DNA of 64,000 bases from Anaerolinea thermophila. Its GTDB lineage: Bacteria > Chloroflexota > Anaerolineae > Anaerolineales > Anaerolineaceae. Both the position numbers and the translations under genes were made by a program. Location of the stretch: assembly GCF_020723905.1 (NCBI RefSeq), contig NZ_DYHZ01000001.1, forward strand, positions 117,501 to 181,500, written 5' to 3'. This document shows, piece after piece, positions 1-64,000 of the stretch (the first letter of the stretch is position 1; each line of letters begins with the position of its first letter). The notes below the pieces were generated by a model. The model saw nothing but the letters and a program-made list of their open reading frames with translations, was not told the origin of the DNA and made no database searches.

Positions 1-551
<551 letters not shown>

Positions 552-622
552 GTTTTCCTCCTCTTGTTTCAAACGTAAAATAGAACCGCTTTCCCTAAAC
601 CCCTCTCCCGCAGACCCGGGGA

Positions 623-1816
623 TCAGGAAAACTTTTGAAGCAAATAATAGTTGGCGGTCACTCGCAACAGTTTGACTACAGCGCCTAACACTCCTGCCCG
701 ATATCCCAATCGGGATGGAATCAACACCGGTTGAACGGGAATCACCCCTTCCAAACGCTTCAGGACAGGATCAATCAACAAATCAGCAGAGTTTGAAACG
801 CCGCCGCCCAGCAGGATTAATTCTGGATCCACTACCAGCTGGATGGCAGCAATGGCTTGCGCCAGCCAGTCTACCGTCTCTTCTACCACTTCCATTGCCC
901 AGAGTTCCTGAGCACGAGCGGCTTCAAAGACATCCTCGGCGGTTAAAGATGCAATCATCTCCGCCGGGCGCCTGCCAGTGAGTTTTTGACGGGCACGCTC
1001 GGCAATCCCGGTGCCTGAAGCCAGCTGTTCCAGCGCCCCAAATCCGTCCACGGGCTTACCCAAAAAAGAACGGTCTGGAACGAGGTACCCGATTTCCCCC
1101 GCCATGAAGTGCGCTCCGGCGTAAAGGCAACCATTTACAATCACACCGGCGCCAATGCCGGTTCCCACTGTAATCAGCACAAGGGTATTGACATCCTGTC
1201 CAGCGCCATACCACAGTTCTCCCAGGGCAGCGAGATTCACATCATTCTCCACCACCACGGGCAGACCAAAATAACGCTCCAAACGCGGGCGAAGAGGAAA
1301 ATCATTCCAGTTCAGAGCGGGCGCCAGCCCCACTTCGCCGCTTTCTGGATGAACCACCCCGGGAACGCCTACGCCCAACCCAAGCAAGTGCTTTCCAGAA
1401 GAGGTGGCAATCGAACTGAGATTTTCCAGTAATTTCACCAGCAGGGCATAACTGTCTTCTCCATGGGTCATATGCCCGGTTACATTGACCTCATGGAGGA
1501 TATTTCCCGCCAAATCGGCAATGGCGCCGTGGACTTTTGTCCCGCCCAGATCCACTCCAACCACCAGATGCCCTGAGGCGTTAAATTCCAGCAATTCCCC
1601 CCGGCGTCCTCCCGTTGCCAGGCTGGTTTGAGAGGGGCAAATGAGATCTTCGGCAAGCAAATCATCCACCAGCCGCATTACCGTGGGGAGAGAGATTCCC
1701 AGCCGGTTGGCAATCTCCACCCGGGAGATAGGGGCATACTGGCGAATCACCTCCAGGACCGCAGAGCGGTTGATGGCTCGCATTTCACTGGCTGTAATTG
1801 TGGCAATCGTACGCAT
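623..1816 (-). CDS. ROK-family transcriptional repressor
   Basis: Sugar-responsive repressor of the NagC/XylR/Mlc type, 397 residues. Residues about 10-60 form a winged helix-turn-helix ([24 protein letters not shown]). Residues about 85-390 form a ROK sugar-kinase-like domain with the phosphate-binding motif [16 protein letters not shown] and the ROK signature region [15 protein letters not shown]. The zinc-binding cysteine cluster usual in ROK proteins (C-x-C-G-x-x-G-C) is absent: the corresponding stretch reads [16 protein letters not shown]. The gene is directly upstream of a sugar-binding lipoprotein, the likely target. A promoter and palindrome just upstream indicate autoregulation. Whether the domain still phosphorylates sugar is unknown; as an HTH-ROK protein it is most likely only a sensor. 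Confidence 0.9.
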
Positions 1817-1832
1817 GGCAGAAAATTAAGAA

Positions 1833-1853
1833 ACTAATTAATGATTAATAAGT
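1833..1853. promoter_or_regulatory. Palindromic operator for the ROK repressor
   Basis: A 21-bp palindrome with arms ACTAATTAAT and ATTAATAAGT around a central G, 9 of 10 arm positions matching. It begins 17 bp upstream of the ROK start codon and sits directly downstream of that gene's -10 box, so it covers the predicted transcription start. AT-rich palindromes of about 20 bp are typical ROK operators. Assignment to this ROK protein is inferred from position. Confidence 0.7.
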
Positions 1854-1881
1854 ATTGTAGCCCTTCAAAACAAAAAGTCAA
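1854..1881 (-). promoter_or_regulatory. Promoter of the ROK gene
   Basis: On the minus strand TTGACT (1876-1881), a 16-bp spacer, then TACAAT (1854-1859). The predicted start of transcription falls inside the palindrome at 1833-1853. The remainder of the 1817-2044 gap between the divergent genes holds no gene I can support. Confidence 0.65.
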
Positions 1882-2016
1882 GATGTTTTTGGGATTCTTC
1901 CGGAACTGGTTTACCTCTCTTCCGGGTTTTCAAAATCCAGTCTGGCACAATCCTTGCATGATGAGATTCAGAAATGTGTCCAATTTCAATACAAAAATAA
2001 GGAACGCAGGGAACGA

Positions 2017-2025
2017 TGCTATAAT
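2017..2025 (+). promoter_or_regulatory. Extended -10 promoter for the kinase-like gene
   Basis: TGCTATAAT, a consensus -10 with the upstream TG. No clear -35 box. It ends 19 bp before the ATG at 2045 and supports that start over an in-frame ATG at 1841 that lies inside the ROK operator. Confidence 0.55.
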
Positions 2026-2044
2026 TTTTAAAAGTCAAACCTCC

Positions 2045-4426
2045 ATGAACACAATCTCTCAATCGCTCCTTGGTTTGTTGATTACCCCGCCAGGTAACCT
2101 GATTTATCACCTGGTGCTGGCATTTGTTGTATTTGCCACCCTGCAGGTCGCATTGATTGCCCGGCGGAGTCACGCTCCAGAGGGCAGCGGACGCCTGCTG
2201 TTGGGGTTAAATCTGCTCCTGTTGGGGCAATTGGGGTTGTTTGTAGCCAGTGGACTGGCCTGGCAGGGGATAATTTCAGCCACCATTTTTCTGCCAGTGC
2301 TGGATCGGGTTATCCTGTTCTGGAGCGTGGCGTGGCTTGGCTGGCTCTGGCTTTTCCCAACCCCATCGCGCCTGGGAGAAATCCTTGTTGGTGTTCTCAA
2401 TCTGGCGGCAGTGTTTATGTTTTTGCTGTTCTACACCACCTGGCTCCAGGAAGGCAACGGCACTCCCTTTAACGGCTCATGGCAGGATTGGAGCGTTACT
2501 CTGGCTATTCTCCTTCTGCTGGTTGCCATGATCATCGGATTAATCTTCCAGCGTAGGGGCAACTGGGGAGTTGGGATCGCCATGTTTGCCCTGATGGGAC
2601 TGGGAGCGCTTGCCCAATTGTATTTACCCCCAACAGGGGAGCACTTTTCCGGGTATTTACGTCTGGGATTTCTGGCAGGATTGCCGCTATTGCCCAGTCT
2701 GCTGGTTCATGTCCAGGTTCAGAGTCAGGTGACTGAATGGGAAGCGGCAGAGCCATATCCAGAAGAACACCTCTCCCCTGCCCATCAGCATGCGCTGGAC
2801 ATTCGCATCATTCATTCCTGGCTGGATTTGAGCCTTTTACAGGACAAAGAAAAACTGCACAGCGGGGTCGCGCGAGCCGTAGCCCAAACCATGCTGGCAG
2901 ATTTATGTTACGTCGCCCGCATCCCCGACAATGAATTTGCCCCCATCCCGCTCACGGGTGGGTACGACATGGTCAAAGACGAACCCATTCCCCCAACCTA
3001 TATCGAGCGCACCAAAATCCCTGCCATCACCGCCTCGCTCACAAAAGGGAAGGGACTGCGCGTCAACTTCAGCGAATTTGAACTGCCTGAACTGGATGCG
3101 CTTGCTCAAACTCTGGGACTGGAGCGGGCAGGAAACTTCCTGTTGATTCCTCTGGAACACAATCACCAACCCTGGGGTGGACTTTTCCTGCTCACGCCAT
3201 ATTCCGGCAGGGTATGGACAGCCGATGACAGTACTTACCTTGCTACCGAAACCGAAGAGATTGTGCGGTTGCTCCTCGAACGAGAAAAATCATCGCGCGG
3301 AGATGATGAACTCCAGCGCCTGCGACAGCAGAATACCCTGCTACAACAGGAACTGGAACAGTTACGCCAGTCTCACCAGAAGATCCTTGAGGAAGTACAA
3401 TCTCTAAGGAAATCCGCCTCTCCCGAAAGTGCCGGGGCTTCGGCACAGATCGAAACCCTGCTGAAACATCAACGGGAGATGGAAAAAGTGCTGGAAGAAC
3501 TGCGGGCTGAAAACCGCCGATTGAACGAAGCATTGCGTAGCGCCCAGGCATCGCCGGTTTCGTCGCCCTCCAGTGCTTCCACTCAACTGGAAAAGGAATT
3601 GCGCCTTACGCTGGAAGAGGTGGCGCATTTACAAAACCAGTTAGCCAGATCCAATCAGCGCATTCTGGAACTGGAGCGGCGGCTCAGCCTGTCTACCAGC
3701 GCCACCCAGGATGATACCGAAGCCATTGCCGTGCTGATTCAAGAACTGCGCCGTCCGATGTCGGCAGTAATGGGGTACACGGATTTACTCCTCGCCGAAA
3801 CGGTTGGCATCCTGGGCGGGTTACAGCGCAAGTTTCTGGAAAAAGTGCGCAATGCTGCGGAACAAATGCGCACCCTGCTGGATGATCTCATCCAGTTAAC
3901 CCTGCTCAACCGCGGACCGCTGGAACTGGTCCAGCAGACAGTGGAACTGGATCAGGTACTGGATAATGCCCTGCAAGAACTGGGCTCATTCTTGACCGAG
4001 AAGGAACTGCAAATCTCCATTGAATTGCCTGAACATCTACCGCCCGTCTATGCTGACCGGGACGCGCTACACCAGATACTGATCGAACTTCTGAAGAATG
4101 CCATTCAGGTCACGCCGCCCCAGAAAGATATCCGGCTGAAGGCAATTCTCCAGCAAGAGGACAGCAGTCATTTTGTGGTGCTTCAGGTGAGCGACCGCGG
4201 CGGGGGGATAGCCCCAAAAGATCTACCCAGAGTCTTTGCGCACCGAAAGGACGTTGTTCTTCCCGGCATTGCCGATAGCGGCGTAGGGCTTTCCATTACC
4301 AAAACCCTTGTAGAAGCCCATGGAGGGCGCATCTGGGTAGAAAGCAATTTGGAACAGGGAAGCACCACGTTCAGCGTCCTGCTCCCGCTCCATGCGGCAG
4401 GGACAAAGGGGAATCCTGAAGAATGA
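2045..4426 (+). CDS. Membrane histidine-kinase-like protein lacking the phospho-acceptor His
   Basis: Predicted membrane sensor, 793 residues. Residues about 15-230 hold seven or eight hydrophobic helices, about 255-410 a GAF-like domain, about 415-555 a long coiled coil, about 557-620 a HisKA-type dimerisation helix pair and about 665-785 a GHKL ATPase. The ATPase keeps its N box (LIELLKNAIQ), DRGGGI and the GVGLSITKTLVEAHGGRIWVES region. The HisKA box, normally H-E-L-R-x-P, reads I-Q-E-L-R-R-P, so Gln 566 replaces the phosphorylated His. It may work as a dimeric partner of another kinase or as a non-phosphorylating sensor. The stop overlaps the start of the next gene by 4 bp, which suggests a shared role in envelope sensing. 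I chose 2045 because the longer frame starts inside the upstream operator and is not hydrophobic. Confidence 0.85.
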   Translation: MNTISQSLLGLLITPPGNLIYHLVLAFVVFATLQVALIARRSHAPEGSGRLLLGLNLLLLGQLGLFVASGLAWQGIISATIFLPVLDRVILFWSVAWLGWLWLFPTPSRLGEILVGVLNLAAVFMFLLFYTTWLQEGNGTPFNGSWQDWSVTLAILLLLVAMIIGLIFQRRGNWGVGIAMFALMGLGALAQLYLPPTGEHFSGYLRLGFLAGLPLLPSLLVHVQVQSQVTEWEAAEPYPEEHLSPAHQHALDIRIIHSWLDLSLLQDKEKLHSGVARAVAQTMLADLCYVARIPDNEFAPIPLTGGYDMVKDEPIPPTYIERTKIPAITASLTKGKGLRVNFSEFELPELDALAQTLGLERAGNFLLIPLEHNHQPWGGLFLLTPYSGRVWTADDSTYLATETEEIVRLLLEREKSSRGDDELQRLRQQNTLLQQELEQLRQSHQKILEEVQSLRKSASPESAGASAQIETLLKHQREMEKVLEELRAENRRLNEALRSAQASPVSSPSSASTQLEKELRLTLEEVAHLQNQLARSNQRILELERRLSLSTSATQDDTEAIAVLIQELRRPMSAVMGYTDLLLAETVGILGGLQRKFLEKVRNAAEQMRTLLDDLIQLTLLNRGPLELVQQTVELDQVLDNALQELGSFLTEKELQISIELPEHLPPVYADRDALHQILIELLKNAIQVTPPQKDIRLKAILQQEDSSHFVVLQVSDRGGGIAPKDLPRVFAHRKDVVLPGIADSGVGLSITKTLVEAHGGRIWVESNLEQGSTTFSVLLPLHAAGTKGNPEE

Positions 4427-5268
4427 GCAGTCTCAGGCAACTGGTTTCAGGTTTACTTACCGGATTGCTCTCCACCGTGCTGGTGCTGGGAGCACTTTCT
4501 CTTTCGGTGATTGAGGGGGGAAATATCATTTTTCTTCCCACCCCAACCGAAACGGCTGTACCGGTAACCCTGCAACCCGGCGAACCCAGCCCCACCCCAT
4601 ACCCTACGGCTACCCCGCTTCCTCCAACCCAGTGCCCCCCGCCCTCTGGATGGGTGCCTTTGACCGTTCAGGGCGGTGACACCCTCATGGATCTGGCTGC
4701 TCAGTTTCAAGTTTCCGTAGAAGATTTGAGCAAAGCCAACTGCCTGTTTACTTCACAGTTGACGCCCGGCACGGTGATCTTTGTTCCGCCCCTGCCTACC
4801 CCAACTGCCACGCGAGCCTCCGAACCTGAACGTCCCACCGCCACCGAGCCCCAACCCACCGTAAAGGTGTGCGGACCGCCTCCCGGATGGGTGATTTATA
4901 TCGTCAAACCCGGAGATACCCTTTACCGGCTCAGCCGCATTCTGGGCGTTACGGTGGCAGATCTGCAACTGGCAAATTGCCTGAGCAACCCCAGCGCCAT
5001 TCAGGCAGGCATGCCCCTTTACGTGCCGTTCCTGCCCATCACGCCAACCTTGACCCCTACACGCACATCCACGAAAACGTCTATACCGCCCAGCACAACC
5101 CCGGTACCTCCTTCCCCAACCTTCACCCACACCCCGGTGCCGCCCTCCTTCACCCCTGTTCCACCCAGCCCAACCTTCACCTCTGAACCGCCTACAGCGA
5201 CTTATACCCCGTCTCCCATCCCCACCGATACGCCTGTCCCCAGCGAGACACCCTCATCCACTCCCTGA
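4423..5268 (+). CDS. Membrane-anchored protein with two LysM domains
   Basis: Exported peptidoglycan-binding protein, 281 residues. A signal-anchor helix (about 8-30) is followed by a Thr/Pro linker, LysM 1 (about 75-125, containing GGDTLMDLAAQFQVSVEDL), a second linker, LysM 2 (about 155-203, PGDTLYRLSRILGVTVADL) and a Thr-Pro-Ser tail of about 75 residues. Each LysM carries a Cys just before it (CPPPSGW, CGPPPGW) and one in the NC motif of its second helix, so each could close a disulfide. It is translationally coupled to the upstream kinase-like gene (ATGA overlap) and 12 bp before the LCP gene. No catalytic domain is visible; it is probably a wall-bound scaffold or the sensing partner of the kinase-like protein. 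Confidence 0.85.
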   Translation: MSSLRQLVSGLLTGLLSTVLVLGALSLSVIEGGNIIFLPTPTETAVPVTLQPGEPSPTPYPTATPLPPTQCPPPSGWVPLTVQGGDTLMDLAAQFQVSVEDLSKANCLFTSQLTPGTVIFVPPLPTPTATRASEPERPTATEPQPTVKVCGPPPGWVIYIVKPGDTLYRLSRILGVTVADLQLANCLSNPSAIQAGMPLYVPFLPITPTLTPTRTSTKTSIPPSTTPVPPSPTFTHTPVPPSFTPVPPSPTFTSEPPTATYTPSPIPTDTPVPSETPSSTP

Positions 5269-5280
5269 ACGAGAGATTTT

Positions 5281-6351
5281 GTGAAGAAAGTACTGGTATT
5301 CACCCTCATTCTCATCTTTATCACCCAGGCCTGCGGCCTGCCCATACAGTCTGTTGAAATGGCTTCTTCCACGCCCATGGTCCCCGGGAAACCTTACCAG
5401 TTGATCACCCCCGCCCTGGATGCCACGGCTACCCCCACGCCCTTCCAACCTCTTCCCATTACCCCCACTCCAATTCCCACCGCCACCCCAACCCCGGAAC
5501 CCACCCCCACCCTGGGTATTGAAGCCCCCAACGTGCAGATGACGCGTTCTCCCTTTGGCATTCCCGAAGGAGGAGTCATCTCCAGCGATGTGGTGAACAT
5601 CCTGATCCTTGGCTCAGATGCCCGTCCCGGCGGGGGATTTCGCACCGATGTCATCGTCCTGGTTTCCATTCACCGCGACGATAACACCATCCGCATGGTG
5701 TCTTTCCCCCGGGATCTGTATGTAGATATTCCCGGATGGATGACGAACCGAATCAACACAGCGTTTGCCGCAGGCGGCTTTCATACGCTGGCATCCACCT
5801 TCGAATACAACTTTGGCGTGCGTCCCACCTATTACGTGATGACCAATATGCAAGCCTTTGTCAGCATCATTGACAGTATGGGCGGCATCAGCGTCAAAGT
5901 TCGGAAGTCGCTCTCGGATAAGTGCGATTTACCGTGGGCTGATGGGCGAGGGTACTGCACCATTGAGGCGCCTGCAACGGTTCCCATGGACGGCAAAACG
6001 GCTCTGTGGTACGTGCGCTCACGGTATTCTTCCAGCGATTTCGACCGCCTGCGACGGGCTCAGGAAGTGCTTTACGGGATTTTCCAGAAACTGATGAGTC
6101 TGGATGGCATCAGCCGCGCTCCGGAAATTTACGCCGCCTATGTGAATTCTGTGGAAACCAATCTCACCCTGGATTCCCTGCTTACCCTGGTCCCTGTTGC
6201 CCAGGAAGTCATGCAAAATCCGGAACGCATCCGCCGGTACACACTCACCCCTGCCGAAGCCGCCCCATATATCACGCCGGAAGGTGCATGGGTTTTATGG
6301 CCCAACCTGTATGCCATTCGTGCCATTGTGTACGAAGCGGTGTACCGCTGA
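5281..6351 (+). CDS. LytR-CpsA-Psr (LCP) family cell-wall ligase
   Basis: LCP proteins move polyprenyl-linked glycans onto peptidoglycan outside the membrane. The 356-residue product starts at GTG, 12 bp after the LysM gene. The N-terminus is hydrophobic and ends in a lipobox-like ITQAC, followed by a Thr-Pro linker (residues about 40-80). The LCP domain begins near residue 105 with ILILGSDARPG and contains FRTDVIVLVSI, the characteristic SFPRDLYVDIP, RINTAFAAGG, and Arg-rich helix residues (YVRSRYSSSDFDRLRRAQ) that bind the lipid pyrophosphate head. All key Arg and Asp positions of the family appear present. The operon links wall glycan attachment to LysM binding and a sensor. An unusual point is lipid rather than transmembrane anchoring, if the lipobox is real. 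Confidence 0.9.
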   Translation: MKKVLVFTLILIFITQACGLPIQSVEMASSTPMVPGKPYQLITPALDATATPTPFQPLPITPTPIPTATPTPEPTPTLGIEAPNVQMTRSPFGIPEGGVISSDVVNILILGSDARPGGGFRTDVIVLVSIHRDDNTIRMVSFPRDLYVDIPGWMTNRINTAFAAGGFHTLASTFEYNFGVRPTYYVMTNMQAFVSIIDSMGGISVKVRKSLSDKCDLPWADGRGYCTIEAPATVPMDGKTALWYVRSRYSSSDFDRLRRAQEVLYGIFQKLMSLDGISRAPEIYAAYVNSVETNLTLDSLLTLVPVAQEVMQNPERIRRYTLTPAEAAPYITPEGAWVLWPNLYAIRAIVYEAVYR

Positions 6352-6371
6352 AAATTCATCCTTTGGGAAAT

Positions 6372-6400
6372 TTGACAAAAAATCATCCCCGGGGTAGACT
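6372..6400 (+). promoter_or_regulatory. Sigma-70 promoter for the recombinase-like gene
   Basis: TTGACA (6372-6377), 17-bp spacer, TAGACT (6395-6400); the start codon is at 6435. Confidence 0.65.
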
Positions 6401-6434
6401 AATCTCACCTATACGCAAAGGTTAAGGAGTCCCC

Positions 6435-7343
6435 ATGATACCGGAAACCACTTCCTCCCCGGTTGCCCACCTGACAGTCCATACGCCGCTCATGCCGGCG
6501 ATTTTAACATGGGAAATTTTCCTGAAAGACCAGGGAAGGTCGCCTCATACCATCAAAGCCTTCATGGGGGACCTGAATTTGCTGGCATCGTTTTTGCCTC
6601 CGGATAAAACCCTTGGCTCGATCACCACACAAGATTTAAACCATTTCCTCCAGTGGCTGGAAAAAGGACGCGGCGTTCCCTGCAGTCCAAAGAGTCTGGC
6701 AAGGCGTATCACCTCCATCAAAGCCTTTTTCCGGTGGCTTCAACGCAGTGGGGTGCTCCTGAACGATCCCGCCTTACGGGTGATCCAGCAGTCCGTCATC
6801 AGCCCATTGCCGGAAGTGCTTACCCCTGAAGAAGTAGATGCCGTTCTGGAAGTAGCACGCACCTGGCGTACTCGCTCCAAACCCGATGCACGCCCTTACA
6901 CCCTGGTCAAACTTCTGCTGGAAACCGCCATCAAGAAGAGCGAATGTCTTGCCATCACCCGCAATCACATCGATCCGGAAGGCAAAGAGGGTCCGGTCCT
7001 GTATGTGCGCTATGCCAGCCCCTCGAACCGTTATAAAGAGCGCAATCTTCCCCTCTCTTCGGAATGGATTGAGGCTTATCAGGAATATCTGGCTCAATAT
7101 CAGCCTGCCGAGCATATCTTCCCGTGGTCTCCACGGCGTCTGGAATACATACTGGAAGATTTAAGCGAGGCGGCGGGAATTTCCAAACATCTCTCATTCG
7201 ACATGTGCCGCTGGACCAGCGCCCTGATGGATTGGAAAAACGGGGTAGAAGGGGATCAAATTCGCCAGAAACTGGGGGTTTCCAAGATTCAATGGCGTGA
7301 AATTTCCATGAAATTGCGCCAGCTGGCAGAGCAGGGTGGTTAA
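6435..7343 (+). CDS. Tyrosine-recombinase-fold protein without catalytic residues
   Basis: 302 residues. Residues about 22-105 form the SAM-like core-binding domain of XerC/D-type integrases (LKDQGRSPHTIKAFMGDLNLLASFL, ARRITSIKAFFRWLQRSG). Residues about 125-295 follow the catalytic-domain layout, but the active site is lost. The first Arg motif (GLRxSE) reads AIKKSE, the HxxR motif reads FDMCRW, the LGH motif reads LGVS, and no Tyr follows near the C-terminus. It can therefore be at most a DNA-binding protein. It has its own promoter and overlaps tilS tail to tail by 4 bp. No att sites, inverted repeats or mobile cargo surround it, so it looks like a resident gene. Its role is unknown. Confidence 0.75.
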   Translation: MIPETTSSPVAHLTVHTPLMPAILTWEIFLKDQGRSPHTIKAFMGDLNLLASFLPPDKTLGSITTQDLNHFLQWLEKGRGVPCSPKSLARRITSIKAFFRWLQRSGVLLNDPALRVIQQSVISPLPEVLTPEEVDAVLEVARTWRTRSKPDARPYTLVKLLLETAIKKSECLAITRNHIDPEGKEGPVLYVRYASPSNRYKERNLPLSSEWIEAYQEYLAQYQPAEHIFPWSPRRLEYILEDLSEAAGISKHLSFDMCRWTSALMDWKNGVEGDQIRQKLGVSKIQWREISMKLRQLAEQGG

Positions 7344-8770
7344 CTTCCCTCTCGCCTCACCTTCAGGTGGTAAATCTTTCCCGTCCCGGGAGTGATTCTA
7401 TAACGGTGATCCAGCCGAAACCCCGGAATCCAGACCACCTCTCCACGGGCACAGACCAGGGGCCAGCCGTTTCGTAAGCGCCGGGGAAGCCCTGCATCTA
7501 CCCAGAAATCGGAAATTTTGCGTGATTTTCCCCCCATCCCCAGAGGTTGAAAGCGCTCTCCACGGTGATAGGGACGCACCTCAAACACATCACCGGTTAA
7601 ATCGCCATCCACAAAGGCTTCCCATCGGCTGACATCATCCCAGGAATCAGGCAAAGCCTTCACTGCCTGAATTTCCACCACCCAATGATTGGGTAAATTC
7701 ACCCTGCCAGGAACGGAAAGGCTCAATAGCCCGCCATGCAGTATTTGCGGAAATTCGGCAGAAATCTTCTTCGAAAGGGTTTCGTCTTCCAGAATAAGAC
7801 GCTCTCCCTCCAGACGCATTCCCAGTCCCGCCATGAGATGAATGTGGCGCGATTGAGTCGGCTGACGGATAAACTGCAAAGCCCGTTCCACGGTCTCAAA
7901 ATCCACATCGCGAATCGCCGGGCGAAGCAAGGGCAAAGCCCAGCGGATCACCCCTCGCTGAAGCCCGGGCGAGAGTTTTTTCAAGCGTTCCCCTGTAAAC
8001 ACAATCTGTGTAGATGACTGCTCCAGCACACACTGATTCCATGCCTGCTGGAATGCATCCTCCAGAATTTCTTCTTCATCTGCCAGAAGCATCGCCGTAC
8101 GCCAGATGGCTTCTTCGATGCGTGGATTGATGCGCTGCAGAAGAGGCAGAATTTCATAGCGCAGGCGGTTACGGGTATAGCGCAGATCTTGATTGGACGG
8201 ATCCTCAATCCACACCAGATGACGTTCCCGACAGTACGCCAGCACTTCTTCCCGCCAGATGGAGAGCATGGGACGCACCAGCGGGATGGTAGTCGAAAAT
8301 TGATTCAGAAAGCCCCGATAGGGCATGCCCATTAACCCCCTGCGCCCGGTACCGCGAATCAGATGCATGAGCACTGTCTCCACCTGATCGCTTGCCGTAT
8401 GGGCAACAGCAACCGCCTGCGCACCGGTACGCTGAGCCAGCCCAAAGAGAAAAGCGTAGCGGGCTTCTCGCGCGGCTTCTTCAATGGACATGCGTTTTTC
8501 CTTTGCCAAAGCCTGCACATCCCCCTGCCCGATTTCCACCCGAAGCCCTCTCTGCTCGCCCTGGTCTCGCACCCAACCGGCTTCACGGGCAGATTCTGGA
8601 CGCAACTGATGATCAAAATGCGCCACAATCAGGTGAAAACCGGCGCGATGAAGCACATCCATCAGGCAGACGCTATCGGCTCCCCCGGAAACGCCCAGAA
8701 CCAGTGGCACTTCTGGGGAAATCTGACATACCCTTTGCGCGTTTAGAAGTACTTTTTCCTCAAGGGACAT
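7340..8770 (-). CDS. tilS: tRNA(Ile)-lysidine synthase
   Basis: Adds lysine to the wobble cytidine of tRNA-Ile(CAU), changing its codon reading from AUG to AUA; cytoplasmic and essential in most bacteria. The 476-residue protein has the N-type ATP pyrophosphatase loop VLGVSGGADSVCLMDVL near residue 25, the AHFDHQLRPESAREA region, the HTASDQVETVLMHLIRGTGRRGLMG signature and RPMLSIWREEVLAYC. A C-terminal TilS domain (about 395-470) includes RPYHRGERFQPLGM and WVDAGLPRRLRNGWPLV. Length and all motifs are normal. It converges with the recombinase-like gene. Confidence 0.96.
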   Translation of the reverse strand: MSLEEKVLLNAQRVCQISPEVPLVLGVSGGADSVCLMDVLHRAGFHLIVAHFDHQLRPESAREAGWVRDQGEQRGLRVEIGQGDVQALAKEKRMSIEEAAREARYAFLFGLAQRTGAQAVAVAHTASDQVETVLMHLIRGTGRRGLMGMPYRGFLNQFSTTIPLVRPMLSIWREEVLAYCRERHLVWIEDPSNQDLRYTRNRLRYEILPLLQRINPRIEEAIWRTAMLLADEEEILEDAFQQAWNQCVLEQSSTQIVFTGERLKKLSPGLQRGVIRWALPLLRPAIRDVDFETVERALQFIRQPTQSRHIHLMAGLGMRLEGERLILEDETLSKKISAEFPQILHGGLLSLSVPGRVNLPNHWVVEIQAVKALPDSWDDVSRWEAFVDGDLTGDVFEVRPYHRGERFQPLGMGGKSRKISDFWVDAGLPRRLRNGWPLVCARGEVVWIPGFRLDHRYRITPGTGKIYHLKVRREGS

Positions 8771-8780
8771 AACAGAAATG

Positions 8781-8786
8781 ATTATA
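8781..8786 (-). promoter_or_regulatory. -10 box of tilS
   Basis: TATAAT on the minus strand ends 10 bp before the tilS ATG at 8770, so transcription would begin only about 4 nt before the start codon. No clear -35. Confidence 0.45.
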
Positions 8787-8816
8787 TACCGTTTCCCTTA
8801 ACCTTGAATTTAAGAA

Positions 8817-8825
8817 TGCTATAAT
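8817..8825 (+). promoter_or_regulatory. Extended -10 promoter of the hybrid sensor gene
   Basis: TGCTATAAT 42 bp before the ATG at 8868, followed at 8829-8838 by the perfect 10-bp palindrome CTTGATCAAG near the expected transcription start. The palindrome may be a regulator site. Confidence 0.5.
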
Positions 8826-8867
8826 CAACTTGATCAAGCGGTATCCATTCTGTCCCAGGTCGAGCCT

Positions 8868-11800
8868 ATGCAACCGCCCGTCATTGGAATCCTGATTTAC
8901 CCGGGAGACCCTTTCTGGATCCAGACTTATGAAGCCATCCAGCGTGCGAACGAGAAAGTAGGCGCTGAATTCAAAGTATTTAACTTTGCGGAAAACTTTA
9001 AAGCGGTTCGCTCGTATGATCCTTATGCCGTTGCGGAGGAAATTCTGGCGCATCGGCTGGATGCCTTCATTTCCACCATCCTTCCTCAGGCAACCACACA
9101 GACCCTGTTGAATGCCGGATTACCCATTATCCAGTTGGGTGAAACCACACTGCGTCACCCTCTGCTGGTCACCCCCATCGGATTGCGTGAGGCTGCAAAC
9201 CTTGCAGGGGAATTTATCGGTAAACAGTTGAATGGTAAAGGGCGGGTGCTGTTCATCGGGGCTTTTATGGAAGACCCGCTTGAAGAAGACCGCGGCGAGA
9301 GCCGTCTGGAAGGCTTCAGCATTGCCATGAAGCAATTCCCCGAGATTCAATTCGAAGTCATTGGAGCATACTGGAGTTATGCTCCCGCCTGTGAGGCTTT
9401 GCGAGAAGCATTTCAGCACGTGCGCGGACCCGTAGATGCCATCTTTGGCGCCTCGGATTGGGTGGCACTGGCGGCGCGAGATGTCGGACATGAGATGGGC
9501 ATCTTTGCTCCGCATACTCTTCTGGTAGGGCTTAACGGCGATCCTCTGGCACTGGAAGCCATTGCCAATGGAACCATGACTGCCACTGTGGAAACCTGCG
9601 CTGAAGACTTTGGAACGCGTGCGTTACTCATCGCTCGAGACGCCGCCAGCGGAAAACCCTTCCCACCCCACATTTTCCATACTATTCGACTCATCACAGC
9701 GGAAAACGTTGCCGCTACGGCAACCCGGAAACTGATTGCCATTGCAGGACTGCCGAACCGGCTGGTCGGTTTCAACCGCGAAAACGAAGTTTTTCGCTTT
9801 CATCATCTCGAAACCAGCGCCCGGATCATCCAAAAAATTGGCGCCATTCTCGATCAGGATCAACTGGTCAGCACCATTGCCGATTTGATTCGGGAATCGT
9901 ACGGCTTTAACGATGTACAGGTGTATCTTCTCCGGCAGGACACGCAAAGTCTGCAACCTCTGATTGGCAGTGAGGCACACATCTCACTCGAACACAGCGG
10001 ACTGCCCGGAGAGGCATTAAGACGCAATGAAGCCATTTTGATCCCCGATTTTTCATTCAGTCAGCGTTATCAGGCTGACCCCAGTCATCCATGGATACGC
10101 TCGCGGGTGCTCCTTCCCATTCATATCGCTCAGGAAGCAATTGGCGTGCTGGACTTGCGCAGGGACCAGCCGACCCCCTCGTTAATTCAACAACAGCAGG
10201 GATTACAACTGCTGGCAGATATGCTGGGAATCGCCATTCAAAATGCGCGTCTTTATCAGGAAGCCCGCAACGCCCAGAACACCGCTGAGCGAGCCAATCA
10301 GTTAAAAACCCGCCTGCTGGCAAATGTAGGACATGAGATGCGCACCCCGCTCAATGTGATTTTAGGCTATGCGCAATCAGCCCTCACCCGCCACAAGCGC
10401 AGTGGACATCACGACGAAGAACTGGAGCGGGATTTGCAAACCATTTCTCAAAGCGGAGAGCACCTTCTGCGCATGATCAACGATTTGCTCGACCTTTCCC
10501 GGGCAGAAATCGGTGCTTTGAACATGTACTTCGAGTGGATTGACCCTCGTCCGATCATCCTGGAAGCCTTTGAGACGTTTGCCCGCTCGGATGAGCATCA
10601 TCCTTCTATCCGATGGCGGGTGGAAGTTCCCGAACGCCTGCCCATCGTACAGGTAGATTCGGCACGGTTGAAGCAAATTCTGTTAAACCTGCTTAGCAAT
10701 GCGCGCAAATTCACCCACGCGGGAGAGATTGTATTAAGCGCGCAAATTGAACCGCCTTTTTTGCGCATCTCCGTGGCAGATACAGGCGAAGGCATTTCGC
10801 TGGAACAGCAAGAACGATTGTTTGAGCCTTTCAGCGCCAGCATGGGAAAGCGCCGTCCCAGCGGCATTGGGCTGGGGTTGAGCATTACCCGTCACCTGAT
10901 TGCCCTGCACGGGGGAACGATGACGCTGGAAAGCCAACCCGGCAAGGGAAGTACATTTTACATTTATCTGCCCCTGCCAGGTTTAAGCGGCAAAGCCAGC
11001 CAGCACCACGAAAAACAAAACCACCTCCCGCCAGCCATGTTCATTTTGAGCACACGGGGAGAAATTTCACCCACCATCCGGGAAATTTGCGCTAACCAGA
11101 ATTTCGTTCCGGCGTTCATACGTTCCCCCAAAGACCTGGAAGTTCACCTTGAGCATTATCACCCGGTAGCCCTGGCGTGGGATCTGGACTGTGCCAGCAC
11201 CGAAGACTGGATGCTGTATCAGTGGTTGCACACCCAGGTGGATATGGGAGATCTCCCCTTTCTGCTCTTCCACCATTCCCCGACAGAAACCGGACTGGTG
11301 CAGGTGCTGACCAAACCCACCCGTTCCGAAACCCTGCTGGAATGGATTACCGCCCTTGCTCCCAGCCAGCCAGGCAGGCGCGCTTTCCTGATCGTGGATG
11401 ATGATGCCCAGGCTCGAATGACATATCGCCGTCTCATTGAAACGTATTTTCCTCAAACCGCGGTTCTGGAAGCCTCCAGCGGAGAAGAGGCAATCCAGTG
11501 TCTGCAATCACAGACCCCTGCATTGATTCTGCTGGATTTGCTGATGCCGGGGATGAGCGGTTTTGAATTACTGGAACGATTACGCCGCCAGCCTCATACC
11601 CGCACTGTGCCGGTGATTGTCATCAGCGGCAAGTTGTTAACCCACGCCGACATTCAGCGGTTGAATTATCCTTACGTCTCGTTCCAGAGTAAGGAAATTC
11701 TCACCCCGGAAGAGTGGAAAGAGGTGCTCCAGGAGATTCTGGGACATCCCCACAACGGAGAAAACTCCAGCCCGCTCATCCGGCAGGCACTCGCATTCAT

Positions 11801-12131
11801 TCACCAGAATTACATGCTCCCCATCAGCCGCAAAGACATTGCCCGGTCCGTCAACCTGAGCGAGAATTACTTTACCTCGCTGTTCCGGGAGGAAATGCAC
11901 CTGACACCATGGGAGTACCTGACCCGTTTGCGCATCCGGATTGCCTGCCGTCTGCTGCAGGAAACCTCATTGAATATCAAAGCCATTGCTTTGCAGGTGG
12001 GATTCAGCGATCCTGGCTACTTTACGCGCGTCTTCACCAGATTGATGGGAGACACCCCCCAGAATTATCGCCGGGATGCCTCACGTCAGCCTTTCGCGCG
12101 AACGGTGAATTTTCCTAAACTATCAACTTAA
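8868..12131 (+). CDS. One-piece hybrid two-component regulator: LacI-like sensor, GAF, kinase, receiver, AraC domain
   Basis: A 1087-residue protein that carries a whole signalling chain. Residues about 1-310 are a periplasmic-binding-protein/LacI-type sugar sensor (VIGILIYPGDPFWIQTYEAIQRA; YLxFASDWVAL-type region reads DAIFGASDWVALAARDVG). No signal peptide or membrane helix is present, so it senses in the cytoplasm. About 325-470 is GAF. About 475-560 is HisKA with intact His 489 (GHEMRTPLN). About 600-705 is a GHKL ATPase (NLLSNARKF, DTGEGI, GIGLGLSITRHL). About 720-835 is a receiver-like domain without the phospho-Asp. About 845-960 is a true receiver (VDDD, Asp 890, PVIVISGK). About 975-1080 is an AraC-type double helix-turn-helix ending in VGFSDPGYFTRVFTRLMGDTP. 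It heads the transporter/GH4 cluster and probably activates it in response to an imported sugar. Confidence 0.92.
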   Translation: MQPPVIGILIYPGDPFWIQTYEAIQRANEKVGAEFKVFNFAENFKAVRSYDPYAVAEEILAHRLDAFISTILPQATTQTLLNAGLPIIQLGETTLRHPLLVTPIGLREAANLAGEFIGKQLNGKGRVLFIGAFMEDPLEEDRGESRLEGFSIAMKQFPEIQFEVIGAYWSYAPACEALREAFQHVRGPVDAIFGASDWVALAARDVGHEMGIFAPHTLLVGLNGDPLALEAIANGTMTATVETCAEDFGTRALLIARDAASGKPFPPHIFHTIRLITAENVAATATRKLIAIAGLPNRLVGFNRENEVFRFHHLETSARIIQKIGAILDQDQLVSTIADLIRESYGFNDVQVYLLRQDTQSLQPLIGSEAHISLEHSGLPGEALRRNEAILIPDFSFSQRYQADPSHPWIRSRVLLPIHIAQEAIGVLDLRRDQPTPSLIQQQQGLQLLADMLGIAIQNARLYQEARNAQNTAERANQLKTRLLANVGHEMRTPLNVILGYAQSALTRHKRSGHHDEELERDLQTISQSGEHLLRMINDLLDLSRAEIGALNMYFEWIDPRPIILEAFETFARSDEHHPSIRWRVEVPERLPIVQVDSARLKQILLNLLSNARKFTHAGEIVLSAQIEPPFLRISVADTGEGISLEQQERLFEPFSASMGKRRPSGIGLGLSITRHLIALHGGTMTLESQPGKGSTFYIYLPLPGLSGKASQHHEKQNHLPPAMFILSTRGEISPTIREICANQNFVPAFIRSPKDLEVHLEHYHPVALAWDLDCASTEDWMLYQWLHTQVDMGDLPFLLFHHSPTETGLVQVLTKPTRSETLLEWITALAPSQPGRRAFLIVDDDAQARMTYRRLIETYFPQTAVLEASSGEEAIQCLQSQTPALILLDLLMPGMSGFELLERLRRQPHTRTVPVIVISGKLLTHADIQRLNYPYVSFQSKEILTPEEWKEVLQEILGHPHNGENSSPLIRQALAFIHQNYMLPISRKDIARSVNLSENYFTSLFREEMHLTPWEYLTRLRIRIACRLLQETSLNIKAIALQVGFSDPGYFTRVFTRLMGDTPQNYRRDASRQPFARTVNFPKLST

Positions 12132-12246
12132 AATCCAATTCTGGCGGCAACAATTTTCCTATACTGAAACTGGTAATCTATTACCCCCTGATTTTCTTTT
12201 GTATCTCAGGGACAGGCGCTAAAGGTTCCATTCTGGAGGAACATAG

Positions 12247-12633
12247 ATGAAGCCTGCCGTTCTCATTCTGGATGATGACCATCCAACGCTTGAACTGTAC
12301 ACACGGGAACTTTCCGATGAATATGTGGTATTTCCCTGTTCTTCCATCCCAGAAGCCATTCCTCTCCTCACCCAGGAGCATCTTGCGGCAATTGTCTTTG
12401 AACCGGCAATGGAGAATGGCGAAGGCTGGGATTTCCTCCAGAAACTGGCAGAATTTTGCATTCCACGGCATATTCCCATCATTTTCTGCAGTACACAGGA
12501 CGAACACCGTGCCGAAATTCCCCCGGCGGCAGGGAAGTTTCTGGTTAAACCTGTCCTGCCCAATCAACTGGCACAGACGCTTAAGCAAATCCTTCACCAA
12601 TCTTCTCCTAAATCTAAGGAAATCAGCGCATGA
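12247..12633 (+). CDS. Stand-alone receiver domain with Asp-to-Glu at the phosphorylation site
   Basis: 128-residue CheY-like protein. The acidic pocket (LILDDDHP), the Thr/Ser position (IIFCSTQ) and the conserved Lys (FLVKPV) are present. The strand that should end in the phospho-acceptor Asp reads AAIVFEPAMENGEGW, placing Glu 52 there. Glu at this site often mimics the phosphorylated state, so the protein may be permanently 'on' or respond to something else. No output domain. Its stop overlaps the start of the ABC ATPase gene (ATGA), tying its synthesis to the transporter. It could be a partner of the hybrid regulator upstream. Confidence 0.85.
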   Translation: MKPAVLILDDDHPTLELYTRELSDEYVVFPCSSIPEAIPLLTQEHLAAIVFEPAMENGEGWDFLQKLAEFCIPRHIPIIFCSTQDEHRAEIPPAAGKFLVKPVLPNQLAQTLKQILHQSSPKSKEISA

Positions 12634-13646
12634 ATGGGACTTCAACCACTGACTCGCTTCCTTTGCTGGAAATCAAAGACCTGCGAACGTACTTCTTCCT
12701 GGAAAAAGGCACTGTCCGTGCCGTAGACGGCGTTAACCTGTCGCTTCAACGAAAGACCACACTTGGGCTGGTCGGCGAAAGCGGTTGCGGGAAGAGTATC
12801 ACCGCCATGTCCATCATGCGATTGATTCAGGAACCGCCCGGGAAAATTGTCTCGGGGGAAATTCTGTTGCGCTCCCGCACTTTTGGGCAGGTTCTCGATC
12901 TTGCCAAACTGGACCGGCACTCTCAGACAATGCGCGCCATCCGCGGTGGAGAGATTGCCATGGTCTTTCAAGAGCCAATGACGTCTTTGAATCCACTCTA
13001 CACCATTGGCGACCAGATTGCTGAAGCGGTACAACTTCACCAAAAGGTAAGCAAAAAAGAAGCACTGGAACGTGCGCTGGAGATGCTGGTTAAAGTCCAG
13101 ATTGCCATGCCCAAGCAACGCCTGCGGGAATATCCCCATCAACTATCGGGGGGCATGCGCCAACGGGTAATGATCGCCATGGCGCTGTCCTGCAATCCTT
13201 CCATTTTGATTGCGGATGAGCCCACTACCGCGCTGGACGTGACCGTCCAGGCACAAATCCTCGACTTGATGCGCCAGTTGCAGGAGGATATTGACTCATC
13301 CATCATCATGATTACCCACAATCTGGGTGTGGTTTCCCAGATGGCGCATTTTGTGGCCGTGATGTACCTGGGTAAGGTAGTGGAATATGGAACAACCAAC
13401 GATATCTTCCACCGCAGTCTGCACCCATACACAGTAGGGTTGTTAAATTCTGTGCCCGTTTTGGGAAGAAAAGGGAAGAAAGTCCTCGTCCCCATCGAAG
13501 GCATCGTCCCCAGTCCCATGAACATCCCCCCGGGCTGTCCATTCGCCAGCCGCTGTCCCAAAGTCATGCCTAAGTGCCGCGAGGTCAATCCTGAATTGCA
13601 GGAAAAAGAGAGCGGGCACTGGGTTTCGTGCTGGCTTTATGAGTAA
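12630..13646 (+). CDS. OppD/DppD-type ABC transporter ATPase
   Basis: ATPase of an oligopeptide/oligosaccharide importer, 338 residues, cytoplasmic face. Walker A GESGCGKS near residue 50, Q loop [11 protein letters not shown], signature LSGGMRQRV, Walker [13 protein letters not shown], switch His in MITHNLG. The C-terminal region (about 260-330) has the oligopeptide-type cysteine motif (GCPFASRCP...C...C) found in OppD/DppD. Context with GH4 alpha-galactosidases suggests an alpha-galactoside rather than a peptide as substrate; the S. meliloti agp system is a known precedent of this transporter type. Confidence 0.93.
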
Positions 13647-13763
13647 CAACCGGAAAAATCCAGCGTGCGAGGAGGTGATGAAGTCGGAAGAAACCAGAAA
13701 TTTGAACTGCTTAAGCACCTTTCACCTGTCAAGTTCTTTCGTTCTAAAGGAGAGAGTAAGGAT

Positions 13764-15935
<2,172 letters not shown>

Positions 15936-15947
15936 CCTGTAGTTTCC

Positions 15948-15972
15948 GGGGGGAGGGCAATCCCCTCCCCCC
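15948..15972 (+). terminator. GC-rich hairpin between binding protein and permease
   Basis: Arms GGGGGGAGGG and CCCTCCCCCC around a 4-5 nt loop, 13 bp after the stop codon. No T tract follows. It is better read as an mRNA stabiliser or partial terminator that lets the binding protein be made in excess over the permeases. Confidence 0.55.
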
Positions 15973-15998
15973 TCATCCTCCTCTGGACTGGAGCCGGT

Positions 15999-16997
<999 letters not shown>

Positions 16998-17017
16998 GAA
17001 AACTTGCGGAGGTTCAC

Positions 17018-18148
17018 ATGGCAAACAAAAAACTAAAATCCGCTTCAGCCGTTATCCTGCGCGCCAGAGAACATGAGTCCTATGGAACACTGGTCTGGCG
17101 GCGCTTCCGCAAGAGCAAAATCGCCATTTTGGGCGGTTTGATGGTGATCATGTTGATTGTCCTGGCGATTTTTTCCGATTTCTTTGCACCATACGACCCC
17201 GTTAGACTCAACATGCGCAGCGGGTACATTCCCCCTCATCGGGTACATTTTATTGATGCCGAGGGTAAATTTCATCTCCGTCCATTCATTTATGGATGGA
17301 AACAGGTGCTGGATGAGAACATGTTCCCTAAATGGGTAGAAGACACCTCCAAAGCCTACCCCATTTACTTTTTTGTCCGTGGCTGGGAGTATAAACTGCT
17401 GGGCTTTATCCCCATGAACATTCACCTGTATGGCTTGAAAGATCCTGAGGGGATGATCTTTCTGCTCGGCTCGGACAAATTTGGGCGCGATATCTTCTCC
17501 CGCTCCTGTCTGGCAGGGCGGATTTCGCTCTCCATGTCCCTGTTCGGTACCATTATCAGTGTGGCAGTGGGCTCTGTGCTGGGGGTCATCTCAGGTTACT
17601 TTGGCGGTGCTGTCGACACGTACATGCAACGATTTGTGGAGTTTGTGCAATCCTTCCCCCAGTTGCCATTATGGATGGCGCTGGCAGCAATCATTCCCGA
17701 CACATGGGATCAGTTTGCTGTCTTTGTGGTCATGTCTTCTATCTTTGCCCTGCTTTCATGGACTCTGCTGGCGCGTGAGGTGCGCGGAAAAGTCCTGTCT
17801 CTGCGGGAGACCGATTTCGTCCTTGCCGCTCGAGAAATGGGCGCCTCAGACTGGCGCATCATCTTCCATCACCTGTACCCCAACACACTCAGCCATACCA
17901 TTGTCGTGCTCACCCTCACCATTCCGACCATCATTCTGGCAGAAAGTTTCCTGAGTTTCCTGGGAATTGGCATTCAGGAACCTCTGGTTTCCTGGGGAGT
18001 GATGATGCGCGAAGCACAGACCATCCAGACACTGGGCTTCAATATCTGGATTATCTCTCCGGTGTTCTTCATATTCATAGCGGTGCTGGGGTGGAACTTC
18101 CTCGGCGATGGTTTAAGAGACGCCGCAGACCCCTATACCATCCTCTAG
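17018..18148 (+). CDS. OppC/DppC-type permease
   Basis: Second membrane subunit, 376 residues. The start at 17018 is preceded by GGAGG at 7 bp; an upstream in-frame TTG at 16994 is unlikely. N-terminal OppC motif ([40 protein letters not shown]), then a roughly 90-residue extracytoplasmic segment between helices 1 and 2 that is longer than in peptide permeases, then [13 protein letters not shown] and the EAA loop [26 protein letters not shown]. The long loop is common in the sugar-type members of the family and may contact the large binding protein. Confidence 0.93.
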
Positions 18149-18158
18149 AGGCAATCAT

Positions 18159-19187
18159 ATGACAATCAGTTCGTTTTCGGACCCAATTCTCGAAGTTAAG
18201 AACCTGAAAATGTACTTTCCCATCCGCGGAGGGTTTTTCCAGACCATTAAGGGGTACGTCAAAGCGGTGGACGGCATCAGTTTTTCCGTTCGGGAAAATG
18301 AAGTGCTCGGGCTGGTTGGGGAAAGTGGATGTGGAAAAACAACAGCGGGGCGCACCATCCTGAGGTTGTATGACCCCACCGATGGGGAAATCTGGTTCCG
18401 CAAGAAAGACGGGGAACGGGTAGAAATTTCTAAATACACCCAAAAACAAATGATGCCCCTGCGCCGTGAAATGCGCATGATCTTTCAAGACCCGTTCAGT
18501 TCACTCAATCCGCGCCGCACGGTTAAGGAAATCATCGGCGAACCGCTCATCATCCACAACATTGCCAGGGGAAGAGAACTGGAAGATCGGGTGGCGTATT
18601 TGATGACTGCCGTGGGTCTCGACCCCGCTTACATGGATCGCTACCCGCACGAGTTCTCGGGCGGACAACGCCAGCGCATCGGGATTGCCCGTACCCTTTC
18701 TCTCAGCCCGCGCCTGATCGTTGCCGACGAACCCGTATCTGCGCTGGATGTGTCCATTCAGGCTCAGGTTCTAAATCTGCTGCAGAATCTGAAAGAAGAT
18801 CTGGGTTTGACCCTTATCTTTGTGGCGCATGATTTGTCGGTCGTGGAACACATTTCGGACCGCATTGCCGTGATGTATGTGGGAAAAATCGTGGAACTCT
18901 CCGAAACCGAAAATGTGCTCTACCACCCCCTCCATCCCTACACTGAAGCACTGGTTTCCGCCATCCCTCCTGCCGACCCCGATATCAAAATGCACCGCAT
19001 TCCTCTCCAGGGGGACGTACCCAGCCCTGCCAATCCGCCCAAGGGTTGCGTGTTCCACCCACGCTGTCGGTACGCCCGAGACATTTGCAGTCAACAGGAA
19101 CCCACCTTGCGAGAAGTAGAACCCGGACATTTTGCTTCATGTCACTTTGCCGGAGAATTGAGTCTACGAGGAATTGGAGGAGAATGA
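18159..19187 (+). CDS. OppF/DppF-type ABC transporter ATPase
   Basis: Second ATPase of the importer, 342 residues. Walker [11 protein letters not shown] loop [15 protein letters not shown], signature [14 protein letters not shown], Walker [13 protein letters not shown], switch VAHDLSVV. The C-terminal oligopeptide motif is present ([15 protein letters not shown]). It completes the set with the OppD-type ATPase and two permeases. The stop codon is one base before the next gene's ATG. Confidence 0.94.
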
Positions 19188-19188
19188 C

Positions 19189-19551
19189 ATGGACCGGTCA
19201 CGCATCACTGCCTTTCTCAGTTATTTCGTGCTCTTTTTGGGAAGCCTTTACGTGTTGATCTTTGAACGCCATGATGACTACGCCCGCTACCATGCCCTGC
19301 AGGCTCTCGGTCTGGTGTTCTTTGCGGCAGGAGTTTTTTTGGGTTGGGCAGTTCTGGGCTTTCTGGTAGCCTGGATTCCCCTGGTGGGACCTGTGTTGAG
19401 CATTTCCATGTTTGCGCTGGTAATTGCAGCATGGATTTTTGCGGTAGTTGCATGGGTGATCGGCATGGCAAACGCCGTACGCGGGTTGATTGCTCCCCTC
19501 CCGCTGATCGGACGCTGGGCGGAAAAACTGCCCTTTGGGCAAATTGCATAA
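19189..19551 (+). CDS. Small DUF4870-type membrane protein
   Basis: 120 residues, three to four hydrophobic helices. The N-terminal SRITAFLSYFVLFLGSLYVLIFERHDDYARYHALQALGLVFF resembles the DUF4870/Tic20-like family (short helix, then a conserved YHALQAL-type motif before the second helix). The start at 19189 follows GGAGG; a TTG five codons earlier is less likely. It sits between the ATPase (1 bp gap) and the first GH4 gene, so it is expressed with the sugar operon. Function unknown. Confidence 0.75.
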   Translation: MDRSRITAFLSYFVLFLGSLYVLIFERHDDYARYHALQALGLVFFAAGVFLGWAVLGFLVAWIPLVGPVLSISMFALVIAAWIFAVVAWVIGMANAVRGLIAPLPLIGRWAEKLPFGQIA

Positions 19552-19574
19552 CTGGATAATGAAAGGATGACTGC

Positions 19575-20912
19575 ATGGCAAAAATTGTACTGATTGGCGC
19601 CGGAAGCACCGTCTTCACCCGCAACCTTTGCAACGATATTCTGCTCACCCCGGCGCTTCAAGAAAGTGACATCGTCCTGATGGACATTAACGCCGAGCGA
19701 TTAAACGCGGCTTACAAACTGGTAGAAGCCTTAATCCAGCAGAGAAAGTTGAAAGCCCACGTTGAGGCGACCCTGGACCGCCGGGAAGCCCTTACCGGCG
19801 CGGATTACGTCATCACCACTTTTCAACAAGGGGGATTAGACGCATATCGGCTGGATATTGAAATTCCTCTGAAATACGGCGTTGGACAGTGCGTAGGAGA
19901 TACGCTGGGACCGGGTGGCGTCTTCCGGGCGTTGCGCACTATTCCGGTCCTGCTCGATATTTGCGATGAGATGGACGATCTCGCTCCAGACGCTTTGCTT
20001 CTCAACTACGTCAACCCCATGGCGGCAAATTGCTGGGCAGTGAGCGCCGGTTCAGGACGTCCTTTTGTAGGGTTATGTCACTCGGTACAGGGCACCAGCG
20101 AGATGCTGGCACAGTGGGTTCAGGTACCTTATGAGGAAGTGAACTTCCTCTGCGCCGGAATCAATCACCAGGCTTTCTTCCTGGAATTTCGCCGTGGGAA
20201 GGAAGACCTTTACCCGGCGCTGTGGAAAGCCATCGAAAAACCTGAAATTTACGAGACCGAACCGGTACGATGCGAATTAATGAAGTATTTTGGTTACTTT
20301 GTCACCGAATCCAGCGGACATGCCAGTGAGTACGTGCCCTACTTCCGCAAATCCGTGGAGATGATTGAAAAAGATCTGGTGCCGCGCTTCAAGAGTCCAC
20401 AGGACTTCTGGTTTGACTTCGGGCGCACCGGTGGCTACCTGCGCCATTGCGAGCGCACCGCTCAAACGTTCCAGCAGGAATTTCAGGAACTGCTCGACGG
20501 CGTGCGCACCTTGAGCACTCAGCGAAGTCATGAATATGGTTCGTATATCATCGAAGCCATCGAGACCAACAAACCTGTCAAAATCAACGGCAATGTACCT
20601 AACTTTGGGCTGATTACCAACCTGCCGCATGGATGCACGGTAGAAGTGCCCTGTCTGGTAGATGCCAGCGGCATTCAACCGGTCAGCATTGGCGATTTAC
20701 CCCCTCAACTGGCGGCATTAAACCGCACAAACGTCAATGTACAGGAATTAATTGTGGAAGCCGCCCTCTCTGGCGAAGTGGATGCCGTGTATCATGCCGT
20801 GATGCTGGATCCGCTGACCGCGGCAGTGTGCACCCTGCCGCAAATCCATGCCATGGTTCGGGAAATGCTTGAAGCCCAAAAGCCATGGCTGCCACAATTT
20901 TCAATCCAATAA
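19575..20912 (+). CDS. Glycoside hydrolase family 4, first paralogue
   Basis: Cytoplasmic glycosidase using NAD+ and a divalent metal by an oxidation-elimination mechanism; 445 residues. The Rossmann motif KIVLIGAGSTVFTRN opens the protein. The metal-site Cys is in GLCHSVQGTS and the metal-site His in GINHQAFF. The GH4 pattern GDTLGPGGVFRALRTIPVLL and LLNYVNPMAANCW are present. It is shorter than the second enzyme and reads NHQ and ESSGHASEY where MelA reads NHM and ESSEHFSEY, which suggests a different sugar. The CHS motif places it with the alpha-galactosidase-like branch rather than 6-phospho-glycosidases. Confidence 0.9.
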   Translation: MAKIVLIGAGSTVFTRNLCNDILLTPALQESDIVLMDINAERLNAAYKLVEALIQQRKLKAHVEATLDRREALTGADYVITTFQQGGLDAYRLDIEIPLKYGVGQCVGDTLGPGGVFRALRTIPVLLDICDEMDDLAPDALLLNYVNPMAANCWAVSAGSGRPFVGLCHSVQGTSEMLAQWVQVPYEEVNFLCAGINHQAFFLEFRRGKEDLYPALWKAIEKPEIYETEPVRCELMKYFGYFVTESSGHASEYVPYFRKSVEMIEKDLVPRFKSPQDFWFDFGRTGGYLRHCERTAQTFQQEFQELLDGVRTLSTQRSHEYGSYIIEAIETNKPVKINGNVPNFGLITNLPHGCTVEVPCLVDASGIQPVSIGDLPPQLAALNRTNVNVQELIVEAALSGEVDAVYHAVMLDPLTAAVCTLPQIHAMVREMLEAQKPWLPQFSIQ

Positions 20913-20941
20913 TTGAACTCAAAAAGAGAAAGGAGACTCGT

Positions 20942-22342
20942 ATGCCCAAAATTGCTTTTATCGGAGCCGGAAGCACGGTCTTTGCTAAAAACCTGCTGGG
21001 AGATATCCTCAGTTTTCCGGAACTCGCCAACTCCACCATCGCTTTGATGGATATTGACGAGACTCGCCTGAATACCACCCGGCTGGTCGCAGAACGAATT
21101 GCCCGCTCACTGGGAGCCCATCCCACCATAGAAGCCACTACCGACCGACGCAAAGCCATAGCAGGGGCAGATTATGTGATCACCATGTTCCAGATTGGCG
21201 GTTACCGCCCCAGCACAGTGATTGACTTTGAAATTCCCAAAAAGTACGGCCTGCGCCAGACCATTGCTGATACCCTGGGCATTGGCGGGATCATGCGCGC
21301 CCTGCGCACGATCCCTGTCCTGCTGGATCTGGCAAAAGAGATGGAAGAACTGTGCCCGCATGCCCTCCTGCTTAACTACGTCAATCCCATGGCAATGAAC
21401 ATGTGGGCACTCAACCGCGCCAGCAAGATTCGCAATGTGGGCTTATGCCACTCTGTACAGGGGACGGCAATGCAAATTGCCCATGATATTGGCGTGCCTA
21501 TCGAGGAAATCAACTACCTGTGCGCAGGCATCAACCACATGGCGTTTTATCTGAAATTTGAGCGCAAAACCCCTCAGGGGGTGGAAGACCTGTACCCGCG
21601 CATCCACCAGGTGTACAAAGAAGGACGCGTGCCCGACTGGAACCGCGTGCGCTACGAAATGCTCAAACGACTGGGGTATTTTGTCACCGAGTCCAGTGAG
21701 CACTTCAGTGAATATGTGCCGTGGTTTATCAAACGCGATCGTCCCGACCTCATCGAGAAGTTCAACATTCCGCTGGATGAATACATCCGCCGTTGTGAGG
21801 TACAAATTGCGGGCTGGGAAGCCACCAAGGACGTGGTGGAGAACCCCGGTTTACCCATCAACATCCCGTTGATTCAGGAAAAACTGCGCGCGGCAGGCGC
21901 CACCGATTGGGATATCCAGTGGGTGACCGAGATTGCTTCCAAATTTGACCAGATCGAGAAATCTCACGAATACGGCTCTTACATCATCCACTCTCTGGAA
22001 ACGGGCATTCCACGGGTAATTTACGGGAACGTGGAAAACCGCGGCTTGATTGACAACCTGCCGCAAGGTTGCACCGTCGAAGTACCCTGTCTGGTGGATA
22101 AGAACGGCATCCAGCCCACCAAGATTGGCATGCTCCCGCCGCACCTTGCCGCGCTGATGCAAACCAATATCAACGTGCAAGCCCTGACGGTGGAAGCCGC
22201 CCTGACCGGCAAACGCGAGCATATCTACCATGCCGCCATGCTCGATCCGCACACCGCCGCCGAACTGGATCTGGATCAGATCTGGAACCTGGTAGATGAT
22301 CTGATCGAAGCCCACGGCGATATGTTACCCAAATTCCACTAG
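20942..22342 (+). CDS. melA: Alpha-galactosidase, GH4 MelA type
   Basis: Cleaves alpha-galactosides such as melibiose and raffinose inside the cell; 466 residues. The start at 20942 has a GGAGA site. It follows E. coli MelA closely from memory over the full length: FIGAGSTVFAKN, FQIGGYRPSTVIDFEIPKKYGL, GDTLGIGGIMRALRTIP, LLNYVNPMAMNMW, GLCHSVQGTA, GINHMAFYLKFERKT, ESSEHFSEYVPWFIK, DNLPQGCTVEVPCLVDKNGIQPTKIG and LAALMQTNINVQ. Cys and His metal ligands are intact. It is the last gene before a strong terminator and gives the best clue to what the transporter carries. Confidence 0.92.
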   Translation: MPKIAFIGAGSTVFAKNLLGDILSFPELANSTIALMDIDETRLNTTRLVAERIARSLGAHPTIEATTDRRKAIAGADYVITMFQIGGYRPSTVIDFEIPKKYGLRQTIADTLGIGGIMRALRTIPVLLDLAKEMEELCPHALLLNYVNPMAMNMWALNRASKIRNVGLCHSVQGTAMQIAHDIGVPIEEINYLCAGINHMAFYLKFERKTPQGVEDLYPRIHQVYKEGRVPDWNRVRYEMLKRLGYFVTESSEHFSEYVPWFIKRDRPDLIEKFNIPLDEYIRRCEVQIAGWEATKDVVENPGLPINIPLIQEKLRAAGATDWDIQWVTEIASKFDQIEKSHEYGSYIIHSLETGIPRVIYGNVENRGLIDNLPQGCTVEVPCLVDKNGIQPTKIGMLPPHLAALMQTNINVQALTVEAALTGKREHIYHAAMLDPHTAAELDLDQIWNLVDDLIEAHGDMLPKFH

Positions 22343-22364
22343 CCAACCCCCTTACTCCCCCCAC

Positions 22365-22402
22365 GCGGAGTACTGTCCAAGCGGCGGTACTCCGCATTTT
22401 TT
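22365..22402 (+). terminator. Rho-independent terminator of the sugar operon
   Basis: Perfect 9-bp stem GCGGAGTAC / GTACTCCGC, 13-nt loop, followed by ATTTTTT. Located 22 bp after the melA stop. Confidence 0.9.
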
Positions 22403-22459
22403 CCCAACAGGATGGAATACAGGTAAAATAAACTTCAATATGCCACATCCTGTCACAGG

Positions 22460-23989
22460 ATGAAACATGAAACAGGGACTCTCATGACGCATTGCCATCC
22501 TGTTGCCCGCATGATATTGAAATCCCCACCCCACCAGGGTTACCCCCTTCAAAGCAAGGTGACGGTCTGGCTTCTGGGCATCATCCTCCTGCCCGTTTTG
22601 CTCTCTGGGTTGACTGCCTGCTCACAAGCCAACCCGCTTTCCGCTATGTTAATGACCCCTGTCATGCCTGTAGAAAGCCCCGTGGTGGATCTCCAGCCTT
22701 CGCCTGAGGTTGAAACTGGTTCAGGCGCCACTCCATTCCCTTCGCCATCCCCCACGCCATCCCCCACTCCATCCCCGATGGAATGGGTATGGACGGCAAA
22801 CTCCATCAGCGGCGACCTGCTGGTGATTGACCCTGCCAGCAACAGCATTGCGGTGATTATTCCCACCGGGCATCAGCCGGACATTATTGCCCCTGGCGAA
22901 GGCGCCGTGTGGGCGCTTGACCGCACTACTGACCAGGTCCTGCGTTTCAACCAGACCACTTATCAGATGGAAGCAGTTATTTCCATTCCTCAGGGGGAAA
23001 CCACCGCACTGGCATGTGGCGAGGGGGGCGTTTGGGTGGGCATAGAAGAACGTCCCCTTACCAGTGTGCTGCGTCCTTATGAAGAATACATCCCCAATGG
23101 TGGAGTTATTCGCATTGACCCGGGTACCAGTCAGGTAAACGGGTATGCTGAAGTAGGGAGCGTTATTCGATTAACCACCGGACTGGGGTACGTCTGGGCG
23201 ATTACCCGCAATACTGTGGATACCCCGTTGTACCGCATCAACCCGCAAACCCTGCAACGGGATGAGATTTCCCTGCATGGTACCCACGACTGGCTCCTGG
23301 AAGATGCCATTTTTGCCGATGATGAGAGCCTGTGGATGTTTTCTCAGGGATTCGCCCGCCTGTATCGCATGAACCCGGAAGGCAGGCTGTACAGTATCTT
23401 CTCTCTGCGCCAGCAAAAGCCCATTGGCTACGCCGATTTGCGGTCCGCCTACGGTTCATTATGGCTTGCCACACCGTGGGGAGATATCCTTCAATTCGAT
23501 CCCTCCACCGGCGCGGAGCGGTCCCGAACATCCCTGCGCGTGCCTTTGCAGTCCATCACTGCTGCCGCGGGTTCGATTTGGGTACACGCCCCGGCGGATG
23601 GCGCGGTGTACCGACTGGACGCACAGAACGGTGAGGTTCAGGCGCGCATCGAAACGGGCGAGAAACTTCCCCCAACCCCGGTAGTCACCGCAACTCCCAT
23701 CCAGCGGGCAACCCGCCCCTGCGAGGATGCCCCATACTCCCGGCTCCAGGTGGGGATGCGGGCATTTACTCTGAAAGAACCTGACCTTCCCCAGCGCCTG
23801 CACAAAGAACCCGGCAAAGAGAGCGAACGGGTTGGCTGGATCCAGCCCGGCGAGACCGTGACCATTCTGGAAGGACCGACCTGCGCTGAAGGCTGGGTGT
23901 GGTGGAAAGTACGAACCGAGCGCGGCGGGTACACAGGCTGGGCGGCAGAGGGAGATGAGAACGAATACTTCCTGAACCCTCTGCGGTAA
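22460..23989 (+). CDS. Lipoprotein with beta-propeller and SH3-like domain
   Basis: Exported lipoprotein, 509 residues from 22460; an in-frame ATG at 22484 behind a weak GGGA site is an alternative start. The signal peptide ends at the lipobox LTAC near residue 53. A Pro/Ser/Thr linker (about 75-108) is followed by five or six WVW/VWAL-type blades (GAVWALDRTTDQVLRFNQTT, GGVWVGIEER, GYVWAITRN, SLWMFSQGF, GSLWLATPWGDILQFDPSTGAE, GSIWVHAPADGAVYRLDAQNGE) typical of a YVTN/Vgb-like propeller. A bacterial SH3 domain occupies about 425-500 (LHKEPGKESERVGWIQPGETVTILEGPTC...GYTGW). It probably binds cell-wall or surface components. No catalytic residues recognised. Confidence 0.8.
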   Translation: MKHETGTLMTHCHPVARMILKSPPHQGYPLQSKVTVWLLGIILLPVLLSGLTACSQANPLSAMLMTPVMPVESPVVDLQPSPEVETGSGATPFPSPSPTPSPTPSPMEWVWTANSISGDLLVIDPASNSIAVIIPTGHQPDIIAPGEGAVWALDRTTDQVLRFNQTTYQMEAVISIPQGETTALACGEGGVWVGIEERPLTSVLRPYEEYIPNGGVIRIDPGTSQVNGYAEVGSVIRLTTGLGYVWAITRNTVDTPLYRINPQTLQRDEISLHGTHDWLLEDAIFADDESLWMFSQGFARLYRMNPEGRLYSIFSLRQQKPIGYADLRSAYGSLWLATPWGDILQFDPSTGAERSRTSLRVPLQSITAAAGSIWVHAPADGAVYRLDAQNGEVQARIETGEKLPPTPVVTATPIQRATRPCEDAPYSRLQVGMRAFTLKEPDLPQRLHKEPGKESERVGWIQPGETVTILEGPTCAEGWVWWKVRTERGGYTGWAAEGDENEYFLNPLR

Positions 23990-24083
23990 ACAAAGCCGAT
24001 TTGCGAAGCAAACCCATCTCAAGAAGGGTCAGGCGAAGCCATCCGCGCTGCGGCACGCTGAGAAGCCCAACCCCTGCACCACA

Positions 24084-24281
24084 CTGACTGAACGTGAGCA
24101 GGAAGTGCTGAAGTGCATTGCTCATTCCATGAGCAATGCCGAAATTGCCGCTCATCTGGTGGTAAGCGAAAAAACGGTTAAAGGACATGTGAGCAATATT
24201 TTGAGCAAACTTCACCTTGCCGATCGAACGCAAGCAGCAATTTATGCATGGAAAGAAGAACTGGTACGCAAGGAAGAATGA
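24084..24281 (+). pseudogene. LuxR-type DNA-binding domain remnant
   Basis: The frame encodes LTEREQEVLKCIAHSMSNAEIAAHLVVSEKTVKGHVSNILSKLHLADRTQAAIYAW, a complete LuxR C-terminal helix-turn-helix. No ATG, GTG or TTG precedes it in a position that would give the whole domain, and no receiver domain is found upstream. It is most simply the 3' end of a deleted NarL-type response regulator. It fills much of the 23990-24336 gap. A non-standard start upstream cannot be excluded. Confidence 0.7.
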
Positions 24282-24286
24282 AAAAA

Positions 24287-24313
24287 GGGCTGGGGAGTAA
24301 TTCGTCCCAGCCC
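24287..24313. terminator. Bidirectional terminator
   Basis: Stem GGGCTGGG / CCCAGCCC with an A tract before and T-rich sequence after, between the LuxR remnant and the convergent glycyl-tRNA synthetase gene. It can serve both strands. Confidence 0.75.
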
Positions 24314-24336
24314 CTTCATTTCCCGTAAACCCGGAT

Positions 24337-27333
24337 TTAGAACCCTTCCAGTTTGGAAAAATCTGCCACCCCACAGGCAAGTGCAGCAATGCGCTGAAGC
24401 AATCCCAGACGGTTGGCACGCAAATCGGCATCCTCCGCCATAACCAGCACGGTATCGAAGAAACGATTGATGGCGGGGATCATCGGCAGGAAAGCGGCGA
24501 AGAAATCATCCACCGAGCCTGACTGCCGGGGGGCGGCTTCGGCTTGCAACAGGGCATCGTAAAGCGCCCGCTCCTCTACCTCAACAAACCGCTCGGGGCG
24601 AACCGGAACCTGTTCTTTCTGATCCCGGGTGATGCGCACACAACGGGCATAAGCCGGAAGAATGACATTCCAGTCTTGACGCTGTACCCAGGCTGTCAAT
24701 GCCTGAGCGGCTCGGAAGGCTCCATACGGATTGTGGGCTTGTTCCGCCATGACCGCATCCACCACATCATACCGGAAGCCGTAATCTTCAATGAGATGGG
24801 TGCGCAAACGCCCATAGATAAATTCCAGGCAGGCATTCTGGCTTTCTTCAGTAGCCTGAATGGGCAATCCCTGCGCAGCCAGCACCAGCCCATGGCGAAG
24901 ATCGAAAGGAATCTGACGTCCAATCAACACCTGAACCAGACCCAATGCGGCACGACGTTGCGCAAAAGGATCTTTGGTGCCGCTGGGAGCCAGTCCGGCG
25001 GCAAATAACCCGGAAAGAGTATCCAGCCGGTCGGCTACGCTCAACAAAATGCCCGGCAGGGTTTCGGGGAGAGCATCCCCCGCATAGCGGGGCAGATAAT
25101 GCTCAAAGATGGCATCGGCAACACCTTTGGGTTCGCCGGAATGTTCGGCGTAATACCGTCCCATAATCCCCTGCAGGGAGGTCATCTCAATCACCATGTG
25201 GGTGACCAGATCGGCTTTGAGCAAATATGCAGCACGGCGGGCAGTAGCCAGGTCCGTTGAGTTTAACCCGAAGAACGGTGCCAGTTTGTCTACAAGCGCT
25301 TCAACCCGGCGAGATTTGTCGAGCATCGAACCCAGTTTATACTGGAAGGTTAAAGTGCCCAAACGCGGTAGACGTTCTTCCAGAGTGTACTTTAAGTCTT
25401 CCTGAATGAAGAAAGAAGCATCGGCAAAGCGCGCCCCAATCACCTGCGCATTGCCATCGGCGACGACATCCAGATGCTGATCATCTCCATTGCGCACGGC
25501 AATAAAGTAAGGCAACAGCCCGCCCTGAGGAGCATACACCGGGAAATAGCGCTGGTGCTTCTTCATCACCGAAATCAAAACCTCCACGGGCAGTTTGAGG
25601 TATTCAGGATCAAAATTACCCCGAAGCGCGGTGGGGGCTTCGACCAGTTGGGTCACCTCATCGAGCAAACCTTCATCCAGTTGTGGCAAGCCACCCACTT
25701 CGGTCATCAAACGCTGAACCTGCCCGGCAATTGAGGCGCGGCGCTCTTCCGGGTCAAGGAGAATACCCTGAGACCGCAAGGCACTTTGATAATCCGAGGC
25801 GGATTTCAGGGTAAAGGTTTCGGGCTGGTAAAAACGCAATCCGCGGGTGATACGATCAGCGCGCAATCCGGCATACTCGAACGGCACCAGCGTATCCCCT
25901 AACAATGCCACCAGCCAGCGGATAGGGCGGGAGAACGCCACCTGACTGGCATTCCAGCGCATGGTTTTTTCAAAGCGCAGGGAGGCAATCAAACCGGGCA
26001 GGGCTTCGCCGAGCACATCCACGGCGGAACGCCCCTTCTCAAACACCTCAGCCACCACATATTGTCCGCCGTCCATTTCCTGGATTTTGAGGGCAGACAC
26101 ATCCAGACCGCGACTACGGGCAAATCCCTCAGCGGCTTTGGTGGGTTGGCCCTGAGCATCAAAGGCACGGGCAGCAGGCGGTCCTTTTACCACGGTTGTG
26201 CGGTCAGGTTGAGCCGGAGATAAATCTTCTACCAGCACTGCCAGCCGGCGGGGTGTTCCCCAAACGCGCACATCGCCATGGCTCAGGCGCAGTTCCTCCA
26301 GCAGAGCCGGCACTTTCTCCCGTAACTGCTCCAGCGCGGTCTGCAAATCGGCGGCAGGAAGTTCCTCGGTGCCAATCTCCAGAAGGAACAGTTCCGGCTG
26401 GCTAACCCCGCCGGTCTGTACCGCCGGGGCAGATTCTGCCTGAGGCGTTGTGTCTTCTTTGAGCCACGGGAACCCCAGACGTTCGCGCTGTTCCACGTAG
26501 GCAACGGCGATTCGGCGGGCGAGGTCACGCATGCGCCCAAAGAGCGCCTGCCGTTCGGTCACCCCGACTGCGCCCCGGGTATCCAGGACGTTAAAGGTGT
26601 GGGAACACTTCAGCACATAATCATGAGCAGGCAACACCAACCCTTGCTCGAGCGCAGCATTGGCTTCGGCTTCGTAGAGATTGTACATTTGCCAGAGACG
26701 ATCTACGTTGGCAACCTCAAAAGAATATTTGCTGTGTTCGTACTCTCCCTGAAGGTTGACATCGCCATACGTGCGGCTGGGGCTCCACTGAATATCGCGG
26801 AAATGACGGACCCGCTGGAGCGCCATGGCAATCCGTTCCAACCCGTAAGTAATCTCTACCGATACCGGCTCGAGGACAAAACCGCCCGCCTGCTGGAAGT
26901 AGGTGAACTGAGTAATTTCCTGACCGTCCAGCCAGACTTCCCAACCCAGTCCCCACGCACCCAGTGCTGGCGACTCCCAGTTATCCTCGACAAAGCGGAT
27001 ATCGTGTTCGCGCGGATTGATACCCAGCGCCATCAACGATTCGAGGTACAGTTCCTGAGGATTACCCGGATCGGGTTTGAGAATAACCTGAAACTGGTAA
27101 TGCTGGTTAAGACGGTTGGGATTTTCGCCATAGCGTCCGTCATCGGGACGAACCGACGGTTCCACATATGCCACATTCCAGGGTTCCGGACCCAGCACCC
27201 TTAAGTAGGTGGCTGGATTCATGGTGCCTGCGCCAACCTGCTGATTGTAGGGTTGCCAGATAAGACAACCCTTCCTGGACCAGTAATCCTGAAGTTTGAG
27301 AATAATTTCTTGAAAAGTCAGCGTTCGATCCAT
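24337..27333 (-). CDS. glyQS: Glycine--tRNA ligase, alpha and beta subunits in one chain
   Basis: Charges tRNA-Gly. In many bacteria this class II enzyme is a tetramer of separate GlyQ and GlyS; here both are one 998-residue chain. Residues about 1-290 are the GlyQ catalytic part ([83 protein letters not shown]). A short linker near 295-315 joins the GlyS part, which opens with [16 protein letters not shown] and includes [12 protein letters not shown] and [25 protein letters not shown]-type anticodon domain lies at about 890-990. Fused GlyRS is known in Chlamydiae and some other lineages. Confidence 0.95.
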
Positions 27334-27363
27334 GCCTGCTCCACAACAAAAAATTGCATCCGG

Positions 27364-27372
27364 ATTATACCA
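27364..27372 (-). promoter_or_regulatory. Extended -10 promoter of glyQS
   Basis: On the minus strand TGGTATAAT, about 30 bp before the ATG at 27333. No clear -35. It suggests glyQS can be transcribed independently of the LysM gene upstream. Confidence 0.5.
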
Positions 27373-27396
27373 GAGGGGAAACTCTGGAAGTTGTTA

Positions 27397-27942
27397 TCAG
27401 TTTACGCGACGAATAAATCCCGCCCAGAGTGTCCAGATCAACCCGACGGCGCACACCACCACCATCCCAACCAGTAAAGGACGACGGTTGGTTTCCACAA
27501 AGCCATTTACCGCCTGCAAAACAGGATGAGGCGTGGCGGTTGGTGTCAGCGTGGGCATTGGTGTCCTGGTAGGAGAAAGCGTGCGTGTCGGGGTGACAGG
27601 TGTAGGGGTACGCGTTGGACGGGGAACAGTGGGGGTAATGGTAGGGGTTACCGTCGCTGTTGGCGCTAAACGGATGATGAGGCGCTGTCCAGGGAAAATC
27701 AGGTTTGCCGTTGGGGCTAAACCGTTCAGTGCGCGAATCTCCGCCATACTGACCCCGTAGACTTCTGCAAGGGTGGCCAGGGTCTCGCCTTCCTGTACGA
27801 TATGGACAATTGAGCCATCCGGCTGTGGGGTAGCGGTGACAATCCCTTGCTGGAATCCCTCCGCATACACAGGAGAGGTCAAAAAGGAAATCCCCAATAT
27901 GAATAAAACAGTAACCATCCACAAGCGCAAGCGCATGTGCAC
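27397..27942 (-). CDS. Single-LysM exported protein with C-terminal membrane anchor
   Basis: 181 residues. Signal peptide about 1-27 (LRLWMVTVLFILGISFLTSPVYA). LysM domain about 43-93 with IVQEGETLATLAEVYGVSMAEIRALNGL and LIFPGQRLIIRL. Thr-Pro linker about 95-138, then a C-terminal membrane helix (LVGMVVVCAVGLIWTLWAGF) with a positive tail. Such proteins tether the membrane to peptidoglycan. It is 44 bp downstream of dnaG on the same strand, probably in one operon. Confidence 0.85.
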   Translation of the reverse strand: MHMRLRLWMVTVLFILGISFLTSPVYAEGFQQGIVTATPQPDGSIVHIVQEGETLATLAEVYGVSMAEIRALNGLAPTANLIFPGQRLIIRLAPTATVTPTITPTVPRPTRTPTPVTPTRTLSPTRTPMPTLTPTATPHPVLQAVNGFVETNRRPLLVGMVVVCAVGLIWTLWAGFIRRVN

Positions 27943-27986
27943 GATTATAAGCGGAAACGCCTCAATTGGGAAAAGGTCAATGGATT

Positions 27987-29888
27987 TCAGGGCAAAATCA
28001 TCGGTTGTCTTTGAGCCTGGTGGATGTAGCGGAGAATCTCGGTAGATTGATTCATACTCTCCAGCAAGCCCGACTGCAATTCCCCATCCGCTTGACCTTC
28101 GGCGGCAAGAAATCGAATTTGATCCATTGTTTCTCGAACGTGCAATTCGCGCAGGCGCAGGAGGGTGCGCACCAGTTGTTCAAAGGCTTCCTGCGAGGAA
28201 ATTTCCTTCTCCCCCAGGGGCTTCAGGTATTCATTCAGTTTTTCCTGAAGGGGTTCGGGGACGAACTGCCGGATGTACTCATCCACTTCGTACTCATCCT
28301 GATTCAGTGCATCCAGAATCAATCGTGCCAGTTGCTGATGCTCGGCTTGCTCAAAATCCATGATTCTAAAAGGCGCCAGCCGATTTTGCTGGAGGAATCG
28401 ATCCAGATCCGGAAGCAGGTCGAGAAAATGCAACAATAGACGCAAAATTTGTTCTTCCAGAGCGCGCATCGGAGGCACCGGAGCCATTGTGGGCGGCTGG
28501 CTGGCAGATGGACGAGCCTCCGCGCGTCTGCGGGTGGAAGCACGCTCCGTCCTGGTCATGCTGAGGCCAGCAAAGGCTCGCTCATCTACACGCAAGAGAC
28601 GAGCCAGGCGCTGACGGTAATCTTCCCGCTCAATGGGACTGGCGACATCCTCAATGAGAGGAAGCACCTGAGCGGCAATCTGGCTTTTGACCTTGGGATC
28701 ATCCAGATTTTGCCCTGCCGCCAGCGTTTCCATAACGTGAATCACCACCGGACGGGCACTGGCAATCAGGTTTTTCCATGCCTCCGGGTCGCTTAATACC
28801 AGATCATCGGGGTCTTTACCTTCCGGCAAAGTTGCCACGCGCAAATCGGCCTGCAGACGGGCTTCGTGGCGCAATAAACCACGGGCATCAAAAACCACTT
28901 CGGTGGACTGATCCATTGCCTGGCGGGCAACCTCCAGCCCGCGCAGAGTGGCTTTCTGCCCGGCAGTATCGGGATCAAGCGCCAGCACAATACGGCGGGT
29001 AAAACGCTTGAGCAGGCGCAGTTGGTCCTCCGTCAAAGCCGTACCCATGGGCGAAACAGCGTTTTCAAATCCCGCCTGATGGAGTGCAATCACGTCCAGA
29101 TACCCCTCGACAATGACTGCCTGATCCATCTGACGGATGGCTTTCCGCGCCCTATCCAGCCCATAGAGCAGTTTCCCCTTATCAAACAGTGGCGTTTGCG
29201 GAGAGTTGAGGAACTTGGGTAAATCCTGCGGGTTGAGAATGCGCGCACCAAAGCCGGTCATCCTGCCATTGACATCACGGATCGGGATCATGATGCGATG
29301 ACGGAATCGGTCAAACACACGTCCCTCTTCCGATTCGCTGAGCAATCCCGCCTGGCGGAGATCCTCGATGGAATACTGTTTTGCAGTGAAGTACTTAAGG
29401 GCATGATCCCATCCTTCAGGAGCATAGCCCAACCCAAAGGCTTCGATGGTTGCCCGGGATAAGCCTCGCTGAAAAAGATAATTCAAAGCCGGTTTTCCCG
29501 TGGGAGTTTCCAGTAAATGGAAGCGATAAAACGTGACCGCTTCTTCCAGCAAAGCGCGCAGGCGTTCGTACTCCTCCCGCTCTTCTTCTTTCTGCGGGGT
29601 GATGGCTTCCAGTTTTACCCCCGCTTTTTCTGCCAGGAACTGCAAGGCTTGAGGAAAGTCCCAGCCTTCTTTCTTCATCACAAAGCGGAAAATATCTCCG
29701 CCTTCGTTACAGGCTCCGAAACAGCGCCAGGTTCCTGTTTCTGGAAAAACAACGAAGGAAGGCGTACGCGTATTGGGGTGGAATGGACAAAAACCCGTAT
29801 AGTTCTTTCCGGCGCGGCGCAACTGCACCGTTTCGCTGACTAAATCAACAATGTCAATGCGGGATTTAATTTCATCAATCGCGGTCAT
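27987..29888 (-). CDS. dnaG: DNA primase
   Basis: Makes RNA primers at the replication fork; 633 residues. The N-terminal CHC2 zinc finger is at about 33-60 (FCPFHPNTRTPSF...WRCFGACNEGGD), the RNA-polymerase-like core contains GFGARIL, and the Toprim centre reads VIVEGYLDVIALHQAGFENAVSPMGTALT and LALDPDTAGQ. A less conserved C-terminal helicase-binding region follows (about 460-633). Its start codon overlaps the stop of the upstream surface-protein gene by 4 bp, an unusual partner; primase is more often next to rpsU or rpoD. Confidence 0.96.
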   Translation of the reverse strand: MTAIDEIKSRIDIVDLVSETVQLRRAGKNYTGFCPFHPNTRTPSFVVFPETGTWRCFGACNEGGDIFRFVMKKEGWDFPQALQFLAEKAGVKLEAITPQKEEEREEYERLRALLEEAVTFYRFHLLETPTGKPALNYLFQRGLSRATIEAFGLGYAPEGWDHALKYFTAKQYSIEDLRQAGLLSESEEGRVFDRFRHRIMIPIRDVNGRMTGFGARILNPQDLPKFLNSPQTPLFDKGKLLYGLDRARKAIRQMDQAVIVEGYLDVIALHQAGFENAVSPMGTALTEDQLRLLKRFTRRIVLALDPDTAGQKATLRGLEVARQAMDQSTEVVFDARGLLRHEARLQADLRVATLPEGKDPDDLVLSDPEAWKNLIASARPVVIHVMETLAAGQNLDDPKVKSQIAAQVLPLIEDVASPIEREDYRQRLARLLRVDERAFAGLSMTRTERASTRRRAEARPSASQPPTMAPVPPMRALEEQILRLLLHFLDLLPDLDRFLQQNRLAPFRIMDFEQAEHQQLARLILDALNQDEYEVDEYIRQFVPEPLQEKLNEYLKPLGEKEISSQEAFEQLVRTLLRLRELHVRETMDQIRFLAAEGQADGELQSGLLESMNQSTEILRYIHQAQRQPMILP

Positions 29889-32566
29889 GGTTCTGAATCA
29901 TTCCGGTTGTCTTTCCGCAAGAACAAATACCACAAAAAGCCCAGCCCCACCCCTCCGCCAAAGAGCAGTCCCAGCACCAGACTGATCCAGTCGGATGCAT
30001 TTTGCTCTGGCAAAGAAGATTCCTGCGAGGATGTCGGAGAAGGTGTGGCAGAATTCTCCGGTTGAACAGAAGACGGTGTACCGGTGATTTCCCCCGTGGT
30101 GGTTGCAGTCGCCTCACCCGTTTCTTCCGGGAATAGAGGAGTAGATTGTTCAGGGGGAAGATATCCGCCCTCTGGAGTAGGAAGCACAGTGCCCTGATCG
30201 GGCGGTAAATACCCTTCAACGGTAGGCGTAGGCGCTCCGGGGGTACCTGCAGTCAGAGTCAGGGTGCGGGTAGGTGTGCGCGCAGTGCCTGTGCCCGGGG
30301 TAGCGGTGCGGGTAGGGGTGAGCGAGAGAACGCGCGTGGGGGTGTTTACCGGTCGAGTGGTGGCGGCGCGGGTGGGAGACGGGAACGGGCGGAATGTGGC
30401 AGTAAACGTGGGAACAGGCGTCCAGGTGCGGGTACGGGTAGGAGTAAAGGTGGGCGTAGGCGTATTTGGAACAATCGAAAGGATGTCTGAGTACACATAC
30501 CCGCCATCCGGTCGCATCACTTTGATACGGTAATAATTCATCACGCCATTGGTACGCCCGCCATCCACAAAGGTGTAATCACTGCCGCTCGTTGCTGAAC
30601 CTCTGCGGGGGATTAAATCGGAAATGGGGTCAAATGGACCGCTGGCAGACAGGGAACGCAGGACATAAAAACCGCTGATATCGGCTTCGGTGGTGGTGGA
30701 CCACTGCACCGTCACAGTTCGATCGCTTGCCAGCAGGCGGAAGGTGGCGGGAATGGGCAGACCCACCATGAATGGCGTAAATCCCAGTTCGGTAAATGAG
30801 GGTTTTCCACTGGTATCTATGGCAACACGGATTTCATCCTGCTCCATATCGCAGGTAGTGGACTGCCCACTGACACCGCCTGCACCGCTTCCTGCGGGGT
30901 TTTGCCCGGTGGTATCCCATCCGGCGGTCAACACGCCAGATGGATCCAGCCACCAGAGGGGGAATTTGCTGGCATTTGAGGACAGTTCACAGTACTGTGT
31001 GGATTCAATCACCGCAATACACGCCGCAGAGCGGTTGTACTTGAAGGACAATTCCAGAGTACCGGAGGGCGCAGTGTTCTCCGCAAGGAAGACATCAAAA
31101 GCATACCCGCAAGGGTTGGGACTGCCTGTACTGAAAGAGAAGGATGGAATGCTGGAAGGAACATCCGCACCGTGGTTGACCACGTACACATCCACATCAC
31201 TGCCATCGGAGGAACGCTGAAGTGCAATTTGATTATCGAAAAGGTAGGTTTTTGAGGCTGTCACCGTCAGGCGGGTAGCCCGTACTCCTGCCGAAGTGCT
31301 GTTCCGGGCAATCGGCGCGCCCAGGCGGCGGGCAGGATCCAGCGTGCAGTGCGTCTCACTGGCAGACGGTATCACGCCATCGCCCCAGTAATTGTGATTG
31401 GCAAGGCGGCTGGCAACCGGCGCTGAAGCGCCTGCCGCGCATTCTACCGCTGAACCACTTCGGTTCTGATGAAGGTTGTTTGCCACCAGCAAAAGCGGCG
31501 CTGAACTGGCGCTCCCCCAGTAAAGTGCGTACCCGCTGTTACCAGTGATGTGGTTGTAACGCACGGTAAGAGAAACGCCCACATTTGCTACTGAAATAGC
31601 GTCTGCTCCATTCAGTAAATCATTGCTCTCAATCAAGACCGCATCGGTGGTGTTCACCAGAATCAAAGTACGGCTAGGTGATGTACAGGTGCCGTCGTTG
31701 ATGGTTAAACCGCGCAGGGTTACTCCGGCAGTTACCTCCAGCAAAGGACTGGCGCAGAGACCATCCTCTGCCGTCAGGACAGCGTTTGCCCCACCCTCCA
31801 GGGTCATGGGTTTGTTCAGGGTTACACTTTGCTCTTTGAGCATCACCGTACCCAGCACAACAATACGCCCGCCGGCAGGCAGTGCATCGATGGCATCCCG
31901 CAAGCCCGTACCCAATCCGCCCACAAAATCGCCCGCGCTGTTCAGGAAACAGGGAGATTGAGTACAGGCAGAAGGAGACCCCGCCAGATACGCCGTCGAA
32001 CCCGACCATGCCAGCACATTCATCTGGGAGGTGAAGGCTTGACCGGTGCGCGCCCAGGTGCCCGTGCCGGTTGTGTCCTCAAACACACGCATCAACACGC
32101 TTCCCGGAGCATTAGCCGTGCGAGCAATACGAAAATGGAGATTCAACGTATCGAAAAAATACCCGGCATTCATCTGCGTTTGTACCGCAACCGCCAGGGA
32201 GTAACCGGTCGGAGGAAGCGGATCTTCAGCACAACCGGCTGAAGTGACGTTGGTGTATGAAAGACCGGTAAAACCGCCCGTGCTGTCCACCTGCACAGAC
32301 GAAGCATCCAGCCAGTTGACAGGCAAATACACACAGACCTTGACATTGGGATTGCTGGAGGCAGGCGCATACTGCCCAACCTCAAAATTCAGGCGGTAAC
32401 TCAGGCGCTGTCCGGCGGCACACCCCCCTGAGGGACACCCGGAGGGAGCCAGCAAGACCAGCGAGGTAGAGGATTGTTGCGGTGGACTGGCATGTGTCAG
32501 CGATGCTCGAAGGAGCATCATTCCCAGTAAAACCAGACCCACCGCCCAGATACGTTTGAAAGGCAT
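29885..32566 (-). CDS. Large cell-surface protein with parallel beta-helix, Fn3-like domain and Thr-Pro stalk
   Basis: 893 residues. Signal peptide about 1-27. About 30-190 is a beta-rich domain with paired cysteines. About 220-400 has the short repeats of a right-handed beta-helix (VTLRGLTINDGTC, AVLIESNDLLNGADAISVANVGVSLTVRYNHITGNSGYALYW, LLVANNLHQN), like NosD/polygalacturonase-fold proteins. About 610-700 resembles a fibronectin type III-like module (TVQWSTTTEADISGFYVLRS...YYRIKVMRPDGGYVYSDIL). A Thr-Pro-rich stalk (about 705-845) precedes a C-terminal membrane helix and charged tail. It is probably a wall-spanning protein. No catalytic residues identified. The stop overlaps dnaG. Confidence 0.8.
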   Translation of the reverse strand: MPFKRIWAVGLVLLGMMLLRASLTHASPPQQSSTSLVLLAPSGCPSGGCAAGQRLSYRLNFEVGQYAPASSNPNVKVCVYLPVNWLDASSVQVDSTGGFTGLSYTNVTSAGCAEDPLPPTGYSLAVAVQTQMNAGYFFDTLNLHFRIARTANAPGSVLMRVFEDTTGTGTWARTGQAFTSQMNVLAWSGSTAYLAGSPSACTQSPCFLNSAGDFVGGLGTGLRDAIDALPAGGRIVVLGTVMLKEQSVTLNKPMTLEGGANAVLTAEDGLCASPLLEVTAGVTLRGLTINDGTCTSPSRTLILVNTTDAVLIESNDLLNGADAISVANVGVSLTVRYNHITGNSGYALYWGSASSAPLLLVANNLHQNRSGSAVECAAGASAPVASRLANHNYWGDGVIPSASETHCTLDPARRLGAPIARNSTSAGVRATRLTVTASKTYLFDNQIALQRSSDGSDVDVYVVNHGADVPSSIPSFSFSTGSPNPCGYAFDVFLAENTAPSGTLELSFKYNRSAACIAVIESTQYCELSSNASKFPLWWLDPSGVLTAGWDTTGQNPAGSGAGGVSGQSTTCDMEQDEIRVAIDTSGKPSFTELGFTPFMVGLPIPATFRLLASDRTVTVQWSTTTEADISGFYVLRSLSASGPFDPISDLIPRRGSATSGSDYTFVDGGRTNGVMNYYRIKVMRPDGGYVYSDILSIVPNTPTPTFTPTRTRTWTPVPTFTATFRPFPSPTRAATTRPVNTPTRVLSLTPTRTATPGTGTARTPTRTLTLTAGTPGAPTPTVEGYLPPDQGTVLPTPEGGYLPPEQSTPLFPEETGEATATTTGEITGTPSSVQPENSATPSPTSSQESSLPEQNASDWISLVLGLLFGGGVGLGFLWYLFLRKDNRNDSEP

Positions 32567-32788
32567 AACCTTTTTTCCCTGTGTGTGAGAACTCTATTTT
32601 CCTATTGTACCCGGGATTAAGAATGGCGAAAGGAGGTTTTCTGGCACGAAATCGGTTGTAGCACCTTATGAAAACAGATGATCAACCGGATGATACGTTC
32701 GACTGGATGGCATCATGACAAAACTATCACCTCTCAATCACAATGGTAAACAATGATGAGGAAACTGTGAACAAATCTTTAAGGAAAC
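32567..32788. other. Intergenic region between divergent genes, no gene seen
   Basis: AT-richer gap. Only ORFs of up to 16 codons (for example ATG at 32667 to TGA at 32717) with no ribosome site are present; no RNA gene fold recognised. A possible minus-strand TACAAT at 32602-32607 may serve the surface protein. Confidence 0.4.
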
Positions 32789-32816
32789 TTGACGAAGTGT
32801 GTTTGTTCGTTAAAAT
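32789..32816 (+). promoter_or_regulatory. Promoter of the copper-chaperone gene
   Basis: TTGACG (32789-32794), 16-bp spacer, TAAAAT (32811-32816); ATG at 32853. Confidence 0.65.
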
Positions 32817-32852
32817 GAAAACAGATCAATTGCTAAAGGAGTCATTGCCACG

Positions 32853-33296
32853 ATGGGACAACGTCCTGTAAAAATCATCCCGATATTGTTATTGATGACA
32901 TTCCTTTTCCTGAGCGCGTGTTCTTCCCGTCAGTCCAGCCTGACGGTTAAAGAGCCCTGGGCACGGCTGGGAATTTCCGGTGGAAACAGCGCCATTTATC
33001 TGAAAATCGAGAACTCCACCGGAGAAGATGACGCCCTGGTCAGCGCCTCCTGCGATGCGGCAATGATGACCGAACTGCACATGACCCAGATGATGGATGA
33101 TGGCACCATGAAGATGGAGCCGCAGGAAAAAATCCCTCTGCCCGCCGGGCAAACCGTGGAGTTGAAACCAGGCGGATTGCACATCATGCTGATGAACCTG
33201 AAAAAGGATCTGAAAACAGGTGACACATTGACTCTGAAATTGAAATTTGAGAAAAGCGGAACCATTGAAGTCAAAGTGCCCGTGAGAGAACCGTGA
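32853..33296 (+). CDS. PCu(A)C-family copper chaperone lipoprotein
   Basis: Extracytoplasmic Cu(I)-binding protein that elsewhere helps load the CuA centre of cytochrome oxidase; 147 residues. Signal peptide ends in lipobox LSAC near residue 23. The conserved metal motif H-M-x-n-M-x-n-H-x-M is visible: ELHMTQMMDDGTMKMEPQ followed by GGLHIMLM. No Sco or oxidase gene is in the window, so its client is not known. Only 3 bp separate it from thpR, so the two are translationally linked. Confidence 0.88.
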   Translation: MGQRPVKIIPILLLMTFLFLSACSSRQSSLTVKEPWARLGISGGNSAIYLKIENSTGEDDALVSASCDAAMMTELHMTQMMDDGTMKMEPQEKIPLPAGQTVELKPGGLHIMLMNLKKDLKTGDTLTLKLKFEKSGTIEVKVPVREP

Positions 33297-33299
33297 TCC

Positions 33300-33878
33300 A
33301 TGAATGCGATTCGCGCTTTCATTGCCATTGATTTGCCTGAAGATCTGCGCCATCAACTGGGAGACATCATTAATTCTCTTAAGAAGAAAACGCCGCGAGC
33401 AGTGCGGTGGGTACCTCCTGAAAACATTCATCTGACCCTGAAGTTCCTCGGGAATGTCTCCCCAACCAACCTGAACACCCTGACGCAGATGCTCCGTCAG
33501 GAAGCCTTGCGACACACGCCCATGCAGTTCTCGGTGGGCGGGCTGGGCGCATTCCCCTCCAGACAACGTCCCCGCGTGATCTGGGTAGGCGTGCATGCCC
33601 CACCCGCATTGATCGAGTTACAGCGCTGTGTAGATCAGGAAACCGAAGCCCTCGGTTACCCGATGGAGGAGCGCGAGTTCAGTCCACATCTTACTCTGGG
33701 AAGGGTAGCCCAGAATGTCACACCCCAGGAATTACGCCAGATTGCCGAGGCATTGTATTACACCCAGGTGGGAGAATTGGGCGTGGTGAGGGTTACTGAA
33801 ATCCGCCTGTACCGCAGTGATTTACAACCTGGCGGCTCGGTGTACACACCGCTTTTTACTGCCCCCTTAAAACGATAG
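33300..33878 (+). CDS. thpR: RNA 2',3'-cyclic phosphodiesterase
   Basis: 2H phosphoesterase of the LigT family, 192 residues, hydrolysing 2',3'-cyclic phosphate ends of RNA. Both catalytic HxT motifs are present: HLTLKFLG (about residue 44) and HLTLGRV (about residue 124). The opening RAFIAIDLPEDLRHQL and the middle FPSRQRPRVIWVGV are typical. Length is normal. Confidence 0.94.
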   Translation: MNAIRAFIAIDLPEDLRHQLGDIINSLKKKTPRAVRWVPPENIHLTLKFLGNVSPTNLNTLTQMLRQEALRHTPMQFSVGGLGAFPSRQRPRVIWVGVHAPPALIELQRCVDQETEALGYPMEEREFSPHLTLGRVAQNVTPQELRQIAEALYYTQVGELGVVRVTEIRLYRSDLQPGGSVYTPLFTAPLKR

Positions 33879-33899
33879 GAAAACGAAGTTCTCAAATTG

Positions 33900-33908
33900 T
33901 GCTAGAAT
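33900..33908 (+). promoter_or_regulatory. Extended -10 promoter for rsfS
   Basis: TGCTAGAAT, 37 bp before the predicted CTG start of rsfS. Confidence 0.45.
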
Positions 33909-33945
33909 CATACTCAATCAAAATTTTTGCTACGCGAGGTGAAAT

Positions 33946-34290
33946 CTGGACGCACTGGAAGTTGCCCGCGCAATGGTGCGCGCACTGGAAGAAAAAAAAG
34001 GCGAACAAATTGTCTTGATGGACATCCATGAAATTGCCGTTTTTGCCGATTATTTTATTTTATGCAACGGCACCAGCAACCGCATGATTGAAAGTCTGGT
34101 CGAAAGTGTCTCTGAAGCCGCACACAAGCAGTTCCATCTGGAAGTCAAGGTAGAAGGATTACCCGATGACGGCTGGATGGTTGTAGACCTGGGGGATGTG
34201 GTGATTCATCTGTTTTCTCCCGATCAACGAGAATATTACCGGCTGGAACAACTGTGGGATAAAGGCAAAGTTTTATTGCGCCTGCAATAG
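33946..34290 (+). CDS. rsfS: Ribosomal silencing factor RsfS (Iojap family), probable CTG start
   Basis: Binds L14 of the large subunit and blocks subunit joining during starvation. 114 residues from CTG at 33946. Family features: DIHEIAVFADYFILCNGTSNRMIESLVESV and DDGWMVVDLGDVVIHLFSPDQREYYRLEQLW. Start choice: an in-frame TGA at 33940-33942 limits the frame. The only good ribosome site, GAGGTG at 33936-33941, is 4 nt from CTG 33946. Starting there gives (M)DALEVARAMVRALEEKKGE, which restores the N-terminal helix seen in the family; the first ATG at 33973 would delete it. Confidence 0.9.
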   Translation: MDALEVARAMVRALEEKKGEQIVLMDIHEIAVFADYFILCNGTSNRMIESLVESVSEAAHKQFHLEVKVEGLPDDGWMVVDLGDVVIHLFSPDQREYYRLEQLWDKGKVLLRLQ

Positions 34291-34358
34291 TTTTTTCAAT
34301 CAATCGAAGCATTTTCATTGCCAATCGCCAAAAAACCGGGTAAAATCAACCCTGCAAT

Positions 34359-34429
34359 TGGGGCGTGGTGCAATGGCAGCACACCAGACTTTGGATCTGT
34401 GGATCTTGGTTCGAATCCAGGCGCCCCAG
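34359..34429 (+). tRNA. tRNA-Gln (anticodon UUG)
   Basis: Cloverleaf: acceptor stem TGGGGCG / CGCCCCA, D arm GTGC / GCAC, anticodon loop CTTTGGA, T arm with TTCGAAT. The outermost anticodon-stem pair is a C-T mismatch. The discriminator is G, followed in the genome by CA, so the CCA end is not fully encoded. Confidence 0.95.
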
Positions 34430-34445
34430 CACATTTTTTTAACCC

Positions 34446-34484
34446 ATCCGGTTTTCCAGACAGCAATCTACTGGAAAACCGGAT
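34446..34484 (+). terminator. Strong hairpin after tRNA-Gln
   Basis: Perfect 14-bp stem ATCCGGTTTTCCAG / CTGGAAAACCGGAT with an 11-nt loop, followed by TATAATTTTAAT. It probably terminates the tRNA transcript. The weak T tract also allows it to be a processing or attenuation structure in the leader of glmU. Confidence 0.7.
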
Positions 34485-34568
34485 TATAATTTTAATGAAG
34501 AGGCACCCTCCCCAACCGCATCTTCGGGCGAGGGTGAAATACTCTCTGGTAATGGAGAACGAAAACGC

Positions 34569-35927
34569 ATGAAGGTTTTACCTATTATTCTTGCCGCTGG
34601 TCAGGGGGTGCGCATGCGATCCCGCCTGCCCAAAGTACTGCACCCGCTGGCGGGACGCCCGTTAATTCACCATGCCCTGCGGATTGTGCAACAGGTTGCC
34701 GATGTCGCTCCGGTTGTGGTCATTGGTCATCAGGCTGAACAGGTGCGCGCCGCGCTGGATGAATCGGTGCGCACCGCCTTACAGGAAGAACAACTGGGCA
34801 CCGGTCACGCGGTGATGTCTGCCGAGGCACTGGCGCGCGGCGCAAGCGATCTGGTGTTAATTACCTATGGGGATATGCCCCTCTTACGCCCCGAAACCCT
34901 GCGGGCATTGATTGAGGTGCAGAAAAACAATCCCGGTCCGCTTTCCCTGCTGACAGTCGAAATGGAAGATCCGCACGGTTTTGGGCGCATCATCCGAGAC
35001 GAAGAGGGACGGGTAACTGCCATCGTCGAGGAAGCGGTTGCCACCCCGGAACAGCGTGCCATCCGTGAACTGAACACCGGCGTGTACTGCATCCGCAACG
35101 AGTGGCTGTGGGGTGCCCTGCGCAAGATTCAGCGCTCTCCCAAGGGGGAATACTACCTGACCGATCTGGTAGAGATTGCCGTTTCGGAGGGATTGGAAGT
35201 GCAAGCCGTGTGCCTGGCGGATTCTGAAGAAGCCTTGGGCATCAATACCCGCGTGCACCTTGCTGAAGCCGAAGCCGTCCTGCGCAAACGCATCGCCCGC
35301 CACTGGATGGAAGCCGGCGTGACCATTGTGGATCCTGATTCTACTTATATTGAAGCCGATGTGACCATTGGTATGGATACGGTCATTTACCCCAACACCT
35401 ACCTGCGCGGAAAAACCAGCGTCGGAGAAAACTGCGTGCTGGGACCGGATACCATCATTGAGGACAGTCAAATCGGTAACAACTGCACAGTTTTAGCATC
35501 CGTCATCGAAAGTTCTCTGCTGGAAGAGGATGTGCGCATGGGTCCCTTCTGCCATCTGCGTCCCAAAGCCCATCTTGCCAGAGGGGTTAAGATGGGGAAT
35601 TTTGGCGAGGTCAAAGCCTCTTACCTGGGACCCGGGGTGCACATGGGGCATTTTTCGTACATTGGCGATGCCGTCATTGGCGCGCACACCAACATCGGTG
35701 CGGGAACCATCACCTGCAACTTCGATGGGAAGAACAAGCACCGCACTGAAATTGGCGAAGATGCCTTTATCGGATCAGACACCATGCTGGTGGCACCAGT
35801 GAGAATTGGAGCGCGCGCCCGCACTGGCGCTGGCTCGGTAGTAACCCATGACGTGCCCGATGACGAAACAGTGATTGGCGTGCCCGCTCGACCCTTCAAG
35901 AAATCCTCGAAAGAGAGTGAACATTAA
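34569..35927 (+). CDS. glmU: Bifunctional N-acetylglucosamine-1-phosphate uridyltransferase/glucosamine-1-phosphate acetyltransferase
   Basis: Makes UDP-GlcNAc for peptidoglycan; 452 residues. The pyrophosphorylase half opens with ILAAGQGVRMRSRLPKVLHPLAGRPL and has EEQLGTGHAV and ITYGDMPLL. From about residue 255 the left-handed beta-helix acetyltransferase carries hexapeptide repeats, and GNFGEVKASYLGPGVHMGHFSYIGDAVIG...GAGTITCNFDGKNKHRTEIGEDAFIGSD, the acetyl-CoA site signature. Normal length. Confidence 0.97.
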   Translation: MKVLPIILAAGQGVRMRSRLPKVLHPLAGRPLIHHALRIVQQVADVAPVVVIGHQAEQVRAALDESVRTALQEEQLGTGHAVMSAEALARGASDLVLITYGDMPLLRPETLRALIEVQKNNPGPLSLLTVEMEDPHGFGRIIRDEEGRVTAIVEEAVATPEQRAIRELNTGVYCIRNEWLWGALRKIQRSPKGEYYLTDLVEIAVSEGLEVQAVCLADSEEALGINTRVHLAEAEAVLRKRIARHWMEAGVTIVDPDSTYIEADVTIGMDTVIYPNTYLRGKTSVGENCVLGPDTIIEDSQIGNNCTVLASVIESSLLEEDVRMGPFCHLRPKAHLARGVKMGNFGEVKASYLGPGVHMGHFSYIGDAVIGAHTNIGAGTITCNFDGKNKHRTEIGEDAFIGSDTMLVAPVRIGARARTGAGSVVTHDVPDDETVIGVPARPFKKSSKESEH

Positions 35928-35931
35928 GGCA

Positions 35932-37227
35932 ATGATGCTTCCTGAGGAAATCCTTTTTCTAGTTGGAGTCATTCTTCTGGATCTGCTCTTTGCGGCAGTG
36001 CGGGGAAGCGTGGTCAATGCCCGCCTGCCTTCTTTAATGGAAATGGGCGAGGAACAGCCCGAAAAGGTGCGCGACAGCATGGCTGTTCTGCAAAAACCGC
36101 GTCTGCGCACCACCGTTCGGGTGATGCTCTTCTGGTCACATCTTTTCATTTTCTTCCTCGGGCTGATGCTCATGCAGAATCTCTTCCCGCACTCAGGGGT
36201 GGGTATCTGGCTGGCAGGACTCTTTTTGATTGGGCTGGTGGTGCTTTTCCTGGAACATCTCATTGAAGGCAGCGTGCTGGAACACGCTGAGGAATGGGCA
36301 ATGCGATTCACCCCCCTTCTCCGTTTTCTGGATGGACTGTTCAGCCCCTTGACCATTCCCCTGCTCCATCTGCTCGGCTCCCCACAGGCTCTTCAGCAAC
36401 GCTTTATCTCGGTAACCGAAAGTGAACTGCGTACATGGGTTAAAGAAGGGGAACCGCAGGGAAGCCTGGATCAGGACGAGCGGGAAATGATTTATTCCAT
36501 CTTCCATTTTGGCGATAAACTGGTGCGCGAGATCATGATTCCACGCATTGATATGTCAGCCGTGGAAATTCAGGCTTCGCTGGAAGAGGTGATTCAAATC
36601 CTCACCCGTACCGGGCATTCGCGTTTACCGGTGTATGAAGAAACTGTGGACAATATCGTGGGTTTGCTGTATGCCAAAGACCTCTTAAAAGTGCGATCAG
36701 AAGAAGGACAAACTCTTGAAAGGTTGCGGCATCTTTTACGTCCCGCTTACTTTGTCCCGGAAGCAAAGTACGTCAAGGATTTGCTGGAAGAGATGCAGGA
36801 ACGCCGTATCCATATGGCGATTGTGGTGGATGAATACGGCGGCGTAGCCGGACTGGTGACGCTGGAAGATATCGTGGAAGAGATTGTCGGCGAGATCCGC
36901 GACGAATACGATCAGAGTGAGGAACAGCCCTACCAGAAACTTTCAGACGATGAATATCTGTTTCAGGCGCGCATTGATCTGGACGATTTTAATGAGATCA
37001 TGGGAACGCAGATTGAAAAAGACCTGGCGGATACCATCGGAGGGCTGATGTATGGTCTGATTGGACAGGTGCCTGCGGGAGGGGAAACCGTCCAGATTGA
37101 AGATGTCCTGTTGAAAGTGGAGCAGGTCACCGGCAGGCGCATTCGCACGGTGCGGGCAACCCGCATTCATCCTTTGACTGACGAGCATCCCCCAAGCGGA
37201 GAAAATAGCCATGAAACTGAGCGATGA
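35932..37227 (+). CDS. CNNM/CorC-type membrane protein with CBS pair
   Basis: 431 residues; start at 35932, 4 bp after glmU. About 1-150 is a DUF21-like membrane domain with about three helices, more diverged than usual. About 175-320 is a tandem CBS pair (MIPRIDMSAVEIQASLEEVIQILTRTGHSRLPVYEETVDNIVGLLYAKDLL; MAIVVDEYGGVAGLVTLEDIVEEIVGEI). About 340-415 is the CorC/HlyC FAD-like domain (DLDDFNEIMGTQIEKDLADTIGGLMYGLIGQVPAGGETV). Members take part in Mg2+/Co2+ efflux or its regulation. It overlaps cdd by 17 bp. Confidence 0.9.
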   Translation: MMLPEEILFLVGVILLDLLFAAVRGSVVNARLPSLMEMGEEQPEKVRDSMAVLQKPRLRTTVRVMLFWSHLFIFFLGLMLMQNLFPHSGVGIWLAGLFLIGLVVLFLEHLIEGSVLEHAEEWAMRFTPLLRFLDGLFSPLTIPLLHLLGSPQALQQRFISVTESELRTWVKEGEPQGSLDQDEREMIYSIFHFGDKLVREIMIPRIDMSAVEIQASLEEVIQILTRTGHSRLPVYEETVDNIVGLLYAKDLLKVRSEEGQTLERLRHLLRPAYFVPEAKYVKDLLEEMQERRIHMAIVVDEYGGVAGLVTLEDIVEEIVGEIRDEYDQSEEQPYQKLSDDEYLFQARIDLDDFNEIMGTQIEKDLADTIGGLMYGLIGQVPAGGETVQIEDVLLKVEQVTGRRIRTVRATRIHPLTDEHPPSGENSHETER

Positions 37228-37627
37228 ACAAAAGCAAACTCTAATTCAAGCCGCGCTTCAGGTTCGGCGCTGGGCTTACGTACCTTACTCGAACTATCGG
37301 GTAGGAGCGGCGTTGTTAACTGAGTCGGGAAAAATTTACGATGGGGTTAATGTGGAAAATGCCGCCTATCCAGCAACGATATGCGCGGAACGCACCGCCG
37401 TTTTTAAAGCGGTATCGGAAGGAGAACGCCATTTCGTTGCCATTGTTGTGGCGACCGAGAACGGCGGAACCCCCTGTGGGTCCTGCCGACAGGTGCTGGC
37501 GGAGTTTGGGCTGGATATTCAGGTGATTGTGGTGGATGCTCAGGGTACCATTCACCTGGAAACCACAGTGAACGAATTACTACCCGGAGCCTTTACCTCC
37601 AAACAACTGCCTCCACACGAGTCCTGA
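37211..37627 (+). CDS. cdd: Cytidine deaminase
   Basis: Zinc enzyme deaminating cytidine and deoxycytidine in pyrimidine salvage; 138 residues, the small tetrameric form. Substrate loop YSNYRVGAAL, catalytic NVENAAYPATICAERTA (zinc Cys, catalytic Glu) and second zinc motif PCGSCRQVLAEF are intact. Confidence 0.95.
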   Translation: MKLSDEQKQTLIQAALQVRRWAYVPYSNYRVGAALLTESGKIYDGVNVENAAYPATICAERTAVFKAVSEGERHFVAIVVATENGGTPCGSCRQVLAEFGLDIQVIVVDAQGTIHLETTVNELLPGAFTSKQLPPHES

Positions 37628-37643
37628 TTGCTTTTCCGGCAAA

Positions 37644-38420
37644 ATGCCTGCTCCCCCGCGAACTCTTTCTACCGAAGCCGTAGTGTTGCGCCATTCCGAC
37701 TGGGGAGAAGCCGATCGGGTACTGGTGCTGTTCACCCGCGAACAGGGAAAAGTGCGTGCGCTGGCGAAAGGCGCACGCAAGATGCTCTCCCGTAAAGCAG
37801 GACACCTGGAACCATTCACCCATGTGAAAGTCCTGCTGGCGCTGGGGAAGGATTTCTGGATCGTCACGCAGGCAGAAACGCTGAACGCCTTTCTCTCAAT
37901 TCGGTCTGACCTGTTACGCACCGCTTACGCCGCTCTGGTCATTGAATTGCTGGACCGCTTCACCTCAGACGACGGGGAAAACCCTGCCCTCTTTCAACTG
38001 CTGGTAAATACCCTCTCACGCATTGCCAGCCTGGAGGATCCGTTCATTGCCGTTCAATACTATCACCTGCGACTGCTGGATTTAACAGGATTTCGTCCCC
38101 AACTCTTCAACTGTTTACGCTGTGGAAAAGAAATTCAACCGGAGAATCAATTCTTTGATTTTCAGGAAGGGGGCGTGATCTGTCCCCGCTGCGCACCACA
38201 GGTTCCCACTGCGAGAAGTGTCAGCCTCAACACCCTGAAATACCTGCGCCACCTGCAGCGTTCCCCATTTGAGACAGCCCAACGGGCTGATCCAGCGCCA
38301 TCCGAACGGAATGAAATGGAAACCCTGTTAGAGGGGTATTTCACCTATCTGCTGGAGCGCAGGCTCAACACCCCTCATTTTTTAAACGAAATTCGCCGCG
38401 AAATTGCCTCACGGAGGTAA
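37644..38420 (+). CDS. recO: DNA repair protein RecO
   Basis: Helps load RecA at gaps with RecFR; 258 residues. N-terminal OB fold (STEAVVLRHSDWGEADRVLVLFTREQGKVRALAKGARKMLSRKAGHLEPFTHV), helical middle and a four-cysteine zinc motif (CLRCGKE...CPRC). It lies in the usual cdd-recO neighbourhood and converges with the PHB-type regulator. Confidence 0.95.
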   Translation: MPAPPRTLSTEAVVLRHSDWGEADRVLVLFTREQGKVRALAKGARKMLSRKAGHLEPFTHVKVLLALGKDFWIVTQAETLNAFLSIRSDLLRTAYAALVIELLDRFTSDDGENPALFQLLVNTLSRIASLEDPFIAVQYYHLRLLDLTGFRPQLFNCLRCGKEIQPENQFFDFQEGGVICPRCAPQVPTARSVSLNTLKYLRHLQRSPFETAQRADPAPSERNEMETLLEGYFTYLLERRLNTPHFLNEIRREIASRR

Positions 38421-38430
38421 AGATTTTTCT

Positions 38431-38958
38431 TTACAACTTCTGTGAGGAATGTTGCAAACGCTGAAGTTCCTCTTCCAGTTGGCGCAATTGTTCCCGTAAC
38501 TGATCCAGCCTTTCGCCAGGGGAATAAGACGAAGGTTCTGAAGGTTGCTCTGCCCGAAACGGTTCAGCAAACCATCGGGTTAAAAATTTTTCCGCTTCGG
38601 CGGCAGACATTTCTCCCTGCTCCACCCATTGACGAATGCGACGTCGCACTGCAAGGTTGAGAAACCCTTCGGGATCAAATGCCGCCAGCAAACGCTCGCG
38701 TAACGAATCCAGGGTTTCTTCCCCGGAACGTAACAGACGCAGTAAGACCACCTGGGGAAATAATTCCCCTACCCGCTTCTGTTCCTCCAGCAGGATTTGC
38801 ATGAATACCAGCGAAGTGATATCCCGCCCGCTATCGTGATCAATCACCTGAACGTCTTCGCCCGATCGCACCATGTGGGCGATCTGTTCGAGGGTAACAT
38901 AGCAGCGGTTGGCACTGTCGTAGAGTTTGCGATTGCTGTAACGTTTAATAATGGACAT
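38431..38958 (-). CDS. PHB/PHA-type accumulation regulator (PhaR-like)
   Basis: 175 residues. The N-terminal 60 residues match the polyhydroxyalkanoate regulator DNA-binding domain: IIKRYSNRKLYDSANRCYVTLEQIAHMVRSGEDVQVIDHDSGRDITSLVFMQILLEEQK. The rest is helical and ends in a coiled coil (LDQLREQLRQLEEELQRLQ). Known PhaR proteins bind both DNA and PHA granules and repress phasin genes. It abuts the phasin-like gene, and palindromic sites lie on the shared promoter. No PHA synthase is in the window, so the ligand may be something other than PHA. Confidence 0.85.
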   Translation of the reverse strand: MSIIKRYSNRKLYDSANRCYVTLEQIAHMVRSGEDVQVIDHDSGRDITSLVFMQILLEEQKRVGELFPQVVLLRLLRSGEETLDSLRERLLAAFDPEGFLNLAVRRRIRQWVEQGEMSAAEAEKFLTRWFAEPFRAEQPSEPSSYSPGERLDQLREQLRQLEEELQRLQHSSQKL

Positions 38959-39294
38959 TTACGAACCGCCCTGCGCTTTTTTCAGTTCTTCGATTTGACG
39001 GCTCAATTCAGCAATACGCGCAGTCAGGGCTTCAATATCGGCTTTGGTCACTCCCTCGCCTGCGGCCTGTTTTTCCATTTGCTGTTTGCGTTCCCTCTCC
39101 AGGCGCTCTCGCCGATCCATCACCTCTTTGACCAGTTTCCGGGCATCGGATTCTGCCATTTCTCCGCGCTCTACCAGGCGATCTACAAAGTGGGTGAGTT
39201 CATCCTGCGCCAGTGAAGCCGCGCCTACCGCTGCCAGCAGAATGGTGCGGGTAACATCATACAGAGTGCCGCGAGATTTCTTTTCCTCAGACAT
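38959..39294 (-). CDS. Phasin-like granule-associated protein
   Basis: 111 residues, almost wholly helical: YDVTRTILLAAVGAASLAQDELTHFVDRLVERGEMAESDARKLVKEVMDRRERLERERKQQ, then a coiled coil ALTARIAELSRQIEELKK. This fits the PHA synthesis regulator phasin family (PhaF N-terminal-like). It is first in a two-gene operon with the regulator and has no gap before it. Confidence 0.8.
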   Translation of the reverse strand: MSEEKKSRGTLYDVTRTILLAAVGAASLAQDELTHFVDRLVERGEMAESDARKLVKEVMDRRERLERERKQQMEKQAAGEGVTKADIEALTARIAELSRQIEELKKAQGGS

Positions 39295-39313
39295 GATTCA
39301 CCTCCATTTCGGA

Positions 39314-39330
39314 ATAACGCAATGCGTCAT
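39314..39330. repeat. Palindromic operator copy 2 of the phasin promoter
   Basis: ATAACGCAATGCGTCAT; the core ACGCAATGCGT is a palindrome about its central base. It covers the predicted transcription start, 20 bp before the phasin ATG. Identical to the copy at 39338-39354, 24 bp apart centre to centre. Confidence 0.75.
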
Positions 39331-39334
39331 ATTC

Positions 39335-39362
39335 ATTATAACGCAATGCGTCATTTCGTCAA
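39335..39362 (-). promoter_or_regulatory. Promoter of the phasin-regulator operon
   Basis: On the minus strand TTGACG (39357-39362), 16-bp spacer, consensus TATAAT (39335-39340). The spacer is filled by operator copy 1. Confidence 0.8.
39338..39354. repeat. Palindromic operator copy 1 of the phasin promoter
   Basis: ATAACGCAATGCGTCAT, an exact copy of 39314-39330. It lies between the -35 and -10 boxes and overlaps the -10, the ideal place for a repressor. The TGC-rich character agrees with known PhaR sites. It also overlaps the -35 area of the divergent GGDEF gene. Confidence 0.75.
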
Positions 39363-39368
39363 GTATGA

Positions 39369-39374
39369 TACAAT
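39369..39374 (+). promoter_or_regulatory. Possible -10 of the GGDEF gene
   Basis: TACAAT 36 bp before the ATG at 39411. No good -35; the -35 area falls in operator copy 1, so one regulator could affect both directions. Confidence 0.35.
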
Positions 39375-39410
39375 CAATGCTATCAAGAGGATTCTCCTCA
39401 TTTTTATAGA

Positions 39411-42400
39411 ATGAAAATCCGAACACTGTATCTCATTCTGGGTGCAATCTTTCTGGGGGTCATTGTCGCGCTGGCAGACTCCTCCTTTCGCAGTTACTCC
39501 GAAATCCAACGTTACCGCGAAGTCATCGTCACGGGGGAAATTGCAACCAGCCGGGCGCTCCTTGAGGCTATACGCGAAGAGGTCATACACGAAGACTGGA
39601 ATACAGCGGGTGCCCTACTGACAGACCTGCTCAGCGTAACCCGTTCCCAACAAATTGCTATCATTGAGTCAGATGGCAGTATTCCTGTGCGGGTGTACAC
39701 ACAACTGGATTTAGAACCCCCCTCTCCCGATTTTATTGAAAGATCTCTCAAAAATCCGGAGTGGGTGGTCTGGGATTTCCAGCAAGATACCGCCTGGATT
39801 GGAGTCTCTTTCATTCCTACGCTTTCTTCTCAACCGGTGGTGCTGGCACGCCAGGTCAACCGTTCGCAATCGCTTGAAATGCTGCGGGCTACACACCGCC
39901 GCAATATCCTCCTTTCCCTGCTTACCTCGATATTTATCGGGATTGTGATTTATGCCATCGTTCGCATCATCGGCACCAGACCCCTCGAACGGCTGGAAGC
40001 CCTTGCCACAGCCGTTCAACAGGGGGATTTGAAGATTCGTGTGCCGCCGCTTCCTTTGTATGAACTGGACCGGCTGGGGAATGTTTTCAACCAGATGCTC
40101 GACCGGATCCAATCCCAGCACGAGCAGTTAACCCAAATCAACCAGAATCTGGAACTTGCCGTGCAAGCCAGTGTGGCATCTCTGCAAGAGGTCAACGAGC
40201 AGTTGAGCCATCGGGCTGAACAACTGGAATCTCTGAACACGTTAACCGGTATTGCCACTTCTTCGTTGAACTTACAGGAACTGAGCGAAAAAGCCATTCA
40301 GTGGATTGTGGAACTGTTCAACGCCCAGATGGGTTGGATTGAAATTTTCGAAACCAGCAGGCTCTATCACGTTCCAGAAGAACTGAAACAGTACCTGATT
40401 GCACATGAAAGCGCACTGGAAAGTTTGCGCTATCAAAGCGGTTTAATTTCTGACTGGGGGCAGATCAACCCCGAAAACCCCCTTTATGAGTTGAGAGACA
40501 CTCTCGCAAAATACGGGATCATTTCCACAATGAGCGCTCTCATCCCCTCTCAGGATGAAATCATCGGCAGGGTGATCATCAGCCACACACAGGCAGATTT
40601 CTGGCGGGAGCAGGATTTAGCCATCTTACAGATTGCCGCTGCTCATCTGGGGCAGGTTGCCCAGCGAATTCGTTACGATGAACAAATCCTGGAAAGCAAC
40701 CGTCTGCTTTCTCTGCTGGTGGAATACACCCGCACCATCAACCGGCAATTGCACACCCCACAGATCTATAGAACCATTCTCAACGAAGCCATTAACCTGA
40801 CTCACGCCAGCGCAGGGGCTATGCTGAAGTTTCGCAACGGAGAAGCCGTATGCCTGTCTCACTGGGGGATTTCTCATTCTGCCACCCAAAATCAATTACC
40901 TGCCCTGCTGGGGAATAAGTTTTCTCTGGAAAAAATCCCCCCCAACGGTTATGCTGAGATTTTCCTCCATCCTGAAAAAGGTTCTCCGCTTGCCGAATTT
41001 CGCCATGCTATGGTATGGAATGTTCACCTTGACCCGGAAAATCCCATTTTGCTCATCAGTTTGTATTCAGAAAGCCCTCCACGGATCTCTGCTGCGGTTC
41101 GGGATGTAATGCAGGCATTCGCCCGGCATACGGGAACCATTCTGGAAAACGTGCATCTGTTTGAAGCCGAACGGGAACAGCGTGCCATTGCAACTGCCCT
41201 TCGGGATGTCTCGGAAGCCCTGACCTCTACACTGGATCTGGATCAGGTCTTCGACCGCATTCTGTTACATCTGGAAAAAATTCTGGATCACGATGCTGCG
41301 AACATTATGATGCTCGAAGGGGATACGCTGGTGATGGTGCGCAATCGGGGCATTTCCACCGGATATTTATCCCCCCGTCCTAACTGGCGCAGTCCGCTTA
41401 CGGCTTTCCGCACCCTGCAAGAGGTAGCCCAGAGTGCCAAAGCCCTCGCCATCCCCGACACACAGCACGATACCCGCTGGGTTTCTTTACCCACTTCGGG
41501 TTGGATTCGATCGTTTGCCAGCGCTCCGATTTTGCTCCATGATCAGGTCGTGGGTTTTATCAATGTAGGTAGCAAACGCAAAGGACAGTTCGATCAAAAA
41601 ACTGCGGCGCTCCTCCAATCGTTTGCCACCCAGGCCTCAATTGCCATTGAAAACGCCCAGTTATATACCCGTGCCCAGCAAACCTTGATGGAAAACAGCA
41701 CCCTTTTCCGCGCGCTGGAATCCCTCTTCAGCGGTGGCGAGTCACTGGATGAGATTCTGGAGAAGATCGTCGCAACCGTGGTTAACGAGTTTTCTCAATC
41801 TCATTGCAGTATTCTACTTGTAAATGAAGATCAATCCCACCTCATGCTCGCCAGAGAAGCAGGCATGATTACCCTGGGATACCATCATCTTCCCCTGAAC
41901 GGGAAGGGACTTACGGTGGCGTGTTTTCGTTCCGGCAGAATGGTTTATGCTCCTGATGTAAAAGCCGAACCAGATTATTATGAAGCCATCCCCGCGATTC
42001 AGTCAGAACTGGTACTGCCGCTTGTTGCCCGGGGCGAGGTGATTGGCGTCCTCAATCTGGAAAGCCCTCACCTGGATGCCTTTGACGAGCGTTCTCGACG
42101 TTTACTCAGCATGTTTGCCGACCGCGCGGCACTGGTGATTTCCAATGCCCTGTTCCACGAGAAAACCCGCCGGTATGCCCATCAAATGGCTTTACTCAAC
42201 GAGATTATTCAAATCTCCTTAAGCCATTCCCGCTTTGAGGATATGCTGAGCGCTATTGTCGAGCGAGTAGCGGCGCTGGTCTCTGCGGATGGCTGTTATA
42301 TCACCCGATTTGACGAAGAATCTCTTTCTGTGATTCCTGTTGTGGCGTTTGGTCCTGGTTCTGAAGCCTATACCACCATTCATCCAGAGCCTGGAGAACC

Positions 42401-43685
42401 TAACCTCACCCTGGCATTGATGCGGGAAGGGAAGCCTATTGCCATCGAAGATACGCTGAAAACCTCTTACATTTCCCGGCAGGTGGCAGAAACCTTCCCC
42501 GTTCGATCCCTGCTGGGAATTCCCTTAATCATCGAAAATCAAAAATTCGGTGCCATTCTATTCGGAAACAAAGAAGTGTATCGCTGGAGCGCCTCCCAGA
42601 TTGCCCTGGCAGAGCAAGCGGCATCTCAAATTACCCTGATTCTAGCCCGCCTCCAGTCGCAAAGGCTCGCTGAACAACAGGCGCAGGAATCCGAAAAATT
42701 GCGCCGTGTCACAGCCGCTCTGACGACAACCCTGGATAAAACCGAACTCAGCCGGATGATCCTGGAACACCTTGAAAGTCTGTTTGAATGTGACAGCAGT
42801 ATCCTTTTCCTCATTGAAAGCGAGGGAATGAAGCCCATCGCCTGTCGTAACATTCCTGAGGGAGAAGAGATGTTGAGTCGGGTTTATCCCCTCAGTGATG
42901 CCCTCTTTCAGGAAATTCTGCAAACCGCCCAGCCTGTCCTTTTACGAGATGCCCAGTCAGATCCCCGTTTTGAAAACTGGGGCGGCACGGATCAAATCCG
43001 TTCATGGATGGGAGTGCCCCTGTTTGCGGGGGATCGAATTTTAGGGACAATCGCCATCGGCAGGTTCAAGATTCGTCCTTTTACTCACCGCGAGCAACTT
43101 CTGGCACAGGTTTATGCCAACCAGGCAGGCATGGCGCTGCAAAATGCCATGTTGCATGCCTATCAGCAAGTGCTTGCCATCACCGACCCGCTCACCAACC
43201 TGTACAACCGCCGCGGGTTCTACGAACTGGCACGCCATGAAATGGAACGCAGTCGCCGGTTTGGCAGTCCACTGGTAGTGGTGATGGCAGATATTGATCA
43301 CTTCAAACAGGTCAACGACCAATACGGGCATTCGGTAGGGGATCAGGTGTTACAGGAACTGGCACATCGCCTGAGGGAAACACTCCGGGAAGCCGATTTA
43401 ATTTGCAGGTATGGGGGGGAAGAGTTTTGTCTGCTGCTTCCTGAGAGTGATCTGCAAAGTGGATACAGCGCGGCTGAACGGGTTCGCCTTGCGATTGCCG
43501 AAACACCCTTTCCAATAGAAGAACATCTCATCCCCATCACTATCAGTCTGGGAGTGTCTCGGCTGGAATCTCCCCAGCAGACACTGGAAGAGTTGATTGA
43601 ACAAGCCGATCAGGCGCTTTTACACGCAAAAGCCTTTGGACGCAACCGCGTGGAAATCTGGCAACAGGATTTGCTTCCTTCCTGA
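39411..43685 (+). CDS. Membrane diguanylate cyclase with six GAF domains
   Basis: Makes cyclic di-GMP; 1424 residues. Helix 1 about 5-25, extracytoplasmic domain about 28-160, helix 2 about 165-185, HAMP about 187-235 (RPLERLEALATAVQQGDLKIRV), coiled coil to about 270. Then successive GAF-type modules begin near 275, 430, 588, 763, 924 and 1096. The GGDEF domain starts near 1258 (DPLTNLYNRRGFYELA) and has the active GGEEF motif (CRYGGEEFCLLLPESD). READ five residues before it is the RxxD inhibitory site, so product feedback is expected. The stack of GAF domains suggests integration of several small ligands or redox/light cues; no bilin-type Cys was checked in detail. Confidence 0.92.
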   Translation: MKIRTLYLILGAIFLGVIVALADSSFRSYSEIQRYREVIVTGEIATSRALLEAIREEVIHEDWNTAGALLTDLLSVTRSQQIAIIESDGSIPVRVYTQLDLEPPSPDFIERSLKNPEWVVWDFQQDTAWIGVSFIPTLSSQPVVLARQVNRSQSLEMLRATHRRNILLSLLTSIFIGIVIYAIVRIIGTRPLERLEALATAVQQGDLKIRVPPLPLYELDRLGNVFNQMLDRIQSQHEQLTQINQNLELAVQASVASLQEVNEQLSHRAEQLESLNTLTGIATSSLNLQELSEKAIQWIVELFNAQMGWIEIFETSRLYHVPEELKQYLIAHESALESLRYQSGLISDWGQINPENPLYELRDTLAKYGIISTMSALIPSQDEIIGRVIISHTQADFWREQDLAILQIAAAHLGQVAQRIRYDEQILESNRLLSLLVEYTRTINRQLHTPQIYRTILNEAINLTHASAGAMLKFRNGEAVCLSHWGISHSATQNQLPALLGNKFSLEKIPPNGYAEIFLHPEKGSPLAEFRHAMVWNVHLDPENPILLISLYSESPPRISAAVRDVMQAFARHTGTILENVHLFEAEREQRAIATALRDVSEALTSTLDLDQVFDRILLHLEKILDHDAANIMMLEGDTLVMVRNRGISTGYLSPRPNWRSPLTAFRTLQEVAQSAKALAIPDTQHDTRWVSLPTSGWIRSFASAPILLHDQVVGFINVGSKRKGQFDQKTAALLQSFATQASIAIENAQLYTRAQQTLMENSTLFRALESLFSGGESLDEILEKIVATVVNEFSQSHCSILLVNEDQSHLMLAREAGMITLGYHHLPLNGKGLTVACFRSGRMVYAPDVKAEPDYYEAIPAIQSELVLPLVARGEVIGVLNLESPHLDAFDERSRRLLSMFADRAALVISNALFHEKTRRYAHQMALLNEIIQISLSHSRFEDMLSAIVERVAALVSADGCYITRFDEESLSVIPVVAFGPGSEAYTTIHPEPGEPNLTLALMREGKPIAIEDTLKTSYISRQVAETFPVRSLLGIPLIIENQKFGAILFGNKEVYRWSASQIALAEQAASQITLILARLQSQRLAEQQAQESEKLRRVTAALTTTLDKTELSRMILEHLESLFECDSSILFLIESEGMKPIACRNIPEGEEMLSRVYPLSDALFQEILQTAQPVLLRDAQSDPRFENWGGTDQIRSWMGVPLFAGDRILGTIAIGRFKIRPFTHREQLLAQVYANQAGMALQNAMLHAYQQVLAITDPLTNLYNRRGFYELARHEMERSRRFGSPLVVVMADIDHFKQVNDQYGHSVGDQVLQELAHRLRETLREADLICRYGGEEFCLLLPESDLQSGYSAAERVRLAIAETPFPIEEHLIPITISLGVSRLESPQQTLEELIEQADQALLHAKAFGRNRVEIWQQDLLPS

Positions 43686-43808
43686 AGGCTTTTGAAGCGC
43701 AGGAATCCCCCTTTTTTGCCATCCATCTTCACTGGGATCTGACATTCAGGTTGCAACTTTTTCCCTTGCCTCTCGTATTCATTATGAGACATGGAAAAGG
43801 AGGAAAAC

Positions 43809-44240
43809 ATGACCAACGAACCTGTGGTTGTGGAAACACGTCGTAACCCTGGCTGTTTGATTCAATTGCTCTGGTTTGCATTTATCGGTTGGTGGCTGGG
43901 ACAGGCATGGATGGTGATTGCCTGGCTGTTCATGATCAGCATTGTAGGGATCCCCATCGGGATTGTGATGCTGAACATGCTTCCAAAGGTAATTGCCTTA
44001 CGGGAACCTGCGCGAGAGGTTGCCGTGTATCGCCGTGCTGACGGTACGCTCGTCAAAAGCGAACTGGAACCCCGTCAACTGCCCTTGCTGCTGCGGGCGC
44101 TGTATTTCATTCTGATCGGCTGGTGGTTCTCTGCCGTGTGGATGGAAGTGGCTTACCTGCTGTGCGCCACCATTATTGGACTTCCTCTGGGGTTCTGGAT
44201 GTTTGACCGCATTCCTGCGGTGTTAACTTTAAAGCAATAA
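43809..44240 (+). CDS. YccF-type inner membrane protein
   Basis: 143 residues from 43809, which has an AAAGGAGGA site; an ATG at 43791 overlaps that site. Two copies of the YccF/DUF307 repeat are visible: WFAFIGWWLGQAWMVIAWLFMISIVGIPIGIVMLNMLPKV and LYFILIGWWFSAVWMEVAYLLCATIIGLPLGFWMFDRIPAV. Each half is a helical hairpin with conserved GWW and P-I/L-G. Function unknown. Confidence 0.85.
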   Translation: MTNEPVVVETRRNPGCLIQLLWFAFIGWWLGQAWMVIAWLFMISIVGIPIGIVMLNMLPKVIALREPAREVAVYRRADGTLVKSELEPRQLPLLLRALYFILIGWWFSAVWMEVAYLLCATIIGLPLGFWMFDRIPAVLTLKQ

Positions 44241-44260
44241 CCGACTCACCAGAACCACGA

Positions 44261-44300
44261 AAAACAGGGCAAGCCTTTCATTGAAGGCTCGCCCTGTTTT
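44261..44300. terminator. Bidirectional terminator
   Basis: Arms AAAACAGGGCAAGCCTT and AAGGCTCGCCCTGTTTT with one A-C mismatch and a 6-nt loop, between YccF and the convergent arsenite-efflux gene. Confidence 0.9.
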
Positions 44301-44317
44301 GATTTCAGCATAAAACC

Positions 44318-45400
<1,083 letters not shown>

Positions 45401-45442
45401 GTTCAACAACTCCTTTGATTTGAATTTTGAATTATGAAAAGA

Positions 45443-45820
45443 TCAGCACATATTTTTTTCATTTTGGGGGTTACACAGGGAGCACAGGCATCCCTCCGCT
45501 GGCACACGGGTAAAGACGTCCATTTGTTCCGGAGATATGCCCTGCATCCTCGCCACATCAAAAATGAGGGACAACACTTGAGGATCTTTGAGCCTATAGT
45601 AAACAAACCTGCCCTGACGGCGGGCAACAACCATTTGACTTTGCTTCAGCCGCTGAAGGTGCTGAGAAATTGCCGCCTGACGCAGGTGCAGCACGGCTTT
45701 AAGGTGACATACACAAACTTCCCGTTCTCCAATTGCCAGTAATATCCCCAGACGGGTTGGCACGGAAAGCACCTCAAAAAATTCGGCAATTTGATCTGAA
45801 ACCAGAAGGGATATATTCAT
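45443..45820 (-). CDS. arsR: ArsR-family metalloregulator
   Basis: Dimeric winged-helix repressor released by As(III); 125 residues. It has the metal motif VCVCHLKAVL (ArsR-type ELCVCDL variant), recognition helix LRQAAISQHLQRLKQSQMVVARRQGRFVYYRL and an unusual Cys-rich tail (GCLCSLCNPQNEKNMC) that could form a second metal site. Start at 45820 chosen because it is preceded by a promoter; a 13-codon upstream extension to 45859 would overlap the -35 box. Confidence 0.93.
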   Translation of the reverse strand: MNISLLVSDQIAEFFEVLSVPTRLGILLAIGEREVCVCHLKAVLHLRQAAISQHLQRLKQSQMVVARRQGRFVYYRLKDPQVLSLIFDVARMQGISPEQMDVFTRVPAEGCLCSLCNPQNEKNMC

Positions 45821-45834
45821 GGTCAGGAATATAT
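45811..45834. promoter_or_regulatory. Inverted repeat operator of arsR
   Basis: Perfect 8-bp arms ATATATTC and GAATATAT with an 8-bp spacer containing the arsR start codon. It overlaps the -10 box, so binding would block transcription. Confidence 0.65.
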
Positions 45835-45859
45835 TACAGGAAAAGCACATTGCCTGCAA
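45831..45859 (-). promoter_or_regulatory. Promoter of arsR-acr3
   Basis: On the minus strand TTGCAG (45854-45859), 17-bp spacer, TAATAT (45831-45836). Transcription would start only about 4-6 nt before the ATG at 45820. Confidence 0.55.
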
Positions 45860-45908
45860 GCGTCAAAAGGCATATCGAAGTTAAGAAGTTGTTAACAGGT
45901 GAATGAGA

Positions 45909-45944
45909 GTGAGGGCTTCGCGCTCATCAGACGGAAGCCCTCAC
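45909..45944. terminator. Hairpin downstream of rubrerythrin
   Basis: 11-bp stem GTGAGGGCTTC / GAAGCCCTCAC, 14-nt loop, no T tract. Possibly a 3' stabilising structure for the rubrerythrin mRNA. Confidence 0.5.
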
Positions 45945-45971
45945 CACGGAGAAGGAACCCGGTAATGGCAA

Positions 45972-46469
45972 TCAGGACACTTTGATAAACTTGCTCCCGG
46001 GCGCTCCGCAAACCGGGCATTTCTCCGGTGCGTTGCGCGGATGCGTGTGACCACAAACCGGACACACATAATAATCATATTCTTCCATGTCAGGACTCAA
46101 CGACTCCAACGCCTGACGATACAAATTCTCGTGAGTCTTTTCGACCTCCATGGCATACTCAAAAGAAGTCCTGGCGCGTTTATTTCCCTCACGCTCTGCC
46201 TGCTCCACAAAAGGCGGGTACATATTCACCCACTCATAGTTCTCACCCTGCATGGCAGACTTCAGATTTTCGGCGGTACTCCCAATGACTCCCATTGCCC
46301 GTAAATGATTGAGGGCATGAATCCATTCGGCTTCGGCCGCAGCACGGAACAAACGAGCCACCTGAGGATAGCCCTCTTCTTCGGCTTTCCGGGCAAACGC
46401 CAGATACTTGTTACGAGCCTGCGACTCTCCAGCAAAAGCCTCGGCAAGATTTTTCAACGTTTCATCCAT
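45972..46469 (-). CDS. Rubrerythrin
   Basis: Peroxide-reducing di-iron protein of anaerobes, 165 residues. Ferritin-like four-helix domain with iron ligands in LAEAFAGESQARNKYLAFARKAEEEGYPQVARLFRAAAEAEWIHA and EKTHENLY; C-terminal rubredoxin-like domain YVCPVCGHTHPRNAPEKCPVCGAPGSKF. Start at 46469 follows GGGAGGTG. It indicates an anaerobe that meets oxygen. Confidence 0.95.
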   Translation of the reverse strand: MDETLKNLAEAFAGESQARNKYLAFARKAEEEGYPQVARLFRAAAEAEWIHALNHLRAMGVIGSTAENLKSAMQGENYEWVNMYPPFVEQAEREGNKRARTSFEYAMEVEKTHENLYRQALESLSPDMEEYDYYVCPVCGHTHPRNAPEKCPVCGAPGSKFIKVS

Positions 46470-46571
46470 TGTACACCTCCCGTATTCTGTATTTGCCTTC
46501 ATTATGAAACACCTTTTCTTTTCTAACCGGTAACAGGTGTCATGCTTTCAAAAGAACAAAATCATCAAGCG

Positions 46572-46580
46572 TGCTATAAT
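46572..46580 (+). promoter_or_regulatory. Extended -10 promoter of the epimerase gene
   Basis: TGCTATAAT, 45 bp before the ATG at 46626; no -35 recognised. Confidence 0.5.
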
Positions 46581-46625
46581 CGAAACACCCACTTTTGGGA
46601 AACGATTTCACGAAGAGCAAACGCA

Positions 46626-47555
46626 ATGAGATTTCTCATCACTGGCGCGGCTGGATTTCTTGGCTCAGCACTGGCAAACCGTCTGGTGCGCGAAGGGCAC
46701 AGCGTGCGTGGACTGGATGATCTGTCTACCGGCTCGCCTGATGCCCTTCTTCCCGAAGTTCACCTGACCCGGGGCGATATCAACGACCGTCCCAAACTTT
46801 GGACGCTCTTGCAGGATGTAGATTGTGTGTACCACCTTGCGGCGCGGGTATCCGTGCCGGAATCGGTTCTTTACCCGAGAGAGTACAATCACGTCAATGT
46901 AGGCGGCACCGTAACCCTGATGGAAGCCATGAGAGACGTGGGCGTCCGCAGAGTGGTGTTGATTTCCTCCGGAGCAGTGTATGGCGAGCAGGAACATCAA
47001 CCTCTTTCAGAGGATGCCCGTCCACAACCACGCTCTCCATACGCCGTGTCCAAACTCTCCGCTGAGTATTATGTAAACACCATTGGCAGGCTGTGGGGCA
47101 TTGAGACGGTGGTCTTACGCGTGTTCAACGCTTATGGTCCGGGTCAGCATTTACCACCGGTTCATGCGCCGGTCATTCCACACTTCCTGAGACAGGCATG
47201 GAACAACGGCACCATTGTGGTTCACGGAGACGGCAATCAGACCCGCGACTACGTCTTTGTGGATGATGTGGTCAACGCCATGGTTGCAGCGGCAAATGCC
47301 TCCCGGGTCAATCAGAGAATTATTAATGTGGGGAGCGGCACCGAGACCAGCGTGCGGGAACTGGTTCAACTGATTCTGGAAGTCACCGGCAGTCATCCGC
47401 AGGTCATTTACAACCCCCGGAATGACGGAGGCGTTCAGCGCATGTGCGCCGATATCTCTCTGGCGCGGGAGTTGCTGGGATACGTTCCCACCATTGGACT
47501 CCGGCAGGGGCTCCAGTTAACCCTTGAACGTGATTCCCGTATCCGCCAGCGTTAA
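46626..47555 (+). CDS. NAD-dependent sugar-nucleotide epimerase/dehydratase (GalE-like SDR)
   Basis: Extended short-chain dehydrogenase, 309 residues. Glycine motif ITGAAGFLGSALANRLV, LDDLSTGS, YHLAARVSVPESV, SSGAVYG, catalytic YAVSK, VLRVFNAYGPGQ and DYVFVDDVVNAM are all present. The closest function is UDP-glucose/UDP-GlcNAc 4-epimerase, but substrate cannot be fixed. The start at 46626 begins the Rossmann strand; an upstream frame from 46542 lies across the promoter. Confidence 0.9.
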   Translation: MRFLITGAAGFLGSALANRLVREGHSVRGLDDLSTGSPDALLPEVHLTRGDINDRPKLWTLLQDVDCVYHLAARVSVPESVLYPREYNHVNVGGTVTLMEAMRDVGVRRVVLISSGAVYGEQEHQPLSEDARPQPRSPYAVSKLSAEYYVNTIGRLWGIETVVLRVFNAYGPGQHLPPVHAPVIPHFLRQAWNNGTIVVHGDGNQTRDYVFVDDVVNAMVAAANASRVNQRIINVGSGTETSVRELVQLILEVTGSHPQVIYNPRNDGGVQRMCADISLARELLGYVPTIGLRQGLQLTLERDSRIRQR

Positions 47556-47564
47556 TGCCCGGGT

Positions 47565-49004
47565 TTAGATCTTATTCACATCATGAGCGCCCGATTCGCG
47601 GTATCCTGCCTGAGTGATGGGAACAAACTCAGCGTTTTGCCAGAGTTCTTCAATGGTGTGGGCACCGGCGTAACTCAGCCCGGAACGTAATCCGCCCACA
47701 AACTGATGCAGGATATCCACCACCGTGCCTCGAGCCGGTACAATGGCTTCCACACCTTCGGGGACAACTTCGCCCCAATCCTCTTCACTGACCTCGCCTT
47801 TATCAATGGCTTTACGCTGAATGTTGGCAGTAAGCGAAGCCATACCCCGGACCACCTTATAACGGCGACCTTCACGCACCACCGCAGCGCCAGGACTTTC
47901 ATCCGTGCCAGCCAGCGCACTTCCCAGCATGACCGTACTGGCGCCTGCCGCCAATGCCTTGACCAGATCGCCTGAATTCCGCACCCCACCATCGGCGATA
48001 ATGGGCACACCCAGACGGTGTCCTTCGCGGGCACATTCCAGAATAGCGGTGAGTTGAGGAATGCCAAACCCCGTCACCACACGGGTGATGCAAATCGATC
48101 CTGCCCCCACGCCCACTTTGACAGCATCGGCTCCGGCTTCTGCCAGATCCCGCACCCCTTCGGGAGTTGCCACATTTCCGGCAATGACAGGAACGGAGAG
48201 GCTTTTCTTCAACGTTTTCAACATATCAATCACCAGGTCGGAATGACCGTGGGCAATGTCAATTACCACAACATCTGCCCCGGCTTCTACGCAGGCTTGA
48301 GCGCGTTCAACATCTTCAGCACGCGCGCCAACCGCCACGCCCACCATCAAGCGCCCGCGGGCGTCTTTGGTGGCATTGGGATGTTCCTGAATCTTGACAA
48401 TATCCTGCGCGGTAATCAATCCAATAACCCGATCCTCTTCATCCACCAGAGGCAATTTCTCAATGCGGTGTTCGTGCAGTTTTGCTCGCGCCGATTCCAG
48501 GGATTCGTCTTTCCCCGCCACAATCAAACGCTCCCGGGGGGTCATCACCTGACGAACCGGAGCCCCGGCATCCGCCGCCAGCAAGACATCACGGGTGGTC
48601 ACCATGCCCAGCAATTTTCCTTCGGGAGAAACCACCACCAGACCACCTACTTCGCGTTCTGCCATCAATTCTCGCGCCTGCTGAACCGTGGCATCAGGGT
48701 GGATGGTGATGGGATGATCCACGATCATGCTTTCAGCGCGTTTTACTCGCTCTACCATCTCCACCTGCTGGGGAATGGTCATAAAGCGGTGTAAAATGCC
48801 AATGCCTCCCTGCCGTGCCATGGTGATTGCCATGCGGCTTTCGGTAACGGTATCCATATTGGCTGAGACAATGGGAATTTTCAGGCGGATTTGCCGGGTG
48901 AGATACGAGGAAGTATCCACCTGTTTTCGACTGCGCACGTCCGAGCGGCGCGGCACCAGCAGTACATCATCAAACGTTAAAGCAAAATCTGAGCGAATCT
49001 TCAT
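47565..49004 (-). CDS. guaB: IMP dehydrogenase-family enzyme with two CBS domains and atypical flap
   Basis: 479 residues. Start at 49004 follows GGAGAGGTG. TIM barrel split by a CBS pair at about 95-205. The catalytic loop reads GAGSICITR with Cys 305 (normally CTTR). Substrate-phosphate and K+ loops appear intact ([33 protein letters not shown]). The flap differs: after RGMAS it reads [13 protein letters not shown], with no Arg-Tyr pair where usual IMPDHs have DRYF, and [11 protein letters not shown] instead of ...PYKG. It could be a divergent IMPDH, or a CBS-containing GMP reductase as described in actinobacteria (GuaB1). The gene symbol is therefore provisional. Diverges from the glycosylase gene. 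Confidence 0.85.
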
Positions 49005-49039
49005 GGGCACACCTCTCCAGAGGAACGCGAAACTTGTTG

Positions 49040-49045
49040 TACAAT
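49040..49045 (+). promoter_or_regulatory. -10 box just before the glycosylase start
   Basis: TACAAT ends 6 bp before ATG 49052, so the mRNA would be leaderless or nearly so. No ribosome site is seen before this ATG. Confidence 0.45.
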
Positions 49046-49051
49046 ACCCAC

Positions 49052-49645
49052 ATGTCTGATCAAGCGCTCCCTGTAGAATTTTACGACAGAAATACACTGG
49101 ATGTAGCCCATTCTTTGCTGGGAATGCGGTTAATTCGTAAATTTGATTCCATCCGACTGGTTGGAGTCATCACTGAGACCGAAGCCTACCGTGGCGAGGA
49201 AGACCTTGCCTGCCATGCCCGCGCAGGGCTCACCCCGCGAACTCAGGTGATGTACGGCAGAGCCGGACATGCCTACGTTTATTTCACCTATGGCATGCAC
49301 TGGCTGTTAAATGTGGTCACCGAAAAAGAAGGATTCCCTGCAGCAGTGCTTATCCGGGCAGTGCGCATTGTGGAAGGTGAAGCGTGGGTTCGGGAAAGAC
49401 GCAAAGGCGTTCCCCCCAGAAACTGGACGGATGGACCTGCCAAACTGTGCCGCGCTTTTGATATTGATGGCAGCCTCAACGGCGCAGATTTAACAGTAAC
49501 CGATAATGGCTTGTGGATTGCACAGGGACAAACGATTCCCGAGGAATTTGTCGAACGTACCCCGCGAATTGGCATTAACAGCGTGCCGGAGCCCTGGCGT
49601 TCCATCCCCTGGCGATTTCGCGTGCGCGATGAATTCATGGTATAA
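49052..49645 (+). CDS. aag: 3-methyladenine DNA glycosylase (AAG/MPG type)
   Basis: Removes alkylated purines; 197 residues. It matches the AAG fold: [21 protein letters not shown] carries the catalytic Glu, [29 protein letters not shown] has the intercalating Tyr region, and the C-terminal TPRIGI...PWRF is typical. The start 49052 is chosen over 49034 because the promoter lies between. First gene of a compact plus-strand cluster. Confidence 0.93.
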
Positions 49646-49652
49646 AAAGAAC

Positions 49653-50615
49653 ATGCAATCGGTTCCCGTTTGCGCGCCTGCATTGCCCACTCCCCGACAG
49701 TTTGTTGTGAAAGCCCTGCATGTCCGCGAGGGTGCATGGCTTTCCGCCGGTCAGCCGGTGGCTACGCTGATTTCCGGCACAGAAGAGCATACCGTTATGG
49801 CACCCCAAGCAGGTTGTATTGCAGGGCTGCATCATCAACCCGAAGATATTCTTCTGTCTGGCGCCGTCATTGGATGGATTCAACAGAACAATTTTATCCG
49901 TGCAGACGATTTTGACCCCGACGCCGTGCTGGTATATGGCGGCGGCGGGCACGGGCAGGTTCTGCTGGATCTCATCCGTCAGGCTGGTCGTTTTCATCTG
50001 GTGGGTGTGGTGGATGACCGCCTCCCCCGCGGAGATTATCTGCTGGGCGTGCCGGTACTGGGCGGCGGCGAATGCCTGATAGAATGGCGTCAGAAGGGTG
50101 TTGCGCTGGCAGTGAACGGCGTAGGAGGCATTGGCAACCCCATGGCGCGAGAAGGGGTATTCACCCAACTGGAACAGGCGGGCTTTTTCTTTCCCACTCT
50201 GGTACACCCGCGCGCGCTGGTTGAAGCCGCCGCCACCCTGCATCCGGGTGTGCAGGTGCTGGCAATGGCATACGTGGGACCCTGCGTGGAGGTCGGTTTT
50301 GGCTCTCTGCTCAACGTGGGGGCAATTGCATCCCACCACTGTCGTCTGGGACGGGTCACCAATCTATCGCCGGGAGCCACCCTGGCCGGTGGGGTTTCAC
50401 TGGGAGACTACACGCAAATTGGAATGAACGCCACCGTCAACGTCAACCTGAACATTGGAAAGCACTGTTTAATTGGCAACGGCGCTACCGTGAAAGCCGA
50501 TGTGCCGGATGGAACCCGGGTCCGCGCCGGTCACATCTGGCCGCCTCTTCATACAACTTCTCAAACCGGAGGTACACATGTTTCGCAAGAATCCCCCACA
50601 AACTCCCCCGCCTAG
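49653..50615 (+). CDS. Lipoyl-like domain fused to NeuD/PglD-type sugar O- or N-acyltransferase
   Basis: 320 residues from ATG 49653, 7 bp after the glycosylase stop. Residues about 1-76 have the beta-sandwich pattern of biotinyl/lipoyl domains (KALHVREGAWLSAGQPVATLISGTEEHTVMAPQAGCIAGLHHQPEDILLSGAVIGWI), but no Lys stands at the hairpin tip. About 90-170 is the Rossmann-like N-domain of NeuD/PglD (VLVYGGGGHGQVLLDLI, LVGVVDDR). About 185-310 is a left-handed beta-helix with SHHCRLG holding the likely catalytic His. Family members acetylate sialic-, legionaminic- or bacillosamine-type sugars. A DegT aminotransferase is 4 kb downstream. It overlaps the bactofilin gene by 38 bp. Confidence 0.8.
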   Translation: MQSVPVCAPALPTPRQFVVKALHVREGAWLSAGQPVATLISGTEEHTVMAPQAGCIAGLHHQPEDILLSGAVIGWIQQNNFIRADDFDPDAVLVYGGGGHGQVLLDLIRQAGRFHLVGVVDDRLPRGDYLLGVPVLGGGECLIEWRQKGVALAVNGVGGIGNPMAREGVFTQLEQAGFFFPTLVHPRALVEAAATLHPGVQVLAMAYVGPCVEVGFGSLLNVGAIASHHCRLGRVTNLSPGATLAGGVSLGDYTQIGMNATVNVNLNIGKHCLIGNGATVKADVPDGTRVRAGHIWPPLHTTSQTGGTHVSQESPTNSPA

Positions 50616-51003
50616 CCCCAATGTTCCCATTGAACGGGTTACCTCGGTTCTGGGACCGGGAATCCTGTGGAAGGGAAACCTGCGCGGCACCGGCGGTATT
50701 CGCATTGAAGGGACATTCGAAGGCGACATCACCCTGCGCGGTCTGGTGGTGGTGGGTGAGACCGGCAAAGTGGTGTGTCAAACCCTGCAAGCCAATACGG
50801 TGATTGTGGCGGGCACCGTGACCGGCAACATCACCGCTGAAAAACTGGAAATCCGAGGAACCGGGCGTGTGTGGGGCGATGTCATCATCAGCGCACTGGC
50901 TACCGAAGAAGGCGGATTTCTGCGGGGTCAGGTGCGAATGGAAGAAAAAATCGAGTTTCCCCTTGAACCTGCCGCTACTGAATCTTCATCGGAGTCTGCC
51001 TGA
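50578..51003 (+). CDS. Bactofilin
   Basis: Cytoskeletal polymer-forming protein, 141 residues. The start at 50578 has CGGAGG. After a Pro-rich N-terminus the bactofilin core (about 25-120) shows the repeating beta-helix pattern: VLGPGILWKGNLRGTGGIRIEGTFEGDITLRGLVVVGETGKVVCQTLQANTVIVAGTVTGNITAEKLEIRGTGRVWGDVI. Bactofilins anchor cell-wall enzymes. It begins inside the 3' end of the acyltransferase gene, so the two are coupled. Confidence 0.92.
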   Translation: MFRKNPPQTPPPSPNVPIERVTSVLGPGILWKGNLRGTGGIRIEGTFEGDITLRGLVVVGETGKVVCQTLQANTVIVAGTVTGNITAEKLEIRGTGRVWGDVIISALATEEGGFLRGQVRMEEKIEFPLEPAATESSSESA

Positions 51004-51008
51004 GTCCC

Positions 51009-51764
51009 ATGGAACCTTTCCCTGCCTGGATTGTTATGATTACCGAGTGGCTGGGCGTTATCGCCGTAGCCTGGCTGCTTTCCGCTACCCCACGATTTCG
51101 GAAACGCACAGTGGGATTTCGGTATGCCCGCCGTGATGGCATTGTCGCCCTGACTGTGGGCATCGTCCTGGCGCTGATTGGATGGACCTTTGCTTCATCA
51201 AGCCCTGGCAGAAGTCTCTGGGAACTCATCCGCCTGCCCGAAGCCGCCCGAACGCTCAATCCCCTGTTCATCCTTTCCCTGATCAGTCTGCTGATCGCAC
51301 TGGCAGCCCTTTTTCTGCGGGGACAACCGCTTAAGGGCGCTGGCTGGGATCCCATTAACCTGCGCCTGGGGTTGCAAACCGGGCTGGCACTTGCTCTGCT
51401 GACTCTCTTCCTGCGCAATCGCGTCATGGATGTGCTGAACGGGCTTTCCCGGGAGGAAATCATCTATCTCCTGGTGGTACTGGGAATTGCCTTAGCCGAA
51501 GAAACCGTCTTTCGCGGGTATGTGCAAATGCGGCTGTGCTGGTGGCTGGGAGAAAAGCAGGGGATTCTGGCAACAGCCGCCTTCAACACCCTGTGGCGGC
51601 TTCCCCTGCTTCTGGCAGTCGGGGCATACACATCCTTCTGGATTTCTCTGGGAATGATGCTGGGGCAGGCCATTCTTTCCGGATGGCTGATGCAAAAAAC
51701 CGGCAGTGTGCTGACCACGGTTCTGTATCGTGCAACTTCTCTGTGGATGAACTTTTACCCATGA
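51009..51764 (+). CDS. CPBP/CAAX-protease-fold membrane protein, partly degenerate
   Basis: 251 residues, about seven helices. The first CPBP motif EExxxR is intact (LAEETVFRGYVQMRL). The second, normally FxxxH, reads AFNTLWRLPLL, and the third, normally with H, reads VLYRATSLWMNF, so both metal-binding histidines appear to be lost. It may be inactive as a protease. Start at 51009 is 5 bp after the bactofilin stop; its end overlaps the next start (ATGA). Confidence 0.75.
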   Translation: MEPFPAWIVMITEWLGVIAVAWLLSATPRFRKRTVGFRYARRDGIVALTVGIVLALIGWTFASSSPGRSLWELIRLPEAARTLNPLFILSLISLLIALAALFLRGQPLKGAGWDPINLRLGLQTGLALALLTLFLRNRVMDVLNGLSREEIIYLLVVLGIALAEETVFRGYVQMRLCWWLGEKQGILATAAFNTLWRLPLLLAVGAYTSFWISLGMMLGQAILSGWLMQKTGSVLTTVLYRATSLWMNFYP

Positions 51765-53413
51765 GTCCTGTCACTTTCTATTCTCAATTATTTACCCAGA
51801 CGCGGCGGCAGGCGCCCGCCGACCTTGAACGTCCGGGACAACAGTTTCTGGTGCGGGCTGGATATATCCATCCTGTGGCAGGCGGAACGCCTCTTTTACC
51901 GCCGCTGGGCGCGCGTGCAATGAACCGCATGCGGGAGAGGTTGCGTGCCGGACTGGAGGCACTGGGAGGAATGGAAATTCTCCTGCCGCCCGCAAGCGAC
52001 ACACAGAACGGAAATGCAGTCTTCCAGTATGATGCCCTGCTGGACTTCCTTTCCGTTCACCTGCGCTCACACCGCCAGTTACCCGCCTTGTGGTATGCAA
52101 TCAATCAACGCCCTCAAGAAACACCTCAACGCGGAGGGGGATTGCTTTCTTCCCGCTTCCATACCGTGCTGGAAGTCTTCCATTTGAACGGCGAGGAAAC
52201 CGCGCTGGAACGCGGTTCCGCAGACCTTACCGGTGTTCTGGTGGGTTTTCTGCGAAGACTATCTCTGCCCCTGACCGGGGGAGAAGACCTTCCTTTCGCT
52301 GGATTACAGGCCGGACAGGCGTGGATGATTCCAATGGATATTGGCGAAGAAACCATGCTGACCTGTGAGGAATGCGGATACACAGCCGCCCCCAGCACGG
52401 CGCGATTTGCCCGTCCTGAGCCTGTTACGGCTTCACCGCTGCCGCTGGAAAAAGTAGCAACCCCGGAATGTAAAACCATTGCAGATCTGGCAAAGTTTCT
52501 GGGCATTCCCGAATCTCAGACTGCCAAGGCGGTATTCTTCACTGCCCGGCGCCAGGGGAAAGAAGAACTGATTTTTGCCGTCGTGCGCGGCGACCGCGAG
52601 GTCAATGAAGCCGCCATTCGAAGGGTGACCGGCGCTGAAGCACTTTTTCCTGCCCCGGAAGAAGCCATTCGCGCTGCTGGAGCAGAGCCCGGATACGCTT
52701 CTCCCATCGGGCTGAAAAGTGTACAGGTGATTGTGGACGTGGAAATTTCCCAAACCCCCAACCTGGTAGCCGGTGCCAACGAGGCGGGATACCACCTCCT
52801 CAATACCGTTTACGGGCGCGATTACACTGCCTCCCAGGTTGCCGAAATCGCACTGGCACAGGCTGGATACGCCTGTCCTGAATGCGGTGAACCGCTGAAC
52901 GAAACTCATGGGCTGATCGTGGGGCGCAGCATGCGCTTTTCTGCTGATTTCATCCGCGAACGGGGATTGAATTATTTCGATACCAGCGGGCAAGCCCGTC
53001 CTTTATGGCTGGAAGTGCACACTTTGAATCTGACGCGTGCCTTTGCCTGCCTTGCCGAATTGCAGCAGGATTCCTACGGGTTGATTCTGCCATCACCGGC
53101 ATCCCCCTTCGATGTTCATGTGGTTGTCCTGCCAGGAAAAGAAAACCATGTGCAAGCGGCTCTGCCCGCCCTGCTGGAACGTCTGGAAGCCATGAATCTG
53201 GATGTACTGGTGGATGACCGCGCTGAAAGCCCGGGAGTAAAATTCAACGATGCGGATTTAATCGGCATTCCTGTGCGCCTAACGTTGAGCGAACGCTCGC
53301 TTCAGCAGGGTGGCATTGAAGTACGCAGGCGTTCTGCCGGTGAACGCGAGACGATCCCCCTGGAAGATCTTACCCGGTGGATTCGAAATACCATGTCAGC
53401 GGGAGAATCATAA
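51761..53413 (+). CDS. Prolyl-tRNA-synthetase-like protein with degenerate catalytic motifs
   Basis: 550 residues with the domain order of bacterial ProRS: class II core, YbaK-type editing insert (about 225-385), rest of core and anticodon domain (about 440-545). Motif 1 keeps LPPLGARAMNRM. Motif 2, usually FRDE...RSREF..KDAYSF, reads RPQETPQRGGGLLSSRFHTVLEVFH. The usual GGSxSHEF is missing. Motif 3, usually MGCYGIGVSR, reads LWLEVHTLNLTR. The editing insert (KAVFFTARRQGKEELIFAVVRGDREVNEAAIRRVTGAE) and anticodon domain (VLVDDRAESPGVKFNDADLIGIPVRLTLSER) are well kept. It may be a trans-editing factor or a very diverged ProRS. The genome probably has another ProRS, but I cannot see it. Confidence 0.8.
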   Translation: MSPVTFYSQLFTQTRRQAPADLERPGQQFLVRAGYIHPVAGGTPLLPPLGARAMNRMRERLRAGLEALGGMEILLPPASDTQNGNAVFQYDALLDFLSVHLRSHRQLPALWYAINQRPQETPQRGGGLLSSRFHTVLEVFHLNGEETALERGSADLTGVLVGFLRRLSLPLTGGEDLPFAGLQAGQAWMIPMDIGEETMLTCEECGYTAAPSTARFARPEPVTASPLPLEKVATPECKTIADLAKFLGIPESQTAKAVFFTARRQGKEELIFAVVRGDREVNEAAIRRVTGAEALFPAPEEAIRAAGAEPGYASPIGLKSVQVIVDVEISQTPNLVAGANEAGYHLLNTVYGRDYTASQVAEIALAQAGYACPECGEPLNETHGLIVGRSMRFSADFIRERGLNYFDTSGQARPLWLEVHTLNLTRAFACLAELQQDSYGLILPSPASPFDVHVVVLPGKENHVQAALPALLERLEAMNLDVLVDDRAESPGVKFNDADLIGIPVRLTLSERSLQQGGIEVRRRSAGERETIPLEDLTRWIRNTMSAGES

Positions 53414-53414
53414 G

Positions 53415-54392
53415 ATGAAACGCTACCTGCAGATACTCATCGCCGGACTGAGCATTCTGGCTGTAAGCCTGGCCTGTGCACTGGACACCCCCACCCCATC
53501 TCCAACGGGTTCCTCACAGGAAGGCCAGTCCGTCCAGCGCGGTCTGGAGTCTTTTACCAGTTACCGCCGTCAGGCAACTCTTCAATTCAAGGGACAGGAC
53601 GAAACGGGTGCACCCTTCGAAGCCCAGATGGATTTTCTTGAGCAGGTTAACCGCGACGAAGATGCCACATATCGCATGAGCCGTATTGTTCTTCCCAACC
53701 TTCCTCCCGGTTCATTCGAGATGTACCGAATCGGGAAACAGCGATATTTGGTCAGTTCGGAAATCAGCGAGACATTTCCCTGCGTGGCGCTTCCCGAAAC
53801 AGCAGAGCAGGAAAGTTCAGTTTTGACTTTTGATCGTTTATTTGAAACGATCAGTCTGGGGGAAAAACTGGGAAACCGCACCACATTCAACGGCGTTGAA
53901 GCCGACCATTTTAAGGTGGAGGGCCTGAAAATCAATCTGGGAAGCCCGCAGCAGTGGAGCGCCGAGGTATGGACTGATGCCAAACATGGTGCAGTACTGT
54001 ACTTTAAAGGCACCGCCGATGGAGAATTTGCCATCGAGGGTCACGCTGCCAAAGGCACGCTGACCTGGGAATACTTCCTGCTCGACCTGCAAAACACCCA
54101 TGTTACCCTTCCCCGGGAATGTGAAAACCTGACCCTGAAAGACTTACCTCTCCCCTTGAAGATCCTGTCGGCAGGCTGGCAGGGCTCTCAATTAACCTTA
54201 GAAATTACCCAGTCAGCAGAGGAAGCGGTCAACCAACTCCGCAATGCCCTGAGCCAGAATGGATGGGAACTGACTGCCGACGCTGGAACGGGAGAAATCT
54301 TTACCCTCAGTGCCAGCAAAGAAGGGAAAACCATTCAAATCACCATTCGAGCATCCGAAAAAGGCAGCCGGGTGGAAATCACCCTGCCCTGA
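53415..54392 (+). CDS. Lipoprotein of unknown function
   Basis: 325 residues. Signal peptide with lipobox SLAC near residue 20, short Thr-Pro tether, then a beta-rich domain (about 35-240: GLESFTSYRRQATLQFKGQDETGAPFEAQMDFLEQVNRDEDATYRMS...GVEADHFKVEGLKI...WSAEVWTDAKHGAVLYFKGTADGEFAIEG) whose shape recalls LolA/LppX-like lipid-carrying folds. The C-terminal 70 residues form a small domain (GSQLTLEITQSAEEAVNQLRNALSQNGWELTADAGTGEIFTLSASKEGKTIQITI). Only 1 bp from the ProRS-like gene. Confidence 0.7.
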   Translation: MKRYLQILIAGLSILAVSLACALDTPTPSPTGSSQEGQSVQRGLESFTSYRRQATLQFKGQDETGAPFEAQMDFLEQVNRDEDATYRMSRIVLPNLPPGSFEMYRIGKQRYLVSSEISETFPCVALPETAEQESSVLTFDRLFETISLGEKLGNRTTFNGVEADHFKVEGLKINLGSPQQWSAEVWTDAKHGAVLYFKGTADGEFAIEGHAAKGTLTWEYFLLDLQNTHVTLPRECENLTLKDLPLPLKILSAGWQGSQLTLEITQSAEEAVNQLRNALSQNGWELTADAGTGEIFTLSASKEGKTIQITIRASEKGSRVEITLP

Positions 54393-54442
54393 AAGGTTGT
54401 TCATCGTTTCGATTTCTTGAGAGAGGCGTTAAAATTCAACCC

Positions 54443-55624
54443 ATGAGTTCAAAACAACCCCTTGTCCCAATGTCTTCCCCCGACCTGAGCGATGTGGAGA
54501 GGGAAGCCGTCCTTGCCGTTCTGCACACGCCCTACCTGAGCATGGGCGAGCGCATCCGACAGTTTGAAGAAGCCATTCGCGCGTTCACCGGGGCGCGCTA
54601 CGCCATCGGGGTCAATTCAGGCACGGCGGGACTGCACCTGTGCATTCGCGCCGCAGGCATCCAGCCCGGGGATCTGGTTGTTACCACGCCTTTTTCTTTC
54701 GTCGCATCCACCAACGTCATTCTGTACGAAAACGCCATCCCCATCTTTGTGGATGTTGACCCGCAAACGGGCAACATGGATGTGGAACAAACCGCGCAAG
54801 CCTTACACGACCTGAGCAAGGGTGGTAAAACTGCACAACACTGGCTTCCCCGTCACCTTCCCGTATCTCCGCAACGATTAAAAGCCATCCTGGCAGTGGA
54901 TGTTTTCGGGCAACCTGCCGATATGGATCCGCTCCGACAGCTTGCCGATCACTATGATTTGCACCTGATCGAAGACGCCTGCGAAGCACTGGGAGCGGAG
55001 TATAAAGGACGAAAAGCCGGTATGCTGGGCGATTGCGGGGTATTTGCCTTTTATCCCAACAAGCAAATCACCACTGGCGAAGGCGGTATGATCGTCACCG
55101 ACGACGAGGAAGCCGCCATGCTGATGATGGCTTTGCGCAATCAGGGTCGCGCTCCCGGCGATACCTGGCTTCAGCATACCTATCTGGGATATAACTACCG
55201 CATGGATGAAATGAGCGCAGCCCTGGGCGCGGCGCAGATGACACGGATCGAGGAATTGCTCACCAGGCGCGAACAGGTTGCCCGCTGGTACATGGAGCGC
55301 CTTGCCGAAATTCCCGCGGTAGAATTACCTTACGTTGCTCCCCAAACCACCCGCTCTTCCTGGTTTGTGTTTGTGATTCGCCTTGCTCCCGGTATTCAGC
55401 GCGAGGAAATAGCCCGGAAACTTGAGGAAAGGGGCATTCCGGTGCGTCCTTACTTCCTGCCAATTCATCTGCAACCGTATCTGGTAGAACGGTTTGGTTA
55501 CCGACAGGGAGATTACCCCATCACCGAAGATCTGGGAGCGCGTGGACTTGCCCTGCCCTTCTCCGGTGTAATGACCGAAGAACAGGTCGAAATGGTTTGC
55601 CGCACCCTCCAATCTGTATTGTAG
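54443..55624 (+). CDS. DegT/DnrJ/EryC1-type sugar aminotransferase
   Basis: PLP enzyme that aminates keto-sugars in surface glycan synthesis; 393 residues. GVNSGTAGLHLCIRAAG, TTPFSFVASTNVILYENAIPIFVDVDP, VDVFGQPADMDPL, LIEDACEALGAEYKG, FAFYPNKQITTGEGGMIVTDDEE (PLP-Lys in NKQ) and GYNYRMDEMSAALGAAQ are all classical. Start at 54443 is preceded by a normal gap. Together with the NeuD-like protein and the epimerase it suggests synthesis of an acylamino-sugar. Confidence 0.94.
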   Translation: MSSKQPLVPMSSPDLSDVEREAVLAVLHTPYLSMGERIRQFEEAIRAFTGARYAIGVNSGTAGLHLCIRAAGIQPGDLVVTTPFSFVASTNVILYENAIPIFVDVDPQTGNMDVEQTAQALHDLSKGGKTAQHWLPRHLPVSPQRLKAILAVDVFGQPADMDPLRQLADHYDLHLIEDACEALGAEYKGRKAGMLGDCGVFAFYPNKQITTGEGGMIVTDDEEAAMLMMALRNQGRAPGDTWLQHTYLGYNYRMDEMSAALGAAQMTRIEELLTRREQVARWYMERLAEIPAVELPYVAPQTTRSSWFVFVIRLAPGIQREEIARKLEERGIPVRPYFLPIHLQPYLVERFGYRQGDYPITEDLGARGLALPFSGVMTEEQVEMVCRTLQSVL

Positions 55625-55627
55625 GGA

Positions 55628-56536
55628 ATGGAACTTCCTGCGCTGTTCAACCCTCCCCGCCGTCGTGGCTTGGTTTTCTTAAGCCTTACTGCACTGGTAT
55701 TGACCGGTGCGGGGTGGTTAAGCATTGCATTGAGCACCACTCAGCAGGAACAAACCCGGTTTACGGGATTGCTGTTGTTCGGGGTGGTCTTGCTCATCCC
55801 CGTGCCGTTAATTCTGTATGGCGCGTACAGTTTACTGCGCGGACAGTACATCCTGGAAAGGGAGGGACTGCGTCTGCGCTGGGGATTGCGCGCCGAGGAC
55901 ATTCCCATGTCCCGCATTGAGTGGGTGCGTCCCATCAAGGAACTGGGGTTTCGCGTTCCTCTGCCGTTCCTGCGTTTTCCCGGGGCGATTCTGGGGAATG
56001 TACGCACGCATGAACTGGGTGAGATTGAATTTCTGGCATCGGATGCCGATTCCATTCTGCTCATCGCCACACCAGAGAAAATCTATGCCATTTCACCGGA
56101 AAATGTCTCCGCTTTCATGCGCGCCTACCGATATGTTGCCGAACTGGGCAGTTTACAGCCCATCTCCTCACAATCCATCCGTCCGATGGTCTTTCTGGCG
56201 CAAATTTGGGACGATCCGCTGGCTCGGCGCCTGATTCTTGCTGGCGGGGCGGCGTTCCTGCTCCTGCTGGCAAGTACAGGCATTGCCATTCTCACCCGCA
56301 CAAGCATTCCACTGGGATATTCCCCGCAGGGAACCCCGCTGGCACCTGTTCCCTCCATTCAACTGCTTCTTTTACCCGTTCTGGGCTTGATGTTTCTGGG
56401 TACGGACTGGATTACAGGCGTGTATTTTTACCGTCAGCAACATACCATCCCTGCGGCTTATCTGTTGTGGGGAACCGGGGCAGTAACGGCTTTCCTGTTT
56501 CTCCTGGCTCTGTGGTTTTTTTTATTGAGGGGATAA
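55628..56536 (+). CDS. PH-domain-like membrane protein
   Basis: 302 residues. Two N-terminal helices (about 15-70), then a bacterial PH-like domain (about 75-165: LEREGLRLRWGLRAEDIPMSRIEWVRPIKEL...LLIATPEKIYAISPENVSAFMRAYR), then three more helices. Similar to PF10882-type proteins. Function unknown. Only 3 bp after the aminotransferase. Confidence 0.75.
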   Translation: MELPALFNPPRRRGLVFLSLTALVLTGAGWLSIALSTTQQEQTRFTGLLLFGVVLLIPVPLILYGAYSLLRGQYILEREGLRLRWGLRAEDIPMSRIEWVRPIKELGFRVPLPFLRFPGAILGNVRTHELGEIEFLASDADSILLIATPEKIYAISPENVSAFMRAYRYVAELGSLQPISSQSIRPMVFLAQIWDDPLARRLILAGGAAFLLLLASTGIAILTRTSIPLGYSPQGTPLAPVPSIQLLLLPVLGLMFLGTDWITGVYFYRQQHTIPAAYLLWGTGAVTAFLFLLALWFFLLRG

Positions 56537-56543
56537 CATTTTT

Positions 56544-57416
56544 ATGCTTGTCAAACTCATTACAGGCATCATCCTTGCAGGTTTAATTTCAGGTGCGGCA
56601 TATCGAGTGCGCTCGCTCAACCAATCCGGCTTCTGGGCGGCGCTAATCCTTGGAACAATCATCTTCGGTATGGGTGGGCTTGCATGGGCAATTGCCCTGC
56701 TGGCTTTTTTTGTTTCGTCCTCGCTCCTTTCCCGGGCAGGAAGACAGCGGAAGAAAACACTGGAAGAAAAATATTCCAAAGGGCATCAGCGTGACGCATG
56801 GCAGGTTCTCGCCAACGGTGGGCTGGCAGGTGGGATGGCGCTTCTCCATGCCTTTATGCCCCACTCTCCCCTTCCCTGGGTAGGCTTCATTGCCGCGCTT
56901 GCCGCCGCCAATGCAGATACCTGGGCAACAGAACTGGGCTCCCTCAGTCCTTCTGCCCCTCGCCTCATTACCAGTCTGCGCCCGGTGGAACGCGGTACTT
57001 CAGGGGGCATCAGCCCGCTGGGAATGCTGGCGGCGCTGGCGGGATCAGCCCTGCTGGCTGTAGTTGGGGTGATCTTCTGGAACGGCTTTATCCTGCCCAT
57101 TCCTGCAGGGGTACCTTTTACGCTGGTGGATTTGCTGGGTGGTGTGCCTGTTCTGCCTCCCCCCGGCGGCAGGGAGATATGGCTGGTGATCTTCACGCTG
57201 AGCGGATGGATTGGCTCTCTGGTGGATTCGCTTCTGGGGGCAACCGTGCAAGCCATCTACTGGTGCCCTGCCTGCGAGAAAGAAACCGAACAGCATCCCT
57301 ACCATACCTGTGGCGCCCACACCCACAGTTTGCGAGGCTGGACATGGATGAATAACGACATGGTTAATCTGATCTGTACAGTTTCTGCGGCGATATATGC
57401 CGTCCTCTTCCTTTGA
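56544..57416 (+). CDS. DUF92-family membrane protein (VTE6-like)
   Basis: 290 residues, about seven helices. Family motifs include GAAYRVRSLNQSGFWAALILGTIIFGMGGL, SSLLSRAGRQRKK, RDAWQVLANGGLAGGMAL, AAANADTWATELGSLS and SLRPVERGTSGGISPLG. Plant VTE6 members are phytyl-phosphate kinases; bacterial relatives may phosphorylate isoprenyl phosphates. Near the C-terminus a CPACEKETEQHPYHTCGA stretch may bind metal. Confidence 0.88.
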   Translation: MLVKLITGIILAGLISGAAYRVRSLNQSGFWAALILGTIIFGMGGLAWAIALLAFFVSSSLLSRAGRQRKKTLEEKYSKGHQRDAWQVLANGGLAGGMALLHAFMPHSPLPWVGFIAALAAANADTWATELGSLSPSAPRLITSLRPVERGTSGGISPLGMLAALAGSALLAVVGVIFWNGFILPIPAGVPFTLVDLLGGVPVLPPPGGREIWLVIFTLSGWIGSLVDSLLGATVQAIYWCPACEKETEQHPYHTCGAHTHSLRGWTWMNNDMVNLICTVSAAIYAVLFL

Positions 57417-57440
57417 AAAGGTTATTCGCCGGTGATAAAT

Positions 57441-57475
57441 AAAACGGGCGCTCTCCCAGAAAGCGCCCGTTTTTT
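57441..57475. terminator. Bidirectional terminator
   Basis: Stem AAAACGGGCGCT / AGCGCCCGTTTT, 9-nt loop, T tract on the plus strand and A-rich opposite. It separates DUF92 and the convergent nuo operon. Confidence 0.93.
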
Positions 57476-57493
57476 CCTCCCATTGAGGTGAAA

Positions 57494-58942
57494 CTAGGGG
57501 AAACGTAAAAACGCCGTGGAAGCCAGATCCAGCAATTGCCAGGGGATGAACGCCAGTAACAGAGTTGCCCCTGCCGATACCACTGCCAGCAAATTCACCC
57601 ACACCTCCCGGCGCGCTTCCGTTTCGCCCGGCTGCATGAACATGACCACCACCACACGCAGGTAGTAATAAGCAGAGAAGAGCGAGGTCAGCAAACCAAT
57701 CAGCGCCAGCCAGACCAGCCCCCCTTCCAGTGCGGTGCGGAAGAGATAAAACTTCCCCCAGAAACCCAGCGTGGGTGGTACGCCAATATAAGACACCATG
57801 GCAATCATCATGGCTACTGCAAGCCATGGGTGTCGCCGCGCCAGCCCGGCGTAATCGGCAATTTGCAAGCCCTTTCCATCCTCTTTTTCCACTGCCGCCA
57901 CAACTGCCCAGGCAGCAAAACTGGCAAAGAGGTATCCAATCATGTAGAACAGCCCGGCGGCAATGGAATCAGAAGCCACCTCACCCTGTCCGTAAGGAAC
58001 AAATGCCATGAGTAAGTAACCGGCGCTGGCAATGCTGGAATACGCCAGCAGACGTTTGATATCGGTCTGAACCAGTGCAAGCACATTTCCCACAATCATG
58101 GTCAGCGCCGCCAGAACACCCAATACAGGCGAAATTTGCGCTGCAACCGAGGGAAAGGCAATGACAAACACCCGTAGAAGCGCTGCCAGCGCGGCAATCT
58201 TCACACTTACCGACATCCAGCCGGTCACCGGCGTAGGCGCTCCCTGATACACATCCGGCGCCCAGGAATGGAACGGCACCACCGCCAGTTTGAATGCCAG
58301 TCCCACCAGCAGCAATGCCACCCCCAGCATCAGGAAGACCGTCTGTACAGCCCCGCCCTGAATGGCTGAGACTATGCCCGCCAGGTTAGTGTGCATCGTG
58401 GCACCGTACAGGAAAGCCACCCCGTAGAGGAGGAATGCCGAAGAGAAAGCGCCAAGCAGGAAGTATTTGAGCGCGGCTTCTTCCGAGGATATTTTGCCGC
58501 GCACCAGTCCAGACATGACATACAGCGGGATTGAGAACAGTTCCAACGCCAGGAAGAGAACGATCAGGTCATACGCCTGGACCATGATCATCATGCCCGC
58601 CGTAGAGATAAGCATCAAGGCGCAACACTCACTGCGCTCGATATTCATACGGCGCATGTAGTCATACGAAAGCATGATGGCAAACAGAGAGGAAATTAAC
58701 AACAGGGTATTGGTGAACGAAGCAAACCCATCCAATACCACCATACCGTTAAAGCCCGTTTGAGAATACCCCGTCAGGGCAAAATTAACCCCCAATCCTG
58801 CGGCAGCGCCTATGCCTGATAGAAGAGGGGTGATCCCTTTGCGATTGGTGGGGAGGAACAAATCCACCACCAGCATGATCACGCCCCAAGCCAGCAAAAC
58901 AATTGCCGGAAGGAGGGTAAGGAAATCGCTCAAAGTCATCAT
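57494..58942 (-). CDS. nuoN: NADH-quinone oxidoreductase subunit N
   Basis: Proton-pumping antiporter-like subunit of complex I, 482 residues with 14 predicted helices. It has the helix with LALELFSIPLYVM and LLLVGLAFKLAVVPFHSWAPDVYQGAPTPVTGWMSV carrying the functional Lys. Last gene of the operon, directly before the terminator. Confidence 0.95.
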   Translation of the reverse strand: MMTLSDFLTLLPAIVLLAWGVIMLVVDLFLPTNRKGITPLLSGIGAAAGLGVNFALTGYSQTGFNGMVVLDGFASFTNTLLLISSLFAIMLSYDYMRRMNIERSECCALMLISTAGMMIMVQAYDLIVLFLALELFSIPLYVMSGLVRGKISSEEAALKYFLLGAFSSAFLLYGVAFLYGATMHTNLAGIVSAIQGGAVQTVFLMLGVALLLVGLAFKLAVVPFHSWAPDVYQGAPTPVTGWMSVSVKIAALAALLRVFVIAFPSVAAQISPVLGVLAALTMIVGNVLALVQTDIKRLLAYSSIASAGYLLMAFVPYGQGEVASDSIAAGLFYMIGYLFASFAAWAVVAAVEKEDGKGLQIADYAGLARRHPWLAVAMMIAMVSYIGVPPTLGFWGKFYLFRTALEGGLVWLALIGLLTSLFSAYYYLRVVVVMFMQPGETEARREVWVNLLAVVSAGATLLLAFIPWQLLDLASTAFLRFP

Positions 58943-58952
58943 CGTCGCCTCC

Positions 58953-60452
58953 TTAGCGGATTGCCATCGCCGCAGTCTGAACAGTTGCGAGCAGTTGCGA
59001 GACGGTTGGGTTCATCAGGTTGAAGAAGAATGATGGATACAGCCCGATCCACAAAATTACCACCAGGATGGGCAACAGTGTCAGCACTTCGCGGAGATTC
59101 ATGTCTTTGAGGGAGAGATTCTCAGCGTGTTTGATCGGTCCAAGGAAAACACGCTCAAACATCACCAGCAGATAAACCGCGGCAAGAATGACGCCCAGCG
59201 CCCCCAGACCCGCAAACCACGGCGAGCCCAGCGTGCTGGAAGAGAAAGACCCCAGCAGAATGGTGAATTCACCCACAAACCCGTTGAGCGCGGGCAATCC
59301 CGCCGAAGAAAGGCTGACAAACAACATCACCGCGCCGAGAACCGGCACTACTTTCCAGATGCCCCCGTAGGCAGACATCTGGCGGGTATGCCGCCGTTCG
59401 TACAACATCCCTACCAGCAAGAAGAGCGCGCCGGTGCTCAACCCGTGATTGACCATCTGTAAAATGCTTCCCGCCAATCCCTGCGCTGTCAGGGCAAAAA
59501 TCCCCAGCATGACAAAGCCCAGATGGCTGACCGAGGAATAAGCAACCAGTTTCTTGACATCCGTCTGAGCAAAGGAAACCACTGCGCCGTAGAGAATGCC
59601 CACAACTGCCAGCGCCGCCATGTAAGGCGCCAGTTGGAGCGTGGCTTCCGGAAAGAGGGGGAGGTTAAAGCGCAGGAAACCATAGGACCCCATCTTGAGG
59701 AGCACCCCCGCCAGGATGACCGAGCCAGCCGTAGGGGCTTCCACGTGAGCATCGGGCAACCAGGTATGGAGGGGCCACATGGGCACTTTGATGGCAAACG
59801 CCAGGGCAAATGCCAGCCACAGCCAGACCTGGGCGCCGGCAAAGGCTTCACGGGCATGAGTCAGTTCACTCAGCGAGAATGTCCCTGACGTCAAGCCCAG
59901 ATAGAGAATGGCAAGGAGCATTAACACCGAGCCAAACATGGTAAAAAGGAAAAACTTAACCGCGGCATAAATCCGGCGTTCGCCGCCCCAGATGCCAATG
60001 AGGAAATACATGGGGATGAGGGTAAATTCCCAGAAGATATAGAACAGCACCAAATCCTGTGCCGTGAAGACGCCCAGCATGCCCGTTTCAAGAAGCAGGA
60101 AGAACATCATAAACCCTTTGACCCGCTCCTGAACGGCACTCCACGTCGAAAGCAGTGCCAGCGGCGTAAGGAATGTGGTCAGCAGGACCATGAGCATGCT
60201 CAGCCCATCTGCACCCATGGCAAAAGTAATTTGCGAACCAGACAGGCGGAACCAGGGCTGATCAAAGACCAGTTGCAAGCCCCCCTCGCCCATGCGGAAC
60301 TGTGCCAGTGCCCAAAGCGACAGTCCAAAGGTTACCAGCGAAGTCAACAGCGCCACCCAGCGCAGGGCAGATTTTTGTTCCTCTTTGAGGAAAAGGAGAA
60401 CCAGAAATCCCACCAGGGGGGAGAAGGTCAGCAAAATCAACGTGTAGTCCAT
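58953..60452 (-). CDS. nuoM: NADH-quinone oxidoreductase subunit M
   Basis: Proton-pumping subunit, 499 residues. Helix-5 glutamate region FYIFWEFTLIPMYFLIGIWGG, helix-7/8 region FAIKVPMWPLHTWLPDAHVEAPTAGSVILAGVLLKMGSYGFLRF, and YSSVSHLGFVMLG are all conserved. Ten bp upstream of nuoN. Confidence 0.97.
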   Translation of the reverse strand: MDYTLILLTFSPLVGFLVLLFLKEEQKSALRWVALLTSLVTFGLSLWALAQFRMGEGGLQLVFDQPWFRLSGSQITFAMGADGLSMLMVLLTTFLTPLALLSTWSAVQERVKGFMMFFLLLETGMLGVFTAQDLVLFYIFWEFTLIPMYFLIGIWGGERRIYAAVKFFLFTMFGSVLMLLAILYLGLTSGTFSLSELTHAREAFAGAQVWLWLAFALAFAIKVPMWPLHTWLPDAHVEAPTAGSVILAGVLLKMGSYGFLRFNLPLFPEATLQLAPYMAALAVVGILYGAVVSFAQTDVKKLVAYSSVSHLGFVMLGIFALTAQGLAGSILQMVNHGLSTGALFLLVGMLYERRHTRQMSAYGGIWKVVPVLGAVMLFVSLSSAGLPALNGFVGEFTILLGSFSSSTLGSPWFAGLGALGVILAAVYLLVMFERVFLGPIKHAENLSLKDMNLREVLTLLPILVVILWIGLYPSFFFNLMNPTVSQLLATVQTAAMAIR

Positions 60453-60461
60453 GGGCTCTCC

Positions 60462-62459
60462 TTAACGCATCCAGATGAGATAAGACAGTATTGCCGCCAC
60501 ACCCAGAACGATGAGCAGGGCATAAGAACGCAGAATACCATTCTGAACCACCCGTAAACCCTCACCGGCACGTACAGAAAGCCACGCCAGCCCGCCAGAA
60601 ACGGCATCAATCACACCCTGATCCACCGGTGAGGCGAGGAAGTGTGCCAGCGCTTCGTAAGGACGCACAATGATAGCATGGTACAGTTCATCCACTTTCC
60701 ATTTGTTCGCCATACCGCGCCACAGCACACCCAGACGGGTTAACGGATCGGGTTGTCTGTAATCTGTAAGCGGTTGAATCACAGCATAAATGGCGTAGGC
60801 TAACCCCAATCCTCCTAAAGCCACCAGCACGGAAATGAGCGCGGTGAGCGGGGCAAACTCAGAAGGTTGAATGCCTTCCAGAGTGTGCTCCAGCCAGTGC
60901 TCCAGCCCCCAACTGCCGGGGAAGTTCAGCAACCCGCCCAGCGCAGAGAGGATTGCCAGCCCCACCAGCGGCAGGGTGATAATGGCGCTGTTTTCCCGCG
61001 CCGCGCCTGCCGCGCGCGTGCGCACCGTACCGCCAAAGACCATCACCAGTTGACGCCCCATGTAGAAAGCCGTCAGGAAAGCGGTAATCAGCAAAATCCA
61101 GAAAATTGCCAGATGATCCTTCTCTGCGGCGTGCAAAATTTCATCTTTGGAGAAGAAGCCCGACAGAGGAGCAATTCCCGAGAGAGCCAGCGCACCGATC
61201 AGGTACACCCAGAAGGTTAAGGGCATGCGATCCTTCAAGCCGCCCATGTTACGCATGTCCTGCGGGTCAAAGTCATCATGCCCGTGCTCATCGGTATGGG
61301 CATGTGCGCGGGCATGCCCTGCCTCTATCCCCAGAATGACAGAACCGGCGGCAAGGAACAGCAGGGCTTTGAAGAAGGCGTGCGTGGTAAGGTGGAACAT
61401 TGCTGCCACACCGGCGCCCATACCTGCCGCCGCCACCATGAACCCTAACTGAGAAATGGTGGAGTACGCCAGAACCCGCTTGATGTCAAACTGGGCAATG
61501 GCAATGGTTGCGGCAAAGAACGCCGTCAGCGCGCCAACCCACATCACCACCGTTTGGGCTTCTGGAACCAGACTGTACAGCGGTGTGGAACGTACCACCA
61601 GATAAACGCCCGCTGTCACCATCGTGGCGGCATGGATGAGGGCTGAGACTGGCGTCGGACCAGCCATGGCATCGGGCAACCAGACATAGAGGGGAATTTG
61701 CGCTGATTTACCCGTCACGCCAAGAAGCATGAAAAGAGTCATTGCCAGAAGCACGCCCGGAGTCGCCGCCGCCAGCACAGGAGCCTGTTCGAACACTCCG
61801 GCAAACTCCAGCGTACCAAAATGCTGGAACATCAGGAAGAGTGCGATGAGCAAGCCAAAATCGCCCACACGGTTGACAATGAAGGCTTTCTTCGCCGCCT
61901 GCGCGTTGGCAATGCCATCTTTGCCTTTCTCAAACCAGAAGCCTATCAAGAGGTAAGAACATAAGCCAACGCCTTCCCACCCGACAAAGAGCATCAGGTA
62001 GTTATCGGCGCTGACCAGAATCATCATCATGGCGATGAAGAGGTTAAAGTACACAAAGAAACGACGATAGCGTCCCGGGTCTCCATTGTGACGCACGTCT
62101 TCATGCATGTACCCTGTGGCGTAAATGTGGATAAGCAACCCCACCCCTGAAACCACCAGCATCATGGTCACCGAAAGGGTATCCACGCGGAACGCCCAGT
62201 TGACCACAAAATCACCCACCTGAATCCACTGCAGGAACGGCACGCTGGCTCCCTCTGGATGGGCTTGCAGGGCAAAGAAGAGAGACAAGGCAACCCCGAA
62301 GGACGCCAGCGTAGCCAGACTGGCTACTGCACCGGAGAACTTCTCACCAAAGCGTTTTCCAAACAGCAGATTCAAAATCAAGCCGATGAGAGGAAAGAAA
62401 ACCACCCACGGGACGGCTTGAAAGGCAGGCAAAATTTCATTCGCAGTTGAAAGCGGCAT
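60462..62459 (-). CDS. nuoL: NADH-quinone oxidoreductase subunit L
   Basis: Largest pumping subunit, 665 residues. The ATG at 62459 follows GGGAGGAA and is preferred to 62471. Motifs: SADNYLMLFVGWEGVGLCSYLLIGFWFEK, KSAQIPLYVWLPDAMAGPTPVSALIHAATMVTAGVYLVVRS, YSTISQLGFM. A C-terminal extension with the long lateral helix is present. A His-rich loop (HARAHAHTDEHGHDD, about residue 380) sits between helices. Confidence 0.97.
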   Translation of the reverse strand: MPLSTANEILPAFQAVPWVVFFPLIGLILNLLFGKRFGEKFSGAVASLATLASFGVALSLFFALQAHPEGASVPFLQWIQVGDFVVNWAFRVDTLSVTMMLVVSGVGLLIHIYATGYMHEDVRHNGDPGRYRRFFVYFNLFIAMMMILVSADNYLMLFVGWEGVGLCSYLLIGFWFEKGKDGIANAQAAKKAFIVNRVGDFGLLIALFLMFQHFGTLEFAGVFEQAPVLAAATPGVLLAMTLFMLLGVTGKSAQIPLYVWLPDAMAGPTPVSALIHAATMVTAGVYLVVRSTPLYSLVPEAQTVVMWVGALTAFFAATIAIAQFDIKRVLAYSTISQLGFMVAAAGMGAGVAAMFHLTTHAFFKALLFLAAGSVILGIEAGHARAHAHTDEHGHDDFDPQDMRNMGGLKDRMPLTFWVYLIGALALSGIAPLSGFFSKDEILHAAEKDHLAIFWILLITAFLTAFYMGRQLVMVFGGTVRTRAAGAARENSAIITLPLVGLAILSALGGLLNFPGSWGLEHWLEHTLEGIQPSEFAPLTALISVLVALGGLGLAYAIYAVIQPLTDYRQPDPLTRLGVLWRGMANKWKVDELYHAIIVRPYEALAHFLASPVDQGVIDAVSGGLAWLSVRAGEGLRVVQNGILRSYALLIVLGVAAILSYLIWMR

Positions 62460-62478
62460 GATTCCTCCCAAAATTGCC

Positions 62479-62781
62479 TTATCCCTTGAGGGTATTCATC
62501 TGGTCAATGTCCACACTGCGTTTAGAGCGGAAAATTTCCACCATCAACGCCAAGCCAATGGCAACTTCTGCCGCTGCCACCGTCATTACAAAGAACACTA
62601 CCACCTGAGCCGAAAGGGCGTTGTACATGCGAGCAAAGGTGATGAAAGCCAGATTGGAGGCGTTAAACATCATTTCAAGCGACATGAAAACCACCAGCGC
62701 GTTTCGTCGTAAAAGGACGCCCAGCGCCCCCAACACAAAAAGCACGACAGAGAGGATGAGATAATAAGATGCGGGTACCAT
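62479..62781 (-). CDS. nuoK: NADH-quinone oxidoreductase subunit K
   Basis: Three-helix subunit, 100 residues, with the conserved Glu pair: [14 protein letters not shown] and [18 protein letters not shown]. One base separates it from nuoJ. Confidence 0.97.
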
Positions 62782-62782
62782 G

Positions 62783-63322
62783 TCACTCCTTTGCCTCCGG
62801 TTTTCGATAGAGTTCCCGTCTGTGTGAAATTTCTTCTGAACGGGAAAGCACCACAGCGCCCACCACGGCTACCAGCAAGATGAACGCCACAATTTGAACC
62901 GGCAATACATATTGCGAGAACAAGACGCGCCCCACTTCAACCGGTGCGCCAAAGCCTTTTTCCGGCGCCGCCAGCATTCCCAGATCACCCGCCTGTTGGG
63001 TGATCGCCAAACCCAAATTTACTGCCAGCACCAGTCCCAGCGCCATGGCAATAAACCGCTGCCAGCGCAACGGTTCTCCCCCGGGCAGACGTTCTGCTCC
63101 CAGAAGCATCACCACAAAAAGGAAAAGCACGATCACCGAACCGGCATACACGGTGATTTGAGACAGCGCAATAAACGGAGCCCCCAGAATCAGGTACAAA
63201 ATGGCGACGGTAGCAAAATTCAGCACCAAAAACAGCGCGGAGTAGATCGCGTTGCGGGTAATCAGCATGCTGATGGCACAACCAACCGCTACAAACGCCA
63301 GAACAAAGAAAACGATGATCAT
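62783..63322 (-). CDS. nuoJ: NADH-quinone oxidoreductase subunit J
   Basis: 179 residues, five helices. The conserved helix-3 pi-bulge region [25 protein letters not shown] is intact. Confidence 0.95.
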
Positions 63323-63352
63323 TCCATTCCCCTCCTGAAGGAGATACCCCGC

Positions 63353-63844
63353 CTAATCTTGCGGGTCTTGCATGGCAGGAACTGCGCGCACATAAACCCC
63401 CGGCGGCGTTTGCTGAGGGGTGGGTTTTCCACCCTCCGGCACCGGCTCAAGCAACATCTCTTTGGTGTAAATAGACTGATGCCGGTCGGTAAAAGACAAC
63501 TCATAATTATCGCCCAGCACAATGGCTTCGGTTGGACAGGCATCTTCGCAGAAACCGCAGAAGATACAGCGAAGCATGTTGATTTCATAAACCCGCGCAT
63601 ACCGTTCACCGGGAGAATAGCGCTCTTCGTCGGTGTTCTCCGCTGCCTCAACGAAAATTGCATCTGCAGGGCATGCCGCGGCGCATAACGAGCACCCGAT
63701 ACATTTCTCCAGACCGTTTTCGTAGCGTTTAAGCACATGGCGTCCTTTAAAGCGGGTGCGTACCGGGCGTTTTTCTTCCGGATATTGAATGGTCACTGGC
63801 TTTCCAGCCCATTCTTTCAACGTGGTCAGCAAACCTTTGAACAT
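63353..63844 (-). CDS. nuoI: NADH-quinone oxidoreductase subunit I
   Basis: Two-cluster ferredoxin-like subunit, 163 residues. Iron-sulfur motifs [12 protein letters not shown] and [12 protein letters not shown] carry electrons toward quinone. The C-terminal tail (about 30 residues) is Pro-rich. Confidence 0.97.
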
Positions 63845-63858
63845 CCACCACCTCCTGA

Positions 63859-64000
63859 TTACTTAACCAGTAAAACCATCGCCGCTGTGACCAGCACTGA
63901 AAGCAGAGAAAGCGGGAAAAGCACCTTCCAGCCAAATGCCATCAGACGGTCGTAACGGATCCGCGGCAGAGTTGCTCGAACCCAGATGAACCCAAATAAC
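63859..64000 (-). CDS. nuoH: NADH-quinone oxidoreductase subunit H, C-terminal part only
   Basis: Visible C-terminus [33 protein letters not shown] followed by a last helix and stop at 63859; this is the NuoH signature of the quinone-site subunit. The rest lies beyond the window. The gap to nuoI is 14 bp. Confidence 0.95.

Follow-up and report, generated by a model that had tools for sequence, protein, structure and literature searches.

We propose, with a probability of roughly 55%, that a 1087-residue protein combining a sugar-binding-type sensor, a histidine kinase and an AraC output is a soluble, single-chain, sugar-responsive regulator of an α-galactoside uptake and hydrolysis operon, with a small stand-alone receiver that carries glutamate at its phospho-site (the Glu receiver) as its partner. 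Both genes lie in the window, a stretch of 64,000 nucleotides from Anaerolinea thermophila. The 128-residue Glu receiver gene, which heads the transporter operon, is new here, and in the open-licence literature (titles and starts of abstracts) we found no description of the regulator architecture or of the Glu receiver.

The regulator gene and its parts are arranged as follows.

8798–8825, + strand: sigma-70-like promoter match 5' of the regulator, 10/12, a weak pattern match
8868–12131, + strand: regulator of the order PBP-GAF-HisKA-HATPase-pseudoREC-REC-AraC, 1087 aa, single open frame
8880–9749, + strand: cytoplasmic ribose-binding-type sensor domain, aa 5–294 (Pfam Peripla_BP_4, predicted model; 2ioy, 2x7x)
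9852–10241, + strand: GAF domain, aa 329–458 (Pfam)
10305–10508, + strand: HisKA (Pfam, 480–547), phospho-acceptor His489 at 10332–10334
10656–10979, + strand: HATPase_c, aa 597–704 (Pfam), residues of the N, G1 and G2 boxes intact
11028–11315, + strand: REC1, degenerate receiver, aa 721–816 (alignment and predicted model, without a Pfam match)
11388–11738, + strand: REC2, intact receiver, aa 841–957 (Pfam Response_reg 841–931), Asp890 at 11535–11537
11838–12074, + strand: AraC-type DNA-binding domain, aa 991–1069 (Pfam HTH_18)

Pfam matches and motif residues thus bear out the preliminary description, which had placed a sensor, a GAF domain, a kinase with His489, an intact receiver with Asp890 and an AraC domain in one protein. 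It had also taken the sensor to be signal-less and every domain to be soluble, naming a hidden signal peptide or membrane helix as the observation that would overturn this. A hydrophobicity search of the regulator, including 18 codons upstream of its start, found neither. The highest Kyte-Doolittle value of any 19-mer is 1.46, at residues 884–902 inside REC2, whereas three controls from the same window, a permease, a membrane kinase and an exported binding protein, reach 2.6, 2.9 and 2.5, respectively; with the 18 codons added, values near the N-terminus stay at or below 1.2. From stop to stop the frame spans only 1105 aa, and predicted models begin straight at the first strand of the sensor. 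All domains are therefore predicted to be soluble.

The sensor (Peripla_BP_4 at 11–263 of the regulator, 6.5e-16) has a confident sugar-binding-protein fold in its predicted model (m6df723cf2e23), and the structure prediction that had been suggested as a check, with failure counting against the idea, succeeded with a pLDDT of 90.8. Its best Foldseek match is a ribose-binding protein. In a structure comparison 4yo7 gave the best row (Z 29.0), and the fructose-binding sensor of BT1754, 2x7x, aligned with Z 27.7 and rmsd 3.6 over 286 residues; the sensor profile also matched 2x7x with an E-value of 7.7e-20. The full-length model reached a pTM of 0.47, and its best Foldseek E-value was for Caulobacter ShkA (6qrj), at low similarity overall (TM-scores 0.18 and 0.39, rmsd 19.5), so that the match speaks for the domains and gives no guide to how they are arranged.

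Phosphotransfer would run over a single step. REC2 has the residues of an active receiver throughout (Asp844, Asp845, Asp890, Ser920 and Lys942). REC1 had been described as lacking its phospho-Asp; in fact Asp772 (11181–11183) stands at the phospho-site, where Trp771-Asp772 ends β-3 in the predicted model of the regulator, 24 of the 25 members aligned have it (L048 has Asn), and Lys816 is kept as well. What REC1 lacks is the acidic pair after β-1. A Pfam search of the regulator protein gave no match to an Hpt domain, and REC2 is its one phospho-competent receiver, which points to a single His-to-Asp step and not to a phosphorelay, the term used earlier, in the sense of several steps. Of the 31 distinct receiver-bearing members, the window's included, 30 retain His489 and 30 retain Asp890, and the sole exception (L065) has lost both together, with Gln for His489 and Asn for Asp890.

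Among known systems, the Bacteroides hybrid two-component systems (HTCS) share the sensor, HisKA, HATPase, receiver and AraC output in one chain, and the sensor of BT1754 (2x7x) has the same fold as that of the window. BT1754 is described as sensing fructose in the periplasm across the membrane and as regulating adjacent sugar genes (PMC3404733). In contrast, the window regulator has no signal peptide or membrane helix and hence no transmembrane periplasmic sensor, it adds a GAF domain and a pseudo-receiver, and the Glu receiver gene then follows. Lacking a membrane sensor it is not an HTCS proper, and the best reading is that of a soluble variant working like one. With ShkA it has in common the HK-pseudoREC-REC order, a pseudo-receiver lying between HATPase and phospho-receiver. 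ShkA's pseudo-receiver is reported to bind c-di-GMP, with a DDR motif in the linker (PMC7010744), whereas inspection by eye of the REC1-REC2 linker in alignment A3 found no DDR motif in the window regulator (P0001) and none conserved. Unlike ShkA, which signals to the separate factor TacA, the regulator has its own DNA-binding domain. In related genomes, LacI-type PBP-HK-pseudoREC-REC-AraC proteins (L028–L042) likewise place kinase, receivers and AraC domain in this order, but their LacI-like sensor, which starts near the N-terminus, belongs to a different subfamily; in alignment A1 the GAF domain was matched in only 4 of 19 proteins, a total equal to the number of the window's kind, with members not itemized.

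Downstream, on the same strand, the regulator apparently precedes an α-galactoside utilization operon.

12235–12239, + strand: GGAGG, ribosome-binding-site-like, 5' of the Glu receiver gene
12247–12633, + strand: stand-alone Glu receiver, 128 aa (Response_reg 9.9e-10), Glu52 (12400–12402) at the phospho-Asp position, Lys101 kept
12630–13646, + strand: OppD-type ATPase (Pfam), its start overlapping the end of the Glu receiver gene by 4 bases
13764–15935, + strand: family 5 binding protein similar to the α-galactoside-binding protein 6epy, frame open from 13665
15999–16997, + strand: OppB-type permease (Pfam)
16994–18148, + strand: OppC-type permease (Pfam)
18159–19187, + strand: OppF-type ATPase (ABC_tran, oligo_HPY), named OppF from its position
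19575–20912, + strand: first GH4 enzyme, α-galactosidase model NF011657, 608 bits (cut-off 486)
20885–22342, + strand: second GH4 enzyme, α-galactosidase model NF011657, 696 bits (cut-off 486)
22365–22395, + strand: terminator-like hairpin of 13 pairs 3' of the GH4 genes, a pattern match only

The binding protein matches 6epy with an E-value of 2.8e-170, and both GH4 enzymes pass the 486-bit cut-off of the NCBIfam model NF011657 by which α-galactosidases were called here. The transporter and glycosidases noticed earlier next to the regulator are thus, as judged by sequence, an Opp-type importer and two α-galactosidases, and the Glu receiver gene between regulator and transporter had been overlooked. 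This neighborhood fits raffinose, melibiose or galactose, the sugars proposed earlier for testing, as candidate ligands. The region directly 5' of the Glu receiver gene, 12132–12246, is the proposed transporter promoter region. The region holds 4 sigma-70-like matches, fewer than in shuffles (mean 10.4), and 22 terminator-like hairpin matches compared with 18.0 in shuffles. An operator search found no direct or inverted repeats of at least 10 bases in 8771–8867 and 12132–12246, and one two-copy 10-mer with one overlapping palindrome in 19188–19574. A search for an operator shared between the window's 115-base gap and the gaps of ten relatives gave summed best 18-mers of 120, the same as in shuffles (mean 120.4, n=30).

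The Glu receiver is an aspartate-less pseudo-receiver, a Response_reg match with glutamate at the phospho-site; of 27 copies aligned, 26 have this Glu and all 27 have the lysine. Proteins of this kind, plant PRRs included, have been described with Glu at that position (PMC12632262), and by comparison the Glu receivers are single-domain proteins whose family is linked to one soluble regulator and its importer operon. Of 48 regulator loci, counting those that are cut or broken, 30 have a copy nearby; in Anaerolinea thermolimosa (L054) it occurs together with the regulator and the Opp genes. Of 395 genomes of the class, 23 have the regulator, and 16 of these give a strong match to the Glu receiver; the other 372 give none, among the candidates scored (at most 5 per genome for the sensor and 10–11 for the receiver, a cap that may hide weaker copies; the samples for class and phylum partly overlap). 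Its most conserved part is the β5-α5 loop, with 3.91 bits compared with 2.47 in REC2; α-1 reaches 2.72 (REC2 2.25) and α-4 falls below that of REC2 (2.37 versus 3.07), a comparison that is only indicative, as the limits of helices and strands were drawn manually and the two alignments are composed differently. The β5-α5 loop and α-1 are the usual kinase-docking surfaces of receivers. We infer that the Glu receiver is a dedicated pseudo-receiver partner of the regulator. It is not indispensable, given that 7 of the 23 class genomes with the regulator have no strong match and that a search of the LacI-type sister loci yielded none. REC1 was considered as its source and set aside, since a profile comparison (REC1 96.4%, REC2 99.0%) gave no special link.

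A rather doubtful alternative is that the Glu receiver has another job in the transporter operon and merely travels with it. In L057 and L062 the copy is indeed separated from the regulator by more than 6 kb, at the distal end of the importer genes and on their strand, and in G683 its neighbors are OppD and the binding protein, while the regulator is about 8.7 kb away. A passenger should nonetheless occur without the regulator, as such importers are expected to be common in the class, in which no strong match was seen outside regulator-bearing genomes. The Glu receiver is also absent at 4 of 5 His-less regulators compared with 10 of 36 others (Fisher p 0.039), a weak contrast among related sequences. 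This count covers 41 of the 48 loci, leaving out L010, L019, L044, L052, L060, L067 and L078 as cut, broken or short-flanked; L067 (774 bases downstream, no match) was left out and L125 (689) counted as absent, inclusion of L067 giving 11 of 37, and L072 and L073 were counted as lacking the gene though their contigs end early.

The regulator is not unique. The suggested search of genomes for the same domain order returned at least 31 distinct receiver-bearing members, the window's included, and at least 12 without receivers; the scan used two peptide patterns and was not exhaustive, so the counts are lower bounds. Tree and counts leave out L001 (the window copy), L019, L044, L052, L060 and L078 (cut or broken) as well as L107, L109 and L110, exported binding proteins by their hydrophobic N-termini. 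Relatives are mostly from Chloroflexota, the name carried by 35 of 38 loci from named genomes; the other three are labelled Gracilibacteria (two, from one bin) and Bacteroidetes (one), the last likely mis-binned, as the tree places its protein next to one from Anaerolineae. Neighborhoods were called for 37 relatives, of which 31 have a gene like part of the seed ABC importer (L059 and L075 by the ATPase alone) and 11 have a GH4, GH36 or GH31 gene among the neighbors listed.

Family members without receivers bear on a second alternative, a one-component switch like E. coli XylR, in which a sugar-induced change of the sensor dimer would position the AraC domains and kinase and receivers would be scaffolding. 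XylR is described as joining a LacI/GalR-type ligand-binding domain and an AraC DNA-binding domain in one chain, as the window regulator does; it is cytoplasmic and is not known to have a kinase or receivers, which the window regulator has. All 12 receiverless members retain sensor, GAF and AraC domains, the phospho-His is lost in 4 of them (L058 is one) and intact in 8 (L055 is one), and in L063, another of the four, the ATPase domain is mostly gone as well; evidently these proteins keep the sensor where no phosphate passes to a receiver on the same chain. In raw counts His loss is more frequent here than among receiver-bearing members (4/12 versus 1/31, Fisher p 0.017). That receiver loss leads to His loss is not established, the tree giving only 1–2 independent pairs; it needs at least two changes for receiver loss and four for His loss, and gives no direction of change because the outgroup rows do not form one clade. 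For the window protein such a switch is unlikely, considering its intact ATP-binding motifs, the near-complete retention of His489 and Asp890 in receiver-bearing members, and their joint loss in L065. We consider it very improbable that the kinase acts mainly in trans on other response regulators, with the attached receiver and AraC domain as a side branch or phosphate sink: the genome has many other stretches resembling the regulator's kinase or receiver parts (83 matches in all), and the intact His of eight receiverless members would agree, but in the operon only one stand-alone receiver was seen, with Glu as its phospho-site residue, and the fact that regulator and transporter genes are linked points to a local output.

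For the soluble single-chain regulator favored here, we infer the following path. A cytoplasmic monosaccharide or short sugar, most likely galactose or an α-galactoside, would bind the N-terminal sensor, whose state would set the dimeric kinase via long helices and the GAF domain. Phosphorylated His489 would pass its phosphate in one step to Asp890, and phosphorylated REC2 would free the AraC domain to bind DNA near 8771–8867 and 12132–12246. REC1 may act as a gate between kinase and REC2, as in ShkA. The Glu receiver, presumably not phosphorylatable, would dock on the regulator's kinase and tune it, and would thereby couple transporter levels to the output of the regulator. More tentatively, the two genes may form a Chloroflexota module in which an 'always-on' Glu receiver provides protein-level feedback to a soluble sugar-sensing kinase-AraC regulator, docking on the kinase core, reporting importer production and gating the regulator; in receiverless members it might stand in trans for the missing receiver, the kinase's conformation being read out, not phosphate.

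If this is true, the regulator is a soluble counterpart of the sugar sensors of gut Bacteroides: a single cytoplasmic polypeptide would sense the ligand, transfer phosphate and bind DNA, and every step from ligand to DNA could be studied in vitro with no membrane present. The Glu receiver would be a bacterial pseudo-receiver whose likely partner is named from the genome. The family, in turn, grades naturally from proteins with complete kinase and receiver parts to members that lack receivers or the phospho-His, and offers a ready test of the interconversion of two-component and one-component regulation.

The two genes at the centre of this analysis lie next to each other in the window:

8868-12131, + strand: the regulator, a single frame of 1087 residues
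12247-12633, + strand: a stand-alone receiver of 128 residues (the Glu receiver), overlooked in the preliminary description and located between the regulator and OppD

Pfam places a periplasmic-binding-type sensor, GAF, HisKA, HATPase_c, Response_reg and HTH_18 in this order along the regulator. That all of these parts would be soluble, as had been proposed, is borne out: the stop-to-stop frame adds just 18 codons, and the Kyte-Doolittle peak over 19-residue windows is 1.46 compared with 2.6, 2.9 and 2.5 for a permease, a membrane kinase and an exported protein from the window, so that the regulator is soluble by these tests. The full-length model reached a pLDDT of 80.3 with a pTM of 0.47, at which the interdomain placement is not reliable.

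Modelled alone, the sensor is well defined (pLDDT 90.8, pTM 0.86) and its structural matches are sugar-binding proteins. The top Foldseek match is 2ioy, the ribose-binding protein of Thermoanaerobacter, and the best VIA-align row is 4yo7 (Z 29.0, rmsd 3.0 over 276); the fructose-binding domain of BT1754, 2x7x, aligns with Z 27.7 and rmsd 3.6 over 286. The genes 3' of the regulator encode OppD, a family 5 binding protein, OppB, OppC, a second Opp-type ATPase and two GH4 enzymes, followed by a terminator-like hairpin (pattern match only). The earlier guess of raffinose, melibiose or galactose gains support at the sequence level from residues 79-714 of the binding protein, which match a periplasmic alpha-galactoside-binding protein with 571 bits, and from the GH4 enzymes, which score 608 and 696 bits on the NCBIfam alpha-galactosidase model (cut-off 486). 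Their closest PDB sequences are 6-phospho-beta-glucosidases, which match over the N-terminal half, so alpha-galactosidase activity is probable rather than certain. Because monosaccharide binders are frequent among the sensor's best structural matches and galactose is expected from the operon enzymes, galactose would be the simplest ligand.

The kinase motifs are intact, and the second receiver, REC2, carries the complete set Asp844, Asp845, Asp890, Ser920 and Lys942. The first receiver, REC1, had been described as lacking the phospho-aspartate. It is indeed degenerate, with the acidic pair missing, but the aspartate is there: in the model the third strand ends in Trp771-Asp772, aligned to the phospho-site, and Asp772 is conserved in 24 of 25 members of protein alignment A3 (Lys816 in 23 of 25). 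By the definition in a review (PMC12632262), REC1 is thus a pseudo-receiver, though not an aspartate-less one. Pfam found no Hpt domain within the protein, and phosphotransfer would therefore be one His-to-Asp step. ShkA, which likewise has a pseudo-receiver between kinase and receiver, gives the best Foldseek E-value for the full model (1.3e-20); with TM-scores of 0.18 and 0.39 and an rmsd of 19.5, the two as modelled agree in their domains, not in their arrangement. According to two papers (PMC7010744, PMC12632262), the ShkA kinase is kept off by its pseudo-receiver and receiver until the pseudo-receiver binds c-di-GMP. The DDR linker motif of ShkA was not seen by eye in the REC1-REC2 linker of A3, so the comparison extends to the idea of a gate but not to its ligand.

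GGAGG precedes the ATG of the Glu receiver gene, whose end overlaps the OppD frame by 4 bases. Its product is a lone receiver domain (Response_reg 9.9e-10) with Glu52 occupying the phospho-site. A six-frame profile search of 48 regulator loci, including cut or broken ones, located a gene of this kind near 30 of them, and in 20 of these 30 it starts within 700 bases downstream of the regulator on the same strand. Of 27 aligned sequences, 26 have Glu at the phospho-site and one (L048) has Asp; Lys101 and Pro53 never vary, and just 8 sequences carry an acidic residue at the second acidic position. Conservation peaks in the beta5-alpha5 loop, which surpasses its REC2 counterpart; the same holds for alpha-1 and beta-5, but in alpha-3 and alpha-4 REC2 is the better conserved of the two. 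This comparison is only indicative given hand-set borders and alignments of differing make-up. Response regulators use alpha-1 and the beta5-alpha5 loop as surfaces for docking to the kinase. In loci L057 and L062 and in genome G683, in which the regulator is separated from the importer, the Glu receiver remains beside the importer genes.

Both genes also co-occur. The sensor profile matches 57 of 395 class genomes at 1e-25, with 1e-95 or better in only 23; 25 matches at this level are followed by a 5e-61 fragment, one at 4e-44 and weaker ones, many in frames sized like exported binding proteins. The frames of the 25 span 1057-1205 residues (13), 716-917 residues (11) or are broken (one, 467). 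The Glu receiver profile gives 16 matches of at least 129.8 bits in 16 class genomes, the next score being 96 bits. Matches this strong fall in 16 of the 23 genomes with the regulator and in none of the other 372, counts uncorrected for kinship. In a phylum set of 400 genomes, which includes the window and partly overlaps the class set, the regulator occurs in five (1e-60) and the Glu receiver in four of these same five (1e-26). The fifth, G698, encodes an 872-residue regulator with Glu replacing His, corresponding to the receiverless L051.

Elsewhere in the window, a membrane histidine kinase of 861 residues (1841-4426, +) is followed by LysM and LCP genes, and a scan of neighbouring genes found no receiver gene. 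A 998-residue chain (24337-27333, -) unites the alpha and beta subunits of glycyl-tRNA synthetase. Two frames, 29885-32566 (-, 893 residues, adjoining dnaG) and 32889-33596 (-, 235 residues), have no Pfam match at 1e-5.

We propose that a sugar binds the regulator in the cytoplasm and would thereby control autophosphorylation, that phosphate would pass from His489 to Asp890, and that the AraC domain would bind the operon, for which operator searches returned no site. REC1 may serve as a gate, and the Glu receiver may be a partner that docks. The chief alternative is an XylR-like switch working without phosphate. After removal of duplicates, 31 receiver-bearing regulators (window included) and 12 receiverless ones of sensor-GAF-kinase-AraC order were read. 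Among the latter the phospho-His is absent in four (L051, L058, L063, L120), L063 also lacking most of its ATPase domain, and for such His-less relatives the phosphate-free switch is favoured. Of the 31 receiver-bearing members, 30 retain both His489 and Asp890 and one, L065, has lost both, and this joint conservation speaks against that switch in the window protein and for the phosphotransfer reading. For comparison, the review counts 722 of 76,471 HisKA domains that lack the His (PMC12632262). A tree built from the kinase and AraC columns requires at least two changes for receiver loss and at least four for His loss; the Glu receiver is still in the locus of 8 of the 12 receiverless regulators.

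A scan of an 84,980-species collection yielded 38 loci, 35 from records with Chloroflexota names; 31 of 37 neighbourhoods hold a gene resembling one of the seed ABC importer parts and 11 a GH4, GH36 or GH31 gene. FG-GAP/ASPIC-UnbV repeat proteins follow the importer genes in L068 (16563-18254), L049 (17824-19500) and L066 (17163-18923). In a clade of six (L059, L124, L125, L127, L128, L131), sensor Arg146 and Asn223 are not conserved and no Glu receiver was found in the flanking sequence covered; in L059 the fifth gene downstream is of URO-D type. A different ligand is suggested here. In several Roseiflexaceae-type relatives the regulator adjoins a diol/glycerol dehydratase-like gene (L073, 4410-6728; L076, 14584-16815; L077, gene +1; L069, 6861-9215, -), assigned by Pfam in L073 and elsewhere by similarity to the L073 gene, and a family 5 binding protein accompanies it in L073, L076 and L077. 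For part of the family the ligand may therefore be a polyol rather than a sugar. L028-L042 carry a LacI-like sensor from another subfamily on the same kinase-AraC chassis; of their eleven proteins in the tree, three fall inside a starred set together with six like the window protein, a grouping that points to sensor exchange.

Literature searches, confined to open-licence papers and judged by title and opening of the abstract, brought up no description of this architecture or of the Glu receiver. The regulator resembles the hybrid two-component systems (HTCS) of Bacteroides in working principle but is missing their membrane sensor, and would thus be HTCS-like without being an HTCS by membership.
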